Part shown: positions 1 to 64,000 of the stretch, in pieces | Position numbering within the stretch: position 1 is the stretch's first letter | Layout of the letters: every line of letters begins with the position of its first letter | Origin: Marivibrio halodurans | Lineage (GTDB): Bacteria > Pseudomonadota > Alphaproteobacteria > UBA8366 > Aestuariispiraceae | Assembly: GCF_017963645.1 (NCBI RefSeq) | Contig: NZ_JAGMWN010000007.1 | Coordinates: forward strand, 62,001-126,000 | Reading direction: 5' to 3' | DNA length: 64,000 nt | Made by a program: the position numbers and the translations under genes | The notes under the pieces: generated by a model | Database searches by the model: none | Seen by the model: the letters and a program-made list of their open reading frames with translations, nothing else | Told to the model about the DNA's origin: nothing

Positions 1-1
1 C

Positions 2-379
2 GTGGTGCGCTGGCCGCAGCCGGTCGTGCTGTTGATGTCGGTGGGGGAAAGCCGGCTTCAGTTCGAGCTTCGTGTTTTCACCGACGATATTCTTTGGGTG
101 ATGTTCATCGCGAGCGAGCTTCGGATCGAAACCCTGCGCCGGTTCAGGGAGGAAGGGATCGTCGTTCCGTTCGACCAAACCGTCGTCCATCTGGAACGCG
201 GCGATCCGCGCCAGCCGCCGCGCGACGAGTCGGGGGCCATCATCCGCCGTTCCGGCGGCGTCCAGCGCTCCACCGGCCCGATTCCGACCGCGATCCAGCA
301 TCCCAGCCGCGACGGTAAGAGCGAGGGACCGAACGAAGGGCCGGCGAGCGGCGCGCCGGAAGGCGGCGAAGGGCGGTGA
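2..379 (+). CDS. MscS-family mechanosensitive channel, C-terminal end (partial)
   Basis: Only the last 125 residues lie in the window; the reading frame is open at base 1, so the GTG at base 2 is not a real start. The visible part has the typical end of the MscS cytoplasmic beta/alpha domain: an aromatic strand (FELRVFTDD) followed by a helix (IASELRIETLRRFREEG) and the exit strand IVVPFDQ, which in most family members reads GIxIPFPQ. A polar, Gly/Pro/Arg-rich tail of about 65 residues follows and looks disordered. Such proteins are inner-membrane channels that release solutes on hypo-osmotic shock; which subfamily this is cannot be told from the tail. It converges on the DUF1289 gene across a short hairpin. 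Confidence 0.75.
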   Translation: MVRWPQPVVLLMSVGESRLQFELRVFTDDILWVMFIASELRIETLRRFREEGIVVPFDQTVVHLERGDPRQPPRDESGAIIRRSGGVQRSTGPIPTAIQHPSRDGKSEGPNEGPASGAPEGGEGR

Positions 380-381
380 CG

Positions 382-401
382 GCCGATCCGATGGGATCGG
401 C
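382..401. terminator. hairpin between convergent genes
   Basis: GCCGATCC (382-389), loop GATG, GGATCGGC (394-401): a perfect 8-bp stem placed three bases after the MscS stop codon and just before the end of the opposing DUF1289 gene. No U-tract follows on either strand, so it is a candidate bidirectional terminator by position rather than by full sequence criteria. Confidence 0.5.
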
Positions 402-403
402 TG

Positions 404-658
404 CTACTCGCCCAAGGGTGGCTCACCCCGTCGACGGCGGCGACGTGGGCGCAGGTCGTTCCAACTCACCCGGCCGGAGTCGATCCGGCGCTGCTTGATC
501 GCCTGGACGATGGCCAGCTTGCGCTCGTTCGTCGCGCGCGACCATTCCATGATCTCCGCGCGCGTGCGAAGGCACCCGACGCAACGCTCGGCCGCGCCGT
601 CGAGGGCGCAGATTCCCACGCAGGGGCTCGGGATATCGGGCAGGGGCTGGCGTGTCAT
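404..658 (-). CDS. DUF1289 family small Cys-rich protein
   Basis: An 84-residue protein beginning MTRQPLPD; the ATG at 658 is chosen because the DUF1289 core begins soon after and the extra 12 upstream residues are not family-like. The core shows SPCVGICALD...RCVGCLRTRAEIMEW, i.e. two CxxxC/CxxC pairs plus the R-T-x-x-E-I-x-x-W signature of the family, suggesting a metal- or FeS-binding fold. The last 15 residues are an Arg-rich tail. Function is unknown; family members sit beside varied housekeeping genes in proteobacteria. Identification is secure from the motif; a role is not. Confidence 0.85.
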   Translation of the reverse strand: MTRQPLPDIPSPCVGICALDGAAERCVGCLRTRAEIMEWSRATNERKLAIVQAIKQRRIDSGRVSWNDLRPRRRRRRGEPPLGE

Positions 659-713
659 GATTTCGCAGATAAAGCGGAACAGGGAGATCGGCAAGGGAAT
701 GCCGTTAATTCTA

Positions 714-728
714 ATATTCTAGAAATAT
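714..728. promoter_or_regulatory. TTCTAGAA palindrome upstream of the ArsR-type gene
   Basis: An AT-rich block in otherwise GC-rich DNA carries ATATTCTAGAAATAT, with a perfect core TTCTAGAA at 717-724, directly before a TTGACA (731-736). The placement fits an autoregulatory operator of the ArsR-type regulator. A second copy of the same core lies at 1277-1284 at the start of the permease gene. Confidence 0.5.
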
Positions 729-766
729 GGTTGACAGCATCATCGGCGAGGATCATCGTTCATCGC

Positions 767-1123
767 ATGATGGAACTTGAACGAACCGCCGCCTGTCTTG
801 AAGCGCTCGGCAATCCGACACGGCTTTCGATCTATCGCTTGCTGGTACGCGCGGGGCAGGCGGGCAAGGCGGTCGGCCAAATCCAGCGTATGCTCGACGT
901 TCCGGCCTCGACCTTGTCGCATCATCTGAAGCATCTGGAGATGGTGGGCCTGGTGACGAAGCGTCGGGACGGCACCACCCATCTCTGTGTCGCATCCTAT
1001 GAGACCATGGATGCGATGCTGGCTTTCCTCACGCGCGAATGCTGCGTGGAGGCGGGCGCGGGCGCAACCGTGGACGCAACCGCGGACGCGTCCGGCAGCG
1101 TGGCCGCGAATGATGGGGCTTAA
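767..1123 (+). CDS. ArsR/SmtB-family transcriptional regulator
   Basis: A 118-residue winged-helix regulator. ATG 767 (MMELERTAACLEALGNPTRL) is preferred over the in-frame TTG at 731, which is more likely the -35 hexamer TTGACA. The winged helix is plain: LEALGNPTRLSIYRLL, then the recognition helix region VPASTLSHHLKHLEMVGLV and the wing KRRDGTTHL. A vicinal Cys pair (RECCVEAG) near the end of the last helix could bind a soft metal or arsenical, but the classic ELCVCDL site of ArsR is absent. It precedes the PF03773 permease by about 110 bp and probably represses it together with itself through the TTCTAGAA sites. Confidence 0.85.
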   Translation: MMELERTAACLEALGNPTRLSIYRLLVRAGQAGKAVGQIQRMLDVPASTLSHHLKHLEMVGLVTKRRDGTTHLCVASYETMDAMLAFLTRECCVEAGAGATVDATADASGSVAANDGA

Positions 1124-1232
1124 CCCCTCGATGGTCGTACCTGTTTCCAGCAACGGGCGGCATTGGAATGGAACCGGGGCGGGGCGTTCGCGCCCACCCC
1201 ACGGCTTACGCCGGGAGTGATGGAGAAAGGCC

Positions 1233-2312
1233 ATGTCTGATGAACGCGGCATTGGGCTTGATTTATATTTCGGAATTTCTAGAAAAATAGTTTATTTGTT
1301 TAAGAATGTGCTGCGTGATCGCGTGGTGATCGGTTTCCTGATCATCCTATCGGCGCTTGCCGTGATCGAGGTCGCGGCGGTACCGGTACTCCTGGAGGAG
1401 ACGGCGCGCAGCCTGTTGGAGATGGCGCCCTTCATTGTCGTTTCGGTTCTCCTCGCCGCTTCGGTCAGGGCGAGCGGCGCGGATCGGTTGATCGGCCGGG
1501 CACTTTCGGGGCGCGCGCATGTGGCGGTGGTCACGGCGGCCGTCTTCGGAGCGCTCTCGCCCTTTTGCAGTTGCGGCGTGGTTCCCTTGATCGCGGCACT
1601 GTTGTCGGCGGGCGTGCCGCTCGCGCCGGTCATGGCCTTCTGGCTCGCCTCGCCGGTGATCGATCCGGAGATGATGGTGTTGAGTTGGGGCGTGCTGGGC
1701 GCGGAAATCACCATCGCCAAGACGCTTTCGGCCATTCTGCTCGGTCTTCTCGGCGGGGCCGTGGTGCTGGCGGTCGCGCGCGCGGGCGGCTATGGCGATG
1801 TGTTGAAGGGAGCGGCACGGGGCGGCTGCGCCCCGTCCTGTGGCACGAAGGCGGCGATCGACCCCGGGGCGCGGCCGGTTTGGGCCTTCTGGCGGGAGGT
1901 GGCGCGTCGCCGGACCTTCTCGACCGAATTCGCCCGCAGCGCCGTTTTCCTCGCCAAATGGCTGAGCATTGCCTTCCTGTTGGAGGCCGTGATGCTGCGC
2001 TGGGTGCCGATGGGGCAGGTCGCGGGCGGGATCAAGGGTCTCGGCATTTGGGCGGTTCCGGCGGCGGCGGCCGTGGGGGTTCCGAGCTATCTCAACGGTT
2101 ACGCGGCGATCCCTCTGGTGCGTGGCCTGATGGATGTGGGACTGCAACCCGCGGCCGCGCTCAGCTTCATGGTGGCGGGGGGCGTCACCTCGATCCCGGC
2201 GGCGATCGCCGTGCAGGCGCTGGTGCGTTGGCCGGTCTTCGCGACATATCTGGGGGTGGCGATGGCCGGCTCCATCGGCGTCGGGCTTCTGCATGCCGCG
2301 ATGCTGGGATGA
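1233..2312 (+). CDS. PF03773-family permease (YraQ/ArsP-like, SO_0444 type)
   Basis: A 359-residue inner-membrane protein with about eight to ten hydrophobic segments. The family signature is FCSCGVVPLIAALLSAGVP around residues 112-130, the Cys-x-Cys pair being what ArsP-type organoarsenical exporters and SO_0444-type Cu/Zn exporters share; a second FLxSPVIDPE-like stretch (FWLASPVIDPEM) follows, and a Cys-containing loop (GGCAPSCGTKA) near residue 200 adds possible soft-metal ligands. The start is supported by GGAGAAAGG just upstream. The first 25 codons are unusually AT-rich and contain the TTCTAGAA palindrome. With the ArsR-type regulator next door it is most likely a metal or metalloid exporter; the substrate is not determined. 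Confidence 0.8.
   Translation: MSDERGIGLDLYFGISRKIVYLFKNVLRDRVVIGFLIILSALAVIEVAAVPVLLEETARSLLEMAPFIVVSVLLAASVRASGADRLIGRALSGRAHVAVVTAAVFGALSPFCSCGVVPLIAALLSAGVPLAPVMAFWLASPVIDPEMMVLSWGVLGAEITIAKTLSAILLGLLGGAVVLAVARAGGYGDVLKGAARGGCAPSCGTKAAIDPGARPVWAFWREVARRRTFSTEFARSAVFLAKWLSIAFLLEAVMLRWVPMGQVAGGIKGLGIWAVPAAAAVGVPSYLNGYAAIPLVRGLMDVGLQPAAALSFMVAGGVTSIPAAIAVQALVRWPVFATYLGVAMAGSIGVGLLHAAMLG
1276..1285. promoter_or_regulatory. second TTCTAGAA palindrome, inside the permease 5' end
   Basis: TTTCTAGAAA is a perfect 10-bp palindrome at codons 15-18 of the permease gene, in a short AT-rich island. It repeats the core found in front of the ArsR-type gene 560 bp upstream. It could be a downstream operator for the regulator, or show that the permease start lies further in. 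Confidence 0.4.
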
Positions 2313-2347
2313 CGGCCAATCTGTCGCGTCGCATATCGCGAAAAAAA

Positions 2348-2369
2348 GGGCCGCGCCGAAGCGCGGCCC
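2348..2369. terminator. strong GC hairpin after the permease gene
   Basis: GGGCCGCGC (2348-2356), loop CGAA, GCGCGGCCC (2361-2369): a perfect 9-bp stem with a stable tetraloop 35 bp after the permease stop. Seven A residues precede it, so on the minus strand it has a canonical U-tract; on the plus strand only AAGTTT follows. It probably ends permease transcription and blocks minus-strand read-through. Confidence 0.65.
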
Positions 2370-2569
2370 AAGTTTAGGGAGGAAACGCCCAAAAGAAGCG
2401 CGTATGGGAGCGGGGCTCCCCGCGCTACAACATGGCGAGGCGCGCCATGCTGCACTGCAAAATATGGCATGTGCGTTGCAGCAAGGCAAGGGAAACCTTT
2501 AAAAAATTGTCGCGGCATGTGCTGGGTTTTTTGATCCCAACCCCTTGAATTGCGACAAAACTTCATAAT

Positions 2570-2588
2570 GGTTGCACGGAATGCAACC
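2570..2588. promoter_or_regulatory. MarR-type operator candidate
   Basis: GGTTGCA-CGGAA-TGCAACC is a perfect 7-bp inverted repeat with a 5-bp spacer, the TTGCA-N5-TGCAA form commonly bound by MarR dimers, 160 bp before the MarR gene. It is the most symmetrical site in this intergenic region. Confidence 0.5.
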
Positions 2589-2747
2589 TGTGAGACCCGG
2601 GTGGGCGGCGATCGATGCGGCTTGTTCCACCCGAGCATGCGGGTCATTTTGGACTCATAGGTACACGAATGATCGAGCGGATTCGTCTCGCCGAGGCTGC
2701 CCGGTGCGGGAGGGGTTCGATCGAAACGGGCCAGGAAAAGGTCTCCC

Positions 2748-3212
2748 ATGGTGGAAACGACGGCGGAAACCACGGCCCAGCCCGGGAGCGACCCCGATGA
2801 CTACGAGGTCACCGAGCAGATCGGGCATCTGTTGCGGCGGGCGCATCAACGCGCAAGCGCGCTGTTCCAAGAGACGCTGGACGACCCGGCACTGACGCCG
2901 ACGCAGTTCGCGGCCCTGATGAAGCTCGCGGACGGCGGCCCGTTATCACAGAATCACCTGGGACGCCTGACCGCGATGGACCCGGCGACGATACAGGGGG
3001 TGATCCGGCGATTGGGGGAGCGGGGGTTGATCGAGCGCCGCGACGACCCCACGGATCGCCGCCGGACCCTCCTCATGCCGAGCGAGGCGGGCCGGGCGCT
3101 CGCCGCGCGTCTGGTGCCAAGCGCGCGGGAAGTTACCCGGCGCACATTGGAGCCGCTCACTCAAGCCGAGCGTCGCACCCTGATCGATCTATTGATCCGG
3201 ATCGGCGGATAG
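2748..3212 (+). CDS. MarR-family transcriptional regulator
   Basis: A 154-residue protein with the complete MarR fold: dimerisation helix (IGHLLRRAHQRASALFQE), then LTPTQFAALMKLADGGPLSQNHLGRLTAMDPATIQGVIRRLGERGLIERR and the wing DDPTDRRRTLLMPSEAG. The DxRxxxxxLT-type wing motif is intact. An AAAAGG precedes the ATG. Effector and target are unknown. It is transcribed toward phaA with a 50-bp gap, so it is not in an operon with the PHA genes, but a TTGCA-N5-TGCAA operator in its own leader suggests autoregulation. Control of PHA metabolism is only a positional guess. Confidence 0.85.
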   Translation: MVETTAETTAQPGSDPDDYEVTEQIGHLLRRAHQRASALFQETLDDPALTPTQFAALMKLADGGPLSQNHLGRLTAMDPATIQGVIRRLGERGLIERRDDPTDRRRTLLMPSEAGRALAARLVPSAREVTRRTLEPLTQAERRTLIDLLIRIGG

Positions 3213-3263
3213 GGGGGACCGCCTGTTTCCGGCGTGCCCGGCCCCCACCCAGTCCGATCGGAC

Positions 3264-4439
3264 TCAATCCCGCTCGACGCACATGGCGATACCCATGCCG
3301 CCGCCGATGCAGAGCGTGGCGAGGCCCTTCTTGGCATCGCGCTTCTGCATTTCGTGCAGCAGGGTGACGAAGACCCGCTGGCCCGAGGCGCCGATCGGAT
3401 GGCCGAGCGCGATGGCCCCGCCATTGACGTTCACCTTCTCCGGGTCCCAGCCCATGTCCTTGTTGACCGCGAGCGCCTGGGCCGCGAAGGCCTCGTTCGC
3501 CTCGATCAGGTCGAGATCCTCCGGCTTCCAGCCGGCCTTCTCCAGCGCCTTCTTGGAGGACGGGATCGGGCCCGTGCCCATGATCGAGGGATCGACGCCC
3601 GCCGTCGCCCAGGAAACGATCCGGGCCAGCGGCGTGATCCCGCGCTTCTTCGCCTCCTCGGCGCTCATCAGCACGCAGGCCGCCGCGCCGTCATTGATGC
3701 CGGAGGCATTGCCGGCCGTGACCGTGCCCTCCTTGTCGAAGGCGGGGCGCAGCTTCGCCAGGCTCTCGGCCGTGGTGCCATGCTTGGGGTGTTCGTCCTC
3801 CTCGACGACGGTGTCGCCCTTGCGGCCCTTGATGGTGACGGGGATGATCTCGTCCTTGAAGCGGCCAGCCTTCTGCGCGGCCTCGGCCTTCTGCTGGGAG
3901 AGCGCGGCGAATTCGTCCTGCTGCTCGCGGGTCAACTGCCACTGACGGGCCACGTTTTCCGCCGTGTTGCCCATGTGATAGCCGTTGAAGGCGCACCACA
4001 GACCGTCGCGGATCATGGTATCGACGAATTTCAGATCGCCCATCTTCTGGCCGCTGCGCAGATAGGCGGCGTGGGGCGCCTGGCTCATGCTTTCCTGGCC
4101 GCCGGCGACGATGATGTCGGCGTCGCCCGCCTTGATCGCCTGCATGCCGAGCGCGACCGAACGCAGGCCCGAGCCGCAGAGCTGGTTCATCTGATAGGCG
4201 GTCTTCTCCACCGGAATGCCCGCCTCGACCGCGGCCTGGCGCGCCGGGTTCTGGCCCTGGGCGGCGATCAGGATCTGGCCCATCACCACTTCGTCGACGG
4301 CTTCGGGCTCGACCTGGGCGCGGCTCAGCGCCTCCTTGATGGCGATCGAGCCGAGATAGGAGGCCGGCACGCTGGACAGTGCGCCGTTGAAAGCGCCGAC
4401 CGGCGTGCGCGCCGCGGCCGCGATAACGATTTCGCTCAT
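3264..4439 (-). CDS. phaA: acetyl-CoA acetyltransferase (beta-ketothiolase)
   Basis: A 391-residue thiolase that condenses two acetyl-CoA to acetoacetyl-CoA, the first step of PHB synthesis. The start [15 protein letters not shown] at 4439 follows GGAGGAGC and matches the family; the frame runs 77 codons further upstream without family-like sequence. Catalytic residues are visible: the acylated Cys in NQLCGSG (residue ~89), His in [14 protein letters not shown] (~348) and the second Cys in LCIGGGMG (~378). NEAFAAQ is also intact. Length equals the biosynthetic thiolase norm. It lies just downstream of, and on the same strand as, the phaC-like gene, so the three PHA genes may form one unit, although no phaB reductase is present here. 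Confidence 0.95.
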
Positions 4440-4599
4440 GGATGCTCCTCCATTTTGATGCGCTTCATGGGGCGCCGTGGCGTTCGCCATTCCCCGCGCC
4501 GGCATGGTTGCGTCGACAGTACCGCGCCCCGTAGGGGACGGCAACGCGCCTAGGGGCGGCGATCCGGCGCGCATGCTCCCCGGTGTTCTCAAGGAATAC

Positions 4600-5646
4600 C
4601 TAGGTGGCTCCCACCCTACCTGCAAGGAAGGCGCGGATCGGTTCCCAGACCGTCCGATCGGCCCGCCCACCCACGATCATGCCGATATGGCCGGCCTTGG
4701 GGCGCTCCAGCCGGCAATCGGGAATCGCCTCGGCAAGCGCGAGCGCCGATCCCGGCGGCACGATCCGATCGCCGGAGGGGACGAGGGCAAGTGTGGGCAT
4801 ACCGACATCGCGTGGGCGAACCGGGAACCCGCTCAGCCGCCAAGTGCCGTTGCCCGGCCGGTTCTCGCCGTACCAACGGGTCATGCACTCGCGCGCGACG
4901 GGGGCGGCCAGCGGCACGCCGTCATTCAGCCAGTCTTCCAGCGCGACGAAGGAACGGGCGCGGTCGCTTTCCGGGTCCATGCGGGCGAAGGCGTCGAACT
5001 TCTTCATTGCCAGAAACGGGTCGAGCGTCGCGAACAGCGCCTGCAGCGCATCGATCGGCAATACGCCCTGGCTTTGCAACAACGGCTCCAGACCGCCCGC
5101 CATCGCGCCCAGCAGGCGGGCCTGACGCGGGCGTTCCGCATGGAAGTCCCATGGTGTGGCGAGCAGGATCAACCGGTCGACGGGTGGGTTGGGGCCGAGA
5201 TAGCCGGCAGCAAGCGGCAGCGTCAGAAGCCCGCCCATGCAATAGCCGAGAAGCCCGACCGGCCGCCCGCAAGCCGCCGCGCAATGCCCGGCCGCCCGGC
5301 CCAGCCGGGCGACATAATCGGTGACGGTGAAATCCTCCTCATCCGCGCCGGGCGTGCCCCAGTCGACCAACATCACGTCGATTCCGCGCGCGGCGAGCCA
5401 TCGGGCGAGCGATCGTTCCGCCGTCAGGTCCAGCACATAGCCGCGATTGACGAGCGAGGGGACCAGCATGACCGATCCTTGCGACGGCCCCTCGCGCAGG
5501 CCGCGGAAATCGAGCAGCCGCGTCGTTCCCTCCGCCCAGAGGATGGGGGGATCCTCCAACGACCGTTGATAGGGATGGGCCCGGTAGCGCTGGATTCCCT
5601 CCAGCATGCGGGACAGGCGCCGGGCGGCCGTATCTTGAACGGCCAT
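4600..5646 (-). CDS. phaC: class III-like poly-hydroxyalkanoate synthase PhaC
   Basis: An alpha/beta-hydrolase-fold polymerase. The nucleophile elbow reads GYCMGG, with Cys instead of the lipase Ser, as in PHA synthases; the acid is in [10 protein letters not shown] and the His in [11 protein letters not shown] near the end. [16 protein letters not shown] and VDWGTPG are typical of PhaC. At about 350 residues it has class III size (PhaC of PhaEC synthases), well short of class I enzymes of about 600. The start is uncertain: ATG 5646 ([17 protein letters not shown]) is chosen because it clears the upstream gene, but no good ribosome site precedes it, and GTG 5814 or ATG 5907 would extend it over the PhaE-like gene. 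The PhaE-like partner lies directly upstream. Confidence 0.85.
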
Positions 5647-5698
5647 GGTGAAGGCGTTCCAGACCGCCTGCTCCCGCCAGAAGGCTTCCAGGTCGGGA

Positions 5699-6454
5699 TC
5701 AGCCCTTTCGCCGGCGCCCAGGGGATTTGGCAGGGGATTTGGCGGGAGATTTTGCGCCGGATCGCTTGGCTGGCGCGCGGCGTGGCGACGAATCGCCTTG
5801 CGCAGGCTCGCCACCTCCGCGCGCAAGCTCGGATGCCAGGGAATCGAGCCGTTCCTCAAGCCGATCGAAGCGCCGAGCGAACTCGTCGAGGCGGCGATCG
5901 CGCTCATCAGGTGCAGCGGGAGCGGACGCGGCCCGATCCGCCGTCCCGGCCCCGGCGTCGGTCCCGCCAGAAGGTCCGGCCGTGTTCGTTCCCCTCGTGG
6001 GTTCCGCGTTCGATCCATGATTCGATGCGCCGGACGATCCAGCGTCCGCTCCCCCATTGCGTGGTTCAGCGCGGGCGCCCGCATCCGGGCCTCCACGCGC
6101 GGCGGACGGGCCGGCCATCCCAGCCAGCATGGTCCGCATCATATTCATCGCGTCCGTCATATGTGCCGGATCGGCCCAGCGCGCCATGTCCTGGGAGCGC
6201 GGCGCACCGCCAAACCCCTCACCCCCGCCGAAGCCGGGCCATTGTCCCATGCCTCCGCCGTTGATGCCCCCGCCGCTGGTGCCGCCGCCCATGGCCCCCG
6301 CCATCGGATGCCAGAGCCGCGCCATGTCCGCCATCGCCTGGGCGGTCGCCGGATCGTCCGACAGCAGGGCGATTTGCTCCCGCCACAGATCGAAGAACCG
6401 TTCGGCGAGCGTCGTCAGATCCTCGACCGGCGGGTCGTCGTCTCTTTCGGACAT
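5699..6454 (-). CDS. PhaE-like / PHA-granule-associated protein
   Basis: A 251-residue protein starting MSERDDDPPVEDL after GAGGATGTGGGG. An N-terminal helical segment (LTTLAERFFDLWREQIALL...AQAMADMARLW) recalls the start of PhaE and phasin-like partners. The middle is a Gly/Met/Asn-rich stretch (residues ~50-80), followed by a low-complexity Gly/Ala/Thr linker. A predicted coiled coil (RRLDEFARRFDRLEERLDSLASELA) precedes a basic tail with KSPAKSPAKSP repeats like histone H1 or phasin tails that bind DNA. The architecture, and its place between phaC and divergent phaR, fit a class III synthase subunit or granule-nucleoid linker. Assignment is by context and composition, not by a secure domain hit. 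Confidence 0.6.
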   Translation of the reverse strand: MSERDDDPPVEDLTTLAERFFDLWREQIALLSDDPATAQAMADMARLWHPMAGAMGGGTSGGGINGGGMGQWPGFGGGEGFGGAPRSQDMARWADPAHMTDAMNMMRTMLAGMAGPSAARGGPDAGARAEPRNGGADAGSSGASNHGSNAEPTRGTNTAGPSGGTDAGAGTADRAASAPAAPDERDRRLDEFARRFDRLEERLDSLASELARGGGEPAQGDSSPRRAPAKRSGAKSPAKSPAKSPGRRRKG

Positions 6455-6533
6455 CCCCACATCCTCAAATCGCTTCGCGCCCGCACTATAACCCAGCACG
6501 GGACCCGGCTCCAGGCATGGTCGGCGGCAACCC

Positions 6534-6544
6534 TTGCACCGCAA
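6534..6544. promoter_or_regulatory. PhaR-type box between the PHA genes and phaR
   Basis: TTGC-ACC-GCAA, a perfect inverted repeat with the TGC-N3-GCA core reported for PhaR operators in related alphaproteobacteria, lies in the 230-bp divergent region between the PhaE-like gene and phaR. A second half-site GATGCAA follows at about 6553. It would allow PhaR to repress itself and the divergent PHA genes. Confidence 0.55.
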
Positions 6545-6684
6545 TTTCCCGCGATGCAATATAATGGAACGAATGGACGCGGATAAGGGTGCGTCGCGGA
6601 ATATCCGATACGGGGTATTCCGTCTTCCAATGACACGACCGGAAGCGCGGGCGCGCCAACCGGTCCAGGCACGGGAGCCAGCCC

Positions 6685-7410
6685 ATGGCGGATCAACGCG
6701 GATCGGACGCGAAGCCGGGCCCCAGTCCCGGGGATATGCCGGGCAAGGCGGGCGCCAAGGGCGCCGGTAGCCAGGCGTCGGGCCAGGCCACGGACGGCAC
6801 GTCCGCCCCGGTCACGATCAAGAAATACGCGAACCGGCGCCTCTACAACACCGCGACCAGCAGCTATGTCACGTTGGAAACGCTCTGCGGGATGGTGAAG
6901 GACGGGGTCGAATTCGTCGTCTACGACGCGAAGACCGGCGAGGATATCACACGATCAGTCCTGACGCAGATCATCGTCGAGGAGGAGGCGAAGACGGGGC
7001 AGAACCTGTTGCCGATCGGTTTCCTGCGTCAACTCATCGGATTCTACGGCGACAATATGCAGCAGATGATGTTGCCGCAATATCTCGATCTTTCGCTGCG
7101 CTCCTTCGCCGAGAATCAGGAGAAGATGCGCTCCTACATGTCCGATACGTTCGGTGCCGTCTTTCCTTTCGGCCAGATGGAGGAGATGGGGAAGCGCAAC
7201 ATGGAGATCTTCGAGAACGCCATGCGCGCTTTCCGGCCCTTTTCTCCGGACCTGTCCGGTGGCGGACCGGCCGGGGCTCCCCGTTCCGCGCCCCAGCCCA
7301 GGGGCGAGGCCGACCGGCAGGACGCCGCCGATCAGGCGGAACGGGTGAAGGCCCTGCAGGACCAGCTCTCGGAGATGCAGCGCCAGCTTCAGGATATGCA
7401 GAAAAAGTAA
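6685..7410 (+). CDS. phaR: polyhydroxyalkanoate synthesis repressor PhaR
   Basis: A 241-residue regulator. After a 40-residue Gly/Ala-rich head comes the PhaR DNA-binding domain: TIKKYANRRLYNTATSSYVTLETLCGMVKDGVEFVVYDAKTGEDITRSVLTQIIVEEE. The PHA-accumulation domain follows (LLPIGFLRQLIGFYGDNMQQMMLPQYLDLSLRSF), then amphipathic helices and a C-terminal coiled coil (VKALQDQLSEMQRQLQDMQKK). PhaR binds both DNA and nascent PHA, so that granule formation titrates it off promoters of phasin and synthase genes. It is divergent from the PhaE-like and phaC genes. The first ATG with GGAGCCAGCCC upstream is used; the true start could be a few codons later. Confidence 0.95.
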   Translation: MADQRGSDAKPGPSPGDMPGKAGAKGAGSQASGQATDGTSAPVTIKKYANRRLYNTATSSYVTLETLCGMVKDGVEFVVYDAKTGEDITRSVLTQIIVEEEAKTGQNLLPIGFLRQLIGFYGDNMQQMMLPQYLDLSLRSFAENQEKMRSYMSDTFGAVFPFGQMEEMGKRNMEIFENAMRAFRPFSPDLSGGGPAGAPRSAPQPRGEADRQDAADQAERVKALQDQLSEMQRQLQDMQKK

Positions 7411-7424
7411 GAGAGGCAGGAAGG

Positions 7425-7441
7425 GGACGGGCGCGCCGTCC
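7425..7441. terminator. hairpin between convergent phaR and the GGDEF/EAL gene
   Basis: GGACGG-GCGCG-CCGTCC, a 6-bp GC stem 15 bp after the phaR stop and just before the end of the opposing gene. There is no U-tract, so this is a weak candidate for a shared terminator. Confidence 0.35.
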
Positions 7442-7448
7442 GCCGGCC

Positions 7449-9197
7449 TCATCGCTCGCCCGGGGGGCTTCCATTCGTCTCGGATCGCCAAGCCGGCGCG
7501 ACGTCGGGCCGGCCCAGATGCCAGCCCTGCAGGAAATCCGCCCCCTCGCGTGTCAGGATGCGGGCGTCCTCCTCGCTCTCGATGCATTCCGCTACCGTCT
7601 TTAGGCCGAAGCCCTCCGCCAAACCCAACAATGTACGCACGAATAGCTGGTTATCCTGGTTGTGCGCGATATCGGTGACGAAGGCGCCGTCGATTTTCAC
7701 GACATCCACGGTCAGCGACTTCATGTGCCGGAAGGACGTGTAGCCGGAGCCGAAATCGTCGAGTGCCACCTTGCAGCCCAGGTCGCGCACAGTGCTGATG
7801 AACCGCGCGGTGACGTCGAAATCCTCCAGTGCCGCGGTCTCGGTGATCTCGATCGTCAGTCGCTCGGCAAGGCTTCGGCTGCTCTTGACCAGCCCCATGA
7901 GGGTCCGCATCCAGGATGGATCGATCACCGTCATGCTGGAGACATTGACCGCGAGCGCGATCTCCGGGTAGCGCCGCAAATCCGCGGCCGCCAGTTCCAG
8001 CGCGCGAAGGTCCAGCAGGCGGATCAGCCCCAGCTTCTCCAGAATCGGCACGAACTCTCCCGCCGAGCGGAGAGAACCCGCCTCGTCATACATGCGCAGC
8101 AGCGTTTCGTAGTAGCGCGTCTCGCGCGTGCGCGCGCACACGACCGGCTGATAGGCGAGCACGATGCGTCCCTCGTCGAGCGCCCGCAGCACATCCTCGC
8201 CGGTTTCGATGTTGCGGCGCTGGCGTTCCCTCTGCTCGGCCGACATCTCATAGGGCACGAAGCAGTTACGGCCTGCCGTCTTGGCATCCTGCAGGGCGCT
8301 CTCCGCGCCGGTCATCGCATCCTGGGCGGTACGGATGAAGCCGGGGATCGCCACCCCGCCGATCGAGACGGTCATGCGCAGCGGCCCGGCGGCGGTTTCC
8401 AGCGGTGCCGTCCGGAAACTTTCCAGGATCTTCTGCGCGGTTCGCGCCAGCCCGTCCGCATCGCATTGCGCCAGGACGATGCCGAATCGGTCGCCGCCGA
8501 TCCGTCCGATGATGTCGGTGACGCGCAGGCCGCGCTCGATCCGTTGTCCGGCGGCGATGATGGCCGCGTCGGCGGTTTCATGCCCATAGCCGTCGTTGAT
8601 CATCGACAACTTGTCGATACCGACGGCCAGATAGCCGCCGGAGACCCGGTAGCGATGATTGTAGGAGATGGCGTTCTGTAGCGCCTCGCGCAGGCGGGTC
8701 TTGTTGAGGTGGCCGGTCAGTTCGTCATAGTTGGCACGATGCTCCAGCAGGCTTTCCGCTTGCTTGCGCCGGGTGATCACGCGCAACGTGCCGGCAAGGC
8801 GCGCCGGCTCGCCTTCCGGCCCGTCCGCTTCGACCCGGCCACGGTCGTGAACCCAGATGAAGGACCCATCCTCGCGCCGGATCCGATATTCGCAGTCATA
8901 GGGCGCGCCGGTGGAGATGTGTTCGTTCAGGATCTTCAGCCGCCGGGCGAGATCCTCGGCATTAATACGCTCGTTGAAAGCCTCGCCGTCGGCGACGGAA
9001 CGCTCCGTGCCGGGACCGAAGATATCCACCAGATTACCGGCCCAATCGATACGGTCCTCGATCAGGTTCCAAATATAGGCAAGGTCGCCAGAGGCCGAAA
9101 GCGCGGCCCACAGAACGCCGGCGCCGCCCTCCCCGCGGCCGATTCCAGGATCGCTCTCGGCATTCGACGCCGCCATGGATCTATCATCCAACTTCAT
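7449..9197 (-). CDS. PAS-GGDEF-EAL cyclic-di-GMP protein
   Basis: A 582-residue cytoplasmic protein. ATG 9197 is chosen for its GAGAAGG site. A PAS domain occupies about residues 30-150 (YDCEYRIRREDGSFIWVHDRG), GGDEF about 160-315 and EAL about 330-575. The GGDEF signature is degenerate, GGDRF, losing the catalytic Glu, while the inhibitory site RVTD just before it is kept. The EAL signature is ETL, but the metal and substrate residues of active phosphodiesterases look complete: NVSS, ITET, DDFGSGY, VKIDG, AECIE and QGWHLGRP. It is therefore probably a c-di-GMP phosphodiesterase with an allosteric GGDEF half. No transmembrane segments. Its link to PHA or to the divergent hydroxylase genes is unknown. 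Confidence 0.9.
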   Translation of the reverse strand: MKLDDRSMAASNAESDPGIGRGEGGAGVLWAALSASGDLAYIWNLIEDRIDWAGNLVDIFGPGTERSVADGEAFNERINAEDLARRLKILNEHISTGAPYDCEYRIRREDGSFIWVHDRGRVEADGPEGEPARLAGTLRVITRRKQAESLLEHRANYDELTGHLNKTRLREALQNAISYNHRYRVSGGYLAVGIDKLSMINDGYGHETADAAIIAAGQRIERGLRVTDIIGRIGGDRFGIVLAQCDADGLARTAQKILESFRTAPLETAAGPLRMTVSIGGVAIPGFIRTAQDAMTGAESALQDAKTAGRNCFVPYEMSAEQRERQRRNIETGEDVLRALDEGRIVLAYQPVVCARTRETRYYETLLRMYDEAGSLRSAGEFVPILEKLGLIRLLDLRALELAAADLRRYPEIALAVNVSSMTVIDPSWMRTLMGLVKSSRSLAERLTIEITETAALEDFDVTARFISTVRDLGCKVALDDFGSGYTSFRHMKSLTVDVVKIDGAFVTDIAHNQDNQLFVRTLLGLAEGFGLKTVAECIESEEDARILTREGADFLQGWHLGRPDVAPAWRSETNGSPPGER

Positions 9198-9633
9198 CGC
9201 CTTCTCACCGTCCCCCCGGCGGGAAGCGCCCCTCCCAATCCGCGAACGGTATCGCCTGTCATCCATCGACCCGGATCACGAATTCACCAAATGAAACGTG
9301 AAAATGTCCAATTGTCATGCAAGCGCCCTCGAATTTAGCAAATACGTACGAAAGAAGCGACTGATCTTTCGAATGAAAATATCAAAGCACAGTTTGCGAA
9401 ACTTTTATTCCAATCATCAACCATAAGGCGAGTTCCTTGGGAGGGTGTGAGGGCGATCACGTGTATCCGGCGATATGCTCCCCGATGCCTCGGGAAGACC
9501 CCTTGTCGATCTTTATATTTTGCCGCAAACTCATACGTATACAAACAAATCCGTCAATTCGACGGGGCCCTTCCCGGGCGCTCTCGCCCTATCGGAGACG
9601 CCGGGAAACGGAACGGGGGACTGGCGGCCGGTC
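9198..9633. other. divergent 436-bp control region, AT-rich
   Basis: Between the GGDEF/EAL gene and the hydroxylase cluster. It is clearly more AT-rich than its neighbours from about 9290 to 9560. TACGTA occurs twice (9343-9348 and 9534-9539), the second inside CATACGTATAC. No gene is supported. It presumably carries the promoter of the molybdenum hydroxylase cluster; no regulator gene is adjacent. Confidence 0.5.
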
Positions 9634-10494
9634 ATGACGGCGACATCCTATCTTCGGCCGAGGGATCTGACGGCGGCGCTCGACGCGCTGGCGGGCGCTC
9701 CGATGACCGTTCTCTCCGGTGGGACCGACCATTTCCCGGCTCGGGTCGGTCCGCGCCCGCCCGAGGCGGTGCTGGATATCGGTGGGATCGACGCCTTGCG
9801 CGGGATCGAGGAAACGGTGGCTGGGCACCGTCTCGGCGCGCGCACTACCTGGATGGATGTGATCGAGGCTGATTTGCCCCCTCATTTTGATGCGTTGAAG
9901 CAGGCCGCCCGGGAAGTCGGCGGCATGCAGATCCAGAATCGCGGGACGCTGGGCGGCAATCTCTGCAATGCGTCGCCGGCCGCCGATGGGACGCCTTGTC
10001 TGCTGGCGGCGGATGCCATGGTCGTCCTGGCGAGCGCGCGGGGCGAACGCCGCCTGCCGCTTGCCGATTTCCAGGCGGGTTATCGCGCGACGGCTAGACG
10101 GCCGGATGAATTGCTCACCGCGATCGAGGTGCCGAAGCCGGCCGTCGGTTCCGCGCGAAGCTGTTTCCTGAAGCTCGGCGCGCGGCATTATCTCGTGATC
10201 TCGATCGCCATGGTGGCCGCGACATTGGAAGTGACGCCGGACGGCACCGTCGCGGCGGCGCGCATCGCCGTGGGCGCTTGTTCGGCGACGGCGCGCCGTC
10301 TGCCGGCGCTGGAGGCTGCGCTGGCGGGGCGGCCCGTCGCGCCGGGGCTGGGGGGCGTCGTCGTGCCGGACTATTTGGACGACCTGTCCCCGATCGACGA
10401 TGTGCGGGCGAGCGCGGATTACCGCCGCCATGCGGCGGGCGTGCTGATCGCCCGCGCGCTGGAATGCCTGGCGACCGCCGGGAAGGGTGCTTGA
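9634..10494 (+). CDS. molybdenum hydroxylase FAD-binding (medium) subunit
   Basis: A 286-residue CoxM/XdhB-type subunit that passes electrons from the FeS centres to FAD. The FAD-binding loops are visible: TVLSGGTDHFPAR (residues ~27-40) and NRGTLGGNLCNASPAADGTPCLLAADA (~95-120), the latter matching the IGGNxxxxSPxxD consensus. The C-terminal CO-dehydrogenase flavoprotein domain follows (KLGARHYLVISIAMVAATL...RIAVGACSATARRLPALE). The ATG at 9634 starts the family-like sequence MTATSYLRPRDLTAALD; the frame is open 53 codons upstream but that part is unlike the family. It is separated from the fused FeS/Mo subunit gene by 3 bases and must be its partner. Confidence 0.9.
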   Translation: MTATSYLRPRDLTAALDALAGAPMTVLSGGTDHFPARVGPRPPEAVLDIGGIDALRGIEETVAGHRLGARTTWMDVIEADLPPHFDALKQAAREVGGMQIQNRGTLGGNLCNASPAADGTPCLLAADAMVVLASARGERRLPLADFQAGYRATARRPDELLTAIEVPKPAVGSARSCFLKLGARHYLVISIAMVAATLEVTPDGTVAAARIAVGACSATARRLPALEAALAGRPVAPGLGGVVVPDYLDDLSPIDDVRASADYRRHAAGVLIARALECLATAGKGA

Positions 10495-10497
10495 ACC

Positions 10498-13317
10498 ATG
10501 GCCGAAACGCTGAACGGATCGCCAAAGGATCGGCGCGCGGAGATGGAAACGAACGGTTTCCTCGGTCTCATCGTGAATGGTGTGGCCCATCGCCTGGATG
10601 TGCCGCCGGGCAAGCGCCTGACGCGGGTGCTGCGGGAGGATCTGGGCCTGACCGGCACGAAGGTCGGATGCGATGCGGGCGATTGCGGGGCCTGTACCGT
10701 GCTACTCGACGACCGGCAGGTCTGCGCCTGCCTGGTGCCCGTGGGCCAGGCCGAGGGGCGGTCGGTCCGCACGGTCGAGGGGCTGGCGGACGGTGCGCGC
10801 CTGAACCGCCTGCAGGAAGCCTTTTGGAAGCACGGCGCCGCGCAGTGCGGCATCTGCACGCCCGGCATGCTGATGGCGGGCATGGAATTGCTGGAGCGGA
10901 CCGCGCGCCCGACGCGCGATCAGGCCATGGATGCGCTGGGCGGCGTGCTCTGTCGCTGCACCGGCTATCAAAAGATCGTGGAGGCAATGCTGGATGCGGC
11001 CGGAAACGGCCCCGCCCCGCCGGTGGATACGCTCCCCGACGGGGGAATGGGCGCGCGGGTGGCGCGGCTCGACGGGCGGGCGAAGCTCGACGGGACGGAA
11101 CGCTACGGCGCCGATCACTGGCCGGCGGATTGCCTGCATCTGCGCGTCGTGCGCAGCCCATATGCCCACGCCACCTTCGAGATCGGCGACCTCGCCCCCG
11201 TTCATGCCCGTTTCCCGGGGCTGCACCGCATCCTGACGGCGAAGGATATTCCGGGCGTCAACGGCTTCGGCATCTATCCCGACATAAAGGACCAGCCGGT
11301 GCTGGCGCCGGGCCGGGTGCTCTATCGCGGCGACGCGGTGCTGGCTCTCCTCGGCGATCGGGAGACGATCGACGGGCTGACCGACGAGGACCTGCCGATC
11401 ACTTGGACGGAAAAGCCGGCGGTTCTCGATATCGATACCGCGCTTGATCCGGCCTCGCCGCCGCTTCACGACCGGTTGACGGAGCATAACGTCCTGATCC
11501 GCGGCCGAGTCCGCGCCGGCGAGGCGGAGGAGGCGCTGGGGATCTGCGCGGCCGCCGCCGATACCCGGTTCGATACCCCCTTCGTCGAGCATGGCTATAT
11601 CGAGCCCGAGGCCGGCTATGCCGTGCGGGTCGGTGATCGTGTCCATGTCTATGCCTGCACCCAGGCCCCCTATATGGATTTGGACGAGGTGGCGAACGTC
11701 CTCGGCTTCGACAAGGGGCGCGTGCGCATCGTACCGACCGCTTGCGGCGGCGGCTTCGGCGGCAAGCTCGACGTTTCCCTGCAACCGATCCTGGCGGTCG
11801 CGGCATGGCTGACCGATCGTCCCGTACGCTATGTCTATGATCGGCCGGAATCGATGCGCGCCAGCACCAAGCGTCACCCGGCCCGGATCGACGCGCGTCT
11901 CGGCGCGGACGCCGACGGGCGGCTCAAGGCGCTGCGCCTGCACGCGGATTTCGATACGGGCGCCTATGCCTCCTGGGGGCCGACCGTGGCGGGGCGTGTC
12001 CCGGTCCATGCGACCGGGCCCTATCGGGTGGAGAATGTCCTGGCCACCAGCGCCGCGATTCATACCAACCAATGCCCGTCCGGCGCCTTCCGGGGCTTCG
12101 GCGTGCCGCAATCCGCGTTGGCCACGGAAGGGTTGATGGATGATCTGGCCGCGCGTCTGGGGATCGATCCTCTCGAATTTCGGCTACGCAACGCGCTGAG
12201 GCCGGGCGACCGAACGGCGACGGGACAGGTGCTGGAGCGTTCCGTCGGCATGGCCGCTTGCCTGGAGGCGGTGGCACCGCGCTGGAAGGATTGGCGCGCC
12301 GATGCGCAGGCCGCGAATGCGGCTGCGCGGGTCGCGGGTTCTCCCATGCGGCGGGGCGTCGGCGTTGGTTGCATGTGGTACGGGTGCGGCAACACCTCGA
12401 TGTCGAACCCTTCCCATATGCGGGTGACGGTGGACGCGGCCGGGCGCGTTACCCTCTATAACGGTGCGGTCGATATCGGCCAGGGCACCTATACGATCAT
12501 GCCGCAGGTCTGTGCCGAGACGTTGGGCGTGCCCGTTTCCACGCTGGCCCAGGTGACCGGGGATACCGACGCGACGCTGGATGCCGGCAAGACCTCCGCC
12601 TCGCGTCAGACCTTCGTCTCCGGCCGCGCGGTCAAGGAGGCGAGCCTCGCGCTGCTGGCGGAAATCCGGCGGCGCGCCAATGCCGGACCGGCGGCCGTCA
12701 TCCGGTTCGAGGAAGGCGCGATCCTGGCCGTCGAGGACGGGGTGGAGAAGCGCATCGATCTGTCCGGCCTGCCGGTGGGCGCGGACGGCGCGGTGCTGGA
12801 AGGGATCGCCAGTTTCGATCCGCCGACCACGCCGCTCGACGCGGATGGGCAGGGCACGCCCTATGCCACATACGGCTTCGCGGCCCAGATCGCGGAGGTG
12901 GTCGTCGATATCGACCTCGGCACCGTGAAGCCTTTGCGTATTCTGGCCGCCCACGATGTCGGCCGCGCGGTCAATCCGACCATGGTGGAGGGACAGATCC
13001 ACGGCGGGGTGGCGCAGGGCCTCGGTCTCGCGCTGATGGAGGAATATCTGCCGGGCCGGACGGAGAACCTGCACGACTATCTGATCCCCACCTTCGGCGA
13101 TATGCCGGAGATCGAATGCCTGTTGATCGAGGACGAGGAGCCCGAGGGCCCCTATGGCGCCAAGGGCATCGGAGAGCCCGCGCTGGTCCCGACCGCGCCG
13201 GCGATCCTGGGCGCGATCCGGCATGCGACGGGGGCGGTGGTCCGCCGGGTACCCGCCCTGCCGCACAGGGTGCTGACGGCGATCCGGGAAGCGGACGCGG
13301 AGGCCGCATCGCGATGA
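10498..13317 (+). CDS. fused [2Fe-2S]/molybdopterin subunit of a xanthine dehydrogenase-family hydroxylase
   Basis: A 939-residue fusion of the usual small and large subunits. Residues ~20-95 are a plant-type ferredoxin (CDAGDCGACTVLLDD...CAC); ~100-175 the [2Fe-2S]-binding domain (CGICTPGM...CRCTGY). The Mo part follows: Ald_Xan_dh domain ~195-300, then CGGGFGGK, the GAFRGFGVPQ substrate loop and the catalytic Glu in GIGEPALVPTAPAI near the end. Such enzymes hydroxylate N-heterocycles or aldehydes using water. The fused order FeS-Mo resembles aldehyde oxidoreductase (Mop) and nicotinate-type hydroxylases, but here FAD is on a separate subunit. It overlaps the next gene by ATGA. Context suggests an N-heterocyclic substrate; this is inference. 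Confidence 0.9.
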   Translation: MAETLNGSPKDRRAEMETNGFLGLIVNGVAHRLDVPPGKRLTRVLREDLGLTGTKVGCDAGDCGACTVLLDDRQVCACLVPVGQAEGRSVRTVEGLADGARLNRLQEAFWKHGAAQCGICTPGMLMAGMELLERTARPTRDQAMDALGGVLCRCTGYQKIVEAMLDAAGNGPAPPVDTLPDGGMGARVARLDGRAKLDGTERYGADHWPADCLHLRVVRSPYAHATFEIGDLAPVHARFPGLHRILTAKDIPGVNGFGIYPDIKDQPVLAPGRVLYRGDAVLALLGDRETIDGLTDEDLPITWTEKPAVLDIDTALDPASPPLHDRLTEHNVLIRGRVRAGEAEEALGICAAAADTRFDTPFVEHGYIEPEAGYAVRVGDRVHVYACTQAPYMDLDEVANVLGFDKGRVRIVPTACGGGFGGKLDVSLQPILAVAAWLTDRPVRYVYDRPESMRASTKRHPARIDARLGADADGRLKALRLHADFDTGAYASWGPTVAGRVPVHATGPYRVENVLATSAAIHTNQCPSGAFRGFGVPQSALATEGLMDDLAARLGIDPLEFRLRNALRPGDRTATGQVLERSVGMAACLEAVAPRWKDWRADAQAANAAARVAGSPMRRGVGVGCMWYGCGNTSMSNPSHMRVTVDAAGRVTLYNGAVDIGQGTYTIMPQVCAETLGVPVSTLAQVTGDTDATLDAGKTSASRQTFVSGRAVKEASLALLAEIRRRANAGPAAVIRFEEGAILAVEDGVEKRIDLSGLPVGADGAVLEGIASFDPPTTPLDADGQGTPYATYGFAAQIAEVVVDIDLGTVKPLRILAAHDVGRAVNPTMVEGQIHGGVAQGLGLALMEEYLPGRTENLHDYLIPTFGDMPEIECLLIEDEEPEGPYGAKGIGEPALVPTAPAILGAIRHATGAVVRRVPALPHRVLTAIREADAEAASR

Positions 13318-14864
13318 CCGAAACCCGGCGGGATACCTCCGGCGCCGAACCGGCCGTAACCGCGTCGCGGGACGAACGGGGAAACGGCGCGGAAGGCGGG
13401 ATCGTGCGCTGCGACGCTTGCCCGGTGCTCTGCCGCATCCGGGAAGGGCGGACCGGTGCCTGCGACCGCTATGCCAATGTCGGCGGGCGGCTGTCGCGGA
13501 CCGATCCGCTGGTGATGCTGCGCCGCGCGGAAGACCGGGCGGATGGCGGCGTCGTTCCTTTCCTGAAAGACGGTAATGGCGCCGAGGGCAGGGTCTGGCG
13601 GGGCGAGATCGCGGGCGATGCCCCGGTTTTCGTCACCGGCATCGGGTCCACCACCACCTATCCCGATTACAAACCGGCGCCCTTCATCGTCTCCAGCAAA
13701 TGGCGGGGGGTGGATACGGTCACCGTCGTGACGGAGGGGATTTTCAGCTATTGCTCCCTCAAGGTGAAGATAGACACCGACCGTCACATCGGCCCGGAGC
13801 AGGCGACCGTGCGCGTCGACGGCGAACCCATCGGCCATGTCATGACGGCGGAATACGGCTCCCAGATGCTCTCGCTCGGCGGGGTGCGGCACCTGACCGG
13901 CGGCGGTAAGAAGGAAGGGGTCGTCACCTGCCGCGCGATGCTGGATCTGTGCAACAAGGCGGCGGTGGAGATGACCATCGACGACGGCGCCACGCTGACC
14001 GTCCAGGCCGGCGCCGCGCCGGTCATCGACGGTGAGCGGGAGGCGCGCATGCGCGTCGGCTGCGGGTCCGCCACGATCGGCATCTTCGCCCAGCAATGGC
14101 ACGGCCACGCGGACGAGGTGATCGTGGTCGACGACCACATCACCGGCGTGCTGACGGAACATCAGGCGGGGGCCTATCTCGATATGAAACCCGCCGGTAT
14201 CCGCGTGCGCGGGCGCAAATCGACGCCCGGACGCTATTTCCAGGTGGCGGCCCCCGGCGGCGGCTGGGGCGGCACGGATATCACCGATCCGTTGTCCATT
14301 ATAGAGAAGATCGATCCGGAAAAGGCCTGGCCGGGGCTGCGCCTTTTCATGGTCAGCACGACGGGGGAGGATTCGCTCTATTGCGTGCTGGACGAGGATC
14401 TGAAGCCGATACCGGCGGAAATGCCGGCGGCGCTGGTCAAGGTCGTCGACCGCATCGCGGAGAATTGCGAGCCCGCGCTCTGCTCCGTCCTGTTCATGGG
14501 CGGGGCGGGGGGCAGCCTGCGCGCCGGCGTCACGGAGAACCCGGTGCGCCTGACGCGTTCGGTCCGCGATCTCTTCACGCGGGTGACACTGGGCGGCGCG
14601 CCGGCCTATGTCTGGCCCGGTGGCGGCATAACGGTGATGGCGGACGTGACCCGCGTGCCGGACGGTGGTTTCGGCTCGGTCCCCACGCCCGCGCTCGTCG
14701 CGCCGATCGAGTTCACCATGAGCCGCGCGGATTATTTGGCGCTTGGGGGGCACGCGGGCGCGATTCGCGATCTTGCCGATCTGGAGGCGCCGGATGGGCA
14801 CCGGCTGCTTCAGCAGGAGGCGGACAATCCCTGGCCGCTGGACCCGTTATCGGAAAGCGCCTAA
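13314..14864 (+). CDS. 6-hydroxynicotinate reductase-like FeS protein
   Basis: A 516-residue protein starting at the ATGA overlap with the hydroxylase gene. The N-terminal Cys cluster CDACPVLCRIREGRTGACDRY (C-x2-C-x3-C-x8-C) should hold an FeS cluster; no nucleotide-binding Rossmann signature is evident. GGGWGGTDITDPLSIIEKIDPEKAWPGLRLFMVSTTGE and the Gly-rich FMGGAGGSLRAGVTENPVRLT are strongly conserved-looking blocks. I recognise the family as that of the 6-hydroxynicotinate reductase of anaerobic nicotinate fermentation, where a hydroxylated pyridine is reduced by ferredoxin. The neighbouring molybdenum hydroxylase would supply the hydroxylated ring, a parallel to nicotinate fermentation. 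Substrate here is not proven. Confidence 0.7.
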   Translation: MTETRRDTSGAEPAVTASRDERGNGAEGGIVRCDACPVLCRIREGRTGACDRYANVGGRLSRTDPLVMLRRAEDRADGGVVPFLKDGNGAEGRVWRGEIAGDAPVFVTGIGSTTTYPDYKPAPFIVSSKWRGVDTVTVVTEGIFSYCSLKVKIDTDRHIGPEQATVRVDGEPIGHVMTAEYGSQMLSLGGVRHLTGGGKKEGVVTCRAMLDLCNKAAVEMTIDDGATLTVQAGAAPVIDGEREARMRVGCGSATIGIFAQQWHGHADEVIVVDDHITGVLTEHQAGAYLDMKPAGIRVRGRKSTPGRYFQVAAPGGGWGGTDITDPLSIIEKIDPEKAWPGLRLFMVSTTGEDSLYCVLDEDLKPIPAEMPAALVKVVDRIAENCEPALCSVLFMGGAGGSLRAGVTENPVRLTRSVRDLFTRVTLGGAPAYVWPGGGITVMADVTRVPDGGFGSVPTPALVAPIEFTMSRADYLALGGHAGAIRDLADLEAPDGHRLLQQEADNPWPLDPLSESA

Positions 14865-14893
14865 CTAAAAGGTCGAGAGGGAGACTGCCGTCC

Positions 14894-15757
14894 ATGTTGG
14901 ATCCGCTGATCGTCAGCCTGCCGGACGGGCGGCGCCATTTATGTCATGGCCCGATCGATCTCGTCATCGAGGCCTGGGGCGCGCCGGAGGAGGTCGCCGC
15001 CGCCCACGCGCAGGCGGAGGCGTGCTTTCCGACGCTCCTGCCTCGCCTCGCGGAGGAACTGGCGCTTCTGCGCCGACCCGTGGGAGAAAATCCGACGGGG
15101 CCCGTTGCGCAACGCATGCGCTGGGCGTGCCTGCCTTTTAGCGACCAAGAATTCATCACGCCGATGGCCGCGGTCGCCGGGGCGGTGGCGGACGAGGTGC
15201 TCACCGTCATGCTCGATCAACGACGCCTTGAGAAGGTCGTCGTGAATAACGGCGGGGATATCGCCTTTTACCTCGACCCCGGGGCACGGTTCTCGGCGGA
15301 ACTCATCGCCAATGACGAAACGCTGGAAGTCGCCGGCCGGATCGAGGTGACATCGGATCAGCGCGGACGGGGGCTGGCCACCAGCGGTCGCGGGGGGCGC
15401 TCCCTCTCGCTCGGTATCGCGGACGCGGTCACTGTCCTGGCGGATACGGCCGCCGCCGCGGATGCGGCCGCGACGCTGATCGCCAATGCCGTCGATTGCA
15501 CGTCGTCGGCGATCCGCCGTGTGCCGGCCAGCAGTCTCGACCCCGATAGCGATCTCGGCGATTTGCTGACGGTTGTTCGGGTCGGACCTCTGCGCACGGA
15601 GGAGGTCGATCGCGCGCTCGCCGGTGGCGTCGCGCGGGCCGAGCTTTTCAAGGCCCAGGGGTTGATCGAGGCCGCCGTGCTCAGCCTGCGGGGTGAGCGT
15701 CGCCTCGTCGGCGCTGGTCCCCTTTCCATCGAGCCTGCCGGGAGTCTCACCGTATGA
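14894..15757 (+). CDS. UPF0280 (ApbE-like) family protein
   Basis: A 287-residue protein with the UPF0280 look: ALLRRPVGENPTGPVAQRMRWACLPF, then FITPMAAVAGAVADEVL, VVVNNGGDIAFYL and GLATSGRGGRSLSLGIADAVTVLA, DAAATLIANAVD. The FITPMAAVAGAVAD and NNGGD blocks resemble ApbE flavin transferases (the fold relation is known), although the ApbE metal-site residues are not all obvious. A possible role is FMN or cofactor insertion into the adjacent reductase; this is inference. The start has GAGAGGGAGA upstream. It ends in an ATGA overlap with the next gene, tying it to the hydroxylase-reductase operon. Confidence 0.75.
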   Translation: MLDPLIVSLPDGRRHLCHGPIDLVIEAWGAPEEVAAAHAQAEACFPTLLPRLAEELALLRRPVGENPTGPVAQRMRWACLPFSDQEFITPMAAVAGAVADEVLTVMLDQRRLEKVVVNNGGDIAFYLDPGARFSAELIANDETLEVAGRIEVTSDQRGRGLATSGRGGRSLSLGIADAVTVLADTAAAADAAATLIANAVDCTSSAIRRVPASSLDPDSDLGDLLTVVRVGPLRTEEVDRALAGGVARAELFKAQGLIEAAVLSLRGERRLVGAGPLSIEPAGSLTV

Positions 15758-16347
15758 GCGACGTCGCGACGATCCAAATCCGCAAGCTGATTACCCATGT
15801 GGAGGAGATCCGGCACGAATTCGGCCCCGTCCCGGAACGTCCGGTCCATGTCGGGTGGGCGGCCGCGGTGATCGCCAATCCCTTCGCCGGTGGATACGCC
15901 CCCGATATCGAGGGGTTCATGGAGGATCTGAAGCCGCTCGGCGACGAGATGGCGGATCGTCTCCTCAAGGCCATGGGCGGTGAGGCGAAGGCGATCGAGG
16001 CCTATGGCAAGGGCGCCATCGTCGGCGTCGACGGGGAGTTGGAGCATGGCGCGCTCTGGCATGTGCCGGGGGGCTATGCCATGCGCCGGCTGCTGGGGGA
16101 GGCGCTGGCCATCGTGCCGTCCTCCAAGAAGGTGGCGGCGACGGGGGCTGGGCTCGACGTGCCGCTCGGCCATATCGACGCGGCCTATGTGCGCAGCCAC
16201 TTCTCCGCGATCGAGGTGCGGGTGGCCGATGCGCCGCGCCCCTCGGAGATCCTCTATGCCATCGCCATGGCCGATGGTGGGCGCATCCATGCGCGTGTCG
16301 GCGGCTTGACGCAGTCCGGGATATCGAAGCGCGACGGCCTTCGCTGA
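15754..16347 (+). CDS. PF06684 (DUF1185, 'amino acid synthesis') family protein
   Basis: A 197-residue protein overlapping the UPF0280 gene by 4 bases. It shows the PF06684 blocks: RKLITHVEEIRHEFG, AAVIANPFAGGYAPDIEGFMEDLKPLG, GKGAIVGVDGELEHGALWHVPGGYAMR, KKVAATGAGLDVPLGHIDAAYVRSHF and the C-terminal EILYAIAMADGGRIHARVGGL. The family is small, cytosolic and of unknown reaction despite its database name. Co-location with 6-hydroxynicotinate reductase-like and UPF0280 genes recurs in my knowledge of such clusters, which points to a step after ring reduction such as a hydrolysis or isomerisation; that is inference. Confidence 0.75.
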   Translation: MSDVATIQIRKLITHVEEIRHEFGPVPERPVHVGWAAAVIANPFAGGYAPDIEGFMEDLKPLGDEMADRLLKAMGGEAKAIEAYGKGAIVGVDGELEHGALWHVPGGYAMRRLLGEALAIVPSSKKVAATGAGLDVPLGHIDAAYVRSHFSAIEVRVADAPRPSEILYAIAMADGGRIHARVGGLTQSGISKRDGLR

Positions 16348-16735
16348 CCAGGGGTTCGCTTATCCGGCCGGACCGGGCGCGTGGTCTTGGGGGGCGTGGG
16401 GCCCGGCCTGGGGGAGGACCTCCCGCCCGGGGCGCGCGGTCGGCTGAACGGGCGGCGGCCGTCGCCGGGACATCGTGAGGGGGGCGATGCACCGACTTGG
16501 GGTTGGACCACCGCCCGCCCGGCGCGACATTCGCGCGCCCCGGGGAACGGGATTGGTCCCAGAATGGCGGCGCCCCATGGCGCTCAAAGGGCGCGAATGC
16601 GGCAGTTCCGTGGCGTGTCGCGAATTCGGGACGATTTTGGCTGGGCGGGGTTTACACCGTCAGGCCCGTGCCCACCTGTCCCGGTAACGGACGACGCGGA
16701 CGAAACCGCTCGGATGACTAAGGAGTTACCGGACA
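16348..16735. other. 388-bp intergenic region, no gene supported
   Basis: Very GC-rich. A short hairpin GGGAG-GAC-CTCCC lies at 16412-16424, 65 bp after the preceding stop, and could end transcription of the hydroxylase operon. The rest shows no convincing gene or symmetric site. The promoter of the DJ-1/PfpI gene must lie in the right half. Confidence 0.4.
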
Positions 16736-17452
16736 ATGGCCGATGAAAAGCGCATTCTCTTCGTGACCACCTCGCACGACCGCCTTGGCGACACGGGCAA
16801 GGCGACGGGCTTCCACCTGGAGGAGCTGACCCATCCCTTCTATGCTTTGAAGGATGCGGGGCATACGGTCGATATCGCCTCCGTCGCGGGGGGCGAGGCG
16901 CCGATCGATCCCGGCAGCCGCAAGCCCGACGGCGAGAACGCGGAGAGCGCCGAACGCTTCCTCAAGGACGACACCGCGATGGCCGCGATTCGCCAGACCG
17001 TGAAGATCGCCGACGTCAATCCCGACAGCTACGACGCGATCTATCTGCCCGGCGGCCATGGCACCATGTGGGACATGCCCGATAACGAGACCCTGGCGCG
17101 CCTGATCGGTGCCTTCCATCAGGCAGGCAAGCCGGTCGCCGCCGTTTGTCACGGCCCGGCCGGACTGGTCGGCGCGGTCGATGGCGAGGGCCGGCCGATC
17201 GTCAGGGGGCGCACCGTCAACAGCTTTACCGATGCCGAGGAAAAAGCGGTCGAGTTGCAGGAGGTCGTGCCGTTCCTGCTGGAGAGCCGGCTGCGCGAGC
17301 TCGGCGCGACGTTCGAGGGGGGCGACAGCTTCTCCTCGCACGCCGTGCGCGACGGCAATCTGATCACCGGCCAGAACCCGATGTCGCTGGAGGCATTGAG
17401 CGCCTATCTGCTCGAAGCCCTGCGCGAGGCGCCGGTACGCCGGGCGGCGTGA
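16736..17452 (+). CDS. DJ-1/PfpI family protein (Hsp31-like class I amidotransferase fold)
   Basis: A 238-residue protein with the nucleophile elbow AVCHGPAGLV (Cys ~139) and YLPGGHGTMWDMP before it. HEELTHPFYALKDAGHTVDIASVAGGEAPIDP is the Hsp31/YDR533-type N-terminal block, and the acidic residue in GGEAPIDP would pair with the Cys. Family members act as glyoxalase III/deglycases or chaperones against methylglyoxal and stress damage. Length fits the Hsp31-like group rather than short DJ-1. GAGTTACC lies just upstream of the ATG. It stands alone and is followed by a good hairpin terminator. Confidence 0.85.
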   Translation: MADEKRILFVTTSHDRLGDTGKATGFHLEELTHPFYALKDAGHTVDIASVAGGEAPIDPGSRKPDGENAESAERFLKDDTAMAAIRQTVKIADVNPDSYDAIYLPGGHGTMWDMPDNETLARLIGAFHQAGKPVAAVCHGPAGLVGAVDGEGRPIVRGRTVNSFTDAEEKAVELQEVVPFLLESRLRELGATFEGGDSFSSHAVRDGNLITGQNPMSLEALSAYLLEALREAPVRRAA

Positions 17453-17484
17453 CGCGCCGAGACACCGTCGCGCGGTCGGTATAG

Positions 17485-17507
17485 GCCTCTCCCCGCCGGG
17501 GAGGGGC
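17485..17507 (+). terminator. intrinsic terminator after the DJ-1/PfpI gene
   Basis: GCCTCTCCCC-GCC-GGGGAGGGGC: a 10-bp stem (one T-G pair) with a 3-nt loop, followed by TTATTCTT, about 30 bp after the stop codon. A run of ten C residues follows at 17526-17535. Confidence 0.7.
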
Positions 17508-17616
17508 TTATTCTTGATCGGGCCTCCCCCCCCCCGGTCTCTTCCCACCCGACTGTGATTCCCCGGTTGTGATCAGCGTCATTGCGCGCACGGGCGACGC
17601 TGCCTAGACTCACCCC

Positions 17617-17952
17617 ATGCCATATGTATCGCGCGACGAGAACGGCACGATCATCGGGATTTCGGACAAGAGTTCGCCGAACGCCCGGGAGTTCCTGCCG
17701 AACGATAATCCGGACGTGCTGCGCTATCTGCATGGCGCGAACCCGTCGGCCATGCGCGCGACGCTTTCCGAGAGCGATACGGACATGGCGCGTATCACCG
17801 AGGATATCCTGGATGTCCTGATCGGCCGTAACATGATCAATTTCACCGACCTGCCGATCCAGGCGCAGCGCAAGCTGATGGCGCGCCAGAAAATCCGGCG
17901 CAATCTCTCCGCGCTCAGCAACCTCGTCGCCGACGAGGACGATATCATCTGA
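17617..17952 (+). CDS. conserved small protein of unknown function
   Basis: A 111-residue acidic-to-neutral protein: MPYVSRDENGTIIGISD, then AREFLPNDNPDVLRYL, a helical middle (TDMARITEDILDVLIGRNMINFTDLPIQAQRKLMARQKIRRNL) and an acidic end (VADEDDII). I recognise the N-terminal form (YVxRDxxGxIxG) from short proteobacterial proteins sometimes labelled 'tryptophan synthase subunit beta-like', a label without functional meaning. No membrane segment, no Cys. It is followed within 11 bp by a GNAT acetyltransferase and then YjbQ, perhaps as one transcript. Confidence 0.75.
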   Translation: MPYVSRDENGTIIGISDKSSPNAREFLPNDNPDVLRYLHGANPSAMRATLSESDTDMARITEDILDVLIGRNMINFTDLPIQAQRKLMARQKIRRNLSALSNLVADEDDII

Positions 17953-17963
17953 CCGGCGCGGCG

Positions 17964-18470
17964 ATGCCACCCGACCCGCCATCGCACGGCACCGCTGTTC
18001 GGCCCGCCCTCGCGGAGGATCTGACGGCGGTACGCGCGCTGGCGGAAGGTGCCTATGCCCTCTATCTCCCCCGCATGGATCGGCGTCCGGCGCCGATGGA
18101 CGCGGATTACGCCGCCGTGATCCGGGAGGGGCGGATGGACGTCCTGAGCGACGGTGGTGATTCCGGCCGGAATGGGACCGTCCGCGGCTTCATCGTCCAT
18201 TTCGCACGCGACGGGGATTGGTTCGTGGAGACGATCGCGGTCGATCCGGCCCGCCAGGGACTTGGATATGGTCACCGCCTCATGGCCCATGCGGAGGCGC
18301 GGGCGCGCGCGGCCGGCCGGACGGTGATCGCCCTCTATACCAACGCGGCGATGACGGAGAATCTGACCTATTATCCGCGTCTCGGTTATCGGGAGAGCGC
18401 GCGCCGGGTGGAGGACGGCTTCGCCCGCGTCTATTTCGAGAAGAGGCTGCCGGATGCGCCAGCATCGTGA
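17964..18470 (+). CDS. GNAT-family N-acetyltransferase
   Basis: A 168-residue single-domain acetyltransferase. The acetyl-CoA loop is VDPARQGLGYGHRLMAHAEARARAAGR (R/Q-x-x-G-x-G/A form), preceded by the strand WFVETIAV and followed by VIALYTNAAMTENLTYYPRLGYRE, the usual motif B. Substrate cannot be predicted. The start ATG 17964 is 11 bp after the preceding stop and is the first with family sequence; the 3' end overlaps the yjbQ gene by 17 bp, so the two are translationally linked. Confidence 0.85.
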   Translation: MPPDPPSHGTAVRPALAEDLTAVRALAEGAYALYLPRMDRRPAPMDADYAAVIREGRMDVLSDGGDSGRNGTVRGFIVHFARDGDWFVETIAVDPARQGLGYGHRLMAHAEARARAAGRTVIALYTNAAMTENLTYYPRLGYRESARRVEDGFARVYFEKRLPDAPAS

Positions 18471-18873
18471 CGAATTGCAGGTCGAGACGGCCGGACCGGG
18501 GCTGATCGAGATCACCCGCCCGGTCACCCAATTCGTGACGGGAAGCGGGATCGGGGAAGGTCTGCTGACCCTGTTCTGTCGACACACGTCCGCCTCCCTG
18601 GTGATCCAGGAGAACGCCGACCCCGATGTGCGGCGCGATCTGGCCGATTTCTTCGCCCGTCTGGTCGAACGCGACCCCGCGCTCTACCGCCACACGACGG
18701 AAGGGCCGGACGACATGCCGGCCCACATCCGGGGTGCGCTCACCCAGACGCATCTTTCCATTCCGGTGGCGGATGGCCGCCCGGTGCTCGGTACCTGGCA
18801 GGGGATCTATCTGTTCGAGCATCGCGACCGGCCCCACCGCCGCCGGGTTGCCCTGCATCTCCTGGGGACGTGA
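18454..18873 (+). CDS. YjbQ/UPF0047 family protein (secondary thiamine-phosphate synthase)
   Basis: A 139-residue protein with the whole UPF0047 pattern: GLIEITRPVTQFV, LTLFCRHTSASLVIQENADPDVRRDL, a long YRHTTEGPDDMPAHIRGALTQTHLSIPV and LGTWQGIYLFEHRDRPHRRRV. The His residues in CRHTSAS, YRHTTEG and AHIR line the active site in known structures. E. coli YjbQ can make thiamine phosphate weakly, which is interesting because a TPP riboswitch and thiamine salvage genes begin 70 bp downstream; the functional link remains unproven. Confidence 0.88.
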   Translation: MRQHRDELQVETAGPGLIEITRPVTQFVTGSGIGEGLLTLFCRHTSASLVIQENADPDVRRDLADFFARLVERDPALYRHTTEGPDDMPAHIRGALTQTHLSIPVADGRPVLGTWQGIYLFEHRDRPHRRRVALHLLGT

Positions 18874-18944
18874 GCCTTCTCGACCGACGATCTTCTCGAC
18901 CCCCTTGCATTCGCCGCCGCAGCGTATAGGTTGATACTAGAAAT

Positions 18945-19052
18945 CTCAGTCGGGGTGCCCCTGTAGGACGGGGCTGAGAGGCGCGGCCGCTTGATCCGTG
19001 CCAACTCGTGGAACCTGATCCGGCTCGCACCGGCGTAGGGAACGGAGATCCG
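18945..19052 (+). ncRNA. TPP riboswitch (thi box)
   Basis: The conserved thi-box blocks are all present in order: GTCGGGGTGCCC at about 18949, GGGCTGAGAGG at 18970-18980, GAACCTGATCCGGCTCGCACC at 19011-19031 in two adjoining stretches, and GGCGTAGGGAACGGAGA to about 19048. These form the P2-P3 pyrimidine-sensing and P4-P5 pyrophosphate-sensing arms around J3/2 CUGAGA and the ACCUGAU stretch. It lies 120 bp before thiM and should turn the thiamine salvage operon off when TPP is plentiful, most likely by hiding the thiM ribosome site (GGAGG at 19161). Confidence 0.95.
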
Positions 19053-19169
19053 ACCTCGCTTCTCCCCAGAATCAGGCGGTTTCCGCGACCCGGCGTCATC
19101 AAGGCCGGATCGACGCGGCGCGTCGGCCCTCGTCCCGCAAGGGGGCGGCGTCGACGGCGTGGAGGATCG

Positions 19170-19937
19170 ATGGCGGATCGTCCGATCGACGTGAAGGGGC
19201 GGCTGGATGCCGGCGCCGATGCGCTGGACCGGCTGCGCGCCACCGCCCCGCGCGTTCATTGCCTGACCAACATGGCCGCTGCCAATCTGGTGGCGAACGG
19301 CCTGTTGGCGCTCGGCGCGGTGCCGTCGCTCACCGATCATGACGAGGAGGTGGGCGCCTTCACCGCCGGGGCCGGCGCGCTTTCCGTCAATCTGGGGACG
19401 CCCGATGCGGAGCGCCTGCGGGCGATCGATATCGCGGTCGCGGCGGCGAAGGTACAGGGGGTGCCCTGGGTCCTCGACCCCGTGATGATCGACCGCGCGC
19501 CGACGCGCCTGCGCGCGGCGGCCAAGCTGGTGAACGACGGCCCGGCCGTGCTGCGCCTCAACGAAGGGGAACGCGCGGCCCTTTTCGACAGCGCCGATGC
19601 GCCGTCCTTCGACGGCGTGCTGGCGATCAGCGGCGCGGCGGACAGCATCGGTCATCACGGCGCGGTCCTGCGGGTCGCCAATGGCGATCCGATGATGACG
19701 CGGGTCACGGGCATGGGGTGCCTGCTCGGCGCCTTGACCGGGGCCTTCCTGACGGTGGAGCGGGACGGGCTCACGGCGGCGCTGGCGGCGTCGGTGCTGC
19801 TCGGCCTCGCGGGGGAGCGGGCGGCCGGGAGCGCGCGGGGGCCCGGCGGCTTCCAGCCGGCATTGCTCGACCGGCTCCATGATCTGACCCCGGATGATCT
19901 CATGCGCGATGCGAAGGTGACCACATGCGCCGATTGA
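19170..19937 (+). CDS. thiM: hydroxyethylthiazole kinase
   Basis: A 255-residue kinase that phosphorylates salvaged 4-methyl-5-(2-hydroxyethyl)thiazole. Start ATG 19170 follows GGAGGATCG. Typical blocks: VHCLTNMAAANLVANGLLALGAVPSL, GALSVNLGTPDAERLRAID, VPWVLDPVMI, LRLNEGERAAL and VTGMGCLLGALTGAFL, where the Cys and the GxGC anion hole are catalytic. The gene is slightly short compared with the 265-270 norm. It is the first gene behind the TPP riboswitch and overlaps thiE by 13 bp. Confidence 0.95.
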   Translation: MADRPIDVKGRLDAGADALDRLRATAPRVHCLTNMAAANLVANGLLALGAVPSLTDHDEEVGAFTAGAGALSVNLGTPDAERLRAIDIAVAAAKVQGVPWVLDPVMIDRAPTRLRAAAKLVNDGPAVLRLNEGERAALFDSADAPSFDGVLAISGAADSIGHHGAVLRVANGDPMMTRVTGMGCLLGALTGAFLTVERDGLTAALAASVLLGLAGERAAGSARGPGGFQPALLDRLHDLTPDDLMRDAKVTTCAD

Positions 19938-20617
19938 ACCCCGTCGATATCAGCCTCTATTTCATTCTCGGCCCCGATCATTGGGGCGCGCGCGATCCGG
20001 CCTGGCTGGTTCGCGAGGCCGTCGCCGGCGGCGCCAGCCTCGTGCAACTGCGCGACAAGCGCTATGGCGCCGCCGCGACGATCGAGAGCGCGCGGGCGCT
20101 CAAGGCCGCGCTCGACGGCACCGGCGTGCCGCTTATCGTCAACGACCGGGTGGATGTGGCGATGGCGGCGGGCGCCGACGGCGTCAATCTGGGGCGCGAG
20201 GATATGCGTCCCCTGGATGCGCGGCGCCTGCTGGGGCCCGACGCGATTATCGGGGTGACGGTGAAGACCATCGCGGAGGCGGAAGCCGTCGATCCGGCGG
20301 TGATCGATTACGCCTCCATCGGCGGGGTCTTCCCGACCGGCAGCAAGCATAATCCGGAGGCGCCCATCGGCCTCGATGGTTTGGCGGAGCGCGTGCGGAT
20401 CATCCGGAACCGCGCGCCCACCATGCCGATTTCCGCCATCGCCGGCATCGATTTGGCGAACGCGGCGGATGTGGCCGCCGCCGGGGCGGACGGCGTGGCG
20501 CTGGTCAGCGCCGTCGCGAGCGCCGACGACCCCCGGGCGGCGGCCGCCGCCCTCATCGACCGCATTGCCGAGGGACGGGCCCGCCGTCAACCGGATAGAA
20601 AAGAGGCCGCCTCATGA
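19925..20617 (+). CDS. thiE: thiamine-phosphate synthase
   Basis: A 230-residue TIM-barrel enzyme joining HMP-PP and thiazole phosphate. Seen: [113 protein letters not shown]. The signature that differs slightly from E. coli is GVTVKT where GxSxHT/N is commoner; GVTVK-type variants occur in alphaproteobacteria. It starts inside thiM and overlaps thiD by 4 bp (ATGA), so translation is coupled. Confidence 0.93.
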
Positions 20618-21426
20618 GCACCCCCATCGCCCTTACCGTCGCCGGTTCGGATTCCGGCGGCGGCGCCGGCATCCAGGCCGATTTGAAGACCTTCTCCGCG
20701 CTCGGTGTCTATGGATGCAGCGTCATCACGGCGCTCACCGCCCAGAACACGCGGGAAGTGCAGGGTGTCTTCGATGTCAGCCCCAGCTTCGTGCGCGCCC
20801 AGATGCGTGCGGTGTTCGAGGATATCGCGATCGACGCGGTGAAGATCGGCATGCTGGGCCGCGCCGATGTGATCGATGCCGTGCGCCTCGACTTGAAACG
20901 CTACAAGCCGGCCTGGGTCGTGCTCGACCCGGTGATGGTCGCGAAGAGCGGTGACCGCCTGCTCGCCAAGAACGCGATGAAGGCGCTGATCGACGGGCTT
21001 GTTCCCCTTGCCGACATCATCACGCCGAACCTGCCGGAGGCGGCCGCGCTCCTGAAGCTGAAAGAGCCGATCACCGACCCGGACGCGATGGTGGAGGCCG
21101 CGCGCCGGCTTCTGGATTTCGGTCCACGCGCGGTCTTGCTGAAGGGCGGGCATCTGGCGGGCGACAGCGCCGCCGACCTGCTGTTCACCGAGGAAGGCGG
21201 AAGCGAATGGCTGCCCGGCCGACGCTTCAATACCCGGAACACGCACGGCACCGGTTGCACCCTCTCCGCCGCCATCGCCGCGGGCCTCGCCAAGGGGCAG
21301 ACGATGGGCGAGGCGGTGAAGCAGGCCAAGGCCTATATCGCCAACGCCATCGCGACCGCCGACACGCTCGATGTCGGTGGGGGGCACGGCCCCGTTCATC
21401 ATTTCCACGGGCTCTGGCACGGCTAG
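20614..21426 (+). CDS. thiD: hydroxymethylpyrimidine (phosphate) kinase
   Basis: A 270-residue ribokinase-fold enzyme making HMP-PP from HMP. Blocks: [89 protein letters not shown] and [20 protein letters not shown] with the catalytic Cys. Full length, all motifs intact. Third gene of the TPP-controlled operon. With thiM and thiE it forms a salvage set; thiC, thiG, thiS and thiO are not in the window. Confidence 0.95.
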
Positions 21427-21466
21427 GGCCGAAATTCCTCCGGACTCAAGAAGGAAGGATAAGCTG

Positions 21467-22597
21467 ATGGCTTCCTCCGATGACTCCACGCATGATTTTC
21501 CGACGGATCGCCGACGCTTTCTCGCCCGCGCGGGGCTCGGGACTCTCGCCGGCGTCGGCGCGGGTGCGGGCGCGTTGAGCGCGCCGGCCGTCGCGCGCGC
21601 GCAGGACAGGATTACCTGGCGCATGGTGACGAGCTGGCCGCGAAATTCCCCCGGCCCCGGTATCACCGCCGATCGTCTGGCCAAGCGCATCACGACGGCG
21701 AGCGAGGGGCGGTTGACCGTCGAATTGCACGCCGCGGGCGAGTTGGTACCCGCGCTTGAGGTCTTCGACGCGGTTGCCGACGGAACGGCCGACATGGCGC
21801 ACACCGCCTCCGTCTATTGGACGGGCAAGGCGGCGCCGGCGGCCTTCTACACCACCGTGCCCTTCGGTCTCAGCTCGCGCGAGCACATGGCCTGGGTCTA
21901 TCACGGCGGTGGTCAGGAGCTGTGGGACGAGCTTTACGGCCGATTCGGCGTGAAGGGCTTCATGGCCGGCAACACCGGCATGCAGATGGGCGGTTGGTTC
22001 AAGCGGCCGATCGAAAGCCCGGAAGACGTGAAGGGCCTGAAGATGCGCATCGTCGGGCTGGGCGGCGAGGTCATGCGCCGCATGGGCGCCACGCCCGTCA
22101 CCCTGCCGGCGGGTGAGATATTCACCGCGCTTCAGTCCGGCGTGGTCGACGGGGCGGAATTCCTGAATCCCTGGATCGACGAGGCCTTCGGCTTCTACAA
22201 GGCGGCCAAGCATTATGCCTGGCCCGGGGTAAACAAGCCGAACGGGACGGGAGAATGCCTCGTCTCCGCCAAGGCCTATGCCGATCTGCCGGAGGATCTG
22301 CGCCAATTGGTCCAGGATGCCTGCCAGGCCGAGCATGCCTACGCTCTCGCCGAGGCCGATTGGAAGAGCGCGGCGGCCCTTGACCGGCTGGAGAACGAGC
22401 GCGGCGTCTCCCTCTTCCGCATGCCGGACAGCGTCACGGCGGAGCAGCGGCGCCTCGCCGATACGGTGATCGAGGAAGCGGTCGCCGACGACCCCATGGG
22501 ACCCAGGATTCTGGAAAGCTACCGCGCGGCGCAACGCACGGCGCGCCGTTGGTCGGAGGTCGGCGTGCGCGCCTATTTCCAGGCCCGCGCCGTCTGA
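21467..22597 (+). CDS. TRAP transporter solute-binding protein, Tat-exported (orphan)
   Basis: A 376-residue DctP-family periplasmic binding protein. ATG 21467 follows AAGGAAGG. The N-terminus is a Tat signal, TDRRRFLARAGLG plus a hydrophobic stretch ending APAVARAQD. The mature part has WRMVTSWPRNSPGPG, the DctP blocks LTVELHAAGELVPALEVFDAVADGTADMAH, YHGGGQELWDELYGRFGVKGFMAGNTGMQMGGWF, and FTALQSGVVDGAEFLNPWIDEAFGFYKAAKHY. This resembles keto- or lactate-binding TakP-type proteins with a Tat signal. The DctQ/DctM membrane subunits are missing nearby, so it is an orphan in a thiamine salvage operon. Confidence 0.88.
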   Translation: MASSDDSTHDFPTDRRRFLARAGLGTLAGVGAGAGALSAPAVARAQDRITWRMVTSWPRNSPGPGITADRLAKRITTASEGRLTVELHAAGELVPALEVFDAVADGTADMAHTASVYWTGKAAPAAFYTTVPFGLSSREHMAWVYHGGGQELWDELYGRFGVKGFMAGNTGMQMGGWFKRPIESPEDVKGLKMRIVGLGGEVMRRMGATPVTLPAGEIFTALQSGVVDGAEFLNPWIDEAFGFYKAAKHYAWPGVNKPNGTGECLVSAKAYADLPEDLRQLVQDACQAEHAYALAEADWKSAAALDRLENERGVSLFRMPDSVTAEQRRLADTVIEEAVADDPMGPRILESYRAAQRTARRWSEVGVRAYFQARAV

Positions 22598-22660
22598 CGC
22601 GCCGATAAGCCCGCGCCGTCTGACGCGCCGATAAGCCCGCGCCGTCTGACGCGCCGATAA
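22583..22660. repeat. three perfect 26-bp tandem repeats at the end of the TRAP protein gene
   Basis: Three identical head-to-tail 26-bp units (22583-22608, 22609-22634, 22635-22660), each beginning GCCCGCGCC and ending GATAA. The first unit holds the last four codons (ARAV) and TGA stop of the binding-protein gene; the other two fill the gap to the ATPase gene. Unit length is not a multiple of three. Confidence 0.97.
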
Positions 22661-22677
22661 GATAGAGGCCCATCGCG

Positions 22678-23505
22678 ATGTCCGTCACCGCACCCGCCAT
22701 ACGCATAGAAGGCGCCAGCCTGCGTTTCGATACCGTGACCGTCTTCGACGGGCTGGATGTCGAGATCGCGGGCGGTGCCTGGACCTGCCTTCTGGGGCCG
22801 AGCGGGGTGGGCAAGACCAGCCTGCTGCGTCTCGTCGCGGGCCTGGATGCCGAAGGGGCGGCGGCCGGCGGCCGGGTCGTGGCGGATGACGGTGCGCCGC
22901 TTGCCGGGCGGATCGCCTACATGGCCCAGCGCGACCTTCTGCTGCCGTGGGCGAGCGTGCTCGACAACGTGCTGCTCGGCCCCCGCCTGCGCGGGGACCT
23001 CAAGGGCGCGAGGGCCCGAGACTTGCGCGAGCGGGCGCTCTTCCTGCTGGAGCGGGTTGGTCTGGCCGAGCGGGCCTCGGCGATGCCGGCCGAGCTTTCC
23101 GGCGGCATGCGCCAGCGTACCGCGCTCGCTCGCACGCTGTTGGAGGACCGGCCGGTCGTGTTGATGGACGAGCCCTTCGCGGCGCTCGACGCGCTCAGCC
23201 GGTACCGATTGCAGGCGATGGCGGTGGAATTGCTGGCGGGGCGCACGGTTCTGCTGGTCACCCATGATCCGCTGGAGGCGCTGCGCGTCGCCGACCGGGT
23301 GGAGGTACTGCACGGCGCGCCGGCGCGTCTCGCCCGCCCCGCGATCATTCCCTCCGGAGATGCGCCGCGCGCCACCGACGCGCCGGAGATCGCGCGTCTG
23401 CACCGTGCCTTGTTGGAACGTTTGGCGGGAGGGGCCGCCATCGGCGGGGCCGAGAGCGCCATGGCCGCGACCGGCGCCCCCCTCGCGCGGGAGGTCGCGG
23501 AATGA
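22678..23505 (+). CDS. ABC transporter ATPase, ThiZ-like
   Basis: A 275-residue nitrate/taurine/pyrimidine-type ABC ATPase. Walker A is LLGPSGVGKTSLLR (~residues 38-51), Q-loop MAQRDLLLPWASV, signature LSGGMRQRTALARTL, Walker B VVLMDEPFAALD and the switch His in LLVTHDPLEAL. LPWxxVxxNV is typical of the SsuB/ThiZ group. It is coupled to the permease by ATGA overlap and to the ThiY-like binding protein, and lies in the thiamine operon, so it most likely powers uptake of a thiamine precursor such as a formylaminopyrimidine (inference from context). Confidence 0.88.
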   Translation: MSVTAPAIRIEGASLRFDTVTVFDGLDVEIAGGAWTCLLGPSGVGKTSLLRLVAGLDAEGAAAGGRVVADDGAPLAGRIAYMAQRDLLLPWASVLDNVLLGPRLRGDLKGARARDLRERALFLLERVGLAERASAMPAELSGGMRQRTALARTLLEDRPVVLMDEPFAALDALSRYRLQAMAVELLAGRTVLLVTHDPLEALRVADRVEVLHGAPARLARPAIIPSGDAPRATDAPEIARLHRALLERLAGGAAIGGAESAMAATGAPLAREVAE

Positions 23506-24260
23506 GCGGCATGACCGGGGGCGGGCTCATCCGGCCGCTGACATTGACCGTCGGGCTCCTCGCGCTCTGGCAGGCGGCGGTGTGGGTCAGCGGCGCGCCC
23601 CCCTATATCCTGCCCGGCCCGATCGCGGTGATCGAGGTCTTGGTTCAGAAATATCCGACCCTTGTCCGGCACGGCGCGATCACGGCCTCGGAAATCCTGA
23701 TGGGCTTGGCGCTGGGTACGGTTTTCGGGGTGCTAAGCGCCCTGGTCCTGACGGCGTTCCGCCCCGCGCGCCGGTGGCTGATGCCGGTCCTGGTGGTCAG
23801 TCAGGCGCTGCCGGTCTTCGCGCTGGCACCGATGCTGACGCTTTGGCTCGGCTACGGCATGGCCAGCAAGGTCGCGATGGCGGTGCTGATCATCTATTTC
23901 CCCGTGACATCCGCCTTCCATGATGGGCTGAAGCGCACGGACCCCGGGTGGCTCGATCTTGCCCGCACCATGGGGGGCGGGCGGATGGCGGTGTTGCGCC
24001 GTCTGCGCCTGCCGGCGGCGCTGCCGGCCTTCGCCTCCGGCTTGCGGGTGGCGGCGGCGGTCGCGCCCATCGGCGCCGTGGTCGGGGAATGGGTCGGCTC
24101 CAGCGCAGGCCTTGGCTATCTGATGCTGCACGCCAATGCGCGCCTTCAGATATCGACCATGTTCGCGGCTCTGCTGGTGCTGGCCGTCTTCTCGCTCACC
24201 CTGTTTTTCGTGGTCGATCGCGGCATGCGCCACCTGGTGCGCTGGCAGCCGGAGGCCTGA
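23502..24260 (+). CDS. ABC transporter permease, ThiX-like
   Basis: A 252-residue inner-membrane protein with about six transmembrane segments and the BPD_transp_1 fold of the SsuC/ThiX group. The EAA loop is WLDLARTMGGGRMAVLRRLRLPAALPAFASGLRVA, with the conserved Gly and the P-x-x-x-P-x-x-x-x-G arrangement; VAPIGAVVGEWVGSSAGLGYLMLHANARLQ is characteristic of the pyrimidine/nitrate/sulfonate branch. It overlaps the ATPase gene by 4 bp and is followed by the binding protein after 47 bp. Confidence 0.9.
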   Translation: MSGMTGGGLIRPLTLTVGLLALWQAAVWVSGAPPYILPGPIAVIEVLVQKYPTLVRHGAITASEILMGLALGTVFGVLSALVLTAFRPARRWLMPVLVVSQALPVFALAPMLTLWLGYGMASKVAMAVLIIYFPVTSAFHDGLKRTDPGWLDLARTMGGGRMAVLRRLRLPAALPAFASGLRVAAAVAPIGAVVGEWVGSSAGLGYLMLHANARLQISTMFAALLVLAVFSLTLFFVVDRGMRHLVRWQPEA

Positions 24261-24307
24261 TCCCGTCGCCCCGTTCCCCGAGGGCAAAGTCCAAGGAGTT
24301 CCACACC

Positions 24308-25258
24308 ATGCGGTTCATCCCATCCTTCCTCGTCATCGCCGCTCTGGCGGTGACGTTCGGCGCCCGCGACGCCTCGGCGCAGGAGAAATTGACCCTGCTA
24401 CTCGACTGGTTCGTCAATCCGGACCACGCTCCGATCATCGTGGCGCAGGAAGCCGGCTTCTTCGAGAAGCATGGCCTGGATGTCGAGATCGTCGAGCCCG
24501 CCGACCCCAACGATCCGCCGAAGCTGGTCGCCGCCGGCAAAGCCGAGATCGCCGTCAGCTACCAGCCGCAGCTTCACATGCAGGTGGCGGAGGGGCTGCC
24601 GCTGGTTCGCGTCGGCACGTTGGTGGCGACGCCACTCAACTCCCTCGTCGTGCTGGAGGACGGGCCGATCCGGGACCTCTCCGACCTCAAGGGCAGGACG
24701 ATCGGCTTTTCGGTCGGCGGCTTTGAATCCGCGTTGCTGGGCGCGGTGCTGCGGAAGGCCGGGCTGTCGATCGAGGATGTCGAACTCGTGAACGTCAATT
24801 TCTCCCTCTCGCCCTCGATCATCTCGGGACAGGTGGACGCGGTGATCGGCGCCTACCGCAATTTCGAGCTCAACCAGATGGATATCGTCGGCCGGCCCGG
24901 TCGCGCCTTCTATCCGGAGGAACTCGGCGTGCCGCCCTATGACGAGCTGATCCTGGTCGCGCACAAGGACAAGCTCGACGACGCGCGCCTGACGCGTTTC
25001 CTCGCCGCGCTGGAGGAGGCGACGGTCCATCTCATGAACCATCCGGAGGAGAGCTGGGAGCTTTTCATCGGCCGCGACGCGGATCTGGATGACGAGCTTA
25101 ACCGCCGCGCCTGGGCGGACACGCTGCGCCGCTTCGCGCTGCGGCCGGCCGCCCTCGATACGGGACGCTATCGCCGCTTCGCGGACTTCATGGTCGAGTC
25201 CGGGTTGATCGAGAACGCGCCGCCGGTCGACGACTACGCCGTCGATCTGGGCCGGTGA
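24308..25258 (+). CDS. ABC solute-binding protein, ThiY/NMT1-like
   Basis: A 316-residue periplasmic protein. ATG 24308 opens a clear Sec signal peptide (FLVIAALAVTFGARDASAQ, cut after ASA). The mature part begins EKLTLLLDWFVNPDHAPIIVAQEAGFFEKHGLDVEIVEPADPNDPPKLVAAGKAEIAVSYQPQ, the NMT1/THI5-like pattern of ThiY proteins that bind N-formyl-4-amino-5-aminomethyl-2-methylpyrimidine; WF-N-x-x-H and the PADPND loop are typical of that group. Operon partner of the ThiX/ThiZ-like genes and of tenA, whose product works on the imported pyrimidine, making the substrate assignment more likely. Confidence 0.9.
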   Translation: MRFIPSFLVIAALAVTFGARDASAQEKLTLLLDWFVNPDHAPIIVAQEAGFFEKHGLDVEIVEPADPNDPPKLVAAGKAEIAVSYQPQLHMQVAEGLPLVRVGTLVATPLNSLVVLEDGPIRDLSDLKGRTIGFSVGGFESALLGAVLRKAGLSIEDVELVNVNFSLSPSIISGQVDAVIGAYRNFELNQMDIVGRPGRAFYPEELGVPPYDELILVAHKDKLDDARLTRFLAALEEATVHLMNHPEESWELFIGRDADLDDELNRRAWADTLRRFALRPAALDTGRYRRFADFMVESGLIENAPPVDDYAVDLGR

Positions 25259-25275
25259 AACCGGGGAGGCACGCG

Positions 25276-25959
25276 ATGTTGTTCGAACGTTTGAAGGACG
25301 CGGCGGGGCAGGCCTGGGAGGTCTATACCCGCCATCCCTTCGTGCTCCAACTGGGGGAAGGTACGCTGCCGGAGTCGGCCTTCCGCCAATATCTGATCCA
25401 GGATTATCATTTCCTGATCCATTTCGCGCGCGCCTATGCGCTCGCCGGTTACAAGGCGGGCGGGATCGAGGATCTGCGCCGCGCGAAGTCGGGGATGGTG
25501 GCGATTCTGGATACGGAACTCGGTCTGCATGTGGACTATTGCGCCAAATGGGGGATATCCGAAGCGGATATCATCGCCGCGCCGGAAGCGGAGCCCTGCC
25601 TAGCCTATACCCGCTATGTGCTGGAACGCGGAATGGCGGGGACGCTGCTCGACCTGCATGTGGCGCTGGCTCCCTGCATGCTGGGGTACGAGGAGATCGC
25701 GCGCTGGTTGCTTGATCAACCCTGGCTGGATCGGGAGGACAATCCCTATGCGGCCTGGATCGCGATGTATTCCAGTGCCGATTACCGCGAGGCGGCGGCG
25801 GAGGAGCGCGGCTATCTCGACCGGTTGGCGGCGCGCGAGAACATCTCCGACGCGCGTATGGCCGACCTTGGCCGAACCTTCACGGAAGCCACGCGGCTGG
25901 AAGCGCGATTCTGGCAGATGGGATTCGATCTGGCCTCGACGGAGGCGGACCGGGTGTAG
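25276..25959 (+). CDS. tenA: aminopyrimidine aminohydrolase / thiaminase II (TenA)
   Basis: A 227-residue all-helical TenA. ATG 25276 (MLFERLKDAAGQ) follows GGGGAGG; the in-frame GTG at 25255 is less likely. The catalytic Cys is in VALAPCMLGYEEIA (~residue 134), which makes this a TenA_C type enzyme; the substrate Asp is in QDYHFLIHFARAYA and the C-terminal Glu in ATRLEARFWQMGF. It converts aminomethyl-pyrimidine degradation products of thiamine to HMP, which ThiD then phosphorylates. Last gene of the riboswitch operon; the neighbouring ABC importer would deliver its substrate precursor. Confidence 0.93.
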   Translation: MLFERLKDAAGQAWEVYTRHPFVLQLGEGTLPESAFRQYLIQDYHFLIHFARAYALAGYKAGGIEDLRRAKSGMVAILDTELGLHVDYCAKWGISEADIIAAPEAEPCLAYTRYVLERGMAGTLLDLHVALAPCMLGYEEIARWLLDQPWLDREDNPYAAWIAMYSSADYREAAAEERGYLDRLAARENISDARMADLGRTFTEATRLEARFWQMGFDLASTEADRV

Positions 25960-25983
25960 GCGGACCAGTGTAGGCGGGGCGCC

Positions 25984-26895
25984 TCAGGCCAGCCGCTTGA
26001 GGAAGCTTTCCGGCAATTGGAAACCGCGCGCCACCTCGAACAGCGAGGCGACGACGGGCGGCGGCGGGTCGCGGTCATAGGCGACGAGGCCGATATCGTG
26101 CGCGACCGTCGGGTTCACCAGCGGTATCGCGCGGATTCCACTGCCGCCGTCCAGCACCATCAGGAAATGTTCCGGCAGGATGCTGGCGACGCCGTGAATC
26201 CTGATGTGGGAATAGAGACTGACGACGGAATTCGATTCGATCACCGGGCTGGGGTGGCATTTCAAATCGGCGAAGACCTTGTCGACGATTCGCCGGTTCT
26301 GCATGTCTGGCGTCAGCAGGCCGAGGGGGTAGTCGGCTGTCTCCATCCAATCCACCTCCGTGCGCTCGGCCAGGGGGTGGTCGTGGCGGACGAAGAGCCG
26401 GAAATGCTCCTTGTAAAGCGGCGCGGTCAGGGCCCGGCCCACGGGCTCGTTGTCGAGATAGGTAACGCCCGCGTCGAGCGAGAAATCGTCGATATTGCGC
26501 AGGATCTCCCGCGATGCCTGGGACAGGATCGAGAAAGTGATGCCGGGGAAGCGCTGCCGGACCGCCTCCGTCAGGATGGAAACCGACGGCAGCGCGGAGG
26601 GGATGACGCCGAGCGCGATCCGACCCGTCAATTCCCCCTTCATCGCCTCCAGGTCCTGGGTCATGGCGGACTGGTTCTCCAGGATCGCATGGGCCCATTT
26701 CAGGATGCGCTCGCCCTCCGGCGTCAGCCCCTCGAAGCGCTGGCCGCGCTTGACGATGGCCACGCCCAATTCCTGCTCCAACTGACGGATTCGCCCGGAG
26801 AGTGTCGGCTGGGTCACGCGGCAGGCCTGTGCCGCGCGGGTGAAATGCCGCTCATGGGCCAGGGCGACGAGATATTGAAGCTGCCGGATATCCAT
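25984..26895 (-). CDS. LysR-family regulator of the formate dehydrogenase region
   Basis: A 303-residue LysR regulator. HTH: MDIRQLQYLVALAHERHFTRAAQACRVTQPTLSGRIRQLEQELGVAIVKRG; the effector domain follows (LTGRIALGVIPSALPSVSILTEAVRQRFPGITFSI and the D-A-G-V-T-Y segment). Family membership is certain; the inducer is unknown. It is read with the DUF2478 gene away from the DUF3306-FDH operon, a layout that recurs with formate dehydrogenases and suggests it activates fdh in response to formate or a metal cofactor signal. Its start ATG 26895 leaves 62 bp to the DUF2478 gene. Confidence 0.85.
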   Translation of the reverse strand: MDIRQLQYLVALAHERHFTRAAQACRVTQPTLSGRIRQLEQELGVAIVKRGQRFEGLTPEGERILKWAHAILENQSAMTQDLEAMKGELTGRIALGVIPSALPSVSILTEAVRQRFPGITFSILSQASREILRNIDDFSLDAGVTYLDNEPVGRALTAPLYKEHFRLFVRHDHPLAERTEVDWMETADYPLGLLTPDMQNRRIVDKVFADLKCHPSPVIESNSVVSLYSHIRIHGVASILPEHFLMVLDGGSGIRAIPLVNPTVAHDIGLVAYDRDPPPPVVASLFEVARGFQLPESFLKRLA

Positions 26896-26957
26896 CGGGT
26901 ATCATGATGCCTTGTGCTGGGGGCTTCGGGCACCATCGCCCAGGCGTGGCGATTGCT

Positions 26958-27515
26958 CTAGCCGGCTCGCGCCTCGGATCGGGGGCCGGTCCGCGCCACC
27001 GCGCGCCACCAGCCCACCACAGCCGCGCGGTCGAGCGGCAATTCGGTCCCCATGCCGCCGTGAAATGCCTGCCAGGGCTGACGGTAATCCTCGCGCACCG
27101 CGACCAGCAGCGGGATCTCCAACGCCGCCGCGCGCTCGAAGACACCGCGCAAGCCTTGCGATTCCGCCTCCGCCCGTCCGAAACGGTTTATGATCAGCAG
27201 ATCGGTTCGCGCGTCGATACCGGCTTCGAGCCGCGCGGCGATCTCCGTTATGGCATGGGGGTCGAGCTTGCAGCCGCGCGCGCCGCCGCCGCGGAACTGC
27301 AGGATCGGAATCTCCCAGGCACCGTTGATCTCGCGCGCGATCAGGGCGTTGCGCCCGCCTCCCGGCCGGGGGTGCCGGCGTTGCACGACGCCGCCGAGAC
27401 GCGCGCCTTCCGCCGCCGCCAAGGCCCGGATTTCCTCAAGGATATCGTCGACCGGCTCGCGCATCCGGTAAATGAGCCCCGCGAGCGAAGGAGGGGCGGC
27501 GGGTGATGCCGTCAT
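26958..27515 (-). CDS. DUF2478 family protein
   Basis: A 185-residue protein starting MTASPAAPPSLAGLIYRM at ATG 27515 behind TGGAGATAACC. It carries the DUF2478 pattern: LAGLIYRMREPVDDILEEIRALAAAEGARLGGVVQRR, the Gly-rich LQFRGGGARGCKLDPHAI, TDLLIINRFGRAEAESQGLRGVFERAAALEIPLLVAVRE and a WW-containing end. The layout of central strand, FGRxEA and late strand suggests a nucleotide-binding fold related to MobB-like P-loop proteins but lacking a proper Walker A. Family members often sit near molybdenum enzyme genes, as here. Role unknown; a molybdenum-cofactor or metal-delivery function is plausible. Confidence 0.8.
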   Translation of the reverse strand: MTASPAAPPSLAGLIYRMREPVDDILEEIRALAAAEGARLGGVVQRRHPRPGGGRNALIAREINGAWEIPILQFRGGGARGCKLDPHAITEIAARLEAGIDARTDLLIINRFGRAEAESQGLRGVFERAAALEIPLLVAVREDYRQPWQAFHGGMGTELPLDRAAVVGWWRAVARTGPRSEARAG

Positions 27516-27716
27516 GCGGTTATCTCCAGTGCTCTCTTCTGGCTGGTCCGATACTATAGGCGACCGATCGTCCCGGCCATCTCTCCATAGGATGGTTCTC
27601 TGATTTAAACACACGCTTGCGGGCGATGCATTTCAGGCGCATTTTACGTAGCATGGCGTCATGAAAGAACGCGAATAAACAAGAACACATAAAAATGAGT
27701 CGAATAGGGATGAAAC
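27516..27716. promoter_or_regulatory. divergent promoter region of the formate dehydrogenase cluster
   Basis: A 201-bp gap between DUF2478 (minus) and DUF3306 (plus). It is AT-richer than its neighbours between about 27590 and 27715 and must hold both promoters and the LysR binding site. I see no convincing long palindrome; GGGATG precedes the DUF3306 start. Confidence 0.6.
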
Positions 27717-28439
27717 ATGACGGGTGGCAACGAGACCGTCTTCTCAAGATGGTCACGACGTAAACACCAGTCGCGCCGATCCGAAACGCCCGTCGAGGAT
27801 CGTGGATCGGAATCGGAGCGGGTGGAAGAGGGGCGCTCGACACGGTGCGTCGATGCGCGGCGCGCGCGCTCTTCATCTCTCTCCGAGGGGCGCGCGAGCG
27901 TTTCCGATGAGGCGGAAGAACTGATCGAGGACGTCGCGCCGGAGGCGGACGCCGATCCGGAAATGCTGTCCGAGGAGGATCTTCCGGACATCGACTCGCT
28001 GACCTACGAGTCGGACTTCTCCATGTTCCTTCAAAATAACGTGCCCGGTCATCTCCACCGTTTGGCGATGCGGAAGCTTTGGCGCACCGACCCGGTGCTG
28101 GCCAATGTCGACGGGCTCAACGACTACGATCTCGATTACACGATCGAGGAGGCGATGGATGTCGCCCGCCAGTCGGCGGAGGATCTGGCGCGTGGGTCCA
28201 AACGCCTGAATGTTTCGGAGGAGCGCGCGCGCGAGCGCGAGGAGAAGCGCAAGGAACGCCAGCAGCGCGCCGGGGAGGGCCGGGGGGAGGGCCGGGCGGA
28301 GCCCGCGCGGCAATCCGATGCCGGAACGGACGGGAAGCCCGATCCGTCGCCCATGCCGGAGCCCGGCGAAGCCACAGAAGCCACAATGGAATCGGTCGCG
28401 GAGCAGGACGCGTCCGGGGAGGAACGCGGCCGGGGGTAG
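27717..28439 (+). CDS. DUF3306 family protein of formate dehydrogenase clusters
   Basis: A 240-residue protein. The DUF3306 hallmark is FSRWSRRK at the N-terminus and LPDIDSLTYESDFSMFLQNNVPGHLHRLAMRKLWRTDPVLANVDGLNDYDLDYT (about residues 90-140). Outside this core it is low-complexity: an Arg/Ser/Glu-rich stretch before and an acidic, Pro/Glu-rich tail after, both presumably disordered. DUF3306 proteins occur only in formate dehydrogenase regions, usually behind a DUF3305 gene, which I do not find here. Probable maturation or assembly factor; biochemical role unknown. Confidence 0.88.
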   Translation: MTGGNETVFSRWSRRKHQSRRSETPVEDRGSESERVEEGRSTRCVDARRARSSSLSEGRASVSDEAEELIEDVAPEADADPEMLSEEDLPDIDSLTYESDFSMFLQNNVPGHLHRLAMRKLWRTDPVLANVDGLNDYDLDYTIEEAMDVARQSAEDLARGSKRLNVSEERAREREEKRKERQQRAGEGRGEGRAEPARQSDAGTDGKPDPSPMPEPGEATEATMESVAEQDASGEERGRG

Positions 28440-28521
28440 CGATCGCTCGGGTTCACGGCGCGACGCGCGGCAGGGCGCGTCCGGGATGGGAACCGGCACA
28501 TCGAAAGAACGAGGGATAACC

Positions 28522-29175
28522 ATGATATCGAGTGGCATCGGAAGCGAGGTGCGGCAAGCGGACCGGGAGTACGAGGCCCCGTCCGAACCGCGCGGGATTT
28601 CGGCGGAGGAGGCCGGTCGGGCGGATGTCTATCGCCTGCTGGCCCTGCTGCTCGAAGGGCCGCCGAACGAGGAGTTGCGCGCCTTGCTGATCGGGGTGGC
28701 GGACGACGGCAGCGACCTCGGCGTGGCCTTGGCCCGAGTGGCCGACGCCGTTCGTGGGCAGGACCCGGCATGGACGCGCGATGCGTTCGGACGCCTCTTC
28801 GTCGGCGCGCCGGCGGCCAAATTGATGCCCTATGGCTCACACTACAAGAGCGGTCAGCTTTATGGTCGCGATCTCGCGGAATTGCGCATGGACCTCGCCC
28901 GTCTCGGCATCGCGCGGGCGAAGGATGCGACGGAGCCGGAGGACCATATCACTTCGCTCTTCGAGATCATGTCGGGTCTGCTGACCGGGGCCTTCGGTGC
29001 CGCGCCGCTCGACATCGCGGAGCAGTCGGCCTTTTTCGCCAAGCATGTCCAGCCCTGGACGCCGCGCTTCTTCCGCGACATGGAGGCGGCGGCCGAGGAT
29101 GAATTCTACCATGCGGTCGCCCGGTTCGGCGGCGCCTTCGTCGCGCTGGAGGTCGAGGCCTTCGACCTGCCCTGA
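28522..29175 (+). CDS. TorD-family molecular chaperone
   Basis: A 217-residue helical chaperone for a molybdoenzyme. ATG 28522 follows GAGGGATAACC. Seen: GRADVYRLLALLLEGPPNEELRALL, then WTRDAFGRLFVGAPAAKLMPYGSHYKSGQLYGRDLAELRMDLARLGI, the segment D-HITSLFEIMSGLLTG, and FFAKHVQPWTPRFFRDMEAAAEDEFY, matching the TorD/DmsD/NarJ superfamily (Y/F-x-x-x-x-x-x and the E-P-x-D-H motif as EPEDH). It most likely binds the Tat leader of FdhA and guards cofactor insertion before export. It lies between DUF3306 and the small Tat protein. Confidence 0.88.
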   Translation: MISSGIGSEVRQADREYEAPSEPRGISAEEAGRADVYRLLALLLEGPPNEELRALLIGVADDGSDLGVALARVADAVRGQDPAWTRDAFGRLFVGAPAAKLMPYGSHYKSGQLYGRDLAELRMDLARLGIARAKDATEPEDHITSLFEIMSGLLTGAFGAAPLDIAEQSAFFAKHVQPWTPRFFRDMEAAAEDEFYHAVARFGGAFVALEVEAFDLP

Positions 29176-29231
29176 GGGGCGGGCCTCAAGCGGGGACGGC
29201 TGGCATTTCGGTCGGGCCCCTCTCGCCTCAT

Positions 29232-29303
29232 GCGTTTTTCGTTTCGGTCTTGCGCGGGGCCGTGGTACCTTTAAGTGCGTTTTTATGCGAAAAACGTTTT
29301 TCG
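29232..29303. promoter_or_regulatory. repeated CGTTTTT sites with a 16-bp palindrome
   Basis: Upstream of the small Tat protein gene, GCGTTTTTCG (29232-29241), GCGTTTTT (29277-29284) and CGTTTTTCG (29295-29303) recur. The last overlaps the perfect palindrome CGAAAAACGTTTTTCG at 29288-29303, and CGTTTTT-ATGCG-AAAAACG can pair as an alternative hairpin (29278-29296). It resembles an operator array or regulatory leader inside the FDH cluster. Confidence 0.5.
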
Positions 29304-29435
29304 TGGGTTAAGTGAGACGCGAAACGCCTGGATGGGCGCGGCGTCGATAAGGCACAGCCCCGAAAAGACCGGCTTCGCGACGCGGGTACGCCCGCCCGCG
29401 CCACGGTCCCCAGAGGGAGAGACGGAGAAACGATC

Positions 29436-29642
29436 ATGAAGACGAGGGATACGGAACGGAACCCGGTGCGCCGGCGCGACGTGTTGAAGTTCGGGGCGTT
29501 CGGCGGCGCGGCCGCCGTGGCTTCCGTCGCGTTCACGGGCGAGGGGGAGGCGGCTTCCGCCGAGGAGGCGCCGGCCAAGGGCAAGGGCAGCTATGTCGAG
29601 ACCGCGCATATCAGCGCCTACTACAACTCGACCCGCTTCTGA
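29436..29642 (+). CDS. formate dehydrogenase-region Tat-target small protein
   Basis: A 68-residue protein: VRRRDVLKFGAFGGAAAVASVAFTGEGEAASA is a Tat signal (RRRDVLK), followed by a 30-residue mature part (PAKGKGSYVETAHISAYYNSTRF). It matches the recurrent tiny 'formate dehydrogenase region TAT target' family found directly before fdhA. ATG 29436 has GGGAGAGACGGAG before it. Its function is not known; the constant place and size hint at a periplasmic accessory subunit of the enzyme. Confidence 0.88.
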   Translation: MKTRDTERNPVRRRDVLKFGAFGGAAAVASVAFTGEGEAASAEEAPAKGKGSYVETAHISAYYNSTRF

Positions 29643-29687
29643 TCTGCCCGATTCCACTATGAACGGCCCTGTTCGGGAGGAAACGAC

Positions 29688-32597
29688 ATGCTGAGAAAAA
29701 TATCGAACACGGCGACGGGCCGCGCGGGTTTCGCCGCGCGCTCGGCGTTCGCCCAGGCCGACGGCATCAGCCGGCGCAGCTTCCTGCAACGCTCCGGCGT
29801 GGCGGCGGCGGGTCTGGGACTTGCTTCGGTGCCCCTGCGCACGGTGCGCAAGGCGGATGCCGCGACGACGGAAGCGACCGCCGGCGAGGTTTCGACGAAA
29901 ACCTCGATCTGCACCTTCTGCGCCGTCGGTTGCACGGTGAAGGCGGAGGTTCAGGGCGGCGTCTGGGTCGGTCAGGAGCCGGCCTTCGACAGCCCGATCA
30001 ATGTCGGCGCGCATTGCGCCAAGGGCGCGGCCATCCGCGACGAGGCGATCGGGGAGCGCCGGTTGCGTACGCCGCTCAAGCTCGTCGATGGCAAGTGGCA
30101 GAAGGTTTCCTGGGAAGACGCGATCAACGAGATCGGCGACCAGATGCTCAAGATCCGGGAGGAGTCGGGGCCGGATTCGGTCTATTGGCTCGGCTCGGCC
30201 AAGACCTCGAACGAGCAGTGCTATCTCTACCGCAAGTTCGCGGCCTTCTGGGGATCGAACAATATCGATCACCAGGCGCGCATCTGTCATTCCAGCACGG
30301 TCGCCGGCGTCGCCAACACCTGGGGCTACGGCGCGATGACCAACAGCTTCAACGATATGCATAACAGCCGGGCGATCATCACCTTCGGCGGCAACCCCGC
30401 CGAGGCGCACCCGGTCTCCATGCTGCATATCCTGAAGGCGAAGGAGGAGAACGACGCCCCCTTCATCGTGGTCGATCCGCGTTTCACCCGCACGGCCGCG
30501 CACAGCACCGAGCATGTCCAGCCGCGTCCCGGCACGGACATCGCGGTGATCTGGGGCATCCTCTATCACATCTTCGATAACGGCTGGGAGGATAAGGAAT
30601 ATATCAACAGCCGCGTCTGGGGCATGGAACATGTCCGCGAGGAGGTGATGCGCTGGACGCCGGAGGAGGTCGAGCGCGTCTCGGGCGTGCCGGGTTCCCA
30701 GTTGAAGCGCGTCGCGCGCACGCTGGCCAGCAACAAGCCGGTCTGCCTGACCTGGACGCTGGGCATGACCCAGCACACGATCGGCAACAACAATACGCGC
30801 GCCATGCCGATCCTGCAGCTCGCGCTCGGCAATATCGGTCAGTCCGGCGGCGGCACCAATATCTTCCGCGGTCACGACAACGTGCAGGGCGGCACCGACA
30901 TGGGCGTGCTCTGCGACACCCTGCCGGCCTATTACGGCCTTTCCGAAGGGGCGTGGAAGCACTGGTCCCGCGTCTGGGACGTGGACTACGCCTATCTGGA
31001 AAAGCGCTTCGCCAGCAAGGACCTGATGCAGGCGGCCGGCACGCCGGTCTCCCGCTGGTACGAACTGGTGGTGATGGACAAGTCCGAGATCGACCAGCCG
31101 GACAACATGCGCGCGATGGTCTTCTGGGGGCATTCGGTCAACTCGCTGACCCGCCTGAAGGCACAGCAGGAGGCTTTCGCCAAGCTGGACCTTCTGGTGA
31201 TCGTCGACCCCTACACGCCGCTATCGGCGCTGATGGGCAGCCGGCAGAACAACACCTATCTGCTGCCCGCCTCCTCGCAGTTCGAGACCGAGGGGTCGAT
31301 CACGGCCTCCAACCGCTCGATCCAATGGCGCGAGAAGGTCGTGGAGCCGCTGTTCGAATCCAAGCCCGACCACGTGATCATGCATATGTTCGCGAAGAAG
31401 TTCGGCTTCGACGGCGAGATGTTCAAGCACATCAAGGTCGAGAACGGCGAGCCCTCCATCGAGGACATCACGCGCGAGATCAACAAGGGCACCTGGACGA
31501 TCGGCTATACCGGCCAGTCGCCGGAGCGCTTGAAGGAGCATATGAAGTACCAGCACACCTTCGACAAGACCACCTTGCGCGCCAATGGCGGTCCGCTCGA
31601 CGGTGAATATTACGGCCTGCCCTGGCCGTGCTGGGGCACGCCGGAGATGGCGCATCCGGGCTCGCCCAATCTCTATGATCCGTCGGTCCCGGTGGCCGAG
31701 GGTGGCATGGGCTTCCGGGCGCGTTACGGCGTCGAGGCGCCGGCGGATTGGGGCGGCGGCGATCTGCTGGCCGGCGGCGACGAGGAGGGTGTCTCCTATC
31801 CCGTCGGGTCGGAGATCAAGGCCGGCTATCCCGAATTCACCATGGCGATGCTGAAGAAGCTCGGCTGGGACACGGATCTCAGCGCGGAGGAGATGGACGT
31901 CATCGCCAAGGTTGGCGGCAACGATATCGATGCCGTCAACTGGAAGACGGACATCTCGGGCGGTATCCAGCGGGTCGCGGTCAAGCATGGCTGCGCGCCC
32001 TACGGTAACGCCCGGGCGCGAACGGTGGTCTGGACCTTCCCGGATCCGATTCCGGTTCACCGGGAGCCGCTCTATACCCCGCGGCGCGATCTGGTGGCCG
32101 ACTATCCGACCTACGCCGATACAAGGCGGTTCCGTCTGCCGGTCAAGTACGCGAGCATCCAGGAACAGGATTTCTCGGCGGACTTCCCGCTGGTCCTAAG
32201 CTCCGGCTGTCTCGTGGAGCACGAGGGCGGCGGCGCCAAATCCTTCGCCAACCCTTGGCTGGCGGAGTTGCAGCAGCACATGTTCGCCCAGGTCAATCCC
32301 TATGACGCCAACAATATCGGCGTTCAGGATGGCGGCATGATCTTCCTCGACAGCCCCGAGGGCGGGTCGATCCGCATCCAGGCCCGGGTCACCGAATCCG
32401 TGGCCAAGGGCAATGTGTGGATCCCGTACCACTTCCTCGGCAAGTTCGAGGGCGAGGATCTCCAGGGGCTCATGCCGGACGGAACCGGTCCGTTCGTCAC
32501 CGGGGAATCCGGCAACATCGCCATGACCTACGGCTATGACTCGGTCACCAACATCCAAGAAAACAAGGTGACCATCTGCCGGATCCGGGCGGCATAA
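29688..32597 (+). CDS. fdhA: formate dehydrogenase, catalytic Mo/W-bis-MGD subunit
   Basis: A 969-residue periplasmic subunit oxidising formate to CO2. A Tat signal lies at ISRRSFLQRSGVAAAGLGLA (residues ~27-46). The [4Fe-4S] motif is CTFCAVGC...GAHC (residues ~75-110). The metal ligand is Cys in ARICHSSTVAG, where enterobacterial enzymes use selenocysteine; the adjacent catalytic His is kept. Other family blocks: YWLGSAKTSNEQCYLYRKFAAFWG, GNPAEAHPVSMLHIL, and QSGGGTNIFRGHDNVQGGTDMG. Full length. GGGAGGAAACGAC precedes the ATG. With FdhB and the cytochrome b subunit it forms a membrane-bound respiratory complex passing electrons to quinone. Confidence 0.95.
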   Translation: MLRKISNTATGRAGFAARSAFAQADGISRRSFLQRSGVAAAGLGLASVPLRTVRKADAATTEATAGEVSTKTSICTFCAVGCTVKAEVQGGVWVGQEPAFDSPINVGAHCAKGAAIRDEAIGERRLRTPLKLVDGKWQKVSWEDAINEIGDQMLKIREESGPDSVYWLGSAKTSNEQCYLYRKFAAFWGSNNIDHQARICHSSTVAGVANTWGYGAMTNSFNDMHNSRAIITFGGNPAEAHPVSMLHILKAKEENDAPFIVVDPRFTRTAAHSTEHVQPRPGTDIAVIWGILYHIFDNGWEDKEYINSRVWGMEHVREEVMRWTPEEVERVSGVPGSQLKRVARTLASNKPVCLTWTLGMTQHTIGNNNTRAMPILQLALGNIGQSGGGTNIFRGHDNVQGGTDMGVLCDTLPAYYGLSEGAWKHWSRVWDVDYAYLEKRFASKDLMQAAGTPVSRWYELVVMDKSEIDQPDNMRAMVFWGHSVNSLTRLKAQQEAFAKLDLLVIVDPYTPLSALMGSRQNNTYLLPASSQFETEGSITASNRSIQWREKVVEPLFESKPDHVIMHMFAKKFGFDGEMFKHIKVENGEPSIEDITREINKGTWTIGYTGQSPERLKEHMKYQHTFDKTTLRANGGPLDGEYYGLPWPCWGTPEMAHPGSPNLYDPSVPVAEGGMGFRARYGVEAPADWGGGDLLAGGDEEGVSYPVGSEIKAGYPEFTMAMLKKLGWDTDLSAEEMDVIAKVGGNDIDAVNWKTDISGGIQRVAVKHGCAPYGNARARTVVWTFPDPIPVHREPLYTPRRDLVADYPTYADTRRFRLPVKYASIQEQDFSADFPLVLSSGCLVEHEGGGAKSFANPWLAELQQHMFAQVNPYDANNIGVQDGGMIFLDSPEGGSIRIQARVTESVAKGNVWIPYHFLGKFEGEDLQGLMPDGTGPFVTGESGNIAMTYGYDSVTNIQENKVTICRIRAA

Positions 32598-32611
32598 GGG
32601 AGGACTGACCA

Positions 32612-33205
32612 ATGGCACGAATGAAGTTCCTGTGCGACGCGGAGCGGTGCATTGAGTGCAACGCGTGCGTTACGGCGTGCAAGAACGAGCATGAGGTACC
32701 CTGGGGGATCAACCGCCGTCGTGTCGTGACGATCAACGACGGGGAGCCTGGGGAGCGGTCGATCTCGGTCGCGTGCATGCATTGCTCGGACGCGCCGTGC
32801 ATGGCGGTGTGTCCGGTGGATTGCTTCTACCAGACGGAGGAAGGGGTCGTTCTTCACTCGAAGGATCTGTGCATCGGGTGCGGCTACTGCTTCTACGCCT
32901 GTCCGTTCGGGGCGCCGCAATATCCGCAGGCGGGCAATTTCGGCAGCCGGGGCAAGATGGACAAATGTACCTTCTGCTCGGGCGGCCCGGAGGAGAACCA
33001 TTCCCAGGCGGAGTTCCAGAAGTACGGGCGCAACCGTCTGGCCGAGGGCAAGCTTCCGCTGTGCGCGGAGATGTGCTCGACCAAGGCGTTGCTGGCGGGC
33101 GACGGGGACATGATCTCCGACATCTACCGCGAGCGCGTCGTGGCCCGCGGCTTCGGCTCCGGCGCCTGGGGGTGGGGGTCCGCCTACGAGAAATCCGGGT
33201 CCTGA
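32612..33205 (+). CDS. fdhB: formate dehydrogenase FeS (beta) subunit
   Basis: A 197-residue ferredoxin-like subunit with four [4Fe-4S] Cys groups: CDAERCIECNACVTACKNEHEVPWG, CMHCSDAPCMAVCPVDC, CIGCGYCFYACPFGAPQYP and the C-terminal KCTFCSGG...CAEMCSTKAL. It wires electrons from FdhA to the membrane subunit. No signal peptide, so it should be exported with FdhA on the Tat leader of the latter. Starts 14 bp after fdhA with GGGAGGACTGACC before the ATG. Shorter than E. coli FdnH, and lacks its membrane anchor helix, as in alphaproteobacterial versions. Confidence 0.95.
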   Translation: MARMKFLCDAERCIECNACVTACKNEHEVPWGINRRRVVTINDGEPGERSISVACMHCSDAPCMAVCPVDCFYQTEEGVVLHSKDLCIGCGYCFYACPFGAPQYPQAGNFGSRGKMDKCTFCSGGPEENHSQAEFQKYGRNRLAEGKLPLCAEMCSTKALLAGDGDMISDIYRERVVARGFGSGAWGWGSAYEKSGS

Positions 33206-33354
33206 CGAAACGGACGGCGCCGGGCGCGGGGCGATGACATCGCCTCGGCCCGGTGCCGGTCGTTCGTCCGATCAACCTTTCTCGCCGGATCCATTCCCGG
33301 CGCCCACGCGCGGCCGGCCACGCCATTCCACGCCATCGGAGGACGAGAAGCCAC

Positions 33355-33639
33355 ATGCGATCGATGAGGAATACGGCCGGGCGAAACACGGTCGAGAATA
33401 AGTCGGCGGAGAACAAGTCCACGCGGATCAGGGCGGCCGGCGCGCGTTCCGGTGGAATAGGTCTCGCGGGCGCGATTCTGTTAAGCGGAGCCCTCGGACT
33501 CGCCGGGTGCCGCGAGGCGGAACAGGATCGGCCGCTGGACTACGATCCGGGTACCTATCAAGGGCAGCAGGATCAAACGCTCTCGAAGGAGACGTTGGAT
33601 CAATTGCGCGAGCGCGCGCAGCGCGGCCATTCGCTTTAG
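33355..33639 (+). CDS. small lipoprotein in the formate dehydrogenase operon
   Basis: A 94-residue protein starting at ATG 33355 after GGAGGACGAGAAG. A basic head precedes a hydrophobic helix ending in the lipobox LGLAGCRE (Cys ~52); the mature part of about 42 residues is polar (QDRPLDYDPGTYQGQQDQTLSKETLDQLRERAQRGHSL). I do not recognise the family. Its place between fdhB and the cytochrome b gene makes it a likely periplasm-facing accessory of the complex. The long basic head before the signal helix is unusual; a later start (for instance at GTG or an internal codon) cannot be excluded. Confidence 0.7.
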   Translation: MRSMRNTAGRNTVENKSAENKSTRIRAAGARSGGIGLAGAILLSGALGLAGCREAEQDRPLDYDPGTYQGQQDQTLSKETLDQLRERAQRGHSL

Positions 33640-33655
33640 CGACGGGGGTGAGAAA

Positions 33656-34816
33656 ATGCGAGGGATCATGCCATTCAGTCGCGTCGTGAGCACGCTTCCG
33701 GGCCGTTCGGGCGGGATCGTTCTCGCCATGCTGCTCGCTCTCGCGGCGTTCGCGGGGCCGATGGTCGGGCCGGCCGTGGCGCAGGAGGCCGCCGCCCAGG
33801 CGCAACCTCAGCCCGGACCGGAGGAGGCCGTGGGCGGCACCGTTCCGGGCGCCGCGCTGGGCACGACCAGCGATGCCGATTTCTGGCGTCAGATCCGGCG
33901 CGGGGTTAGCGGTGTCTCGCAACAGACGCATCAGGCCGGCGGCCGGTTGATTCAGTCGAGTGGCGACAACTGGCGTGCCGTGCGCAACGGCCCGGTCTCG
34001 CGCTATGGCGTTTGGTTGCTGATCGGCGCGGTGGCCTTGCTGGCGGTATTCTTCGCGCTGCGTGGGCGCATCCGGATCGAGCACGGCCCCGCCGGCACGA
34101 CGATCGAGCGGTTCGCCCCGATCGAGCGGGTGGCCCATTGGCTGACCGCCGGTTCCTTCGTGATCCTGGCGATTACCGGGCTCAACCTGCTCTATGGGCG
34201 CTATGTCCTGCCGCCGGTGATCGGCAAGGAAGCCTTCGCGGCGATCACGCTCGCCGGAAAATGGGCCCATAACTGGGTCGCTTTCGCCTTCATGGTGGGG
34301 CTGGTGATGATCTTCGTTCTCTGGGTCGTGCACAACATCCCGAGCCGCGTCGATCTCAAATGGTTCGCGCAGGGCGGTGGGCTCTTCTCCAAGGGCGTGC
34401 ATCCGCCGGCCCGGAAATTCAACGGCGGACAGAAGATCGTCTTCTGGGCCACCATCCTGGGTGGAGCCTCGCTCAGCCTGTCCGGCTGGGCATTGCTCGA
34501 CCCCTTCACCACGACGATGTTCGCCGATACCTTCGCGGCGTTGAACCTCGTCGGCTTCTCGCTCCCGACCGACCTCAGCCCGATGGACGAGCAGCAGCTC
34601 GCCCAGATATGGCATACCGTGGTGGCGCTGGTGATGATCGGCATCATCCTTGCCCATATCTATATCGGGTCGATCGGCATGGAGGGGGCCTTCGCCGCCA
34701 TGGGAAGCGGTCAGGTCGACCTCAACTGGGCACGCGAGCACCATAGCCTCTGGGTCGACGAGGTGCTGGAAAAGGAGCGCGACCGGCAACATGGGCACGC
34801 CCAACCGGCCGAATAG
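33656..34816 (+). CDS. fdhC: formate dehydrogenase cytochrome b556 (gamma) subunit
   Basis: A 386-residue membrane subunit. A signal-like helix (IVLAMLLALAAFAGPMVGPAVAQ) and a 70-residue periplasmic stretch come first, then four or five transmembrane helices of the FdnI type. Haem-ligand His candidates are in ERVAHWLTAGSFVILAITG, KWAHNWVAFAFMVG, and IWHTVVALVMIGIILAHIYIG; the last carries the quinone-site region. The extended N-terminus with GVSQQTHQAGGRLIQSSGDNWR is typical of alphaproteobacterial FdhC. It starts 17 bp after the lipoprotein gene and ends the operon, convergent with fdhD. Confidence 0.93.
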   Translation: MRGIMPFSRVVSTLPGRSGGIVLAMLLALAAFAGPMVGPAVAQEAAAQAQPQPGPEEAVGGTVPGAALGTTSDADFWRQIRRGVSGVSQQTHQAGGRLIQSSGDNWRAVRNGPVSRYGVWLLIGAVALLAVFFALRGRIRIEHGPAGTTIERFAPIERVAHWLTAGSFVILAITGLNLLYGRYVLPPVIGKEAFAAITLAGKWAHNWVAFAFMVGLVMIFVLWVVHNIPSRVDLKWFAQGGGLFSKGVHPPARKFNGGQKIVFWATILGGASLSLSGWALLDPFTTTMFADTFAALNLVGFSLPTDLSPMDEQQLAQIWHTVVALVMIGIILAHIYIGSIGMEGAFAAMGSGQVDLNWAREHHSLWVDEVLEKERDRQHGHAQPAE

Positions 34817-34856
34817 CGGGGTGGTCCATCACCGATAGGCGGGCGCGGCGTGGCGG

Positions 34857-35666
34857 TTATTCCACCACACGCTCACGGTGGGTGAAGACCTCGAACCCGT
34901 CGTTCCGGGCAAGGGCGACGAGGGTGATGCCCGCGCGCTCCGCCGTGCGCACGGCAAGCGCGGTCGGCGCGGAAACCGCGACCAGAACCGCTGCCCCCAG
35001 GACCGAGGCTTTCTGCACCATCTCCACCGATACGCGGCTCGTCAGCAGCAGCACACCCGGCGGGTCCCGTCGCTCCGCGCGGTAAACGGCGCCGACCAGC
35101 TTATCCAGCGCGTTATGGCGGCCGACATCCTCGCGCACCGCGACCATCCCCTCGCCGGGGCGCCAATAGCCCGCGGCGTGGACGGCCCGGGTTTCGGCAT
35201 GCAGTGTCTGGGCGGGGAACAATTCCGCCTGCGCGGCGATCAACTCGGCGCCCGTGAAACGGCCTTCGCCGTCGACGATGCGGTCGGTTTCATAGGTCGC
35301 TTCCTGCAGGCTTTCGATCCCGCATAGTCCGCATCCGGTCGGCCCGGCGATACGCCGCCGCCGGTCGCGGAAGCCGGCCGAGGCATCCTCATCCAGCCAG
35401 ATCCGCACATCGATTCCTTCATCGAAATGCGCGACCTCGATTTCCTTGATCTGATCGGGCGTGGTGATCTGCCGCTCGGTCAGGCTGAATCCGTGGGCAT
35501 AATCCTCAAGGTCGCGCGGCGTCGCCATCATGACGGCATGGGTCGTGCCGTTATAGGTCAAGGCGACGGCCGTCTCCTCCGGGATGCAGCGGCGCCCCGG
35601 GCCCGCGGCCGCGCGCTCGCGCCATGTCAGCGTATCGACCGTGAGGGATGTGCCCCGCATGTCCAT
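34857..35666 (-). CDS. fdhD: formate dehydrogenase accessory sulfurtransferase
   Basis: A 269-residue FdhD, which hands sulfur from the IscS desulfurase to the molybdopterin cofactor of FdhA. ATG 35666 (MDMRGTSLTVDTLTW) follows GAAGGACAG. Seen: PEETAVALTYNGTTHAVMMATPRDLEDYAHGFSLTE, the Cys pair in TGCGLCGIESLQEA (about residues 112-121), FPAQTLHAETRAVHAAGYW, VAVREDVGRHNALDKLVGA and LLLTSRVSVEMVQKASVLGAAVLVAVSAPTALAVRTAERAGITLVALAR. All hallmarks are intact. It faces the fdh operon tail to tail; a 205-bp inverted-repeat element separates it from the HTH regulator upstream. Confidence 0.95.
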   Translation of the reverse strand: MDMRGTSLTVDTLTWRERAAAGPGRRCIPEETAVALTYNGTTHAVMMATPRDLEDYAHGFSLTERQITTPDQIKEIEVAHFDEGIDVRIWLDEDASAGFRDRRRRIAGPTGCGLCGIESLQEATYETDRIVDGEGRFTGAELIAAQAELFPAQTLHAETRAVHAAGYWRPGEGMVAVREDVGRHNALDKLVGAVYRAERRDPPGVLLLTSRVSVEMVQKASVLGAAVLVAVSAPTALAVRTAERAGITLVALARNDGFEVFTHRERVVE

Positions 35667-35803
35667 CTGTCCTTCGATTCCCCGCGACCGGGCCAAGGCG
35701 TGCCGACCGGGGGTAGGCCCAACGCCCCGATGATAGCGTGCGTTTCCAAGGCTGAACATGGGCCGTCACGGGGGATGCGCAACCCTGTTCCCGTCCGGAT
35801 GGA

Positions 35804-35806
35804 TTA
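35804..35806. repeat. target duplication TTA, left copy
   Basis: TTA directly before the left inverted arm; the right copy is at 36012-36014, where it forms the stop codon of the HTH/PBP-like regulator (TAA on the minus strand). Confidence 0.55.
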
Positions 35807-36011
35807 TACCAAATCTTGTTGATCGCGCCTCATGTGGATCGCGTTCGGCTTTCCCTTGAACGGACGGAGGTGGGCAGGAAGGGCGCGCCCCTCCCGGGCC
35901 CTCGAACGGCGTCGCCCGCGCCTCTCGATGCCCCGCATCGCCATGGTACGCGCGCCCAGCCGAGAACCCGGGAGGGACGTCCCCATGGGTCGTGATCAAC
36001 AAGATTTGGTA
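35807..36011. mobile_element. MITE-like 205-bp element with terminal inverted repeats
   Basis: TACCAAATCTTGTTGATC (35807-35824) and its perfect reverse complement (35994-36011) bound a 205-bp segment. The arms continue imperfectly for about 13 more bases (GCGCCTCATGTGG against ACGACCCATGGGG). TTA flanks both ends as a 3-bp target duplication. The inside is GC-rich with no convincing gene. It lies between fdhD and the HTH/PBP-like regulator and its right end meets that gene's stop codon. The AT-rich arms in GC-rich surroundings suggest a non-autonomous mobile element; a structured RNA or dimer-binding site is the alternative. Confidence 0.65.
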
Positions 36012-36986
36012 TTATTCGTCGAGGAGGCCCGCATTGCCGTTGAAATGGACGGTGCCGAACCCGCCGATCTCGTAGCCGGTCAGGCGCTTCGCCCGCTCCT
36101 TGAATTCCACCGTCCGGGCGAAGGCGATGAGCCGCTGGGCCGGCGGTTCGAACCATTCCCGATGCCAGATCAGAAGATCGAAGCGTTCCTTGGTGACCGG
36201 GATGAAGGGCAGGGCGAATTGTCGCGCGACGCAACGCAGGCCGAAGGCGACGTCCGCCTCCTCCTCCCGCACGCGCAGGACGGCGTCCTGTTCGCTGCGC
36301 GAGGGTTTCAGGAAGATGCAGTCGTCGGCGTCGACCCCGTGCCGGGCCATCTCCCGATCGAACAGGATGCGGCTGCCGGCGCCTTCCTGACGGATGGCGA
36401 TCCGCCGCCCCCGGATGTCGGAGAACTCCCGGATCGTCTGGCGGTCTTCCTCGCGCATGATGAGGCCGCGATCGCGCCATGCCCATTCGATCAGGGCCAC
36501 GCCGTGGTTCTCGAACCGCCCCGTCACCGATGGTCCGTTCCAACGGGCGTCCGCGTTTCCAGCCGTGCCGCCGGCCGCCCCGCTATTGGCCGCATCGGGG
36601 ATATGGACGCCCGCGATCACGCCTTCCGCGTTGGCGAAACGCTCGACGCCGTCGCGGCTGCCGTCGAGGAAGGTGGCGAGGCCGGAGTTCGATTCCCGTA
36701 TCGCCCATTCGAGCAACGGGTCGTGGCTGCCGAGCAACACATTGGGCGGCGCCGCTCGACGCCGCACCTCGGCATTGTTGCCGTGGCTCTCCAGCCAATG
36801 GTGGATGGCCTCGCGGTTGAACAGCCATTTTCCGAAGGCGCGCGTTCCGGGGATCTCGCCCGACGCGGCCATGTCGTAGATCTTGCGCTCCTGAACGTGG
36901 AGCAGGGCGGCGACCTGCTTCGTCGTCAGGAAGATGTCCGACAGGTCGTCGTCCTTCGATCGATCGAGCAGGGCCTTTGAGCGCAT
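36012..36986 (-). CDS. HTH (excisionase-type) regulator with periplasmic-binding-like domain
   Basis: A 324-residue cytosolic regulator. Residues ~15-70 are an excisionase/MerR-like helix-turn-helix (LSDIFLTTKQVAALLHVQERKIYDMAASGEIPGTRAFGKWLFNREAIHHWLE). The rest looks like the PBP_like ligand domain (PF12727 type): NVLLGSHDPLLEWAIRESNSGLATFLDGS, GVIAGVHIPD, RGRRIAIRQEGAGSRILFDREMARHGVD, EADVAFGLRCVARQFALPFIPVTKERFDLLIWHREWFEPP. Such domains are homologous to molybdate/tungstate-type binding proteins, and with fdhD next door the ligand may be molybdate or tungstate, to match Fdh expression to metal supply. The ligand is inference. Its stop codon coincides with a mobile element end. Confidence 0.8.
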   Translation of the reverse strand: MRSKALLDRSKDDDLSDIFLTTKQVAALLHVQERKIYDMAASGEIPGTRAFGKWLFNREAIHHWLESHGNNAEVRRRAAPPNVLLGSHDPLLEWAIRESNSGLATFLDGSRDGVERFANAEGVIAGVHIPDAANSGAAGGTAGNADARWNGPSVTGRFENHGVALIEWAWRDRGLIMREEDRQTIREFSDIRGRRIAIRQEGAGSRILFDREMARHGVDADDCIFLKPSRSEQDAVLRVREEEADVAFGLRCVARQFALPFIPVTKERFDLLIWHREWFEPPAQRLIAFARTVEFKERAKRLTGYEIGGFGTVHFNGNAGLLDE

Positions 36987-37114
36987 TGCCGTGTGGTCCG
37001 GACGTGGAACGGTGTCGCCCTACCTACCCCCTCGCCCCACGAACGGCAAGACGGCGCGCCCGCGCGGGCAGTCCCGGTCGGAGGCGGAAATCCGCGCGGG
37101 CGGTGGCCGCCGGC

Positions 37115-37597
37115 TCAGAGCTTCGCCAGCACCGCTTCGGCGGAGGAGACGGAGAAATCGCCCGGCTCCTCGACCGCGAGATAGGTCACCGTGCCGTCCT
37201 CGACGATCATGGCGAAGCGCTGGCCGCGCATGCCGAGGCCGCGTTCGATCAGATCGAGTTCGAGGCCGAGCGCGGTGGTGAACTTCGCCGAGCCGTCGGC
37301 CAGCATGTCGACCTTGCCGCCCGCGCCCTGATCCTTTGCCCAGGCGCCCATCACGAAGGGATCGTTGACCGACAGGCAGGCGACGGCATCCACGCCCTTC
37401 GCCTTGATCGCGTCGATATTCCCGATGAAGCCGGGCAGGTGCTTGGCCGAGCAGGTCGGCGTGAAGGCGCCGGGGACGGAGAAGACGACAACCTTCTTGC
37501 CCGCGAAATACTTCGCGGGGTCCACGGGCTCCGGCCCGTCCGCGCCCATCGTCATAAGCCCGACGGCCGGAATCTTATCGCCTACTTGAATGGCCAT
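37115..37597 (-). CDS. peroxiredoxin, Prx5-type
   Basis: A 160-residue thiol peroxidase. The peroxidatic Cys is in VPGAFTPTCSAKHLPGF (residue ~49), matching the Prx5 P-x-x-x-T-x-x-C form; a second Cys in VACLSVNDPFVM (~73) is at the place found in bacterial Prx5. End block RGQRFAMIVEDGTVTYLAVEEPGDFSVSSAEAVL is typical. It reduces peroxides using glutathione/glutaredoxin or thioredoxin. In many alphaproteobacteria this gene follows rnhA; here it lies 20 kb away from the ispH-thrB-rnhA block. It precedes the DsbD-like gene on the same strand but is separated by 130 bp. Confidence 0.93.
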   Translation of the reverse strand: MAIQVGDKIPAVGLMTMGADGPEPVDPAKYFAGKKVVVFSVPGAFTPTCSAKHLPGFIGNIDAIKAKGVDAVACLSVNDPFVMGAWAKDQGAGGKVDMLADGSAKFTTALGLELDLIERGLGMRGQRFAMIVEDGTVTYLAVEEPGDFSVSSAEAVLAKL

Positions 37598-37729
37598 GGC
37601 AGTTCGTCTCCCTCGTCTTTCCTGTCGTTGCGGACGGCGGACCGCCGCCGCGTCGCGATGCGGAAGGCATAATGGGTGCGCCCCCGGGCAAAGTCCAGGG
37701 ACGCCACTTCCCCCGGCGGGCGGCCATTA

Positions 37730-40033
37730 TTACCGTCCGGCCAGCAGGGGATCGGCGCCGGCGGCGGCCGCCGCCTCCAGCACGTCCGTCTCGCTCAACA
37801 ATTCCGGCAGCGTCACGCCCGAGGGCGCGTCGGGGCCGTAGACCGCGTTGAAGGGGATGCCGTAGCGCCCGAAGCTCGCCAGATAGTCGGCGATCGCCGG
37901 GTCGGGACGGGTCCAGTCCGCGCGCATGGCCACGACCTCCGGGCCGGAAAGCCACTCGGCGACCGTCCCGCGCTCCACCACCGTCTTCTTGTTCCATTGG
38001 CAGGTGACGCACCAGTCGGCGGTAACGTCGACGAAGACCGTGCGCCCGGCCGCGACATGGTCGGCGATCGCGGCGCGGTCGAAGGCGATCCATTCGATGC
38101 GGTCGTCACCGGCGCCGTCCGCCTGGCCCGCGGTCGCCGGCATGTCGCCGCGCACCCCGTGCCCTATGGTTAGCGGATAGATGACCGTCAGGAAGGCCAA
38201 CACCGCCGACAACGGCCAGGCGAAACGGGCGAGGCGCGATCCCTGCACCCGCTTCGCGCCCAGCACGATGCCGGCCAGCCCGGCCATCATGCCGATGGCG
38301 GCGGCCGATTCCGCGCCGATCGTCATCCGCAGGATGTCGAGCAGCCAGAGCGCCGTGCCGACCAGCGCCAGCGCCAGCACCCGCCGCAACCAGATCATCC
38401 AGGGGCCGGGCCGGGGCAGCAGACGGGCGATTCCCGGCATGGCCGCCACCGCCAGATAGGGCGCGGCCAATCCGATGCCGAGCGTGAGGAAAACGGCCAG
38501 GATTTCCTCCGCCCCCCGGCTCAAGGCGAAGCCCACGGCCGTGCCCAGGAATGGCGCGGAACAGGGCGTGGCCAAAAGCGTCGCGAAGGCGCCGGTCACG
38601 AAATCCCCGGAATAGCCGCGACCTTGCCCCGCCCGGGCCGCGTGGTCGGTGACCGCGCCGGGCAGGCGGAATTCGAACAGGCCCAGAAGATTGCAGGTGA
38701 ACAGCACCAGCAACGCCACCATGAAGGCAAGGAAGACCGGTTGCTGGAACTGGATTCCCCACCCCACCGTCAACCCCGCCGTCTTGACCGCGATCGCGGC
38801 CACGGCGAGCACCAGGAAGGAGACGATAATGCCCGCGGCCGAGGCAAGGAATCCGAAGCGAACCTCCTGCCGCGTGGCGCCGGATTTCGATACCGCGCCC
38901 ATCAGCTTGAGCGACAGCACCGGCAGCACGCAGGGCATGAGGTTGAGGATCAACCCGCCGATCAGCGCGAAACCGATCACGGTCCAAAAGCCGAGCGATG
39001 GGGGGGGCACCGCCGACGCCTCTCCGCTCGTCGGCTCGATCGCATCCAGGAAGCGTTCGCCGGGGGAGGCTTCCTCGCCGCCCGGCGTCGGGGTCAGCAC
39101 CGCTTCCACCGCCCGGGCGCCGTCGATCAGGGTCAGGGTAAGCGGTTGGTCGGCAAGCGCCTCCGCCGTCGCACCGCCGCCTGGGATGCTCAGGCGCGCA
39201 CCGTGACCGCCGGGGTCGATCCGGGTGTCCGCGCGGCCGAACCAACTTCCCGCCGGCCCCTCGACCAGCAATTCCATCGGGGTGTCGTCGAAATCGGTCG
39301 TGGAACGCGCCGCGACGCGCAGCGTCAATGCCGGCCGGTGCGGTCCCTGGACGGTGTCCCCGGTGGGCGTGGCCGGGGCGATGCGCGCCGATTCGATGGA
39401 AAGGCCGCCGGGCGTATCCGCCGCGCCGCCGCGTTGCTTGACCGGGACGGCCGCGCGGTACTTGTCGATCAGATGCGCGCCGGGCGTCCCATGCGCGGCG
39501 CCGGCCGGCAGGTCGATCGACAGGGCCGCGTCGTAGGGGATGCAGATGTCCTTGCAGGTCAGGTAATTGACCGTCCCGGCAAGACGCACGGCCTCCCCCG
39601 GGCGTTCCGGCGTCAGGGTGATCGGCAGGACCACCTCGTCGCCATAACCGAAGGTCTGCATCTCGAAGATGGTGAAGCGTTCCGGCGCGGGCCAGGCGAT
39701 TTCCGTCGCCGCGACATTGCGGCTGTCGCTCCAATCCGGGCGCGGCGGGAAACCGGCGTCACCCGGGCTGCGCCAATAGATCTTCCAGCCGGGCTGAAGC
39801 TGGAATTCCAGGCCGAGCTTCAAGGTCTCGCCCTCGCCCACCTTGTCGACGGCGGCGATCAGCCGAACCGACCCCTGGTCCGTATCGAACCAGGGGCCCG
39901 TGCCGTCCGTGCCCTGGGCCCGCGCGTCCGGGATCGCGAGGGTAAGCAGCGCGACCAGGGCCGCAAGGACCGGAAGCAGCCCGCGGCGTGGCGCGGAACC
40001 GGAGAGGCGATGGCGTGTCATGGCGTCATTCAT
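37730..40033 (-). CDS. DsbD/ScsB-family protein-disulfide reductase
   Basis: A 767-residue membrane electron carrier. A signal peptide (GLLPVLAALVALLTLAIPDARAQ) leads into a long periplasmic domain of the ScsB type (GTVNYLTCKDICIPYDAALSIDLP, with a Cys pair). The core has about eight transmembrane segments with the two membrane Cys in NLMPCVLPVLSLKLMG and LATPCSAPFLGTAVGFAL. A C-terminal thioredoxin domain ends with FVDVTADWCVTCQWNKKTV (CxxC). It moves reducing power from cytosolic thioredoxin to periplasmic partners. ATG 40033 (MNDAMTRHRLSG) is chosen; 40021 is possible. It is divergent from yqgE across a region with a spaced inverted repeat. Confidence 0.9.
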   Translation of the reverse strand: MNDAMTRHRLSGSAPRRGLLPVLAALVALLTLAIPDARAQGTDGTGPWFDTDQGSVRLIAAVDKVGEGETLKLGLEFQLQPGWKIYWRSPGDAGFPPRPDWSDSRNVAATEIAWPAPERFTIFEMQTFGYGDEVVLPITLTPERPGEAVRLAGTVNYLTCKDICIPYDAALSIDLPAGAAHGTPGAHLIDKYRAAVPVKQRGGAADTPGGLSIESARIAPATPTGDTVQGPHRPALTLRVAARSTTDFDDTPMELLVEGPAGSWFGRADTRIDPGGHGARLSIPGGGATAEALADQPLTLTLIDGARAVEAVLTPTPGGEEASPGERFLDAIEPTSGEASAVPPPSLGFWTVIGFALIGGLILNLMPCVLPVLSLKLMGAVSKSGATRQEVRFGFLASAAGIIVSFLVLAVAAIAVKTAGLTVGWGIQFQQPVFLAFMVALLVLFTCNLLGLFEFRLPGAVTDHAARAGQGRGYSGDFVTGAFATLLATPCSAPFLGTAVGFALSRGAEEILAVFLTLGIGLAAPYLAVAAMPGIARLLPRPGPWMIWLRRVLALALVGTALWLLDILRMTIGAESAAAIGMMAGLAGIVLGAKRVQGSRLARFAWPLSAVLAFLTVIYPLTIGHGVRGDMPATAGQADGAGDDRIEWIAFDRAAIADHVAAGRTVFVDVTADWCVTCQWNKKTVVERGTVAEWLSGPEVVAMRADWTRPDPAIADYLASFGRYGIPFNAVYGPDAPSGVTLPELLSETDVLEAAAAAGADPLLAGR

Positions 40034-40062
40034 CTTCCCGGGAACGGAGGAGATCAACCCCA

Positions 40063-40096
40063 TTCCCCTATCGTCTTGCCTACCTATATAGGGGAA
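40063..40096. promoter_or_regulatory. spaced inverted repeat between dsbD-like and yqgE
   Basis: TTCCCCTAT (40063-40071) and ATAGGGGAA (40088-40096) form a perfect 9-bp inverted repeat with a 16-bp spacer in the 207-bp divergent promoter region. The right arm overlaps the palindrome CCTATATAGG (40083-40092). The form suggests a dimer-binding operator; the regulator is unknown. Confidence 0.5.
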
Positions 40097-40240
40097 AGCA
40101 CCGGCGGGCGCCCCGATCCGGATGATCAAATTCGTGCGACCGCTGGTCGCGCGGATAGTCGGGGGGTGTCCGCGCTGGCTTGCATCGCCGAGAAACTGTT
40201 AGACTCCCGATACCCGTTCCAGGAAGAGGTCACGGATTTC

Positions 40241-40819
40241 ATGGCAAGCTCCGCCAAGACCCATTCCGGTTATCTTACCGGCCAGCTTCTGGTCGCGATG
40301 CCGGCGATGACCGATCCGCGCTTTCAACGCGCCGTCATCTATATGTGCCTGCACAACGCGGAAGGGGCGATGGGGTTGGTGATCAACCGCTTGGTGGATT
40401 CCCTGACCTTCGACGAGTTGCTGGAGCAACTCGACCTCGGCCGGTCCGATACGCATGAGGAAATCCGCGTCCATTTCGGCGGGCCGGTGGAGAGCGGGCG
40501 GGGCTTCGTCCTGCATTCGACCGACTATCAGCAGGATGCGACGGTGGATATGGAGAACGGGATCGGTCTGACCGCGACCATAGATATCCTGCGCGATATC
40601 GCGCGCGGCTCCGGCCCGCAGGCGCAGTTGCTGGCGCTCGGCTATGCCGGATGGGGGCCGGGGCAACTCGACAGCGAAATCCAGGAGAATGCCTGGCTGC
40701 ATGTCCCGGCGGAGCCGAGCCTGGTCTTCAACGACCGGTTGGACGAGAAATGGGATCAGGCGATCGCGCGCCTCGGCTTCGACCCGTCGCTGCTGTCCTC
40801 CGATGCCGGGCGGGCGTGA
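40241..40819 (+). CDS. YqgE/AlgH family protein
   Basis: A 192-residue protein starting at ATG 40241 after AGGAAGAGG. UPF0301 hallmarks: SGYLTGQLLVAMPAMTDPRFQRAVIYMCLHNAEGAMGLVINRLVD, VHFGGPVESGRGFVLHSTDY, and ALGYAGWGPGQLDSEIQENAWLHVPAE. The protein is cytosolic, of unknown biochemical role (AlgH was named from alginate production in Pseudomonas). Complete and unremarkable. It stands alone between the DsbD-like gene (divergent) and a LysE-type exporter (convergent). Confidence 0.93.
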   Translation: MASSAKTHSGYLTGQLLVAMPAMTDPRFQRAVIYMCLHNAEGAMGLVINRLVDSLTFDELLEQLDLGRSDTHEEIRVHFGGPVESGRGFVLHSTDYQQDATVDMENGIGLTATIDILRDIARGSGPQAQLLALGYAGWGPGQLDSEIQENAWLHVPAEPSLVFNDRLDEKWDQAIARLGFDPSLLSSDAGRA

Positions 40820-40841
40820 TCGGGGCCGGCGCGCGTGGCGT

Positions 40842-41453
40842 CTATCCCGGCGCCACGATCCAATAGACCGTCACCACCAATAAGGCCGCCATCGCGCGGT
40901 TGAACCACAGGCGCCGGTTACCCTCCGCCAGGAAGCGGCCGATCGCGATGCCGAACAGGGTCCATGTCGCGACGCAGGCAAGGCTGATCGGCCCGTGGAT
41001 CGCCAGCATCATTCCGACATCGACCGCGAGATCCAAGGTGCCGCCCGCCGGGTCCGGCGCCATGAAGCTCGCCGGCATGGTGAGCGCCATCGCCCAGGCC
41101 TTGGGGTTCAGCCACTGGAAAAGGGAGGCTTCGAGAAAGGTGAGCGGCTTCCCCCGCCCATCGCTTTTCGCCGGCGCCGCCGTGGCGATTCGGTAGGCGA
41201 GATAGAGCAGATAGGCACCGCCCGCGACGCGCAATATGTCATGGAGCGTCGGCATCTCGCGAATGACCGCGCCGAGACCGGCCGACACGACCGTCAGCAT
41301 GAACATGAAGCCCAGCACCACGCCCATCAGATGCGGCAGCGTCCGCCGCCAGCCGAAATTGGCACCGGACGCGGCCAGCATGAGGTTGTTCGGGCCGGGC
41401 GTGATCGAGCCCGCGAACGAGAAGCTCGCGAGTGGCAGATAGGCGACGGACAT
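40842..41453 (-). CDS. LysE/RhtB-family amino acid exporter
   Basis: A 203-residue inner-membrane protein with about six hydrophobic segments. The family's start is clear: SFAGSITPGPNNLMLAASGANFGWRRTLPHLMGVVLGF, and the middle has GGAYLLYLAYRIA and FLEASLFQWLNPKAWAMALT. Family members export lysine, homoserine, threonine or related compounds; the substrate cannot be read from sequence. AAAGGATCC lies before ATG 41453. It ends 22 bp from the convergent yqgE. Confidence 0.9.
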   Translation of the reverse strand: MSVAYLPLASFSFAGSITPGPNNLMLAASGANFGWRRTLPHLMGVVLGFMFMLTVVSAGLGAVIREMPTLHDILRVAGGAYLLYLAYRIATAAPAKSDGRGKPLTFLEASLFQWLNPKAWAMALTMPASFMAPDPAGGTLDLAVDVGMMLAIHGPISLACVATWTLFGIAIGRFLAEGNRRLWFNRAMAALLVVTVYWIVAPG

Positions 41454-41589
41454 TGCGCGGATCCTTTCGGGACCGACAGCGCGCGGACGAACCGACGCTA
41501 TCGCGCCACCCGTTAAGGGTCAACGTGACTGACATATTCTGGGAGCGCCTTGGGAGGGTATATTCTTCGGCGGAAGGGGGGGGTAGGCG

Positions 41590-42291
41590 TCAATCCTCGC
41601 CAAGGAGGTTGCCGCGCACCGTGATCAGATGGGCACGCATGGCGGCACGCGCGCGCTCCCCATCATGATCGCGGATGGCGGCGACCAGATCGCTGTGTTG
41701 CGTGTCATAGCGCGCCCGGGTCTCGGCGGTGACGCTGCGTTTCTTGAGCTGATACCAGGCCGGTTCGTCCCGCACAGCGTTTATCGCGAGGCAATAGTCG
41801 ATCAAGACCCCGTTTCGCGCCGCCTCGAAGACGGCGAGATGGAGCTTCGCGTCCCAATATTCGAATTCGGCAAGACCGCGCGCGGATAAGCTGTTCCGCA
41901 GTGCCTCGGAAAGCCGTGCGATTTCCTCCGCGTTGGCGCGGGTGGCGGCCAGGGCGGCGACCTGCGGTTCGATGATGAGGCGGACCTCCATCAGGTCGGC
42001 GGGGGAAGCCTCCCGCATGTGGCGGCCGGTCGCGAGACGACCGAGACCGGCGATCCCGGGGGCCGTCGCCTCGCGCACGAAGGTTCCCTGACCGACTCGC
42101 CGTTCCAGCAGCCCTTCGGCCGTCAGCCGGTCGAGTGCTTGGCGCAACGTGTTGCGCGCGACCCCGCATTCTTCCGCGAGCGCTCGTTCGGTCGGCAGTT
42201 GCGTGCCGGCGGGCCATTCCCCGCCATGCAGCTTGCCGAGCAGACCTTCATAGATGCCGGCGGCAGCGCGGCCCAGGACGATTTTATTCAT
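41590..42291 (-). CDS. GntR-family (FadR subfamily) regulator
   Basis: A 233-residue regulator. The winged helix is at residues 8-75 (IYEGLLGKLHGGEWPAGTQLPTERALAEECGVARNTLRQALDRLTAEGLLERRVGQGTFV), followed by an FCD helical effector domain (MEVRLIIEPQVAALAATRANAEEIARL...FEYWDAKLHLAVFEAARNGVL...HSDLVAAIRDHDGERARAAMRAHL) with the usual metal/carboxylate-binding Asp and His positions. It is divergent from the fumarylacetoacetase-family gene; four TGAACCA half-sites lie between them, so it most likely represses both itself and the long catabolic/transport series downstream. The inducer is probably an organic acid from that pathway. Confidence 0.9.
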   Translation of the reverse strand: MNKIVLGRAAAGIYEGLLGKLHGGEWPAGTQLPTERALAEECGVARNTLRQALDRLTAEGLLERRVGQGTFVREATAPGIAGLGRLATGRHMREASPADLMEVRLIIEPQVAALAATRANAEEIARLSEALRNSLSARGLAEFEYWDAKLHLAVFEAARNGVLIDYCLAINAVRDEPAWYQLKKRSVTAETRARYDTQHSDLVAAIRDHDGERARAAMRAHLITVRGNLLGED

Positions 42292-42307
42292 GGGCTCCTC
42301 TTTTCAA

Positions 42308-42325
42308 TGAACCAATACTGAACCA
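42308..42325. promoter_or_regulatory. direct repeat TGAACCA, GntR operator candidate
   Basis: TGAACCA at 42308-42314 and again at 42319-42325, an 11-bp period (one helical turn), 17 bp before the GntR start codon. The same heptamer recurs as an inverted pair at 42415-42441. Confidence 0.5.
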
Positions 42326-42414
42326 TTCGCGTTCCATGTGCAATCCTTTAGGCGGCCATCTCGAATGGAATTGACAATGATTAGGATTTAGAGCACAGTT
42401 CCGGTGCGCCAGGG

Positions 42415-42441
42415 TGAACCAATTGGTTTATTTTTGGTTCA
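42415..42441. promoter_or_regulatory. inverted TGAACCA pair with AACCAATTGGTT palindrome
   Basis: TGAACCA (42415-42421) and TGGTTCA (42435-42441) face each other with a 13-bp spacer; the left arm is also part of the perfect palindrome AACCAATTGGTT (42417-42428). A near-palindrome TTGGAACCAA follows at 42446-42455. A TTGACA lies upstream at 42371-42376. This is the likely operator for the rightward operon. Confidence 0.6.
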
Positions 42442-42558
42442 AAGGTTGGAACCAAGGTCGTCATTTCCAATCCGCGTGGACCGGATTTCCACACGGGGTC
42501 GGGATGGTCGGCGGCCCGTTCCGGCGGACCGGCAATAAGAATATGAGGCGGGGAGACG

Positions 42559-43470
42559 ATGCGCTATATCCTTTTCGAGCGGCTGGAAGGCCGTGATTCG
42601 GCGCCGGCGCTTGGCCGCATCGCGACGGGGGCCTCGGAGATTGAGGTCTTCGACCTGCCGGCGGTCGAGGCCGCGCGTGGCGTGCTGGCCCTGATCGATC
42701 GGGAGCATGCCGGCGACCCGGCGCCGCTTTCCGGGGAGCGGGTGATGATCGACGCGGTTCGTCCGCTCGCTCCGGTTCCGCGTCCGGCACGTAATATCTT
42801 CTGCGTCGGCAAGAACTATTTCGATCATGCGGAGGAGTTCGCGGGGAGCGGTTTCGATTCCAGCGCCGCCCAGGGCGCGGTGCCGAAGGCGCCGATCGTC
42901 TTCTCCAAATTGCCGGAATGCGTGACGCCCTTCGACGCGCCGATACCCGTGGACGCCGACATAACGACCGCGATCGACTATGAGGCGGAATTGGCCGTCA
43001 TCATCGGCAAGGGCGGGCGCGGTATCGCCAAGGCCGAGGCTCTCGGCCATGTCTGGGGCTATACCATCGTAAACGACGTGACGGCCCGCGATCTTCAGGG
43101 CAAGCACAGCCAATGGCTGATCGGCAAGTCGCAGGACGGCTTCTGCCCGATGGGCCCGGTCGCCTTGGCGGCCGATGCCTTCGACCTGGAGACGGCGCGT
43201 ATCCGGTGCTGGGTCAATGACGAGTTGCGTCAGGATGCGACCATGCAGCAACTCATTTTCGATATCCCGACGCTGATCGAGACCATCAGCCGGGGCATCA
43301 CCCTGATGCCGGGCGATGTGATCGCGACCGGCACCCCGGCCGGCGTGGGCATCGGGTTCAAGCCGCCGAAATATCTCGCCCCTGGGGATAGCGTGCGGAT
43401 CGAGGTGGACGGTATCGGTGTTCTGGAGAACCCGGTTGTCGCCTACCGCGCGGCCGAGAACGCGGCCTGA
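42559..43470 (+). CDS. fumarylacetoacetate hydrolase (FAH)-family protein
   Basis: A 303-residue FAH-fold enzyme. After a short N-terminal domain (MRYILFERLEGRDSAPALGRI) the catalytic domain starts at PRPARNIFCVGKNYFDHAEE. The metal-binding Glu/Asp residues are in TTAIDYEAELAVIIGKGG, and the family blocks VWGYTIVNDVTARDLQ, QWLIGKSQDGFCPMGPV and GDVIATGTPAGVGIGFKPPKYLAPGD are intact. Such enzymes cleave C-C bonds or hydrolyse/decarboxylate acylpyruvate and ring-opened products. First gene of the GntR-controlled series. Substrate is unknown; a 2-oxo or diketo acid is usual for the fold. Confidence 0.9.
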   Translation: MRYILFERLEGRDSAPALGRIATGASEIEVFDLPAVEAARGVLALIDREHAGDPAPLSGERVMIDAVRPLAPVPRPARNIFCVGKNYFDHAEEFAGSGFDSSAAQGAVPKAPIVFSKLPECVTPFDAPIPVDADITTAIDYEAELAVIIGKGGRGIAKAEALGHVWGYTIVNDVTARDLQGKHSQWLIGKSQDGFCPMGPVALAADAFDLETARIRCWVNDELRQDATMQQLIFDIPTLIETISRGITLMPGDVIATGTPAGVGIGFKPPKYLAPGDSVRIEVDGIGVLENPVVAYRAAENAA

Positions 43471-43514
43471 CGGATATCGTCGGGAAACCGGATCAAGGGA
43501 CGGGTTGGATCGAT

Positions 43515-44303
43515 ATGGCGCGTACGCACAAGATCAACGGCGTGACAGTGGAGATGGAAGGCGAGGGGCCGGCCGTCGTGATGCTTCACGGCCTGGGGGG
43601 CACCTCCAACACGTGGGTGCCGCAAGCTGCGGCTCTTTCGGGCCGGGCCCGGGTTATCCGCCCCGATTTGCCGGGTTCCGGCCGGTCGCCGCTCTCGGCG
43701 ATCGGGACGGACCTCTCGATCGACGCGCTCGCGGATTGCGTGCTCTCGATCATGGGGGTGTTGAATGCGCCGCGCGCCCATCTGGTTGGTCATTCCATGG
43801 GCACGGTCATTTGTCAGCGGATCGCGGAGGTCCGGCCGGAGGCGGTGGAGAGTCTCGCCCTCTTCGGGCCGATCCATGCTCCGCCCGACGCGGCGCGCAA
43901 GGGGTTGAAGGATCGCGCGGGGAAGGCGCGGCGCGAAGGCATGGCGGAGATATCGGATGCCATCGTGGCCGGCGGGACCGCCGCTTACAGCAAGACGGAC
44001 CGCCCGGCGGCCATCGCCTTCGTGCGGGAATCGGTGATGCGGCAGGACCCGGCGGGCTATGCCGCGACATGTGAGGCGTTGGCCGGGGCCAAGGGCGCCG
44101 ATCTGGCGCGCATCGACGTGCCGGTCCTGTTGCGCACGGGCGACGAGGACGCGATCGCCCCGCCGGCGGCGCAGCAGCGCATGGCGGATGCCTTTCCAGC
44201 GGCGGACGCGGCGGTCTTCTCCCGCTGCGGCCATTGGACGACGATCGAGTGCGCGGCCGAGTCGAGCCGGGCGTTGAGCGATTTCCTGGCACGAATGACA
44301 TGA
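43515..44303 (+). CDS. alpha/beta-fold hydrolase
   Basis: A 262-residue hydrolase. The oxyanion region VVMLHGLGGTSNTW, the nucleophile elbow LVGHSMGTVI with the Ser, the acid in RTGDEDAIAPP and the His in CGHWTTIE are all present, so a complete Ser-Asp-His triad is likely. Its size and HGLGG pattern resemble 3-oxoadipate enol-lactonase and other lactonase/ester hydrolases, and its position after an FAH-family enzyme fits a ring-cleavage or side-chain hydrolysis step. Substrate not determinable. It starts 44 bp after the FAH-family gene. Confidence 0.88.
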   Translation: MARTHKINGVTVEMEGEGPAVVMLHGLGGTSNTWVPQAAALSGRARVIRPDLPGSGRSPLSAIGTDLSIDALADCVLSIMGVLNAPRAHLVGHSMGTVICQRIAEVRPEAVESLALFGPIHAPPDAARKGLKDRAGKARREGMAEISDAIVAGGTAAYSKTDRPAAIAFVRESVMRQDPAGYAATCEALAGAKGADLARIDVPVLLRTGDEDAIAPPAAQQRMADAFPAADAAVFSRCGHWTTIECAAESSRALSDFLARMT

Positions 44304-44387
44304 CGGCCCGCGCGGCGGGCGCGGCAGCGGAAATTCGGGACGGCGCGCGGTTAAAATAAAGAGGCGCCGCCCGGTAGGGAGGAAAAC

Positions 44388-45671
44388 ATGGCGGACACGC
44401 TTTTCACCAACGTTCGGATTCTGGACGGAACCGGCGACCAGCCCTATCCGGGCGAGGTTCTCGTCCAAGGTGCGCGCATCAAGCAGGTAAGCCGTGGCGG
44501 ACGATCCGTCGGCGGCCATGCCCAGACGGTGATCGACGGCGCCGGTGCCACCCTGATGCCGGGGATGGTCGAGGCGCATTGCCACCTGTCCTGGAACAAC
44601 CAGCCGAGCCTGGACGCGATCCAGATGATGCCGACGGAGGAGCACACGCTCTTCACCGCCGACATGGCCGGGTTGCTGATCGACGCGGGCTTCACCTCCG
44701 CGGTCGGCGCGGCCTCGGCCAAGCCGCGCCTCGACGTGGTTATCCGCAACGCGATCAAATCAGGGCAGATCGCCGGGCCGCGCTACCTCGCCGGTAGTCA
44801 GGAAATCGCGACCGTCGGTGGCCTTGGCGACACGTCGCCGCCGCACCTCGACTTCCCGGAACTGTCCTTCGGCCATCTCGTCTCCGGCCCGGAGGAGATG
44901 CGCGCGGCCGTGCGCCAGTTCATCAAGTATGGCGTCGATCTCATCAAGTTGAACCTTTCCGGCGAGGAGATCGCCGGCGTCGGCGCGGAGGAAACCCCGA
45001 TGTCCGACGAGGAGGTCGCGATGGCAGTCTCCGAGGCGAAGCGCCGGGGCAAGCGGGTCGCCGCGCATGCGCGATCCTCCGAATCCGTCAAGATGTGCAT
45101 CCGCCATGGGATCGAACTGATCTATCATGCCTCCTTCGCCGACGAGGAGGCGCTCGACATGCTGGAGGCGGCGAAGGACAAGCATTTCGTCGCCCCCGGC
45201 CTCGCCTGGCTGATCAAGACGGCGACGGAGGCCGCCGACTACGGCGTCGATCCGAACGGTCCGATGGGCATGATGTACGCCCGAGAGCGCGATATCGCCA
45301 TCGAAACGATGAGAAAGATGCATAAGCGCGGTATCCGGGTCCTGCCGGGCGGCGATTATGGCTTCGCCTGGATCCCGCACGGCACCAATGCCCAGGATCT
45401 GGAATATCTCGTCGACAAGGTGGGGATGACGCCGATGGAGGCGATCCTGTCCACCACCAAGCATGGCGGCGCGATCATGGGCATGCCGGGCGAGCTGGGC
45501 CAGATCCGGGAAGGTTATCTGGCCGACCTGCTGCTGGTGGACGGCGACCCGCTTTCCAATATCCGGCTGCTTCAGGACAAGCGGCGCATCCTGGCGGTGA
45601 TGAAGGACGGCAGCTTCCACCGCGCGCCCCAGGCGTCCTCGCAGAGCCGCCAGACGCGCTGGGCCGGCTAA
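44388..45671 (+). CDS. amidohydrolase-superfamily enzyme
   Basis: A 427-residue metal-dependent hydrolase. The metal motif is PGMVEAHCHLSW (H-x-H, residues ~63-65); the bridging Lys is probably in DLIKLNLSGEE, metal His residues in RVAAHARSSES and LIYHASFAD, and the catalytic Asp in LPGGDYGFAW. The end has the small beta domain (EGYLADLLLVDGDPLSNIRLLQDKRRILAVMKDG). This is the imidazolonepropionase/prolidase-like group of amidohydrolases acting on amide or cyclic amide bonds. Start ATG has GGGAGGAAAAC before it. Third gene of the series; immediately precedes the Liv transporter. Confidence 0.9.
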   Translation: MADTLFTNVRILDGTGDQPYPGEVLVQGARIKQVSRGGRSVGGHAQTVIDGAGATLMPGMVEAHCHLSWNNQPSLDAIQMMPTEEHTLFTADMAGLLIDAGFTSAVGAASAKPRLDVVIRNAIKSGQIAGPRYLAGSQEIATVGGLGDTSPPHLDFPELSFGHLVSGPEEMRAAVRQFIKYGVDLIKLNLSGEEIAGVGAEETPMSDEEVAMAVSEAKRRGKRVAAHARSSESVKMCIRHGIELIYHASFADEEALDMLEAAKDKHFVAPGLAWLIKTATEAADYGVDPNGPMGMMYARERDIAIETMRKMHKRGIRVLPGGDYGFAWIPHGTNAQDLEYLVDKVGMTPMEAILSTTKHGGAIMGMPGELGQIREGYLADLLLVDGDPLSNIRLLQDKRRILAVMKDGSFHRAPQASSQSRQTRWAG

Positions 45672-45719
45672 AGAGGTCCGGTAACACGGGCGAAGCACGG
45701 GAGTCGGACCGGAGACGGC

Positions 45720-46613
45720 ATGAAGCTCTTCATCCTGACATTCATGAACGGATTGACGCTGGCGGCGCTTTATTTCCTGGTGGCCAGCGGCTTCACGCTC
45801 GTCTTCGGCCTGATGCGCAACGTCAATCTGGCGCATGGCTCGCTCTATCTGGCGGGCGCCTATATCGGCTATACGATCGCGGATGCGACGGGCAGTTGGT
45901 ATCTCGGCGTCGTGGCGGGCTTCGTTTCCATGGCGCTCGCCGGGGTGTTGCTGCAGATCCTGGTCTTCCAGCGGATGGAGGGACAGGACCTGCGCCAGAC
46001 GCTGGTGACGATCGGCATCTCGATCGTGCTCGCCGACCTGATGCTGGCGATCTGGTCGGGCACGACCTATCAGTTCTCGCCGCCGGAATGGCTCTTCGGC
46101 GCGACGGAACTGCCTTATATCCTTGGCTATCGCTCCAGCGGAGAGGCGGTCTATCTGAAATATCCCACCTATCGTATCGCGTTGCTGGTGGCGGCGATCG
46201 CGATCGGGGTGGCGCTCTGGCTTTTCCTTAACAAGACGCGGGTCGGCACGATGATCCGCGCCGGCGTCGACGATCGCGCGATGCTGGCGGCGACCGGCGT
46301 CAACGTTCATCTGATCTTCGTCGTCGTCTTCGCGCTCGGCGCGGGGCTCGCGGGGCTTGCCGGGGTGATCGGCGGCACGGCGCTTTCCATCGCGCCGGGC
46401 GAGGACGTGCGCTATCTGCTGGCTTCCCTCGTCGTCGTCATCGTCGGCGGCATGGGCAGCGTCACGGGCGCGGCCATCGGGGCCCTGCTGATCGGGTTGG
46501 CGGAGCAGTTCGGTCTCGTCTATTCGCCGACCTACGGCGTCGTCTACACCTTCCTGATCATGGTCGTGGCGCTCGCCGTCCGGCCGCAGGGCATCATGGG
46601 GAAACGGGCATGA
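45720..46613 (+). CDS. Liv-type ABC transporter permease (LivH-like)
   Basis: A 297-residue permease of the branched-chain amino acid/urea/aromatic-acid type with about eight transmembrane segments. Hallmarks: GLTLAALYFLVASGFTLVFGLMRNVNLAHGSLYLAGAYIG near the start, TRVGTMIRAGVDDRAMLAATGVNVHLIFVVVFALGAGLAGLAGVIGG (the ATPase-contact loop) and YLLASLVVVIVGGMGSVTGAAIGALLIG. It overlaps the second permease gene by ATGA. Liv-family systems import amino acids, amides, urea or aromatic acids; the adjacent hydrolases suggest an acyl or amide substrate. Confidence 0.93.
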   Translation: MKLFILTFMNGLTLAALYFLVASGFTLVFGLMRNVNLAHGSLYLAGAYIGYTIADATGSWYLGVVAGFVSMALAGVLLQILVFQRMEGQDLRQTLVTIGISIVLADLMLAIWSGTTYQFSPPEWLFGATELPYILGYRSSGEAVYLKYPTYRIALLVAAIAIGVALWLFLNKTRVGTMIRAGVDDRAMLAATGVNVHLIFVVVFALGAGLAGLAGVIGGTALSIAPGEDVRYLLASLVVVIVGGMGSVTGAAIGALLIGLAEQFGLVYSPTYGVVYTFLIMVVALAVRPQGIMGKRA

Positions 46614-47635
46614 GCGCGGCCGACGACACAAGCCGCGCGGGAGGACGCGAGGCGGCCGTGCCCCCGTCGGTGGTGGGCTATATCCTGCTCGGCACCTTCC
46701 TGCTGACCTATCCGGCCTATGCCAGCGATTTCTTCCTGTTCCAGGTCGCGGCCTATGCGATGATCCTGGGTATTATCGCGCTGTCGCTCACCTTCCTCGC
46801 CGGCTATGGCGGCATGGTCAGTCTGGCGCAGATGACGATCGCGGGGCTTGCCGGCTATCTAGTGGCGATCTTCGGGGCGACGTCGGCGACGGAATTCGGC
46901 CTCGGTTGGCCCTGGTGGCTGGTGGTGCCGCTGGCCATCGGTCTCGCGACGCTGGCCAGCGCGCTGATCGGCGCAATCTCGGTCCGGACCGAGGGCATCT
47001 ATACCATCATGATCACGCTGGCGATCGCGGTCGCTTTCTTCTACTTCACGCGCCAGAATTACGACCTCTTCAACGGTTTCAACGGCTTCGCGGGGATCGC
47101 GCCGCCGATGCTCTTCGGGGTCGATTGGCGCACCCCTCTGCCTTTCTATTATCTGACGCTCGGCGTTTCGGTCGCGGCCTATGTCTTCGTCCTCTACATA
47201 TCCCGCTCGACCTTCGGGCTCAGCCTCCAGGCGGTGCGGGACAATGCGCGCCGGATGGAGGCGCTGGGCTTCAACGTCACCGGCCATCGCATCTTTGCCT
47301 GGGTGATCGCGGGCGCGATCGCGGGCGTCGGTGGCGTGCTGGCCGTGTGGTTCAACGGGCGGATATCGCCGGGCACGATCTCGGTCGGGCCCGTCATCGA
47401 CATTCTGGTGATCGCGGTGATCGGCGGGCTGCGCCGCCCGATCGGCCCTTTCCTCGGCGCGATCGTCTTCGTGCTTTTGGAGAACTTCGCCATCGATCTG
47501 ATCGACCGGGAGCGGTTCAATACCGTGATCGGCTTGTCTTTCCTGGCGATCGTCCTGTTCTCGCCGGACGGTCTCCTCGGTTTGTGGGACCGGCTGAAGG
47601 GCCGTCTCGCCCAGACACGACCGCCGCTCTCGTGA
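46610..47635 (+). CDS. Liv-type ABC transporter permease (LivM-like)
   Basis: A 341-residue permease, partner of the preceding gene. Features: LGIIALSLTFLAGYGGMVSLAQMTIAGLAGYLVAIFG, SVRTEGIYTIMITLAIAVAFFYFTRQNYDLFNGFNGFAGI, STFGLSLQAVRDNARRMEALGFNVTGHRIFAWVIAGAIAGVGGVLAVWFNGRISPG and VIGGLRRPIGPFLGAIVFVLLENFAI, the standard LivM order. About nine hydrophobic segments. It ends 128 bp before the binding-protein gene. Confidence 0.93.
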   Translation: MSAADDTSRAGGREAAVPPSVVGYILLGTFLLTYPAYASDFFLFQVAAYAMILGIIALSLTFLAGYGGMVSLAQMTIAGLAGYLVAIFGATSATEFGLGWPWWLVVPLAIGLATLASALIGAISVRTEGIYTIMITLAIAVAFFYFTRQNYDLFNGFNGFAGIAPPMLFGVDWRTPLPFYYLTLGVSVAAYVFVLYISRSTFGLSLQAVRDNARRMEALGFNVTGHRIFAWVIAGAIAGVGGVLAVWFNGRISPGTISVGPVIDILVIAVIGGLRRPIGPFLGAIVFVLLENFAIDLIDRERFNTVIGLSFLAIVLFSPDGLLGLWDRLKGRLAQTRPPLS

Positions 47636-47763
47636 CAGGAGCGCCCCGCGAACGGGCGGCGGACAAAAAGAATGGGTGCTCGCGGCCGGGGATGGTCCCT
47701 GGCTGGCCAAGAGAAGAAAGCGGACGGCGCGAGGCCGGTCCGCGCAGAAGGGAGGAAGCAACC

Positions 47764-49011
47764 ATGCGGTTATTGAAACGCACGATGCTCGGGCTGACGC
47801 TCGCGGCGTCGGTGGGCATGACGGCGGGGCCGGCGGCAGCCCAGGACACGATCAAGATGGGGGCGCTCGCCACCCTGGAAGGCGCCTTCACGGTGATGGG
47901 CGAGGACGGCCTGCGGGGCGTGAAGCTCGCTCTGGAGGAAGTCGGCTACGAGGTCGGGGGCAAGAAGATCGAACTGATCGAGGGCTCCTCCGATGCGTCG
48001 CCGGACAGCGCCGTGCGCGCCGCGCGCAAGCTGGTCGAGCAGGATGGCGTGGAGGTCCTGATCGGCCCGCTCTCCGGCTCGGAAGGGCTGGCGGTCAAGG
48101 ACTATGCCAAGACGCAGCCGGACGTGACGTTCCTCAACGGCTCCTCGGCGGCGCAGGACACGACGCTGCGCGACCCGGCGGAGAACTTCTTCCGCTTCTC
48201 GACCGACGGCGCGCAGTGGATGGCCGGTCTGGGCGAATATGCCTATGAGGAGAAGGGCTATCGCAACGTCGTCGTCATCGCCGAGGATTATTCCTTCCCC
48301 TATACCCAGGTGCAGGGCTTCATGCTGCCCTTCTGCGAATTGGGCGGTAAGGTCGTCGACAAGCACTGGGTGCCGATCGGCAACAAGGACTATTCCTCGA
48401 TCATCGCGGCGCTTCCGTTCGACATCGATGCGATCTATGTCGCGCTGGGCGGTGCCGATGCGATCAACTTCCTGTCGCAGTACCAGCAGGCCGGCGGCGA
48501 AGCGCCGTTGATCGGCGGGTCGATCACGGTCGACCAAACGGTGCTGGGCTCCAAGGGGCAGCGCGCCGACTATGTCGCGGGCACGCCGTCCGCCGGGCCG
48601 ATCGCCGATAACTGGGACGATCCGCGTTGGCAGAAGTTCGTCGCGGCCTATAAGGAGCAGTTCCCGGACGGCTTCCCCTCGCCTTCGCTGTTCGCGCATG
48701 CCTATTACGTGAACACCAAGGCGGCGGTGTTGGCGCTTGAAGAGGTCGGCGGCGATCTGTCCGACGGCGGCGCGAAGTATCGCGAGGTGCTCTCGACCCT
48801 CGAATTCGAGACGCCGACCGGCATGGTCAAGCTCGACGAGAACCGCAACGCCATCGCCGACATCTTCCTGACGGAAGTCGCGAAGGGCGATGACGGGCTC
48901 TACAACAAGGTCGTGAAGGTCATCCACGACGTGAACCAGACGCTCGGTGTTCCGCGCGAGGAGTTCATGTCCTATGGCCCGGTCGGCCGCGACAATCCCG
49001 ATTGTTCGTAA
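47764..49011 (+). CDS. Liv-type ABC transporter solute-binding protein
   Basis: A 415-residue periplasmic receptor (Peripla_BP_6 family). ATG 47764 opens a Sec signal, MLGLTLAASVGMTAGPAAAQ, cut at AAAQ-D. The mature part: TIKMGALATLEGAFTVMGEDGLRGVKLALEE, VGGKKIELIEGSSDASPDSAVRAARKLVEQDGVEVLIGPLSGSEGLAVKDYAKTQPDVTFLNGSSAAQDTTLRDPAENFFRFSTDGAQWMAGL and FPYTQVQGFMLPFCELGGKVV. It shows the usual two-lobed order. The ligand is unknown; the enzymes encoded around it are the best clue. GGGAGGAAGCAACC precedes the start. Confidence 0.93.
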   Translation: MRLLKRTMLGLTLAASVGMTAGPAAAQDTIKMGALATLEGAFTVMGEDGLRGVKLALEEVGYEVGGKKIELIEGSSDASPDSAVRAARKLVEQDGVEVLIGPLSGSEGLAVKDYAKTQPDVTFLNGSSAAQDTTLRDPAENFFRFSTDGAQWMAGLGEYAYEEKGYRNVVVIAEDYSFPYTQVQGFMLPFCELGGKVVDKHWVPIGNKDYSSIIAALPFDIDAIYVALGGADAINFLSQYQQAGGEAPLIGGSITVDQTVLGSKGQRADYVAGTPSAGPIADNWDDPRWQKFVAAYKEQFPDGFPSPSLFAHAYYVNTKAAVLALEEVGGDLSDGGAKYREVLSTLEFETPTGMVKLDENRNAIADIFLTEVAKGDDGLYNKVVKVIHDVNQTLGVPREEFMSYGPVGRDNPDCS

Positions 49012-49039
49012 GCGCTAGACGGGTTTCGGGAGAAACGTG

Positions 49040-49867
49040 ATGGCGGTCGCCGAAGGTATGCCGCGGAGCAATGGCTCCGGCCCCCGGTCCGAAACGGCCC
49101 AACGGGTCGAACAGGCCGGCGCGGCCCACGCCCTCGATATCGAGGGCGTGGGGCGTACCTTCGGTGCCGTCGTCGCGCTCGCCGATGTGAGCTTCTCCGT
49201 CGGCGCGGGCGAACGGCGCGCGGTGCTCGGCGCCAACGGCGCGGGCAAGACGACGCTGTTCAACGCGATCACCGGGGATTTTCCGGCGACGTCCGGACGC
49301 ATCCGCTTCTTCGGGGAGGATGTGACCGATCTGCCGCCGCATGAGCGCATTCGGCGCGGTCTGCGGCGCACCTATCAGCATTCGCTTCTGTTCCGGGGTC
49401 TCACCATCCTGGACAATCTCTATCTCTCCTGCCGGGGCGTGACCCGGCGGCGCTATTCGCTGAAGCGGCCGGGTAAGGACGACCCGGCGCTACGCATGGC
49501 GAAGGAGTTGGCGCATACGGTCCGCCTGGACCATTTGGCGGATACGCCCGTCTCCGAACTCGCCTACGGTCAGCAGCGGCAGTTGGAGATCGGCATGGCG
49601 TTGTCCGGCGCGCCGCGCTTCATCCTGTTCGACGAGCCGGCGGCGGGTCTCTCCTCGGTCGAGCGGCGGGAACTTATCCAGATCCTCCAGGCCCTGCCGC
49701 GCCATATCGGCTATATCATCATCGAGCATGACCTGGACGTCGCCTTGCGCGTCGTCGATCGGGTGACGATCATGCACAACGGGCGCCTCTTCAAACATGG
49801 CAGCCCGGAGGAGATCGAGACCGATCCGGAGGTCCAGCGCATCTATCTCGGGGGCGGTCATGGCTGA
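49040..49867 (+). CDS. Liv-type ABC transporter ATPase (LivG-like)
   Basis: A 275-residue ATPase. ATG 49040 ([12 protein letters not shown]) or the adjacent GTG 49037 starts it; about 30 extra residues precede the domain. Walker [26 protein letters not shown]; the Q-loop region [26 protein letters not shown]; signature block [19 protein letters not shown], where the canonical LSGGQ is replaced by LAYGQQ as in LivG; Walker [14 protein letters not shown]; His in [11 protein letters not shown]. Its last 8 bases overlap the LivF-Tm-1 fusion gene, indicating coupled translation. Confidence 0.93.
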
Positions 49868-52169
49868 ACGCGGGGAGACGCGCGGCGCGCAACGCGGCAC
49901 CCGGCGCGAGACAGCGCCGGTTCTGGAGATTGGCGGCCTGACCGTTCATTACGGGCACGCGCCCGCGCTCCAGGGGGTGGATCTTACCCTCGATCACGGT
50001 GTGCTGGCGGTCGTCGGCCGCAACGGCATGGGCAAGACGACGACCTGCAACGCGGTGACGGGGCTGGTGCGTCCCTCGGCCGGATCGATCAAGTTCCATG
50101 GGCGCGAACTGGTCGGGATGTCGCCGAACCGGATCGCGCGGCTCGGTATCGGCTATGTGCCGCAGGGCCGGCGCGTCTGGCCGTCGCTCAGCGTGGACGA
50201 GCATCTGCGCCTCGCCCAGCGCGGCGGGCGGGACGCGGACTGGACCGTCGACCGGGTCTACGAGACCTTCCCGCGCCTGCATGAACGGCGGCGCAGCGGC
50301 GGCGGTCAGCTTTCCGGCGGCGAGCAGCAGATGCTCGCCATCGGGCGCGCGTTGCTCGGCAATCCGACCCTGTTGGTGATGGACGAGCCGACCGAGGGCC
50401 TCGCCCCCGTCATCGTCGAGCAGGTCGAGAACATGCTGCGGGATCTCGCGGCGGAGGGAGCCATCTCCGTCCTGTTGATCGAGCAGAATATCGGCGTCGC
50501 CCTGGATATCGCCGAGCGCGTCGGGGTCATGATCAACGGCCGCATCGCGCGCGACATGGCGGCGGAGGAACTGCGCGCCGACACCGCCCTACAACAGCGC
50601 CTGTTGGGCGTCGGCCGCCACGACGACGAGGCGGAGGACGCCGCCGACGACGACGCTGGGCAAGCGGACCGGGCGCCGGAGCCGGTCGTCTATCGCGTTC
50701 GGCGCGAAGCCGCGAACGAGGATGCGGGCCCCGTCCCTGGCGCCGGTCCTTCAGGCAGCCGGCGCGACGTCCCGACCCGCTGGTCGCAGGCGAACCCGCT
50801 CGCCCGCCGTGCGCGTGACGGGGACGGCGATGCGGCCTCTGGCGGTGACAGCCGCGAGGCCGCGCGCGATCTCAAGCGCGCCGCCCCGCCGATTCCCTTT
50901 ACCCGCGCCTATGAGGGCGCGGCCTATGTCGTCGGCACCTTCGACACCAAGGCGCGGGAATTGCGCTTCATCGCCCAGCGTCTTGAAGCGATGGGGCGGC
51001 CCGTCGTGACGGTCGACCTCAGCACGTCCGGCCGGCCGTCCACGGCCGATGTCGGACCGACGGAGGTCGCCTCCCATCATCCGGGCGGGGCGCATGCGGT
51101 CTTCACCGCCGACCGGGGCAGCGCGGTCTCCGCCATGGCCGTCGCGTTCGAGCGTTTCCTGCCCGGGCGCCGCGACCTGGCCGGCGTGATCTCGGCCGGC
51201 GGATCGGGCGGCACGGCCCTGGCCACGCCGGCGATGCAGCGTCTGCCGGTGGGCGTGCCGAAGGTCATGGTCTCGACCGTCGCGTCGGGCGACGTCTCCT
51301 CCTATGTCGGGCCGACCGACATCACCATGATGTATTCGGTGACGGACGTGCAGGGGTTGAACCGCATTTCCGAGCAGGTGCTGGCGAATGCCGCGCACGC
51401 GCTGGGCGGCATGATCGCCAATGCGGGGGAGGACGGTGTCCGCGGGCGCGGCGGCGCCGGGGAGAAGGCGCGGCCCGCCGTGGGCCTGTCGATGTTCGGC
51501 GTGACCACGCCTTGCGTGCAGCAGGCGCAGCGTCTGCTGGAGGATGAGTATGACTGCCTTGTCTTCCACGCGACCGGAACCGGCGGTCAGTCGATGGAGA
51601 AACTGGCGGAGAGCGGCATGCTCGCCGGGGTCATCGACGCCACGACGACGGAGATCGCGGACCTGCTGATGGGCGGCGTTTTCTCCGCGGGCGAGGGGCG
51701 GTTGGATGCCGTCGCGCGCTCCCGCGTGCCCTATGTGGGGTCATGCGGCGCGCTCGACATGGTGAACTGGGGCGCGCTCGATACGGTTCCCGAGCGGTTC
51801 AAGAACCGTACTCTCTACAAGCACAATCCGCAGGTGACGCTGATGCGCACCACGGCGGAGGAGAACGCGGCCATGGGCCGTTGGATCGCGGAGAAGCTCA
51901 ATCGCTGCGAGGGGCCGGTACGTTTCCTGATTCCGGAGGGTGGGGTCTCCCTGCTCGACGCGCCGGGCATGCCCTTCCACGATCCCGAGGCGGACGCCGC
52001 CCTCTTCAACGCGATCGAGGAGACGTTCCGCCCGACGGCGAATCGCCGGCTGATCCGGTTGAAGCACAATATCAACGACCCGGCCTTCTCGGAGGCGCTG
52101 GTCGAGCAATTCCGCGCGATCCAGGCCCCGGCCGGCGGCCGGGCGCTGGGCGCGCGGACGGGCTCCTGA
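49860..52169 (+). CDS. fusion of Liv-type ATPase (LivF-like) with a Tm-1-like (UPF0261) domain
   Basis: A 769-residue two-part protein. Residues ~20-252 are a LivF ATPase: Walker [10 protein letters not shown] (53-61), LSGGEQQML (151-159), [11 protein letters not shown] (173-183), LLIEQN (205-210). An acidic/polar linker (~253-350) leads to a full Tm-1-like ATP-binding domain (~355-755): [153 protein letters not shown]. The next gene encodes the TIM-barrel half of plant Tm-1. The fusion ties an importer ATPase to a second ATP-binding catalytic domain of unknown reaction. Confidence 0.92.
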
Positions 52170-52236
52170 CGGGGTGGTTCCTGGCGGGCGGGACCCGCGC
52201 GGGCAAGGACGACGAGGAAAGAGGGAGAGGCCGGAC

Positions 52237-53070
52237 ATGGCCAGATTGGAAAGACGCGAGATCCTGGACCGCTTCCGCACGATGATCCGCCGGGGCGAGC
52301 CAATCGTCGGCGGCGGCGCGGGCACGGGCCTGTCGGCCAAGTGCGAGGAGGCCGGCGGCATCGACCTGATCGTGATCTACAATTCCGGACGCTATCGCAT
52401 GGCGGGGCGCGGCTCGCTCGCGGGCCTGCTCGCCTACGGCAACGCGAACGAAATCGTGGTCGAGATGGCGCGCGAGGTCTTGCCGGTGGTCGAGAAGACG
52501 CCGGTCCTGGCGGGCGTCAACGGAACCGATCCCTTCATGCTGCGCGGACCGTTTCTGAAGCAACTGAAGGAGTTGGGCTTCGCCGGGGTGCAGAATTTCC
52601 CGACGGTCGGGCTGATCGACGGGACCTTCCGCGCGAACCTGGAGGAAACCGGCATGGGCTACGGCCTGGAGGTCGACATGATCCGGGCGGCGCACGATCT
52701 CGACATGCTGACCACGCCCTATGTCTTCAGCGAGGACGACGCCCGCGCGATGACCGAGGCCGGGGCCGATATCGTCGTCTGCCACATGGGGCTGACGACC
52801 GGCGGGGCCATCGGGGCGGAGACGGCGGTGACGCTCGACGATTGCGTCGCCTCCATCAACAGTTGGGCCAAGGCCGCGATGAAGGTGCGGCGCGACGTGA
52901 TCGTGCTGTGCCATGGCGGGCCGATCTCCATGCCCGAGGATGCGGAATATATCCTGAAACGCTGCCCCGATTGCCACGGCTTCTACGGGGCTAGCTCGAT
53001 GGAGCGCCTGCCGACCGAAAAGGCGCTTACCGAACAGACGCGCAAATTCAAGACGATCGGACGGCATTAA
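52237..53070 (+). CDS. TIM-barrel protein of the PEP-hydrolase-like / Tm-1 C-terminal family
   Basis: A 277-residue protein. Start [71 protein letters not shown] is the typical N-terminal of the 'phosphoenolpyruvate hydrolase family'/TIM-barrel signal transduction group; [81 protein letters not shown] and [17 protein letters not shown]...[14 protein letters not shown] complete it. In plants this barrel is fused behind the UPF0261 domain (ToMV resistance protein Tm-1); here the two are neighbours. AGAGGGAGAGG precedes the start. Function unknown. Confidence 0.9.
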
Positions 53071-53127
53071 CCCGTCCGGGCGCCGCGCGGCCGAGGTCCC
53101 GGCGCCCAAGACAGCAGGGAGGATACG

Positions 53128-55422
53128 ATGTCTGGTGCAGCGATCGGATGGACGGTTCTGGGGATCATCATCCTCGCCGTCGTCATCGTCGTGGGCGTAT
53201 ATCTGCTTCATTGGCTCTATCGCCGTTCCACTAAGGAGACCGCCTTCGTGCGCACCGGCTGGGGCGGGGAGAAGGTGGTCAAGGACGGCGGCGCCTTCGT
53301 GCTGCCGATTGTCCATGAAGTGACGCCCGTCAACATGAACACCCTGCGCCTGGAGATCCGGCGCGGCCAGGAAGCGGCCCTGATCACCAAGAACCGCATG
53401 CGGGTCGACGTGGTGGCGGAGTTCTATGTGCGCGTCGCCCAGAAGCGCGACGCGATCTCCGCCGCCGCCCAGACGCTGGGCCGGCGCACGATGCAACCGG
53501 ACGCGCTGAAGGAACTGGTCGAGGGTAAATTCGTCGATTCCCTGCGTTCCGTCGCCGCCGAGATGACGATGGAGGAACTGCACGAGCAGCGTGGCCAATT
53601 CGTCCGCCGGGTACAGGAATCGGTGGCCGAGATGCTCTCGCGCAACGGGTTGGAACTGGAAGCGGTCTCGCTCACCGGCATGGACCAGACCAACATGGAC
53701 TATTTCAACCCGTCGAACGCGTTCGACGCGGAAGGTTTGACCCGCCTGACCGAGGAGATCGAGCGGCGCAAGAAATCCCGCAACGACATCGAGCAGGACA
53801 CCATGATCGCCATCCGGAACAAGAATCTGGAGGCGGAGAAGATGGCCCTCGATATCGAGCGGGAGAGTGAATATGCCCGCCTCGACCAGGAACGCGAGAT
53901 CGAGGGCCGCCGCGCCGGTCAGCGCGCGGAGGTGAGCCGCGAGCGCGCGGAGCGCGAGCGCGAGGCCGAGGAGGCGCGCATCGCCGCCGAACTGGCGGTG
54001 GAGCGCGCCAAGATATCCCAGGCCCGCACGCTGGACGAGGAACGCATCACCCGCGAGCGCGAGACCCAGACTCTGGAGGTCTCCCGCCGGCGTGCCTTGG
54101 AGAAGGCCGAGACCGAGGCCCGCGAGGCGACGGAGCGCGAGCGCATCGCCACCGAGAAGACCCTGGAGGAGGAGCGCATCGCCAGCCAGGCCGAGACCGA
54201 GCGCCTGGAGGTCGAGCGCCGGAAGTCCGTCCAACTGGCCGAGGAGGAGCGCGCCATCGCGCTCGCCAAGAAGGCGCTGGAGAAGGCCAAGGTCGAGGCG
54301 GAGTCCGAGGAGCAGACCCTCATGGCGCTGTTGGAGGTGGAACGCGCCAAGATCAAGCGCGACCGCTTGATCGAGGAGGACCGCATCTCCCGCGAGAAGG
54401 CGCTTCAGGTGCTGGAAGTCGGCCGGCGCCAGGCGCTGGAGGAGGCAGAGATCCAGACCCGCGAGGAGGTCGAGCGCGCCCGTATCCAGAGCGAGCGCGG
54501 CCTGGACGAGGCCCGTATCCTCCAGCGCAAGGAACTGCGCAAGATGGAGATCGACCAGCAACTGGCCCTGGAGATCGCGGAGATCGACCGCGCGATCGAG
54601 GTCGCGGGCAAGACCAAGCAGCGCTCCGAGGCGCTGGTCGAGAGCGAGGGCGCCCGGGCCAAGGCGATCCAGGCGGAGGAGAAGACCTTCTCCGCGCGCG
54701 AGATGGAGATCGCGGAGCGCAAGAAGGCGATCGAGCTCATCCAGGCGGAACTGGCCGCGGAGCGCGACGGCATCAAGCTGCGCAAGGGCGCCGAGGCCGA
54801 GCGCATGGCCAGCCTGGAGCGGGCCGAGGCGCTGCGGGCCATGGCCGAGGGCGAGGCGGAATCGGAGAAGCTCCGCGCGCTCGCCGACAAGCTGCGCTAC
54901 GAGATCGATGCCGAGGGGCGCCGCCAGCTCAACGAGGCGCTCAACGTGCTGTCCGATCCGGCGCGCGGCTCGGAAATGCGCCTCAAGCTCATCGACAAGC
55001 TGGAGGGCATCATCCGCGAGAGTGCCAAGCCGCTGGAGCGGATCGAGGGCATCAAGATCCTGCAGGTCGACGGCCTGCTCGGCCATGGTGGCGGGTCCGG
55101 CGGAGGCTCGGGCGGCAATGGCGGAGGCGGCGATTCCGGCAATGGCGGCTTCGCCGACAATGTCGTGAACTCCGCCCTGCGCTACCGCGCGCAAGCGCCG
55201 CTGATCGACAATCTGCTGTCCGAGATCGGCATCAGCGGCGGCGATATCGGCCGGCTGACCAATGTCCTGAACCACGCCAAGGCCGTGAATCCCCAGGCCG
55301 TTAACCCCCAGGCCGTTAACCCCAAGGCCGATGACGCCGGGAGCGGGGATGACGGCACCAAGGGCGAAGGCGGTACCAAGGGGGGCAAGAGCGCCAAGGG
55401 CGACCGCGAGGGGGCGGGCTGA
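53128..55422 (+). CDS. flotillin-like SPFH-domain protein with long coiled coil
   Basis: A 764-residue membrane-anchored scaffold protein. One N-terminal transmembrane helix (IGWTVLGIIILAVVIVVGVYLL, ~5-28) precedes an SPFH/band 7 domain (~35-210: AFVRTGWGGEKVVKDGGAFVLPIVHEVTPVNMNTLRLEI). Residues ~210-610 form a very long, highly charged Glu/Arg/Ala coiled coil, followed by a Gly-rich loop (GGGSGGGSGGNGGGGDSG), a helical segment and a lysine/glycine-rich tail with three AVNPQ repeats. The layout matches YqiK/FloT-type flotillins. It would organise membrane microdomains. It lies in the same-strand series with the importer and starts 57 bp after the TIM-barrel gene, but a separate promoter is not excluded. 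Confidence 0.88.
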   Translation: MSGAAIGWTVLGIIILAVVIVVGVYLLHWLYRRSTKETAFVRTGWGGEKVVKDGGAFVLPIVHEVTPVNMNTLRLEIRRGQEAALITKNRMRVDVVAEFYVRVAQKRDAISAAAQTLGRRTMQPDALKELVEGKFVDSLRSVAAEMTMEELHEQRGQFVRRVQESVAEMLSRNGLELEAVSLTGMDQTNMDYFNPSNAFDAEGLTRLTEEIERRKKSRNDIEQDTMIAIRNKNLEAEKMALDIERESEYARLDQEREIEGRRAGQRAEVSRERAEREREAEEARIAAELAVERAKISQARTLDEERITRERETQTLEVSRRRALEKAETEAREATERERIATEKTLEEERIASQAETERLEVERRKSVQLAEEERAIALAKKALEKAKVEAESEEQTLMALLEVERAKIKRDRLIEEDRISREKALQVLEVGRRQALEEAEIQTREEVERARIQSERGLDEARILQRKELRKMEIDQQLALEIAEIDRAIEVAGKTKQRSEALVESEGARAKAIQAEEKTFSAREMEIAERKKAIELIQAELAAERDGIKLRKGAEAERMASLERAEALRAMAEGEAESEKLRALADKLRYEIDAEGRRQLNEALNVLSDPARGSEMRLKLIDKLEGIIRESAKPLERIEGIKILQVDGLLGHGGGSGGGSGGNGGGGDSGNGGFADNVVNSALRYRAQAPLIDNLLSEIGISGGDIGRLTNVLNHAKAVNPQAVNPQAVNPKADDAGSGDDGTKGEGGTKGGKSAKGDREGAG
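55282..55326 (+). repeat. three 15-bp tandem repeats in the flotillin-like gene
   Basis: Three in-frame 15-bp units encode AVNPQ-AVNPQ-AVNPK. Units two and three are almost identical at the DNA level and differ from the first at two third-codon positions, suggesting recent duplication in the disordered C-terminal tail. Confidence 0.9.
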
Positions 55423-55428
55423 TCCGTC

Positions 55429-55869
55429 ATGGTGAAGGTCTATACCTCCAGCGTCATCGGCGCGCCGGCCGACCGGGTCTGGCGCGTCGTGCGCGACTTC
55501 AACGGGTTGCCGGACTGGCACCCGGCGATCGCGGAAAGCCGGATCGAGAACGGCGTCCCTTCCGATCGCGTGGGCTGTATCCGCAACTTCACGCTGAAGG
55601 ACGGCGGACGCATCCGGGAGCAGCTTCTGGCGCTCTCGGATTTCGACTACAGCTTCCGCTATTCGATCCTGGAATCGCCGATGGGCGTGACGGACTATAT
55701 CGCCGATTTCCGGCTGCTTCCGGTGACCGACGGGGATCAATGCTTCGCCGAATGGACGGCGGAATTCGATTGCGCCCCGGAGCGTGAGGGCGAACTCGCG
55801 GAACTGGTCGGCCAGGGCGTCTTCCAGGGTGGGTTCGATGCGTTGAAGCAGCGCTTCGGCGCGGCCTGA
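55429..55869 (+). CDS. SRPBCC-family protein
   Basis: A 146-residue helix-grip protein (polyketide-cyclase/PYR-like): MVKVYTSSVIGAPADRVWRVVRDFNGLPDWHPAIAESRIENGVPSDRVGCIRNFTLKDGGRIREQLLALSDFDYSFRYSILESPMGVTDYIADFRLLPV. These folds bind hydrophobic ligands in a deep cavity; some are cyclases or hydrolases. It starts 6 bp after the flotillin-like gene and is paralogous to the N-terminal domain of the next gene (DFN...HPAIA, VGC-R-F, GFDA/E-A-R), so the pair arose by tandem duplication. Ligand unknown. Confidence 0.88.
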   Translation: MVKVYTSSVIGAPADRVWRVVRDFNGLPDWHPAIAESRIENGVPSDRVGCIRNFTLKDGGRIREQLLALSDFDYSFRYSILESPMGVTDYIADFRLLPVTDGDQCFAEWTAEFDCAPEREGELAELVGQGVFQGGFDALKQRFGAA

Positions 55870-55882
55870 GGGACGCCCGGCG

Positions 55883-57412
55883 ATGGTGAAGCTCGTGCGA
55901 AGCACGGTGATCGATGCGCCGGTCGATGCGGTCTGGGCGGCGATCCGTGATTTCAACAGCCACAAGTTCTGGCATCCCGCCATCGCCGACAGCGTGATCG
56001 AGGATGGGCGCGCCGGGGACGAGGTGGGGTGCGTGCGGCGCTTCATCCTCTCCGACGGGGAGAGCGTGCTGCGCGAGCGGCTGCTCGCCCTCGACGACCG
56101 GGAGCGGAGCTTCACCTATTGCCTGACCGATGCGCCCATCCCGCTCGACGGCTATGTCGCGACGGTGCGGCTACGGCCGGTGAGCGATGGGGACCGCACC
56201 TTCTGGGACTGGCGCAGCGAGTTCACCTGTCCGCCGTCGCGCCGCGCGGAATTGGTCGAACTGGTCGGCGAGGGCGTCTATCAAGCCGGTTTCGAGGCGA
56301 TCCGGGAGCGTTTGTCCCGAACGCCTTCCGCCCGCGCCGGCGCGGCGCCGCGATCCGCGCGGGCGGAGCCTTCCTCCCCGACATCTGCCGCGCGCGAGCC
56401 GGCGGCCCCGGCGGTTCGGCGCGCGGGCGGGGCGATCGAAAGCTGGGGTATGGTCATGACCGCCCATGGCGGGCCGGAGGTGCTGGAGCGCCAAACGGTC
56501 GAGGTCCCGGCGCCCGGCCCTGGCGAGGTGCGGTTGCGTCATACGGCGATCGGTCTCAATTTCATCGATGTCTATTGTCGCACGGGCTATTTCCGGCTGG
56601 TCGATCCGCCGGGCATCCTGGGCATGGAGGCGGCGGGCGTCGTCACCGATGTCGGCCCCGGCGTGCATGGCCTGGGGGAGGGGGATCGGGTCGGCTATGC
56701 CTGCCCGCCGCCGGGCGCCTATGCCGAACGGCGGACCATGGCGGCCGATCTGCTGGTGCCGCTGCCGGACGATATCCCGGACGAGACGGCCGCCGCCGGG
56801 TTGCTGAAGGGCATGACGGCGGCCTTCCTGCTGCACGATGTGCACCGGGTGACAGAGGGGGACACGATCCTCGTCCACGCGGCCGCGGGCGGGGTGGGCA
56901 CGCTGCTGTGCCAATGGGGGCGGCGGCTGGGCGCCACCGTGATCGGCACGGCGGGCGGTCCGGAGAAGACCCGCCGCGCGCGGGAGAACGGCTGCGCCTT
57001 CCCGATCGACACGACCCGCCAGGATTTCGTCGCGGCGGTCCGGGACATCACCGACGGGCGCGGCTGCGACGTGGTTTATGACGCGGTCGGGCGCGATACG
57101 ATCGAGAAGAGCTTCGAGGCGCTGGCCGTGCGCGGCCATCTGGTAAGCTTCGGTCAGGCGTCGGGGCCGCTGCCGCTTCTCGACATGGCGGGCTATGCCG
57201 GCAAGTCGGCTTGCCTGTCGCGTCCGAACTATGCCCATTACACCGGCACGGCGGCCGCGGTCCGGCGTCTCAGCGACCGGCTGTTCGAAGGGTTGCGCGC
57301 CGGGTGGCTTCGGGTCGAGGCGGGGCAGAGCTTCCCACTGGCCCGGGTGGCGGATGCGCACCGCGCGCTTGAATCGCGCCAAACCACCGGCTCCACGATC
57401 CTGACCCTCTGA
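55883..57412 (+). CDS. fusion of SRPBCC domain and zinc-free quinone oxidoreductase (QOR/MDR)
   Basis: A 509-residue fusion. Residues 1-146 are a second SRPBCC domain (VKLVRSTVIDAPVDAVWAAIRDFNSHKFWHPAIADSVIEDGRAGDEVGCVRRF). A Ser/Ala/Pro-rich linker (~147-187) leads to an MDR-family oxidoreductase (~188-509): MTAHGGPEVLERQTVEVPAPGPGEVRLRHTAIGLNFIDVYCRTGYF, GILGMEAAGVV, and the NADPH Rossmann block TEGDTILVHAAAGGVGTLLCQWGRRLGATVIGTAGG. Structural-zinc Cys residues are absent, as in QOR. The two domains do not occur together commonly; the SRPBCC part could capture a lipophilic enone or quinone for reduction. It ends the long same-strand series. Confidence 0.9.
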   Translation: MVKLVRSTVIDAPVDAVWAAIRDFNSHKFWHPAIADSVIEDGRAGDEVGCVRRFILSDGESVLRERLLALDDRERSFTYCLTDAPIPLDGYVATVRLRPVSDGDRTFWDWRSEFTCPPSRRAELVELVGEGVYQAGFEAIRERLSRTPSARAGAAPRSARAEPSSPTSAAREPAAPAVRRAGGAIESWGMVMTAHGGPEVLERQTVEVPAPGPGEVRLRHTAIGLNFIDVYCRTGYFRLVDPPGILGMEAAGVVTDVGPGVHGLGEGDRVGYACPPPGAYAERRTMAADLLVPLPDDIPDETAAAGLLKGMTAAFLLHDVHRVTEGDTILVHAAAGGVGTLLCQWGRRLGATVIGTAGGPEKTRRARENGCAFPIDTTRQDFVAAVRDITDGRGCDVVYDAVGRDTIEKSFEALAVRGHLVSFGQASGPLPLLDMAGYAGKSACLSRPNYAHYTGTAAAVRRLSDRLFEGLRAGWLRVEAGQSFPLARVADAHRALESRQTTGSTILTL

Positions 57413-57420
57413 GCGGTCAT

Positions 57421-57439
57421 CCGGCCTTCAATCGGCCGG
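57421..57439 (+). terminator. hairpin after the SRPBCC-oxidoreductase gene
   Basis: CCGGCC (57421-57426), loop TTCAATC, GGCCGG (57434-57439), 9 bp after the stop codon. There is no U-tract, so it is a moderate candidate for the end of the long operon. Confidence 0.4.
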
Positions 57440-57542
57440 GCGGCGGTGTGACACGGTACCCCCTGGAAGATACGCCCATTTGTCCTAAGTCGCCCCTCAT
57501 GACCGACAATGATACAATTTTTGGTCGATAGAGGGTTGGAAG

Positions 57543-58028
57543 ATGAGCGGAAAAGAGGTTGCGAGCGTTGTCGAGACATTGCCGGACGCCCGCGCCCTGG
57601 CCGAGGTCAACAGGGTCATCGAGCGGGCGGTCGGGTCCTGGAAGACGTCGGATCGGGTCAAGCGTGCCGCCTTGCCGAGCTATCGCTACGACCCTTTCGA
57701 CCTGCCGGATATGCGGTTCTTCGTGGCGCAGGATGCCGATGGGCGCGTCGCGGGGGTCGCGACCCTGGCCGCGGTGAAGGAGGGGGAGGGGCTGCCCGGC
57801 CTGCCGAGCCGATTGCTGCACGGCCTCTTCGTCGATCCGCCGCGCACGCATCGGGGGATCGGCCGCGCGCTTCTGAATGCCGTCGAGGCGGCGGCGCGGG
57901 AGGAAGGCGTGCACGCCCTCGTCGTGCGCGCCCATATCGACTCACAGGGTTTCTTCGCGAAGGCCGGTTATGAAGCCCATGCGAGCGCGGCCTACCCCTA
58001 TGCGATGGCGCGCCGTCTTTCGGGTTAG
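57543..58028 (+). CDS. GNAT-family N-acetyltransferase
   Basis: A 161-residue acetyltransferase: [22 protein letters not shown] (strands 2-4), [56 protein letters not shown], containing the acetyl-CoA loop R-T-H-R-G-I-G-R-A. Substrate unknown. Its TAG stop overlaps the TAA stop of convergent rnhA in the four bases TTAG (58025-58028), leaving no room for a terminator between them. Confidence 0.87.
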
Positions 58029-58459
58029 GGTTTTGGAATCGCCGCGCGGGCGAGGGCGTCGGCGCGCTCGTTCTCCGCATGGCCGGCATGGCCCTTGACC
58101 CAGCGCCAGTCGATGTCGTGACGCTTCGCCGCCTCGTCCAACCTTTGCCAGAGGTCGGCGTTCTTCACCGGCTTCTTCGCTGCCGTCTTCCAGCCATTGC
58201 GCCGCCAACCATGTATCCAGCCGGTGATACCGTCGCGCAGATAGCTGGAATCCGTCGTCAGCACCACCCGGCAGGGGCGTTTCAGCGCTTCGAGCGCGGC
58301 GATGGCCGCCATCATTTCCATGCGGTTGTTGGTGGTCGCGGGATCGCCGCCGGAAAGCTCCTTCTCCTGCCCGCGGAAGCGCATCACCGCGCCCCAGCCG
58401 CCCGGGCCGGGGTTACCGCTGCAGGCCCCGTCGGTGAAGATCTCGACCTGTTCCGCCAT
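58025..58459 (-). CDS. rnhA: ribonuclease HI
   Basis: A 144-residue RNase H that cuts the RNA of RNA-DNA hybrids. The catalytic acidic residues are visible: Asp in [19 protein letters not shown] (~10), Glu in [16 protein letters not shown] (~48), Asp in [18 protein letters not shown] (~70) and Asp in [14 protein letters not shown] (~134). The basic handle region ([22 protein letters not shown]) is present. It starts at the last base of the thrB gene, continuing the alphaproteobacterial ispH-thrB-rnhA order. Confidence 0.96.
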
Positions 58460-59421
58460 CAGCCGAGACCGTATCCCGACCGGCCCTCGACGCCGCGATG
58501 GAACTGCAGATAGGCGACATATTCCAGCGGGTCCTTCGGCTTCACCAGCGCGCCGGGCGGGCAGTTCAGCCAGTCATAAAGCCGCGTCAGCAGGAAGCGC
58601 ATGGCCGCCCCCCGGCACAGGATCGGCAAGGCCTCCAGTTCGGCCGCCGTCATCGGCCGTTCTCCGGTATAGGCGTCGAGGAACTGCCGCGCCTTGGTGA
58701 TGTTGAAGCTGCGATCGCGTTCGAAGCACCAGGCATTGAGGCAGATGGCCAGATCGTAGGCGAGGAAATCGTTGCAGGCGAAGTAGAAGTCGATCAACCC
58801 CGACAGCCGGTCCCCCATGAAGAAGACATTGTCGGGGAAGAGATCGGCATGGATCAGCCCTTCCGGCAGGCCCGTTGGCCAATCCGCCTCCAACGCGTCG
58901 AGCTCGTCCTCGATCAGCGGGCCGAGATTGGGGTCGACCTCGTGCGCGCGCTCCGCCGACATCTCGTAGAGCGGGCGCCAACCGTCGGGGCCGAGCGCGT
59001 TCGCGCGATAGAGCGGGAAATCGGCGCCGGCCGCGTGGAAGTGGGCGAGACCCTGGCCCAGTTCGGCGCAATGCACGCCCCGGACCTTGCGGGTCCACAT
59101 GCCCTCCAGGAAGGTGATGATCGCCGCCGGGCGGCCGGCGAGCCGCCGCAAAGCTTCTCCGTCGCGGCCGCGCAGGGGCTCGGGGCACGGGATGTCGCGC
59201 GAGGACAGATGGTCCATCAGGCCGAGGAAGAAGGGCAGATCCTCCTCCCGCACGCGTTTCTCGTAGAGGGTCAGGATGTAACTGTCCCGCGTGGTACGGA
59301 TCAGATAGTTGGAATTCTCGACCCCTTCCGCGATGCCCTTCGCCGAGACCAGATCGCCGATATCATATTCCGCGATGAAGGAACGCATCTCCTCGTCGGA
59401 GACTTCCGTGTAGACCGCCAT
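58459..59421 (-). CDS. thrB: homoserine kinase, ThrB2 type
   Basis: A 320-residue homoserine kinase of the aminoglycoside-phosphotransferase fold used by alphaproteobacteria and pseudomonads: [79 protein letters not shown], the catalytic loop [49 protein letters not shown] (Asp-x-x-x-x-Asn and the metal Asp in IDFYF). Makes O-phosphohomoserine for threonine synthesis. Full length. It lies 36 bp downstream of ispH. Confidence 0.96.
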
Positions 59422-59457
59422 GCCCTGCCGCGCCCGCCCTTGATGTTCGCCGTTCCG

Positions 59458-60501
59458 TCAGGCCACCAACGCGCGCGGCAGCTTGAATTCGATGGTTTCG
59501 ACCGCCGTGACGACCTCCTCGATCGTCACGTCGTAATGCGCCCGACAGGCCTCGATCACCTCCTCCACCAGCACCTCGGGCGCGGACGCGCCGGCGGTGA
59601 GGCCGAGGGTGCGAACCCCGGCGAGCCCGCGCCAATCGATATCGTGGGCGCGTTGGATCAGATGGGCGTTATCGACGCCCTGGTCCCGGGCGACATCGAC
59701 CAGCCGGTTCGAGTTGGAACTGTTCGGCGCGCCGAGGACGAGAACCGCGTCCGCGCGCTCCGCGATGGCGCGGGTCGATTTCTGCCGGTTGGTCGTGGCG
59801 TAGCAGATATCCTCCTGCTTCGGGCCGGCGATCTCCGGGAAGCGCGCCTTCAGGGCGGCGATGGAGGCGGCCGCCTCGTCGACGGACAGGGTCGTCTGCG
59901 TGGCGTAGGCAAGCGGCGTGTCCGCCGCGACCTCCAGCGTCGCGACGTCCGACGGTTTCTCGACCAGCAGGATCGCGCCGTCGGGCAACTGGCCCATCGT
60001 GCCTTCCACCTCCGGATGGCCGGCATGGCCGATCAGCACGACGGTGCGGCCATTGGCATGATGGCGTTCGACCTCGCGGTGAACCTTGCTGACCAGCGGG
60101 CAGGTCGCGTCGACATAGATCATGTTGCGCCGACGCGCCTCGTCCGGCACGTGCTTCGGGACGCCATGGGCGGAGAAGACGATCGGCCGATCGGTTGGCG
60201 CGTCCTCGACCTCGTCGACGAAGACGGCGCCCTTGGCTTCCAGGTTCTCGACCACGAAGCGGTTATGGACGATCTCGTGCCGCACATAGACGGGCGGACC
60301 AAACCGCTCCAGCGCCTTCTCGACGATCAGGATCGCGCGATCGACGCCCGCGCAGAACCCGCGCGGCCCGGCCAGCAGGATGGTGAGCGGCGGCTTTTCC
60401 CCGGAAGGGCGCCCCGGGGCGTTCCCACGGGCCTTTTCCGGGGACCTCATAGGACCGTCTTCCCGCGCGTTCCGCGAAGCAATGGCCTGATCGTCGGTCA
60501 T
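59458..60501 (-). CDS. ispH: 4-hydroxy-3-methylbut-2-enyl diphosphate reductase
   Basis: A 347-residue [4Fe-4S] enzyme producing IPP and DMAPP in the MEP pathway. The three cluster Cys are in [28 protein letters not shown] and [41 protein letters not shown]. Also seen: [28 protein letters not shown] and [19 protein letters not shown] 35-residue polar N-terminal extension precedes the domain; ATG 60450 ([10 protein letters not shown]) is an alternative start. It heads the ispH-thrB-rnhA block. Confidence 0.95.
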
Positions 60502-60592
60502 CCGTGCCTATCCATATCCGAAAGGGCCCATATCCAATTTGGCCGGTTCCCGCCCGGAACCCGCCCATTGGTGACCCGAAGCACGGGCAACG

Positions 60593-61090
60593 TCAACCGA
60601 TGACGGCATTCTCCCGGGGCGGGGCGAGGGTGACGATCACCGTCTCCTCCGTATCGCCTTCCGAGAAGGTGATATAGTCGCTGAAGAGGCAGCCGACGAT
60701 CTGCCGCACGACGTCCCGCTCAATAAGCGGGGTGAAGGCGCATTCGATTCGACAGGTCACGTTCCGTTCGCGCAGATGAACCGTCCGGCGCATGGCGACG
60801 CGGTGCCGTTCGGCGATGGCGCCGTCATAGGCGGCGGTGACCGTGTGCGTATCGGGGCCGTGGATGATCCGGCGCAAATCGACACCCCGCAGGTCCCGCC
60901 CGAAGGTGTGTCGAAGCCGGTCACCCGTCAGCCGCACGATCAGGCCCGGGCCGTCCACGTCCAGAAGATAGAGATAGGGCCACAGCCGGGGCGGCACATC
61001 GGCGACGTCGAAAGCCGCGACGGTACCGGGGACGGCGTCGAGGAAACACGATAATTCAGACTGCTTCGTGAACCCGTCGAGCGTCATCAT
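60593..61090 (-). CDS. PAS-domain protein (PF07310-like)
   Basis: A 165-residue single-domain protein: FLDAVPGTVAAFDVADVPPRLWPYLYLLDVDGPGLIVRLTGDRLRHTFGRDLRGVDLRRIIHGPDTHTVTAAYDGAIAERHRVAMRRTVHLRERNVTCRIECAFTPLIERD. The P-x-L-W-P-x-x-x-L, LTGDRLRHTFGRDLRGVDL and R-x-E-x-x-x-x-P-L pattern is that of the PAS_5 family common in Rhodospirillales and Rhizobiales, of unknown ligand. ATG 61090 or 61087 follows GGGGATCG. It is divergent from fecI; whether it shares the Fur-type site is not clear, since it lies 120 bp away. Confidence 0.8.
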   Translation of the reverse strand: MMTLDGFTKQSELSCFLDAVPGTVAAFDVADVPPRLWPYLYLLDVDGPGLIVRLTGDRLRHTFGRDLRGVDLRRIIHGPDTHTVTAAYDGAIAERHRVAMRRTVHLRERNVTCRIECAFTPLIERDVVRQIVGCLFSDYITFSEGDTEETVIVTLAPPRENAVIG

Positions 61091-61212
61091 CGATCCCCGG
61101 ATTGTCGAAACCTAGCCTTAAGTACCATTAATGCACGGCTATGAATAGATTGAAGAATCCGCACTCGTTTTACGGGTTTCACGCTCGGTGGGATGTGGTA
61201 AGTCTTTATGTT

Positions 61213-61231
61213 GATATTGATAATCATTTTC
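61213..61231. promoter_or_regulatory. Fur box upstream of fecI
   Basis: GATATTGATAATCATTTTC matches the classic 19-bp Fur consensus at 17 of 19 positions. It lies in an AT-rich patch about 90 bp before the fecI start and is surrounded by GC-rich DNA. It predicts iron-repressed expression of the fecI-fecR-receptor genes. Confidence 0.8.
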
Positions 61232-61317
61232 ATCTTGAGTAGTGTCGGACTTGGAACGAAGCCAGATGACATGGCGATCCGGGGAGCTGCCTGACGATGC
61301 GGGGGTAGTACGAACAG

Positions 61318-61830
61318 GTGAGCGAGAATGCCGGCAAACTGGAGCTGTATCTCAGATACCGCGCGTCCCTGATCGACTATGCGACGCCGATTGTCGGCTC
61401 CCGCTCCTGGGCGGAGGATCTCGTTCAGGAGGCGTATTTTCGATTCATGCCCCAGGACGGCGCGGATCGTCCGGTTGATCAACCCGTGGCTTATCTCTAT
61501 CGGATCGTACGCAATCTGGCCCTGGACTGGCGGCGCCGGACGATCGCGGAGGATCAGCGCGACAAGGCTTTTCGGAGCGTCAGCGACCCTCACCCGATGG
61601 TTCCCTCTCCCGAGGACCGGGCGCTCTACAGCGATGAGCTGGCCGAGGTTGATCGCGCTCTTTCAGAATTACCGGACAAGATGCGGCTGGCCTTCGAGAT
61701 GCATCGTCTCGGCGAGGCTCCGTTGCGGGAGATCGCGGAGCGCCTCGATATCTCCGTCGCGACGGCGGGTCGTTGGACCCAGCAGGCGCATGCCCATATC
61801 GCGCGGCGTCTGCGCGATTCCGAATCATGA
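61318..61830 (+). CDS. ECF sigma factor, FecI type
   Basis: A 170-residue iron-uptake sigma factor starting at GTG 61318 (MSENAGKLELYLRYRASLIDYATPIVG), with GGGGGTAG upstream. Region 2: SRSWAEDLVQEAYFRFM...PVAYLYRIVRNLALDWRRR; region 4: VDRALSELPDKMRLAFEMHRLGEAPLREIAERLDISVATAGRWTQQAHAHIARRL. It is fecR's partner: FecI would be released after signalling by the TonB-dependent receptor and then transcribe that receptor gene. A Fur box precedes it. Confidence 0.93.
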   Translation: MSENAGKLELYLRYRASLIDYATPIVGSRSWAEDLVQEAYFRFMPQDGADRPVDQPVAYLYRIVRNLALDWRRRTIAEDQRDKAFRSVSDPHPMVPSPEDRALYSDELAEVDRALSELPDKMRLAFEMHRLGEAPLREIAERLDISVATAGRWTQQAHAHIARRLRDSES

Positions 61831-61948
61831 TTATTTTATGCACCCCGGTGAGAAATTCGTCACCGCGCTTCGTCTCTTGGATTAGCGGCAAACCGTCGAT
61901 CTTCACGAATAAGCACACCATCATTGCGAGCCCCATCGAGTGCGAGAG

Positions 61949-63031
61949 ATGAACGAGACCGCCGGACCGTTTCCCAACGACGATGCGATCGACGAGGCGA
62001 CGGCATGGTTCCATCGCCTGCGGGAGGCCGCCGACGATGTTGAGGTGTCCGCCGGTTTCCAGCGGTGGATCGAACGGGACGAAGCCAATGCCGAGGCTTG
62101 GCGTCTTGTTTCGCGGGCATGGCGTCTATCCGGCGATGCGGCCGAGGCCTCGGTGCGACCTCGGACCGCCGGCGATGGGCTCGATGGTGCCGGCCCGTCG
62201 GCTGACAGGGGGTGGGATGACACGGCGGGCGTTGGGATGCCGGCCGCGCGGCACGGGTGGAGGCGTGGGAATGGCCGCGCGCGCGGCCACTCCCGTCGGC
62301 GCGCGGCGCCGCGACGACGGACGGTGATCCGTGCGGTGGCGGCCGGTATCGCCTGTCTCGCGGTCGTCCTGGCCGCGCCGTCGATGATGCGGGATATCCT
62401 TTCGGACGTCAGTACCGCCGTCGGCGAGACCCGCACCGTCGCGCTTTCGGATGGGTCGAACGTTCACCTCTCCGCGGACAGCGCCATCGCCCTCGATATG
62501 GGAGAGAGCGAACGATCCGTGCGGCTTGTCGAGGGGGAGGCTTTCTTTGACGTCGAGTCCGACCCCGACCGGCCCTTCCTTGTCCGGGCGGAGGATTTGA
62601 CGGTGCGTGTAACCGGCACGGCCTTCGATGTGCGGGTGACGGCGCGCCGTTTCGTCGTCGCCGTCGCGGAAGGGTCGGTCGACGTCTCCCGGGATGCGGC
62701 CGCGCCGACCCGGCTTCGGCCGGGTCAAAGGCTATCGATCGACCGGACGACGGGCCATTCCTCGGTGACCTCGATCGATGTCGCGAACGTTGCCGCCTGG
62801 CGCAGCGGTCAGTTGATGGTGGAGGACGCGCCGTTACTTGATGTGGTCGATGTCCTCCGACGCTATCACGACGGCATGATCCTGGTGGCGAGCACCGAGG
62901 CGGAGGCCAGGCATGTCACCGGCGTTTTCGACCTTACCCGGCCGGAACGGGCCCTGCGGACGCTGGTCGCCCCCTATGGCGCGGGTGTGCGCGCGGTGTC
63001 GGATCACTTCCTTCTTATGACCGATTTCTAA
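61949..63031 (+). CDS. FecR-type anti-sigma factor / signal transducer
   Basis: A 360-residue inner-membrane protein. ATG 61949 (MNETAGPFPNDD) is preferred to GTG 61940. N-terminal DUF4880: DEATAWFHRLREAADDVEVSAGFQRWIERDEANAEAWRLVSRAW. A 60-residue Gly/Arg-rich insert follows, then one transmembrane helix (IRAVAAGIACLAVVLAAP, ~130-147) and the periplasmic FecR domain (VGETRTVALSDGSNVHLSADSAIALDMGESERSVRLVEGEAFFDVESDPDRPFLVRAEDLTVRVTGTAFDVR...VSVEGSVDVS). The end (HVTGVFDLTRPERALRTLVAPY) contacts the receptor's STN domain. The Arg-rich insert is longer than usual. It transmits siderophore occupancy to FecI. Confidence 0.92.
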   Translation: MNETAGPFPNDDAIDEATAWFHRLREAADDVEVSAGFQRWIERDEANAEAWRLVSRAWRLSGDAAEASVRPRTAGDGLDGAGPSADRGWDDTAGVGMPAARHGWRRGNGRARGHSRRRAAPRRRTVIRAVAAGIACLAVVLAAPSMMRDILSDVSTAVGETRTVALSDGSNVHLSADSAIALDMGESERSVRLVEGEAFFDVESDPDRPFLVRAEDLTVRVTGTAFDVRVTARRFVVAVAEGSVDVSRDAAAPTRLRPGQRLSIDRTTGHSSVTSIDVANVAAWRSGQLMVEDAPLLDVVDVLRRYHDGMILVASTEAEARHVTGVFDLTRPERALRTLVAPYGAGVRAVSDHFLLMTDF

Positions 63032-63048
63032 CCGGCGGGGGCCGCCGG
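63032..63048 (+). terminator. hairpin between fecR and the receptor gene
   Basis: CCGGCGG-GGG-CCGCCGG starts directly after the fecR stop codon: a 7-bp stem with a 3-nt loop and no U-tract. It could partly end fecIR transcription so that the receptor gene is expressed separately. Confidence 0.4.
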
Positions 63049-63113
63049 ACCGGATTTATCGCATCGGCGTGAGAAAACCGCTGCCGAGCCTCGTCCCCTA
63101 CAAAGAGATGCGA

Positions 63114-63130
63114 ATGCGAGCCAGTCGCAT
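63114..63130. promoter_or_regulatory. inverted repeat upstream of the siderophore receptor gene
   Basis: ATGCGA-GCCAG-TCGCAT is a perfect 6-bp inverted repeat 30 bp before the receptor start. It does not match the Fur consensus; it may be part of the FecI-dependent promoter or an independent operator. Confidence 0.4.
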
Positions 63131-63160
63131 GGTTGTCGCTTGTTGCGAGAGGGAGAGGTT

Positions 63161-64000
63161 ATGTTTGTTCGGGGAGAAACCAATAGGCGCCGGGCGCGCG
63201 CGCCGCGCAGTCTGGCGGGACCCGTGATACCGGGACGGATGTCGGTGTGGCTCTGCGCCGCGGCGGCGGTCGCGATCGCCGCCATGCCGCCGATGGGTGA
63301 GGCCCAGGCCGCCGATGCCGCGACACTGACCGCCGGAGGCGGCGCGGCTACGGCGAAATTGGCTCAATCGGGCGAGGCGGTGCGCTTCGACATCCCGGGG
63401 CAGGGGCTGTCGGCGGCGTTGATGGCCTTCGGCCGTCAGTCCGGTTACCAGGTGTCGGTCGATCATGGCGCCCTGGCCGGTCTGACCTCCACGCCCGTAT
63501 CGGGCGCTATGGCACCGGAAGCGGCGCTTACCCGTCTCCTGGAAGGGACGCCCGTTACCTGGCGTCTTGCCGACACGCGCAGCGTCGTGCTTACCCCCGC
63601 CGATGCGTCTGGCGACGGACCGATGCAGCTCGGCCCGATCAATGTCGAGGGGCGCAACATGTCCGGTGGAGAGACCGACTATCGCCCGCAGCCAAGTTCG
63701 GTCGGCACCAAGATGAACCTGCCGATCCGACAGACGCCCTATACCGTCAATCAGGTCGATTCCGAACTGATGGAGGACCGCGGCGACACGACGGTCTACG
63801 ATGCGTTGGAGAATATCGCCGGCGTCACGCATCAGAGCACGAATTCAGACACCGGATCGAACTTCGTGCGCAGCATTTTCGTGCGTGGCTTCGATATCGC
63901 CGGGGACGGTCCCATCCTGGTCAACGGTCAGCGCTTCTACACCACCGGCACCAATTTCCGCAGCACCGCCAGCATGGAGCGGATCGATCTGCTGCGCGGG
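63161..64000 (+). CDS. TonB-dependent siderophore receptor with STN signalling domain (5' part)
   Basis: 280 codons are visible and the frame runs off the window with no stop. ATG 63161 follows GAGAGGGAGAGG. Signal peptide: VWLCAAAAVAIAAMPPMGEAQA. An STN domain follows (VRFDIPGQGLSAALMAFGRQSGYQVSVDHGALAGLTSTPVSGAMAPEAALTRLLEGTPVTWRLAD), then LGPINVEGRN near the TonB-box region and the plug domain (NLPIRQTPYTVNQVDSELMEDRGDTTVYDALENIAGVTHQST...FVRSIFVRGFDIAGDGPILVNGQRF...SMERIDLLRG). This is the FecA/FpvA-type transducing receptor controlled through fecI/fecR. The beta barrel lies beyond the window, so the siderophore cannot be guessed. Confidence 0.93.
   Translation, partial: MFVRGETNRRRARAPRSLAGPVIPGRMSVWLCAAAAVAIAAMPPMGEAQAADAATLTAGGGAATAKLAQSGEAVRFDIPGQGLSAALMAFGRQSGYQVSVDHGALAGLTSTPVSGAMAPEAALTRLLEGTPVTWRLADTRSVVLTPADASGDGPMQLGPINVEGRNMSGGETDYRPQPSSVGTKMNLPIRQTPYTVNQVDSELMEDRGDTTVYDALENIAGVTHQSTNSDTGSNFVRSIFVRGFDIAGDGPILVNGQRFYTTGTNFRSTASMERIDLLRG

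Follow-up and report, generated by a model that had tools for sequence, protein, structure and literature searches.

Members of the UPF0261 family have been described in plants and in bacteria. Tomato Tm-1 is an antiviral protein that, according to a passage in PMC5028733, carries a UPF0261 domain and a TIM-barrel domain in one protein; the same paper reports co-evolution of UPF0261 and the TIM-barrel family PF09370. In Novosphingobium aromaticivorans, the UPF0261 protein Saro_1862 has been crystallized with acetovanillone (PDB entry 9mpy), and the UPF0261 profile matches it at positions 3-391 of 392 (E = 2.2e-94). A citing sentence in PMC13101465 reports MarK as the kinase that starts acetovanillone (aromatic-ketone) breakdown, and this source describes it as single-component. 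Saro_1862 is probably MarK. The aromatic dikinases HpeHI, AcvAB, and CreHI resemble the system proposed below in their phosphorylating start, acting with ATP on phenolic compounds, but statements in PMC12167813 describe HpeHI as an ATP-grasp and swivel-domain dikinase, not a UPF0261 protein. AcvAB/HpeHI were rejected for this reason as examples of a UPF0261-PF09370 pair.

How does the present locus compare? It lies in a 64,000-nucleotide stretch of Marivibrio halodurans DNA (the window) and comprises 12 genes at 42559-57412, all on one strand (+) (Table 1). Their intergenic distances of -8 to 131 bases and dN/dS ratios of 0.18 to 0.38 (window versus MAG locus L030) mark all 12 as conserved coding genes and not chance open reading frames. 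A sequence-only reading of the window had named most of what is described here, and every component that it named was found in place with a strong Pfam match. Its "eleven or more same-strand genes" are real but number 12, SRPBCC1 having been overlooked. The limits of the transcription unit are drawn solely from gene spacing, since promoter and terminator scans gave counts no higher than shuffles (2 versus a mean of 2.0 and 6 versus 8.3). When the 12 operon proteins were scanned against Pfam (E<=0.001), neither ATP-grasp nor swivel (PEP-utilizing) domains appeared.

Table 1. Genes of the locus, in window coordinates, with the matches and motifs that identify them
Feature	Coordinates	Strand	Matches (E values) and remarks
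GntR/FCD-family regulator	41590..42291	-	Pfam GntR 5.5e-21, FCD 5.4e-21; divergent from operon
FAH-family hydrolase/lyase	42559..43470	+	PF01557 4.4e-67; motifs DYEAELAV, NDVTARD
Alpha/beta hydrolase	43515..44303	+	PF00561 1.3e-27; GHSMG nucleophile-type motif, CGHW His
Amidohydrolase	44388..45671	+	PF01979 4.9e-31; HxH motif
LivH-type permease	45720..46613	+	PF02653 5.1e-34
LivM-type permease	46610..47635	+	PF02653 1.1e-36
Periplasmic substrate-binding protein (Peripla_BP_6)	47764..49011	+	PF13458 3.6e-57; N-terminus hydrophobic, signal-like; start Met
LivG-type ABC ATPase	49037..49867	+	PF00005 6.6e-29; Walker A, signature-type, Walker B motifs
LivF-UPF0261 fusion	49860..52169	+	ABC_tran 1.7e-27, UPF0261 N 1.4e-59, UPF0261 C 2.3e-93
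PF09370 TIM barrel ("PEP hydrolase-like"), UPF0261 partner	52237..53070	+	PF09370 8.4e-135
Flotillin	53128..55422	+	Band_7 1.7e-17, Flot 1.3e-35
SRPBCC1	55429..55869	+	PF10604 6.9e-27; 146 aa
SRPBCC2-MDR reductase fusion	55883..57412	+	PF10604 1.5e-20, ADH_zinc_N 2.1e-20, ADH_N 2.9e-15

At the center of the operon is a complete Liv-type ABC importer. Like the branched-chain and urea importers of this type (HAAT), it consists of a Peripla_BP_6 binding protein, two BPD_transp_2 permeases, and two ABC ATPases, all encoded in one operon. It differs in that LivF carries UPF0261 on the same polypeptide: a linker of ~100 residues joins the ATPase to the N and C domains of the Tm-1-like part in a single open frame. 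LivH, the binding protein, and LivF, the three subunits scored, fall under the urea and branched-chain equivalog cut-offs. The UPF0261 domains reach 201.5 and 311.9 bits against Pfam cut-offs of 27, and an AlphaFold model of the fusion (mean pLDDT 89.6) matches both tomato Tm-1 and Saro_1862. The shared fold with Tm-1 extends over 384-399 residues (VIA Z 45.7-46.3, rmsd 2.5-3.1); beyond the family, fold comparison yields nothing decisive, the N-terminal half giving Z scores of about 9-10 to many alpha/beta proteins. Sequence identity to Saro_1862 is about 30-37%, and it is <=40% for every match in the 387-genome class sample, levels too low to delimit an ortholog group. MarK/Saro_1862 belongs to the same family across nearly its whole length but is free and single-component, whereas in the window UPF0261 shares its chain with an ABC ATPase and has PF09370 as a partner. 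Tm-1 has the same kind of partner, but is a plant protein with no transporter, flotillin, or SRPBCC unit.

The PF09370 protein matches its family over the full length (448.6 bits, with the cut-off at 33.8; profile positions 1-267 of 267) and is 69% identical to 2p10. It resembles many TIM barrels in fold, including methylisocitrate lyase (Foldseek) and indole-glycerol-phosphate synthase (VIA), and no catalytic mechanism can be read from these Foldseek and VIA comparisons beyond the family. The UPF0261-PF09370 pair also accompanies sugar-type importers and Gfo/Idh/MocA genes, so the operon's substrate need not be aromatic.

The last three genes encode a flotillin and two SRPBCC units. The flotillin has an N-terminal hydrophobic segment, an SPFH domain, a coil of 377 residues between anchors, and a Flot domain, scoring 64.5 bits for Band_7 (cut-off 23.6) and then 122.6 bits for Flot (cut-off 27). 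It shares the SPFH and Flot domains with bacterial FloT, but differs in its long coil, in its location in a catabolic operon, and in scoring only 57 of the 700 bits required by the FloT equivalog (NF058507). SRPBCC1 and the SRPBCC part of the reductase fusion (SRPBCC2) are 51% identical. For both, the only Pfam families at E<=0.001 are Polyketide_cyc2 and Polyketide_cyc, with no CoxG family among them. The SRPBCC1 match covers residues 1-143 of 146; the protein stops directly after the domain and thus lacks a membrane tail. The MDR part is quinone-oxidoreductase-like, with 2-haloacrylate reductase and quinone oxidoreductases as its closest solved relatives; it has the MDR superfamily domains and reaches 273.5 of the 348 bits set for NADPH:quinone reductase (PRK10754).

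Which of these genes belong together? The sequence-only reading had proposed that uptake and breakdown genes form a single GntR-linked system, to be judged by comparing the neighborhoods of UPF0261-LivF fusions, and that comparison bears it out as a conserved unit: none of the fused loci examined lacks the flotillin or SRPBCC genes. A LivF-UPF0261 fusion with flotillin and two SRPBCC units after it occurs in many species besides this one, at 42 places including the window, 2 of them without PF09370. In the even class sample, the fused frame is present in 21 of 387 genomes and a flotillin adjoins it in all 21. Among loci scored, the fusion is found at 38 of 38 that bear a flotillin versus 0 of 58 UPF0261 placements without one, although 20 of the fetched regions were selected because they hold a flotillin. 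PF09370 is conserved along with the fusion, with rare exceptions; it is missing from the stretches fetched for L166 and L167, and from L182, where UPF0261 is very divergent, so the pair is not indispensable. In the tree, all 38 flotillin-bearing rows and one other form a single clade (support 99/96); L044 lies inside this clade yet has neither fusion nor flotillin. The association of fusion and flotillin therefore reflects largely one origin followed by inheritance, and the 38 loci cannot be counted as separate events.

The catabolic enzymes, in contrast, are exchangeable, and here the sequence-only reading, which had counted them among the components of the system, has to be revised. Clusters of the window's type (type A) have genes for FAH, alpha/beta hydrolase, and amidohydrolase, as well as the reductase fused to SRPBCC2. 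The three hydrolase genes come first in the window, Variovorax, and L030 and last in 8 genomes of the same family, and type B clusters have other hydrolases and a molybdenum hydroxylase in their stead, which places this movable cassette outside the core. None of the three reaches an equivalog cut-off. The FAH protein, a superfamily member by PF01557 with two motifs that we take to have a metal-site role, comes closest to HpaG (153.2 of 276.4 bits, its best NCBIfam equivalog); the alpha/beta hydrolase is PcaD-like (147.5 of 255.85 bits for the 3-oxoadipate enol-lactonase model TIGR02427); the top NCBIfam match of the amidohydrolase is Xaa-Pro dipeptidase (225.9 of 500 bits).

In type B, SRPBCC2 comes immediately before the molybdenum hydroxylase genes, and genes for CoxM, CoxS, a split Mo-subunit, MoxR, and VWA stand beside an SRPBCC gene. 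Metallo-beta-lactamase-fold and amidohydrolase genes also occur, as does FAH in Yoonia, and 7 of 10 extended loci continue with a Flavodoxin_2 (flavodoxin-fold) gene. The CoxM, CoxS, MoxR, and VWA genes and the SRPBCC neighbor recall aerobic CO dehydrogenase clusters (coxMSLDEFG). Type B differs in that its Mo-subunit is split over two genes (at 118.5 and 182.4 bits, well short of the 991 set for CO dehydrogenase), that an importer and flotillin are attached, and that the operon-type SRPBCC gives no CoxG family match. Type C clusters lack both the UPF0261 fusion and the flotillin; L028, L031, L039, and similar loci carry the same Liv-UPF0261-PF09370-SRPBCC core with neither flotillin nor fusion. 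As for the GntR control that had been proposed, the window does have a divergent GntR/FCD gene upstream, but it falls outside the 42559-57412 span to which the system had been assigned. Of the 22 other type A clusters scored, 10 have a GntR relative nearby on the opposite strand; for separate GntR or AraC regulators the counts are 10 of 22 in type A and 14 of 15 in type B.

What might a UPF0261 domain do at an importer? Since its relative Saro_1862 holds acetovanillone and is probably MarK, the fusion can be read as an importer ATPase carrying a substrate kinase. This clue, the best from outside the window, suggests that the substrate is hydroxylated and aromatic-like and would be phosphorylated first, a step absent from the sequence-only reading. 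That the operon is an import-and-phosphorylate catabolic system has, in our judgment, slightly less than an even chance. A hydroxylated aromatic or enolic compound would be captured by the binding protein and imported via the permeases. The UPF0261 domain, held against the importer's inner face, would use ATP to phosphorylate a hydroxyl of the substrate and so trap it, much as MarK reportedly initiates acetovanillone breakdown. The PF09370 partner may act on the phosphorylated compound or sense it. The SRPBCC pair would bind or cyclize a lipophilic intermediate and pass it to a redox enzyme, namely the fused MDR reductase (type A) or the molybdenum hydroxylase (type B), and the FAH protein, alpha/beta hydrolase, and amidohydrolase would cut the skeleton to central metabolites. 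The flotillin would gather importer and enzymes at one membrane site, all presumably under GntR control.

Several other accounts need to be weighed against this one. The sequence-only reading had a lipophilic acyl/amide or cyclic compound being imported and cleaved stepwise by the three hydrolases, with no initial phosphorylation. Their catalytic-type motifs are those expected, and hydrolase genes of the metallo-beta-lactamase-fold, amidohydrolase, and FAH kinds recur in type B. It is a rather unlikely account, however, as the constant part of the system is UPF0261 and the exchangeable part the hydrolases, and as it gives UPF0261 and PF09370 nothing to do. Alternatively, UPF0261 and PF09370 may form a sensing pair rather than a kinase, binding the imported compound and adjusting transport or transcription, with breakdown left to the three hydrolases alone. 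Regulatory domains occur on other ABC ATPases, which the fusion resembles. PF09370 also forms the N-terminus of a sigma-54 activator (L035:3729-5672), relatives of which are found upstream in 11 of the 22 type A clusters scored and in 9 of the 12 of type C, and PMC5028733, where it names the domain, calls it "TIM-barrel signal transduction." We nevertheless judge sensing to be unlikely: many clusters have a GntR or AraC regulator of their own, and a UPF0261 protein with acetovanillone bound comes from an organism whose acetovanillone breakdown starts, in the sentence mentioned above, with a single-component kinase. CoxG binds quinone, and the SRPBCC pair could be CoxG-like, carrying quinone or another lipid between a flotillin-ordered membrane patch and the redox enzyme; electron transfer to the membrane would then be central, with import as an accessory. 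The quinone-oxidoreductase-like partner of SRPBCC2 in type A, its position before the CoxM/CoxS/Mo-subunit genes with MoxR and VWA present in type B, and the frequent Flavodoxin_2 gene are in keeping with this. Its probability is low, given the lack of a CoxG match for either unit at the threshold used, the tailless SRPBCC1, and an MDR part that is also near 2-haloacrylate reductase, an enzyme of soluble substrates.

Does the flotillin matter at all? The locus may be an ordinary catabolic island, its flotillin a passenger with no scaffold role and its fusion a neutral one from a single ancestor. The single clade and the loci that, like L028, have the core without flotillin or fusion agree with this, as do 5 of 23 type A flotillins with a coil of ordinary length (220). 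Against it, fusion and flotillin stay together despite rearranged gene order and swapped enzyme cassettes, the flotillin has a dN/dS of 0.33 (window versus L030), and its coil, longest in fused systems, varies by steps of 11 residues. Coils there span 220-792 residues and are mostly longer than the 198-242 of the comparison set of 28 other flotillins, 20 of which were available as 2.8 kb pieces. In 66 of 67 flotillins the length equals 0 or 3 modulo 11, the sole exception (224 residues, 4 modulo 11) being one of the others. On balance, a passenger flotillin and neutral fusion are doubtful. There is also a bolder version of the import-and-phosphorylate system, which we consider very unlikely: a flotillin-caged, group-translocation-like ABC importer, in effect a catabolic microcompartment made from a membrane scaffold and not a protein shell. 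An oligomeric flotillin vault, its wall height set by whole 11-residue coiled-coil steps, would enclose a membrane patch with the importer whose ATPase carries the substrate kinase. Entry, phosphorylation, and handover to the SRPBCC carriers and interchangeable enzymes would then all take place inside one bounded space.

If the import-and-phosphorylate reading is true, the consequences would be 3-fold. (i) An ABC importer would couple uptake to phosphorylation through covalent fusion, a coupling otherwise typified by the sugar phosphotransferase system. (ii) Bacterial flotillins would gain a concrete metabolic job. (iii) The UPF0261-PF09370 pair, in plants Tm-1, would have a testable biochemical function. 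One core paired with two different enzyme cassettes also makes substrate and mechanism separable. In line with the view that no known pathway has this gene set, literature searches turned up no description of it.

As to its place in the chromosome, the idea that the operon had simply been inserted between dsbD and thrB/rnhA was rejected, as no clean empty site appears in the genomes compared: in G003, thrB and dsbD are ~1.2 kb apart in a different relative orientation, and in 7 other genomes they lie far apart or on separate contigs. Genome-wide, UPF0261 has 1 match and flotillin 1 at E<=1e-40, both within the operon.

The twelve-gene operon of the window represents a conserved system whose core consists of an importer joined to a predicted kinase, a flotillin, and SRPBCC proteins, and whose catabolic cassettes are exchangeable. 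Searches among open-licence papers listed none that describes such a system in its title or abstract opening. The window has a GC content of 0.67; within the operon, intergenic gaps run from -8 to 131 bases, and ABC motifs and hydrolase motifs are found in the encoded proteins. Compared with L030, a locus from a MAG, the twelve genes have dN/dS values of 0.18 to 0.38. The sequence-only reading named its components correctly, but its list was incomplete, the free SRPBCC gene (SRPBCC1) having been overlooked. In relatives' clusters, no conserved gene stood out at the position of the GNAT acetyltransferase gene.

Features of the operon and its flanks, in positions of the window
Feature	Positions	Strand	Remarks
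LysE-type exporter gene	40842-41453	same as regulator	adjoins GntR regulator
GntR/FCD gene	41590-42291	divergent from operon	
Twelve-gene operon	42559-57412	all genes on same strand	FAH, alpha/beta hydrolase, amidohydrolase, LivH, LivM, binding protein, LivG, LivF-UPF0261, PF09370, flotillin, SRPBCC1, SRPBCC2-MDR reductase
SRPBCC1	55429-55869	operon strand	51% identical to SRPBCC2
GNAT acetyltransferase gene	57543-58028	operon strand	starts 130 bases past last operon gene
Housekeeping genes beyond GNAT		minus	rnhA (read from sequence), Pfam APH kinase read as thrB, LytB (ispH)

Do these genes keep company in other genomes? Neighbourhoods were compared by tblastn with 39 reference proteins. The UPF0261 part of the fusion, a Tm-1-like domain joined in one frame to the importer ATPase LivF, was matched in 12 of the 59 genomes searched, the window's own included. 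Among 13 other genomes of the window's family, 8 carry UPF0261 and 5 lack it, including the sole genome of the same genus. All eight positives (L020 to L027) have the complete gene set in an order that differs from the window's, namely importer, fusion, PF09370 (the TIM-barrel partner), flotillin, SRPBCC1, SRPBCC2-reductase, and then FAH, alpha/beta hydrolase, and amidohydrolase, with L020 interrupted by a contig end ahead of LivM and LivH. The window's own order recurs on a Variovorax paradoxus megaplasmid (L015) and in the MAG locus L030.

Loci with this hydrolase cassette are here called type A. Type B loci, carried by two plasmids (Shinella zoogloeoides L016 and Yoonia L017) and a number of further genomes, have the same core of importer, fusion, PF09370, flotillin, and two SRPBCC genes. 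It is followed by a molybdenum hydroxylase cassette of CoxM, CoxS, a molybdenum subunit encoded by separate MoCoBD_1 and MoCoBD_2 genes, MoxR, and VWA, and then by more hydrolases. The break in the molybdenum subunit falls at the MoCoBD_1/MoCoBD_2 border in L168 (Pfam-checked), both plasmids, and other type B loci. Downstream of ten type B loci, relatives of the Yoonia SMP-30/isochorismatase fusion occur in all 10, of its Amidohydro_2 protein in at least 7, and of its metallo-beta-lactamase-fold protein in at least 6, and a flavodoxin-fold gene in at least 7; these counts are lower bounds in that some fetched pieces start mid-cluster. The Yoonia locus also has an FAH gene. The sequence-only reading had proposed comparing the neighbourhoods of UPF0261-LivF fusions for a conserved set. 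Importer, fusion, flotillin, and SRPBCC genes do stay together as a conserved core, but the enzyme genes are not fixed to it and form exchangeable cassettes. In eleven type A loci, the opposite strand also carries a conserved gene some 7 kb ahead of UPF0261 (e.g., L152:16755-17885), with a weak PF09370 match below the cut-off (26.8 of 33.8 bits).

How tightly are fusion and flotillin linked? A flotillin adjoins UPF0261 in 38 loci, the window counted, of which 23 are type A (scored by at least two hydrolase-cassette genes) and 15 type B (scored by the molybdenum cassette). LivF and UPF0261 share one open frame in all 38, versus 0 of 58 UPF0261 placements without flotillin, in which an unfused LivF lies directly upstream (17) or no LivF lies within 1 kb (41). 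This set is biased, 20 of its fetched regions having been picked for holding a flotillin; a better sample is one of 387 genomes drawn evenly from the class, with 90% completeness requested. There, 52 genomes match the UPF0261 query, 21 of them with a frame of at least 765 residues, and all 21, each inspected, have a flotillin beside the fusion (15 type A, 5 type B, and 1 truncated by a contig end). FAH was undetected in two of the 15 type A loci, L148 (near a contig end) and L156. Seven of the other 31 matching genomes were inspected (G043, G070, G159, G207, G291, G329, and G412), and none has a flotillin at UPF0261.

Four added loci bring the number of places with the core to 42. Two of the 42, L166 and L167, have no PF09370 in the stretch retrieved, and L157 has it at another position within the cluster. 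L166 (G469) and L167 (G528) are type A loci without PF09370 between UPF0261 and flotillin. At another locus, L182:7644-9701, the UPF0261 joined to LivF has diverged strongly, with 27% identity across 125 residues, and is accompanied by a long flotillin and two SRPBCC genes and then a metallo-beta-lactamase-fold gene; neither PF09370 nor Cox genes were detected there. L182 is possibly a degenerate or repurposed relative of the core system.

What might UPF0261 do? The structure model of the window's domain (mean pLDDT 89.6) aligns with tomato Tm-1 over 384 residues (Z 46.3, 2.5 A) and with 9mpy over 390 residues (Z 33.6, 7.4 A); the latter deviation may reflect a different domain arrangement. 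9mpy is Saro_1862 of Novosphingobium aromaticivorans with acetovanillone bound, and the family profile matches it with an E-value of 2.2e-94, covering positions 3-391 of 392. We infer that Saro_1862 is MarK, the kinase reported to start acetovanillone breakdown (PMC13101465). On that reading, and from the likeness to Saro_1862, the most likely function of the UPF0261 domain is that of a small-molecule kinase. MarK is reported to be single-component, whereas the window's UPF0261 has a PF09370 partner. In class samples of 387 genomes, UPF0261 was matched in 52 genomes (E<=1e-40) and PF09370 in 39 (E<=1e-60), counts obtained at different thresholds. Together with the single-component MarK, they would fit UPF0261 working without its partner in some genomes. 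The two families are reported to co-evolve, with UPF0261 present in 491 of 504 genomes having the TIM-barrel domain (PMC5028733).

PF09370 also occurs as an N-terminal domain in a sigma-54 activator (L035:3729-5672, Pfam-checked), which suggests that PF09370 recognises the pathway compound. Relatives of this activator lie upstream of 11 type A clusters and 9 type C clusters, the latter being unfused and without flotillin. The weakest element of the model is an "aromatic" substrate, because UPF0261-PF09370 is found with sugar-type importers too. On a Thermomicrobium roseum plasmid (L019), PEP/pyruvate-binding and PEP-utilizing genes stand beside importer-UPF0261-PF09370. By annotation, these could be a dikinase like HpeHI, the ATP-grasp/swivel enzyme acting on aromatics, in which case UPF0261 would have another role in Thermomicrobium.

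SRPBCC2 is fused to the MDR reductase in type A and lies immediately 5' of the molybdenum hydroxylase genes in type B. This proximity to a redox enzyme suggests that it hands substrate or a quinone to whichever one is present. Among the Pfam matches of SRPBCC2 at E<=0.001, none is to a CoxG family.

Of 89 UPF0261 domains placed in a tree, those of the 38 flotillin-bearing loci and of L044 are set off from the rest by a single branch (support 99/96); with the count restricted to types A and B, each type is likewise set off by a branch. Since one clade holds the flotillin-bearing loci, fusion and flotillin owe their association mainly to a single event, inherited through gene-order reshuffling and enzyme replacement. 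The window's domain clusters with Variovorax, L030, L146, L147, L148, and L157 (99/96), apart from its own family's loci; this placement and the lack of UPF0261 in the same-genus genome suggest that the operon reached the window's lineage horizontally. L044 has neither fusion nor flotillin, and its UPF0261 is nonetheless inside the flotillin clade. Its LivH, LivM, and binding protein are nearest type A, its LivG and LivF bear more resemblance to those of unfused clusters, and the mosaic cluster looks recombinant.

Flotillins assemble into cages, and if this holds here, the length of the coiled coil would set the height of the wall. Between two fixed anchors, the coil spans 377 residues in the window's flotillin, 220-440 in the 23 type A proteins, 520-792 in 16 type B proteins when L182 is counted among them, and 198-242 in 28 other flotillins. 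A long coil is unnecessary for type A, since 5 of the 23 have an ordinary length of 220. The coil appears to grow and shrink by whole 11-residue steps: divided by 11, its length leaves a remainder of 0 or 3 in 66 of the 67 proteins, as do 16 of the 17 distinct lengths, so that two classes hold 94% of distinct lengths versus 18% expected. Division by any other number from 3 to 19 brings no comparable concentration of the lengths of these 67 flotillins. The pattern extends to the other flotillins measured and may be a general property.
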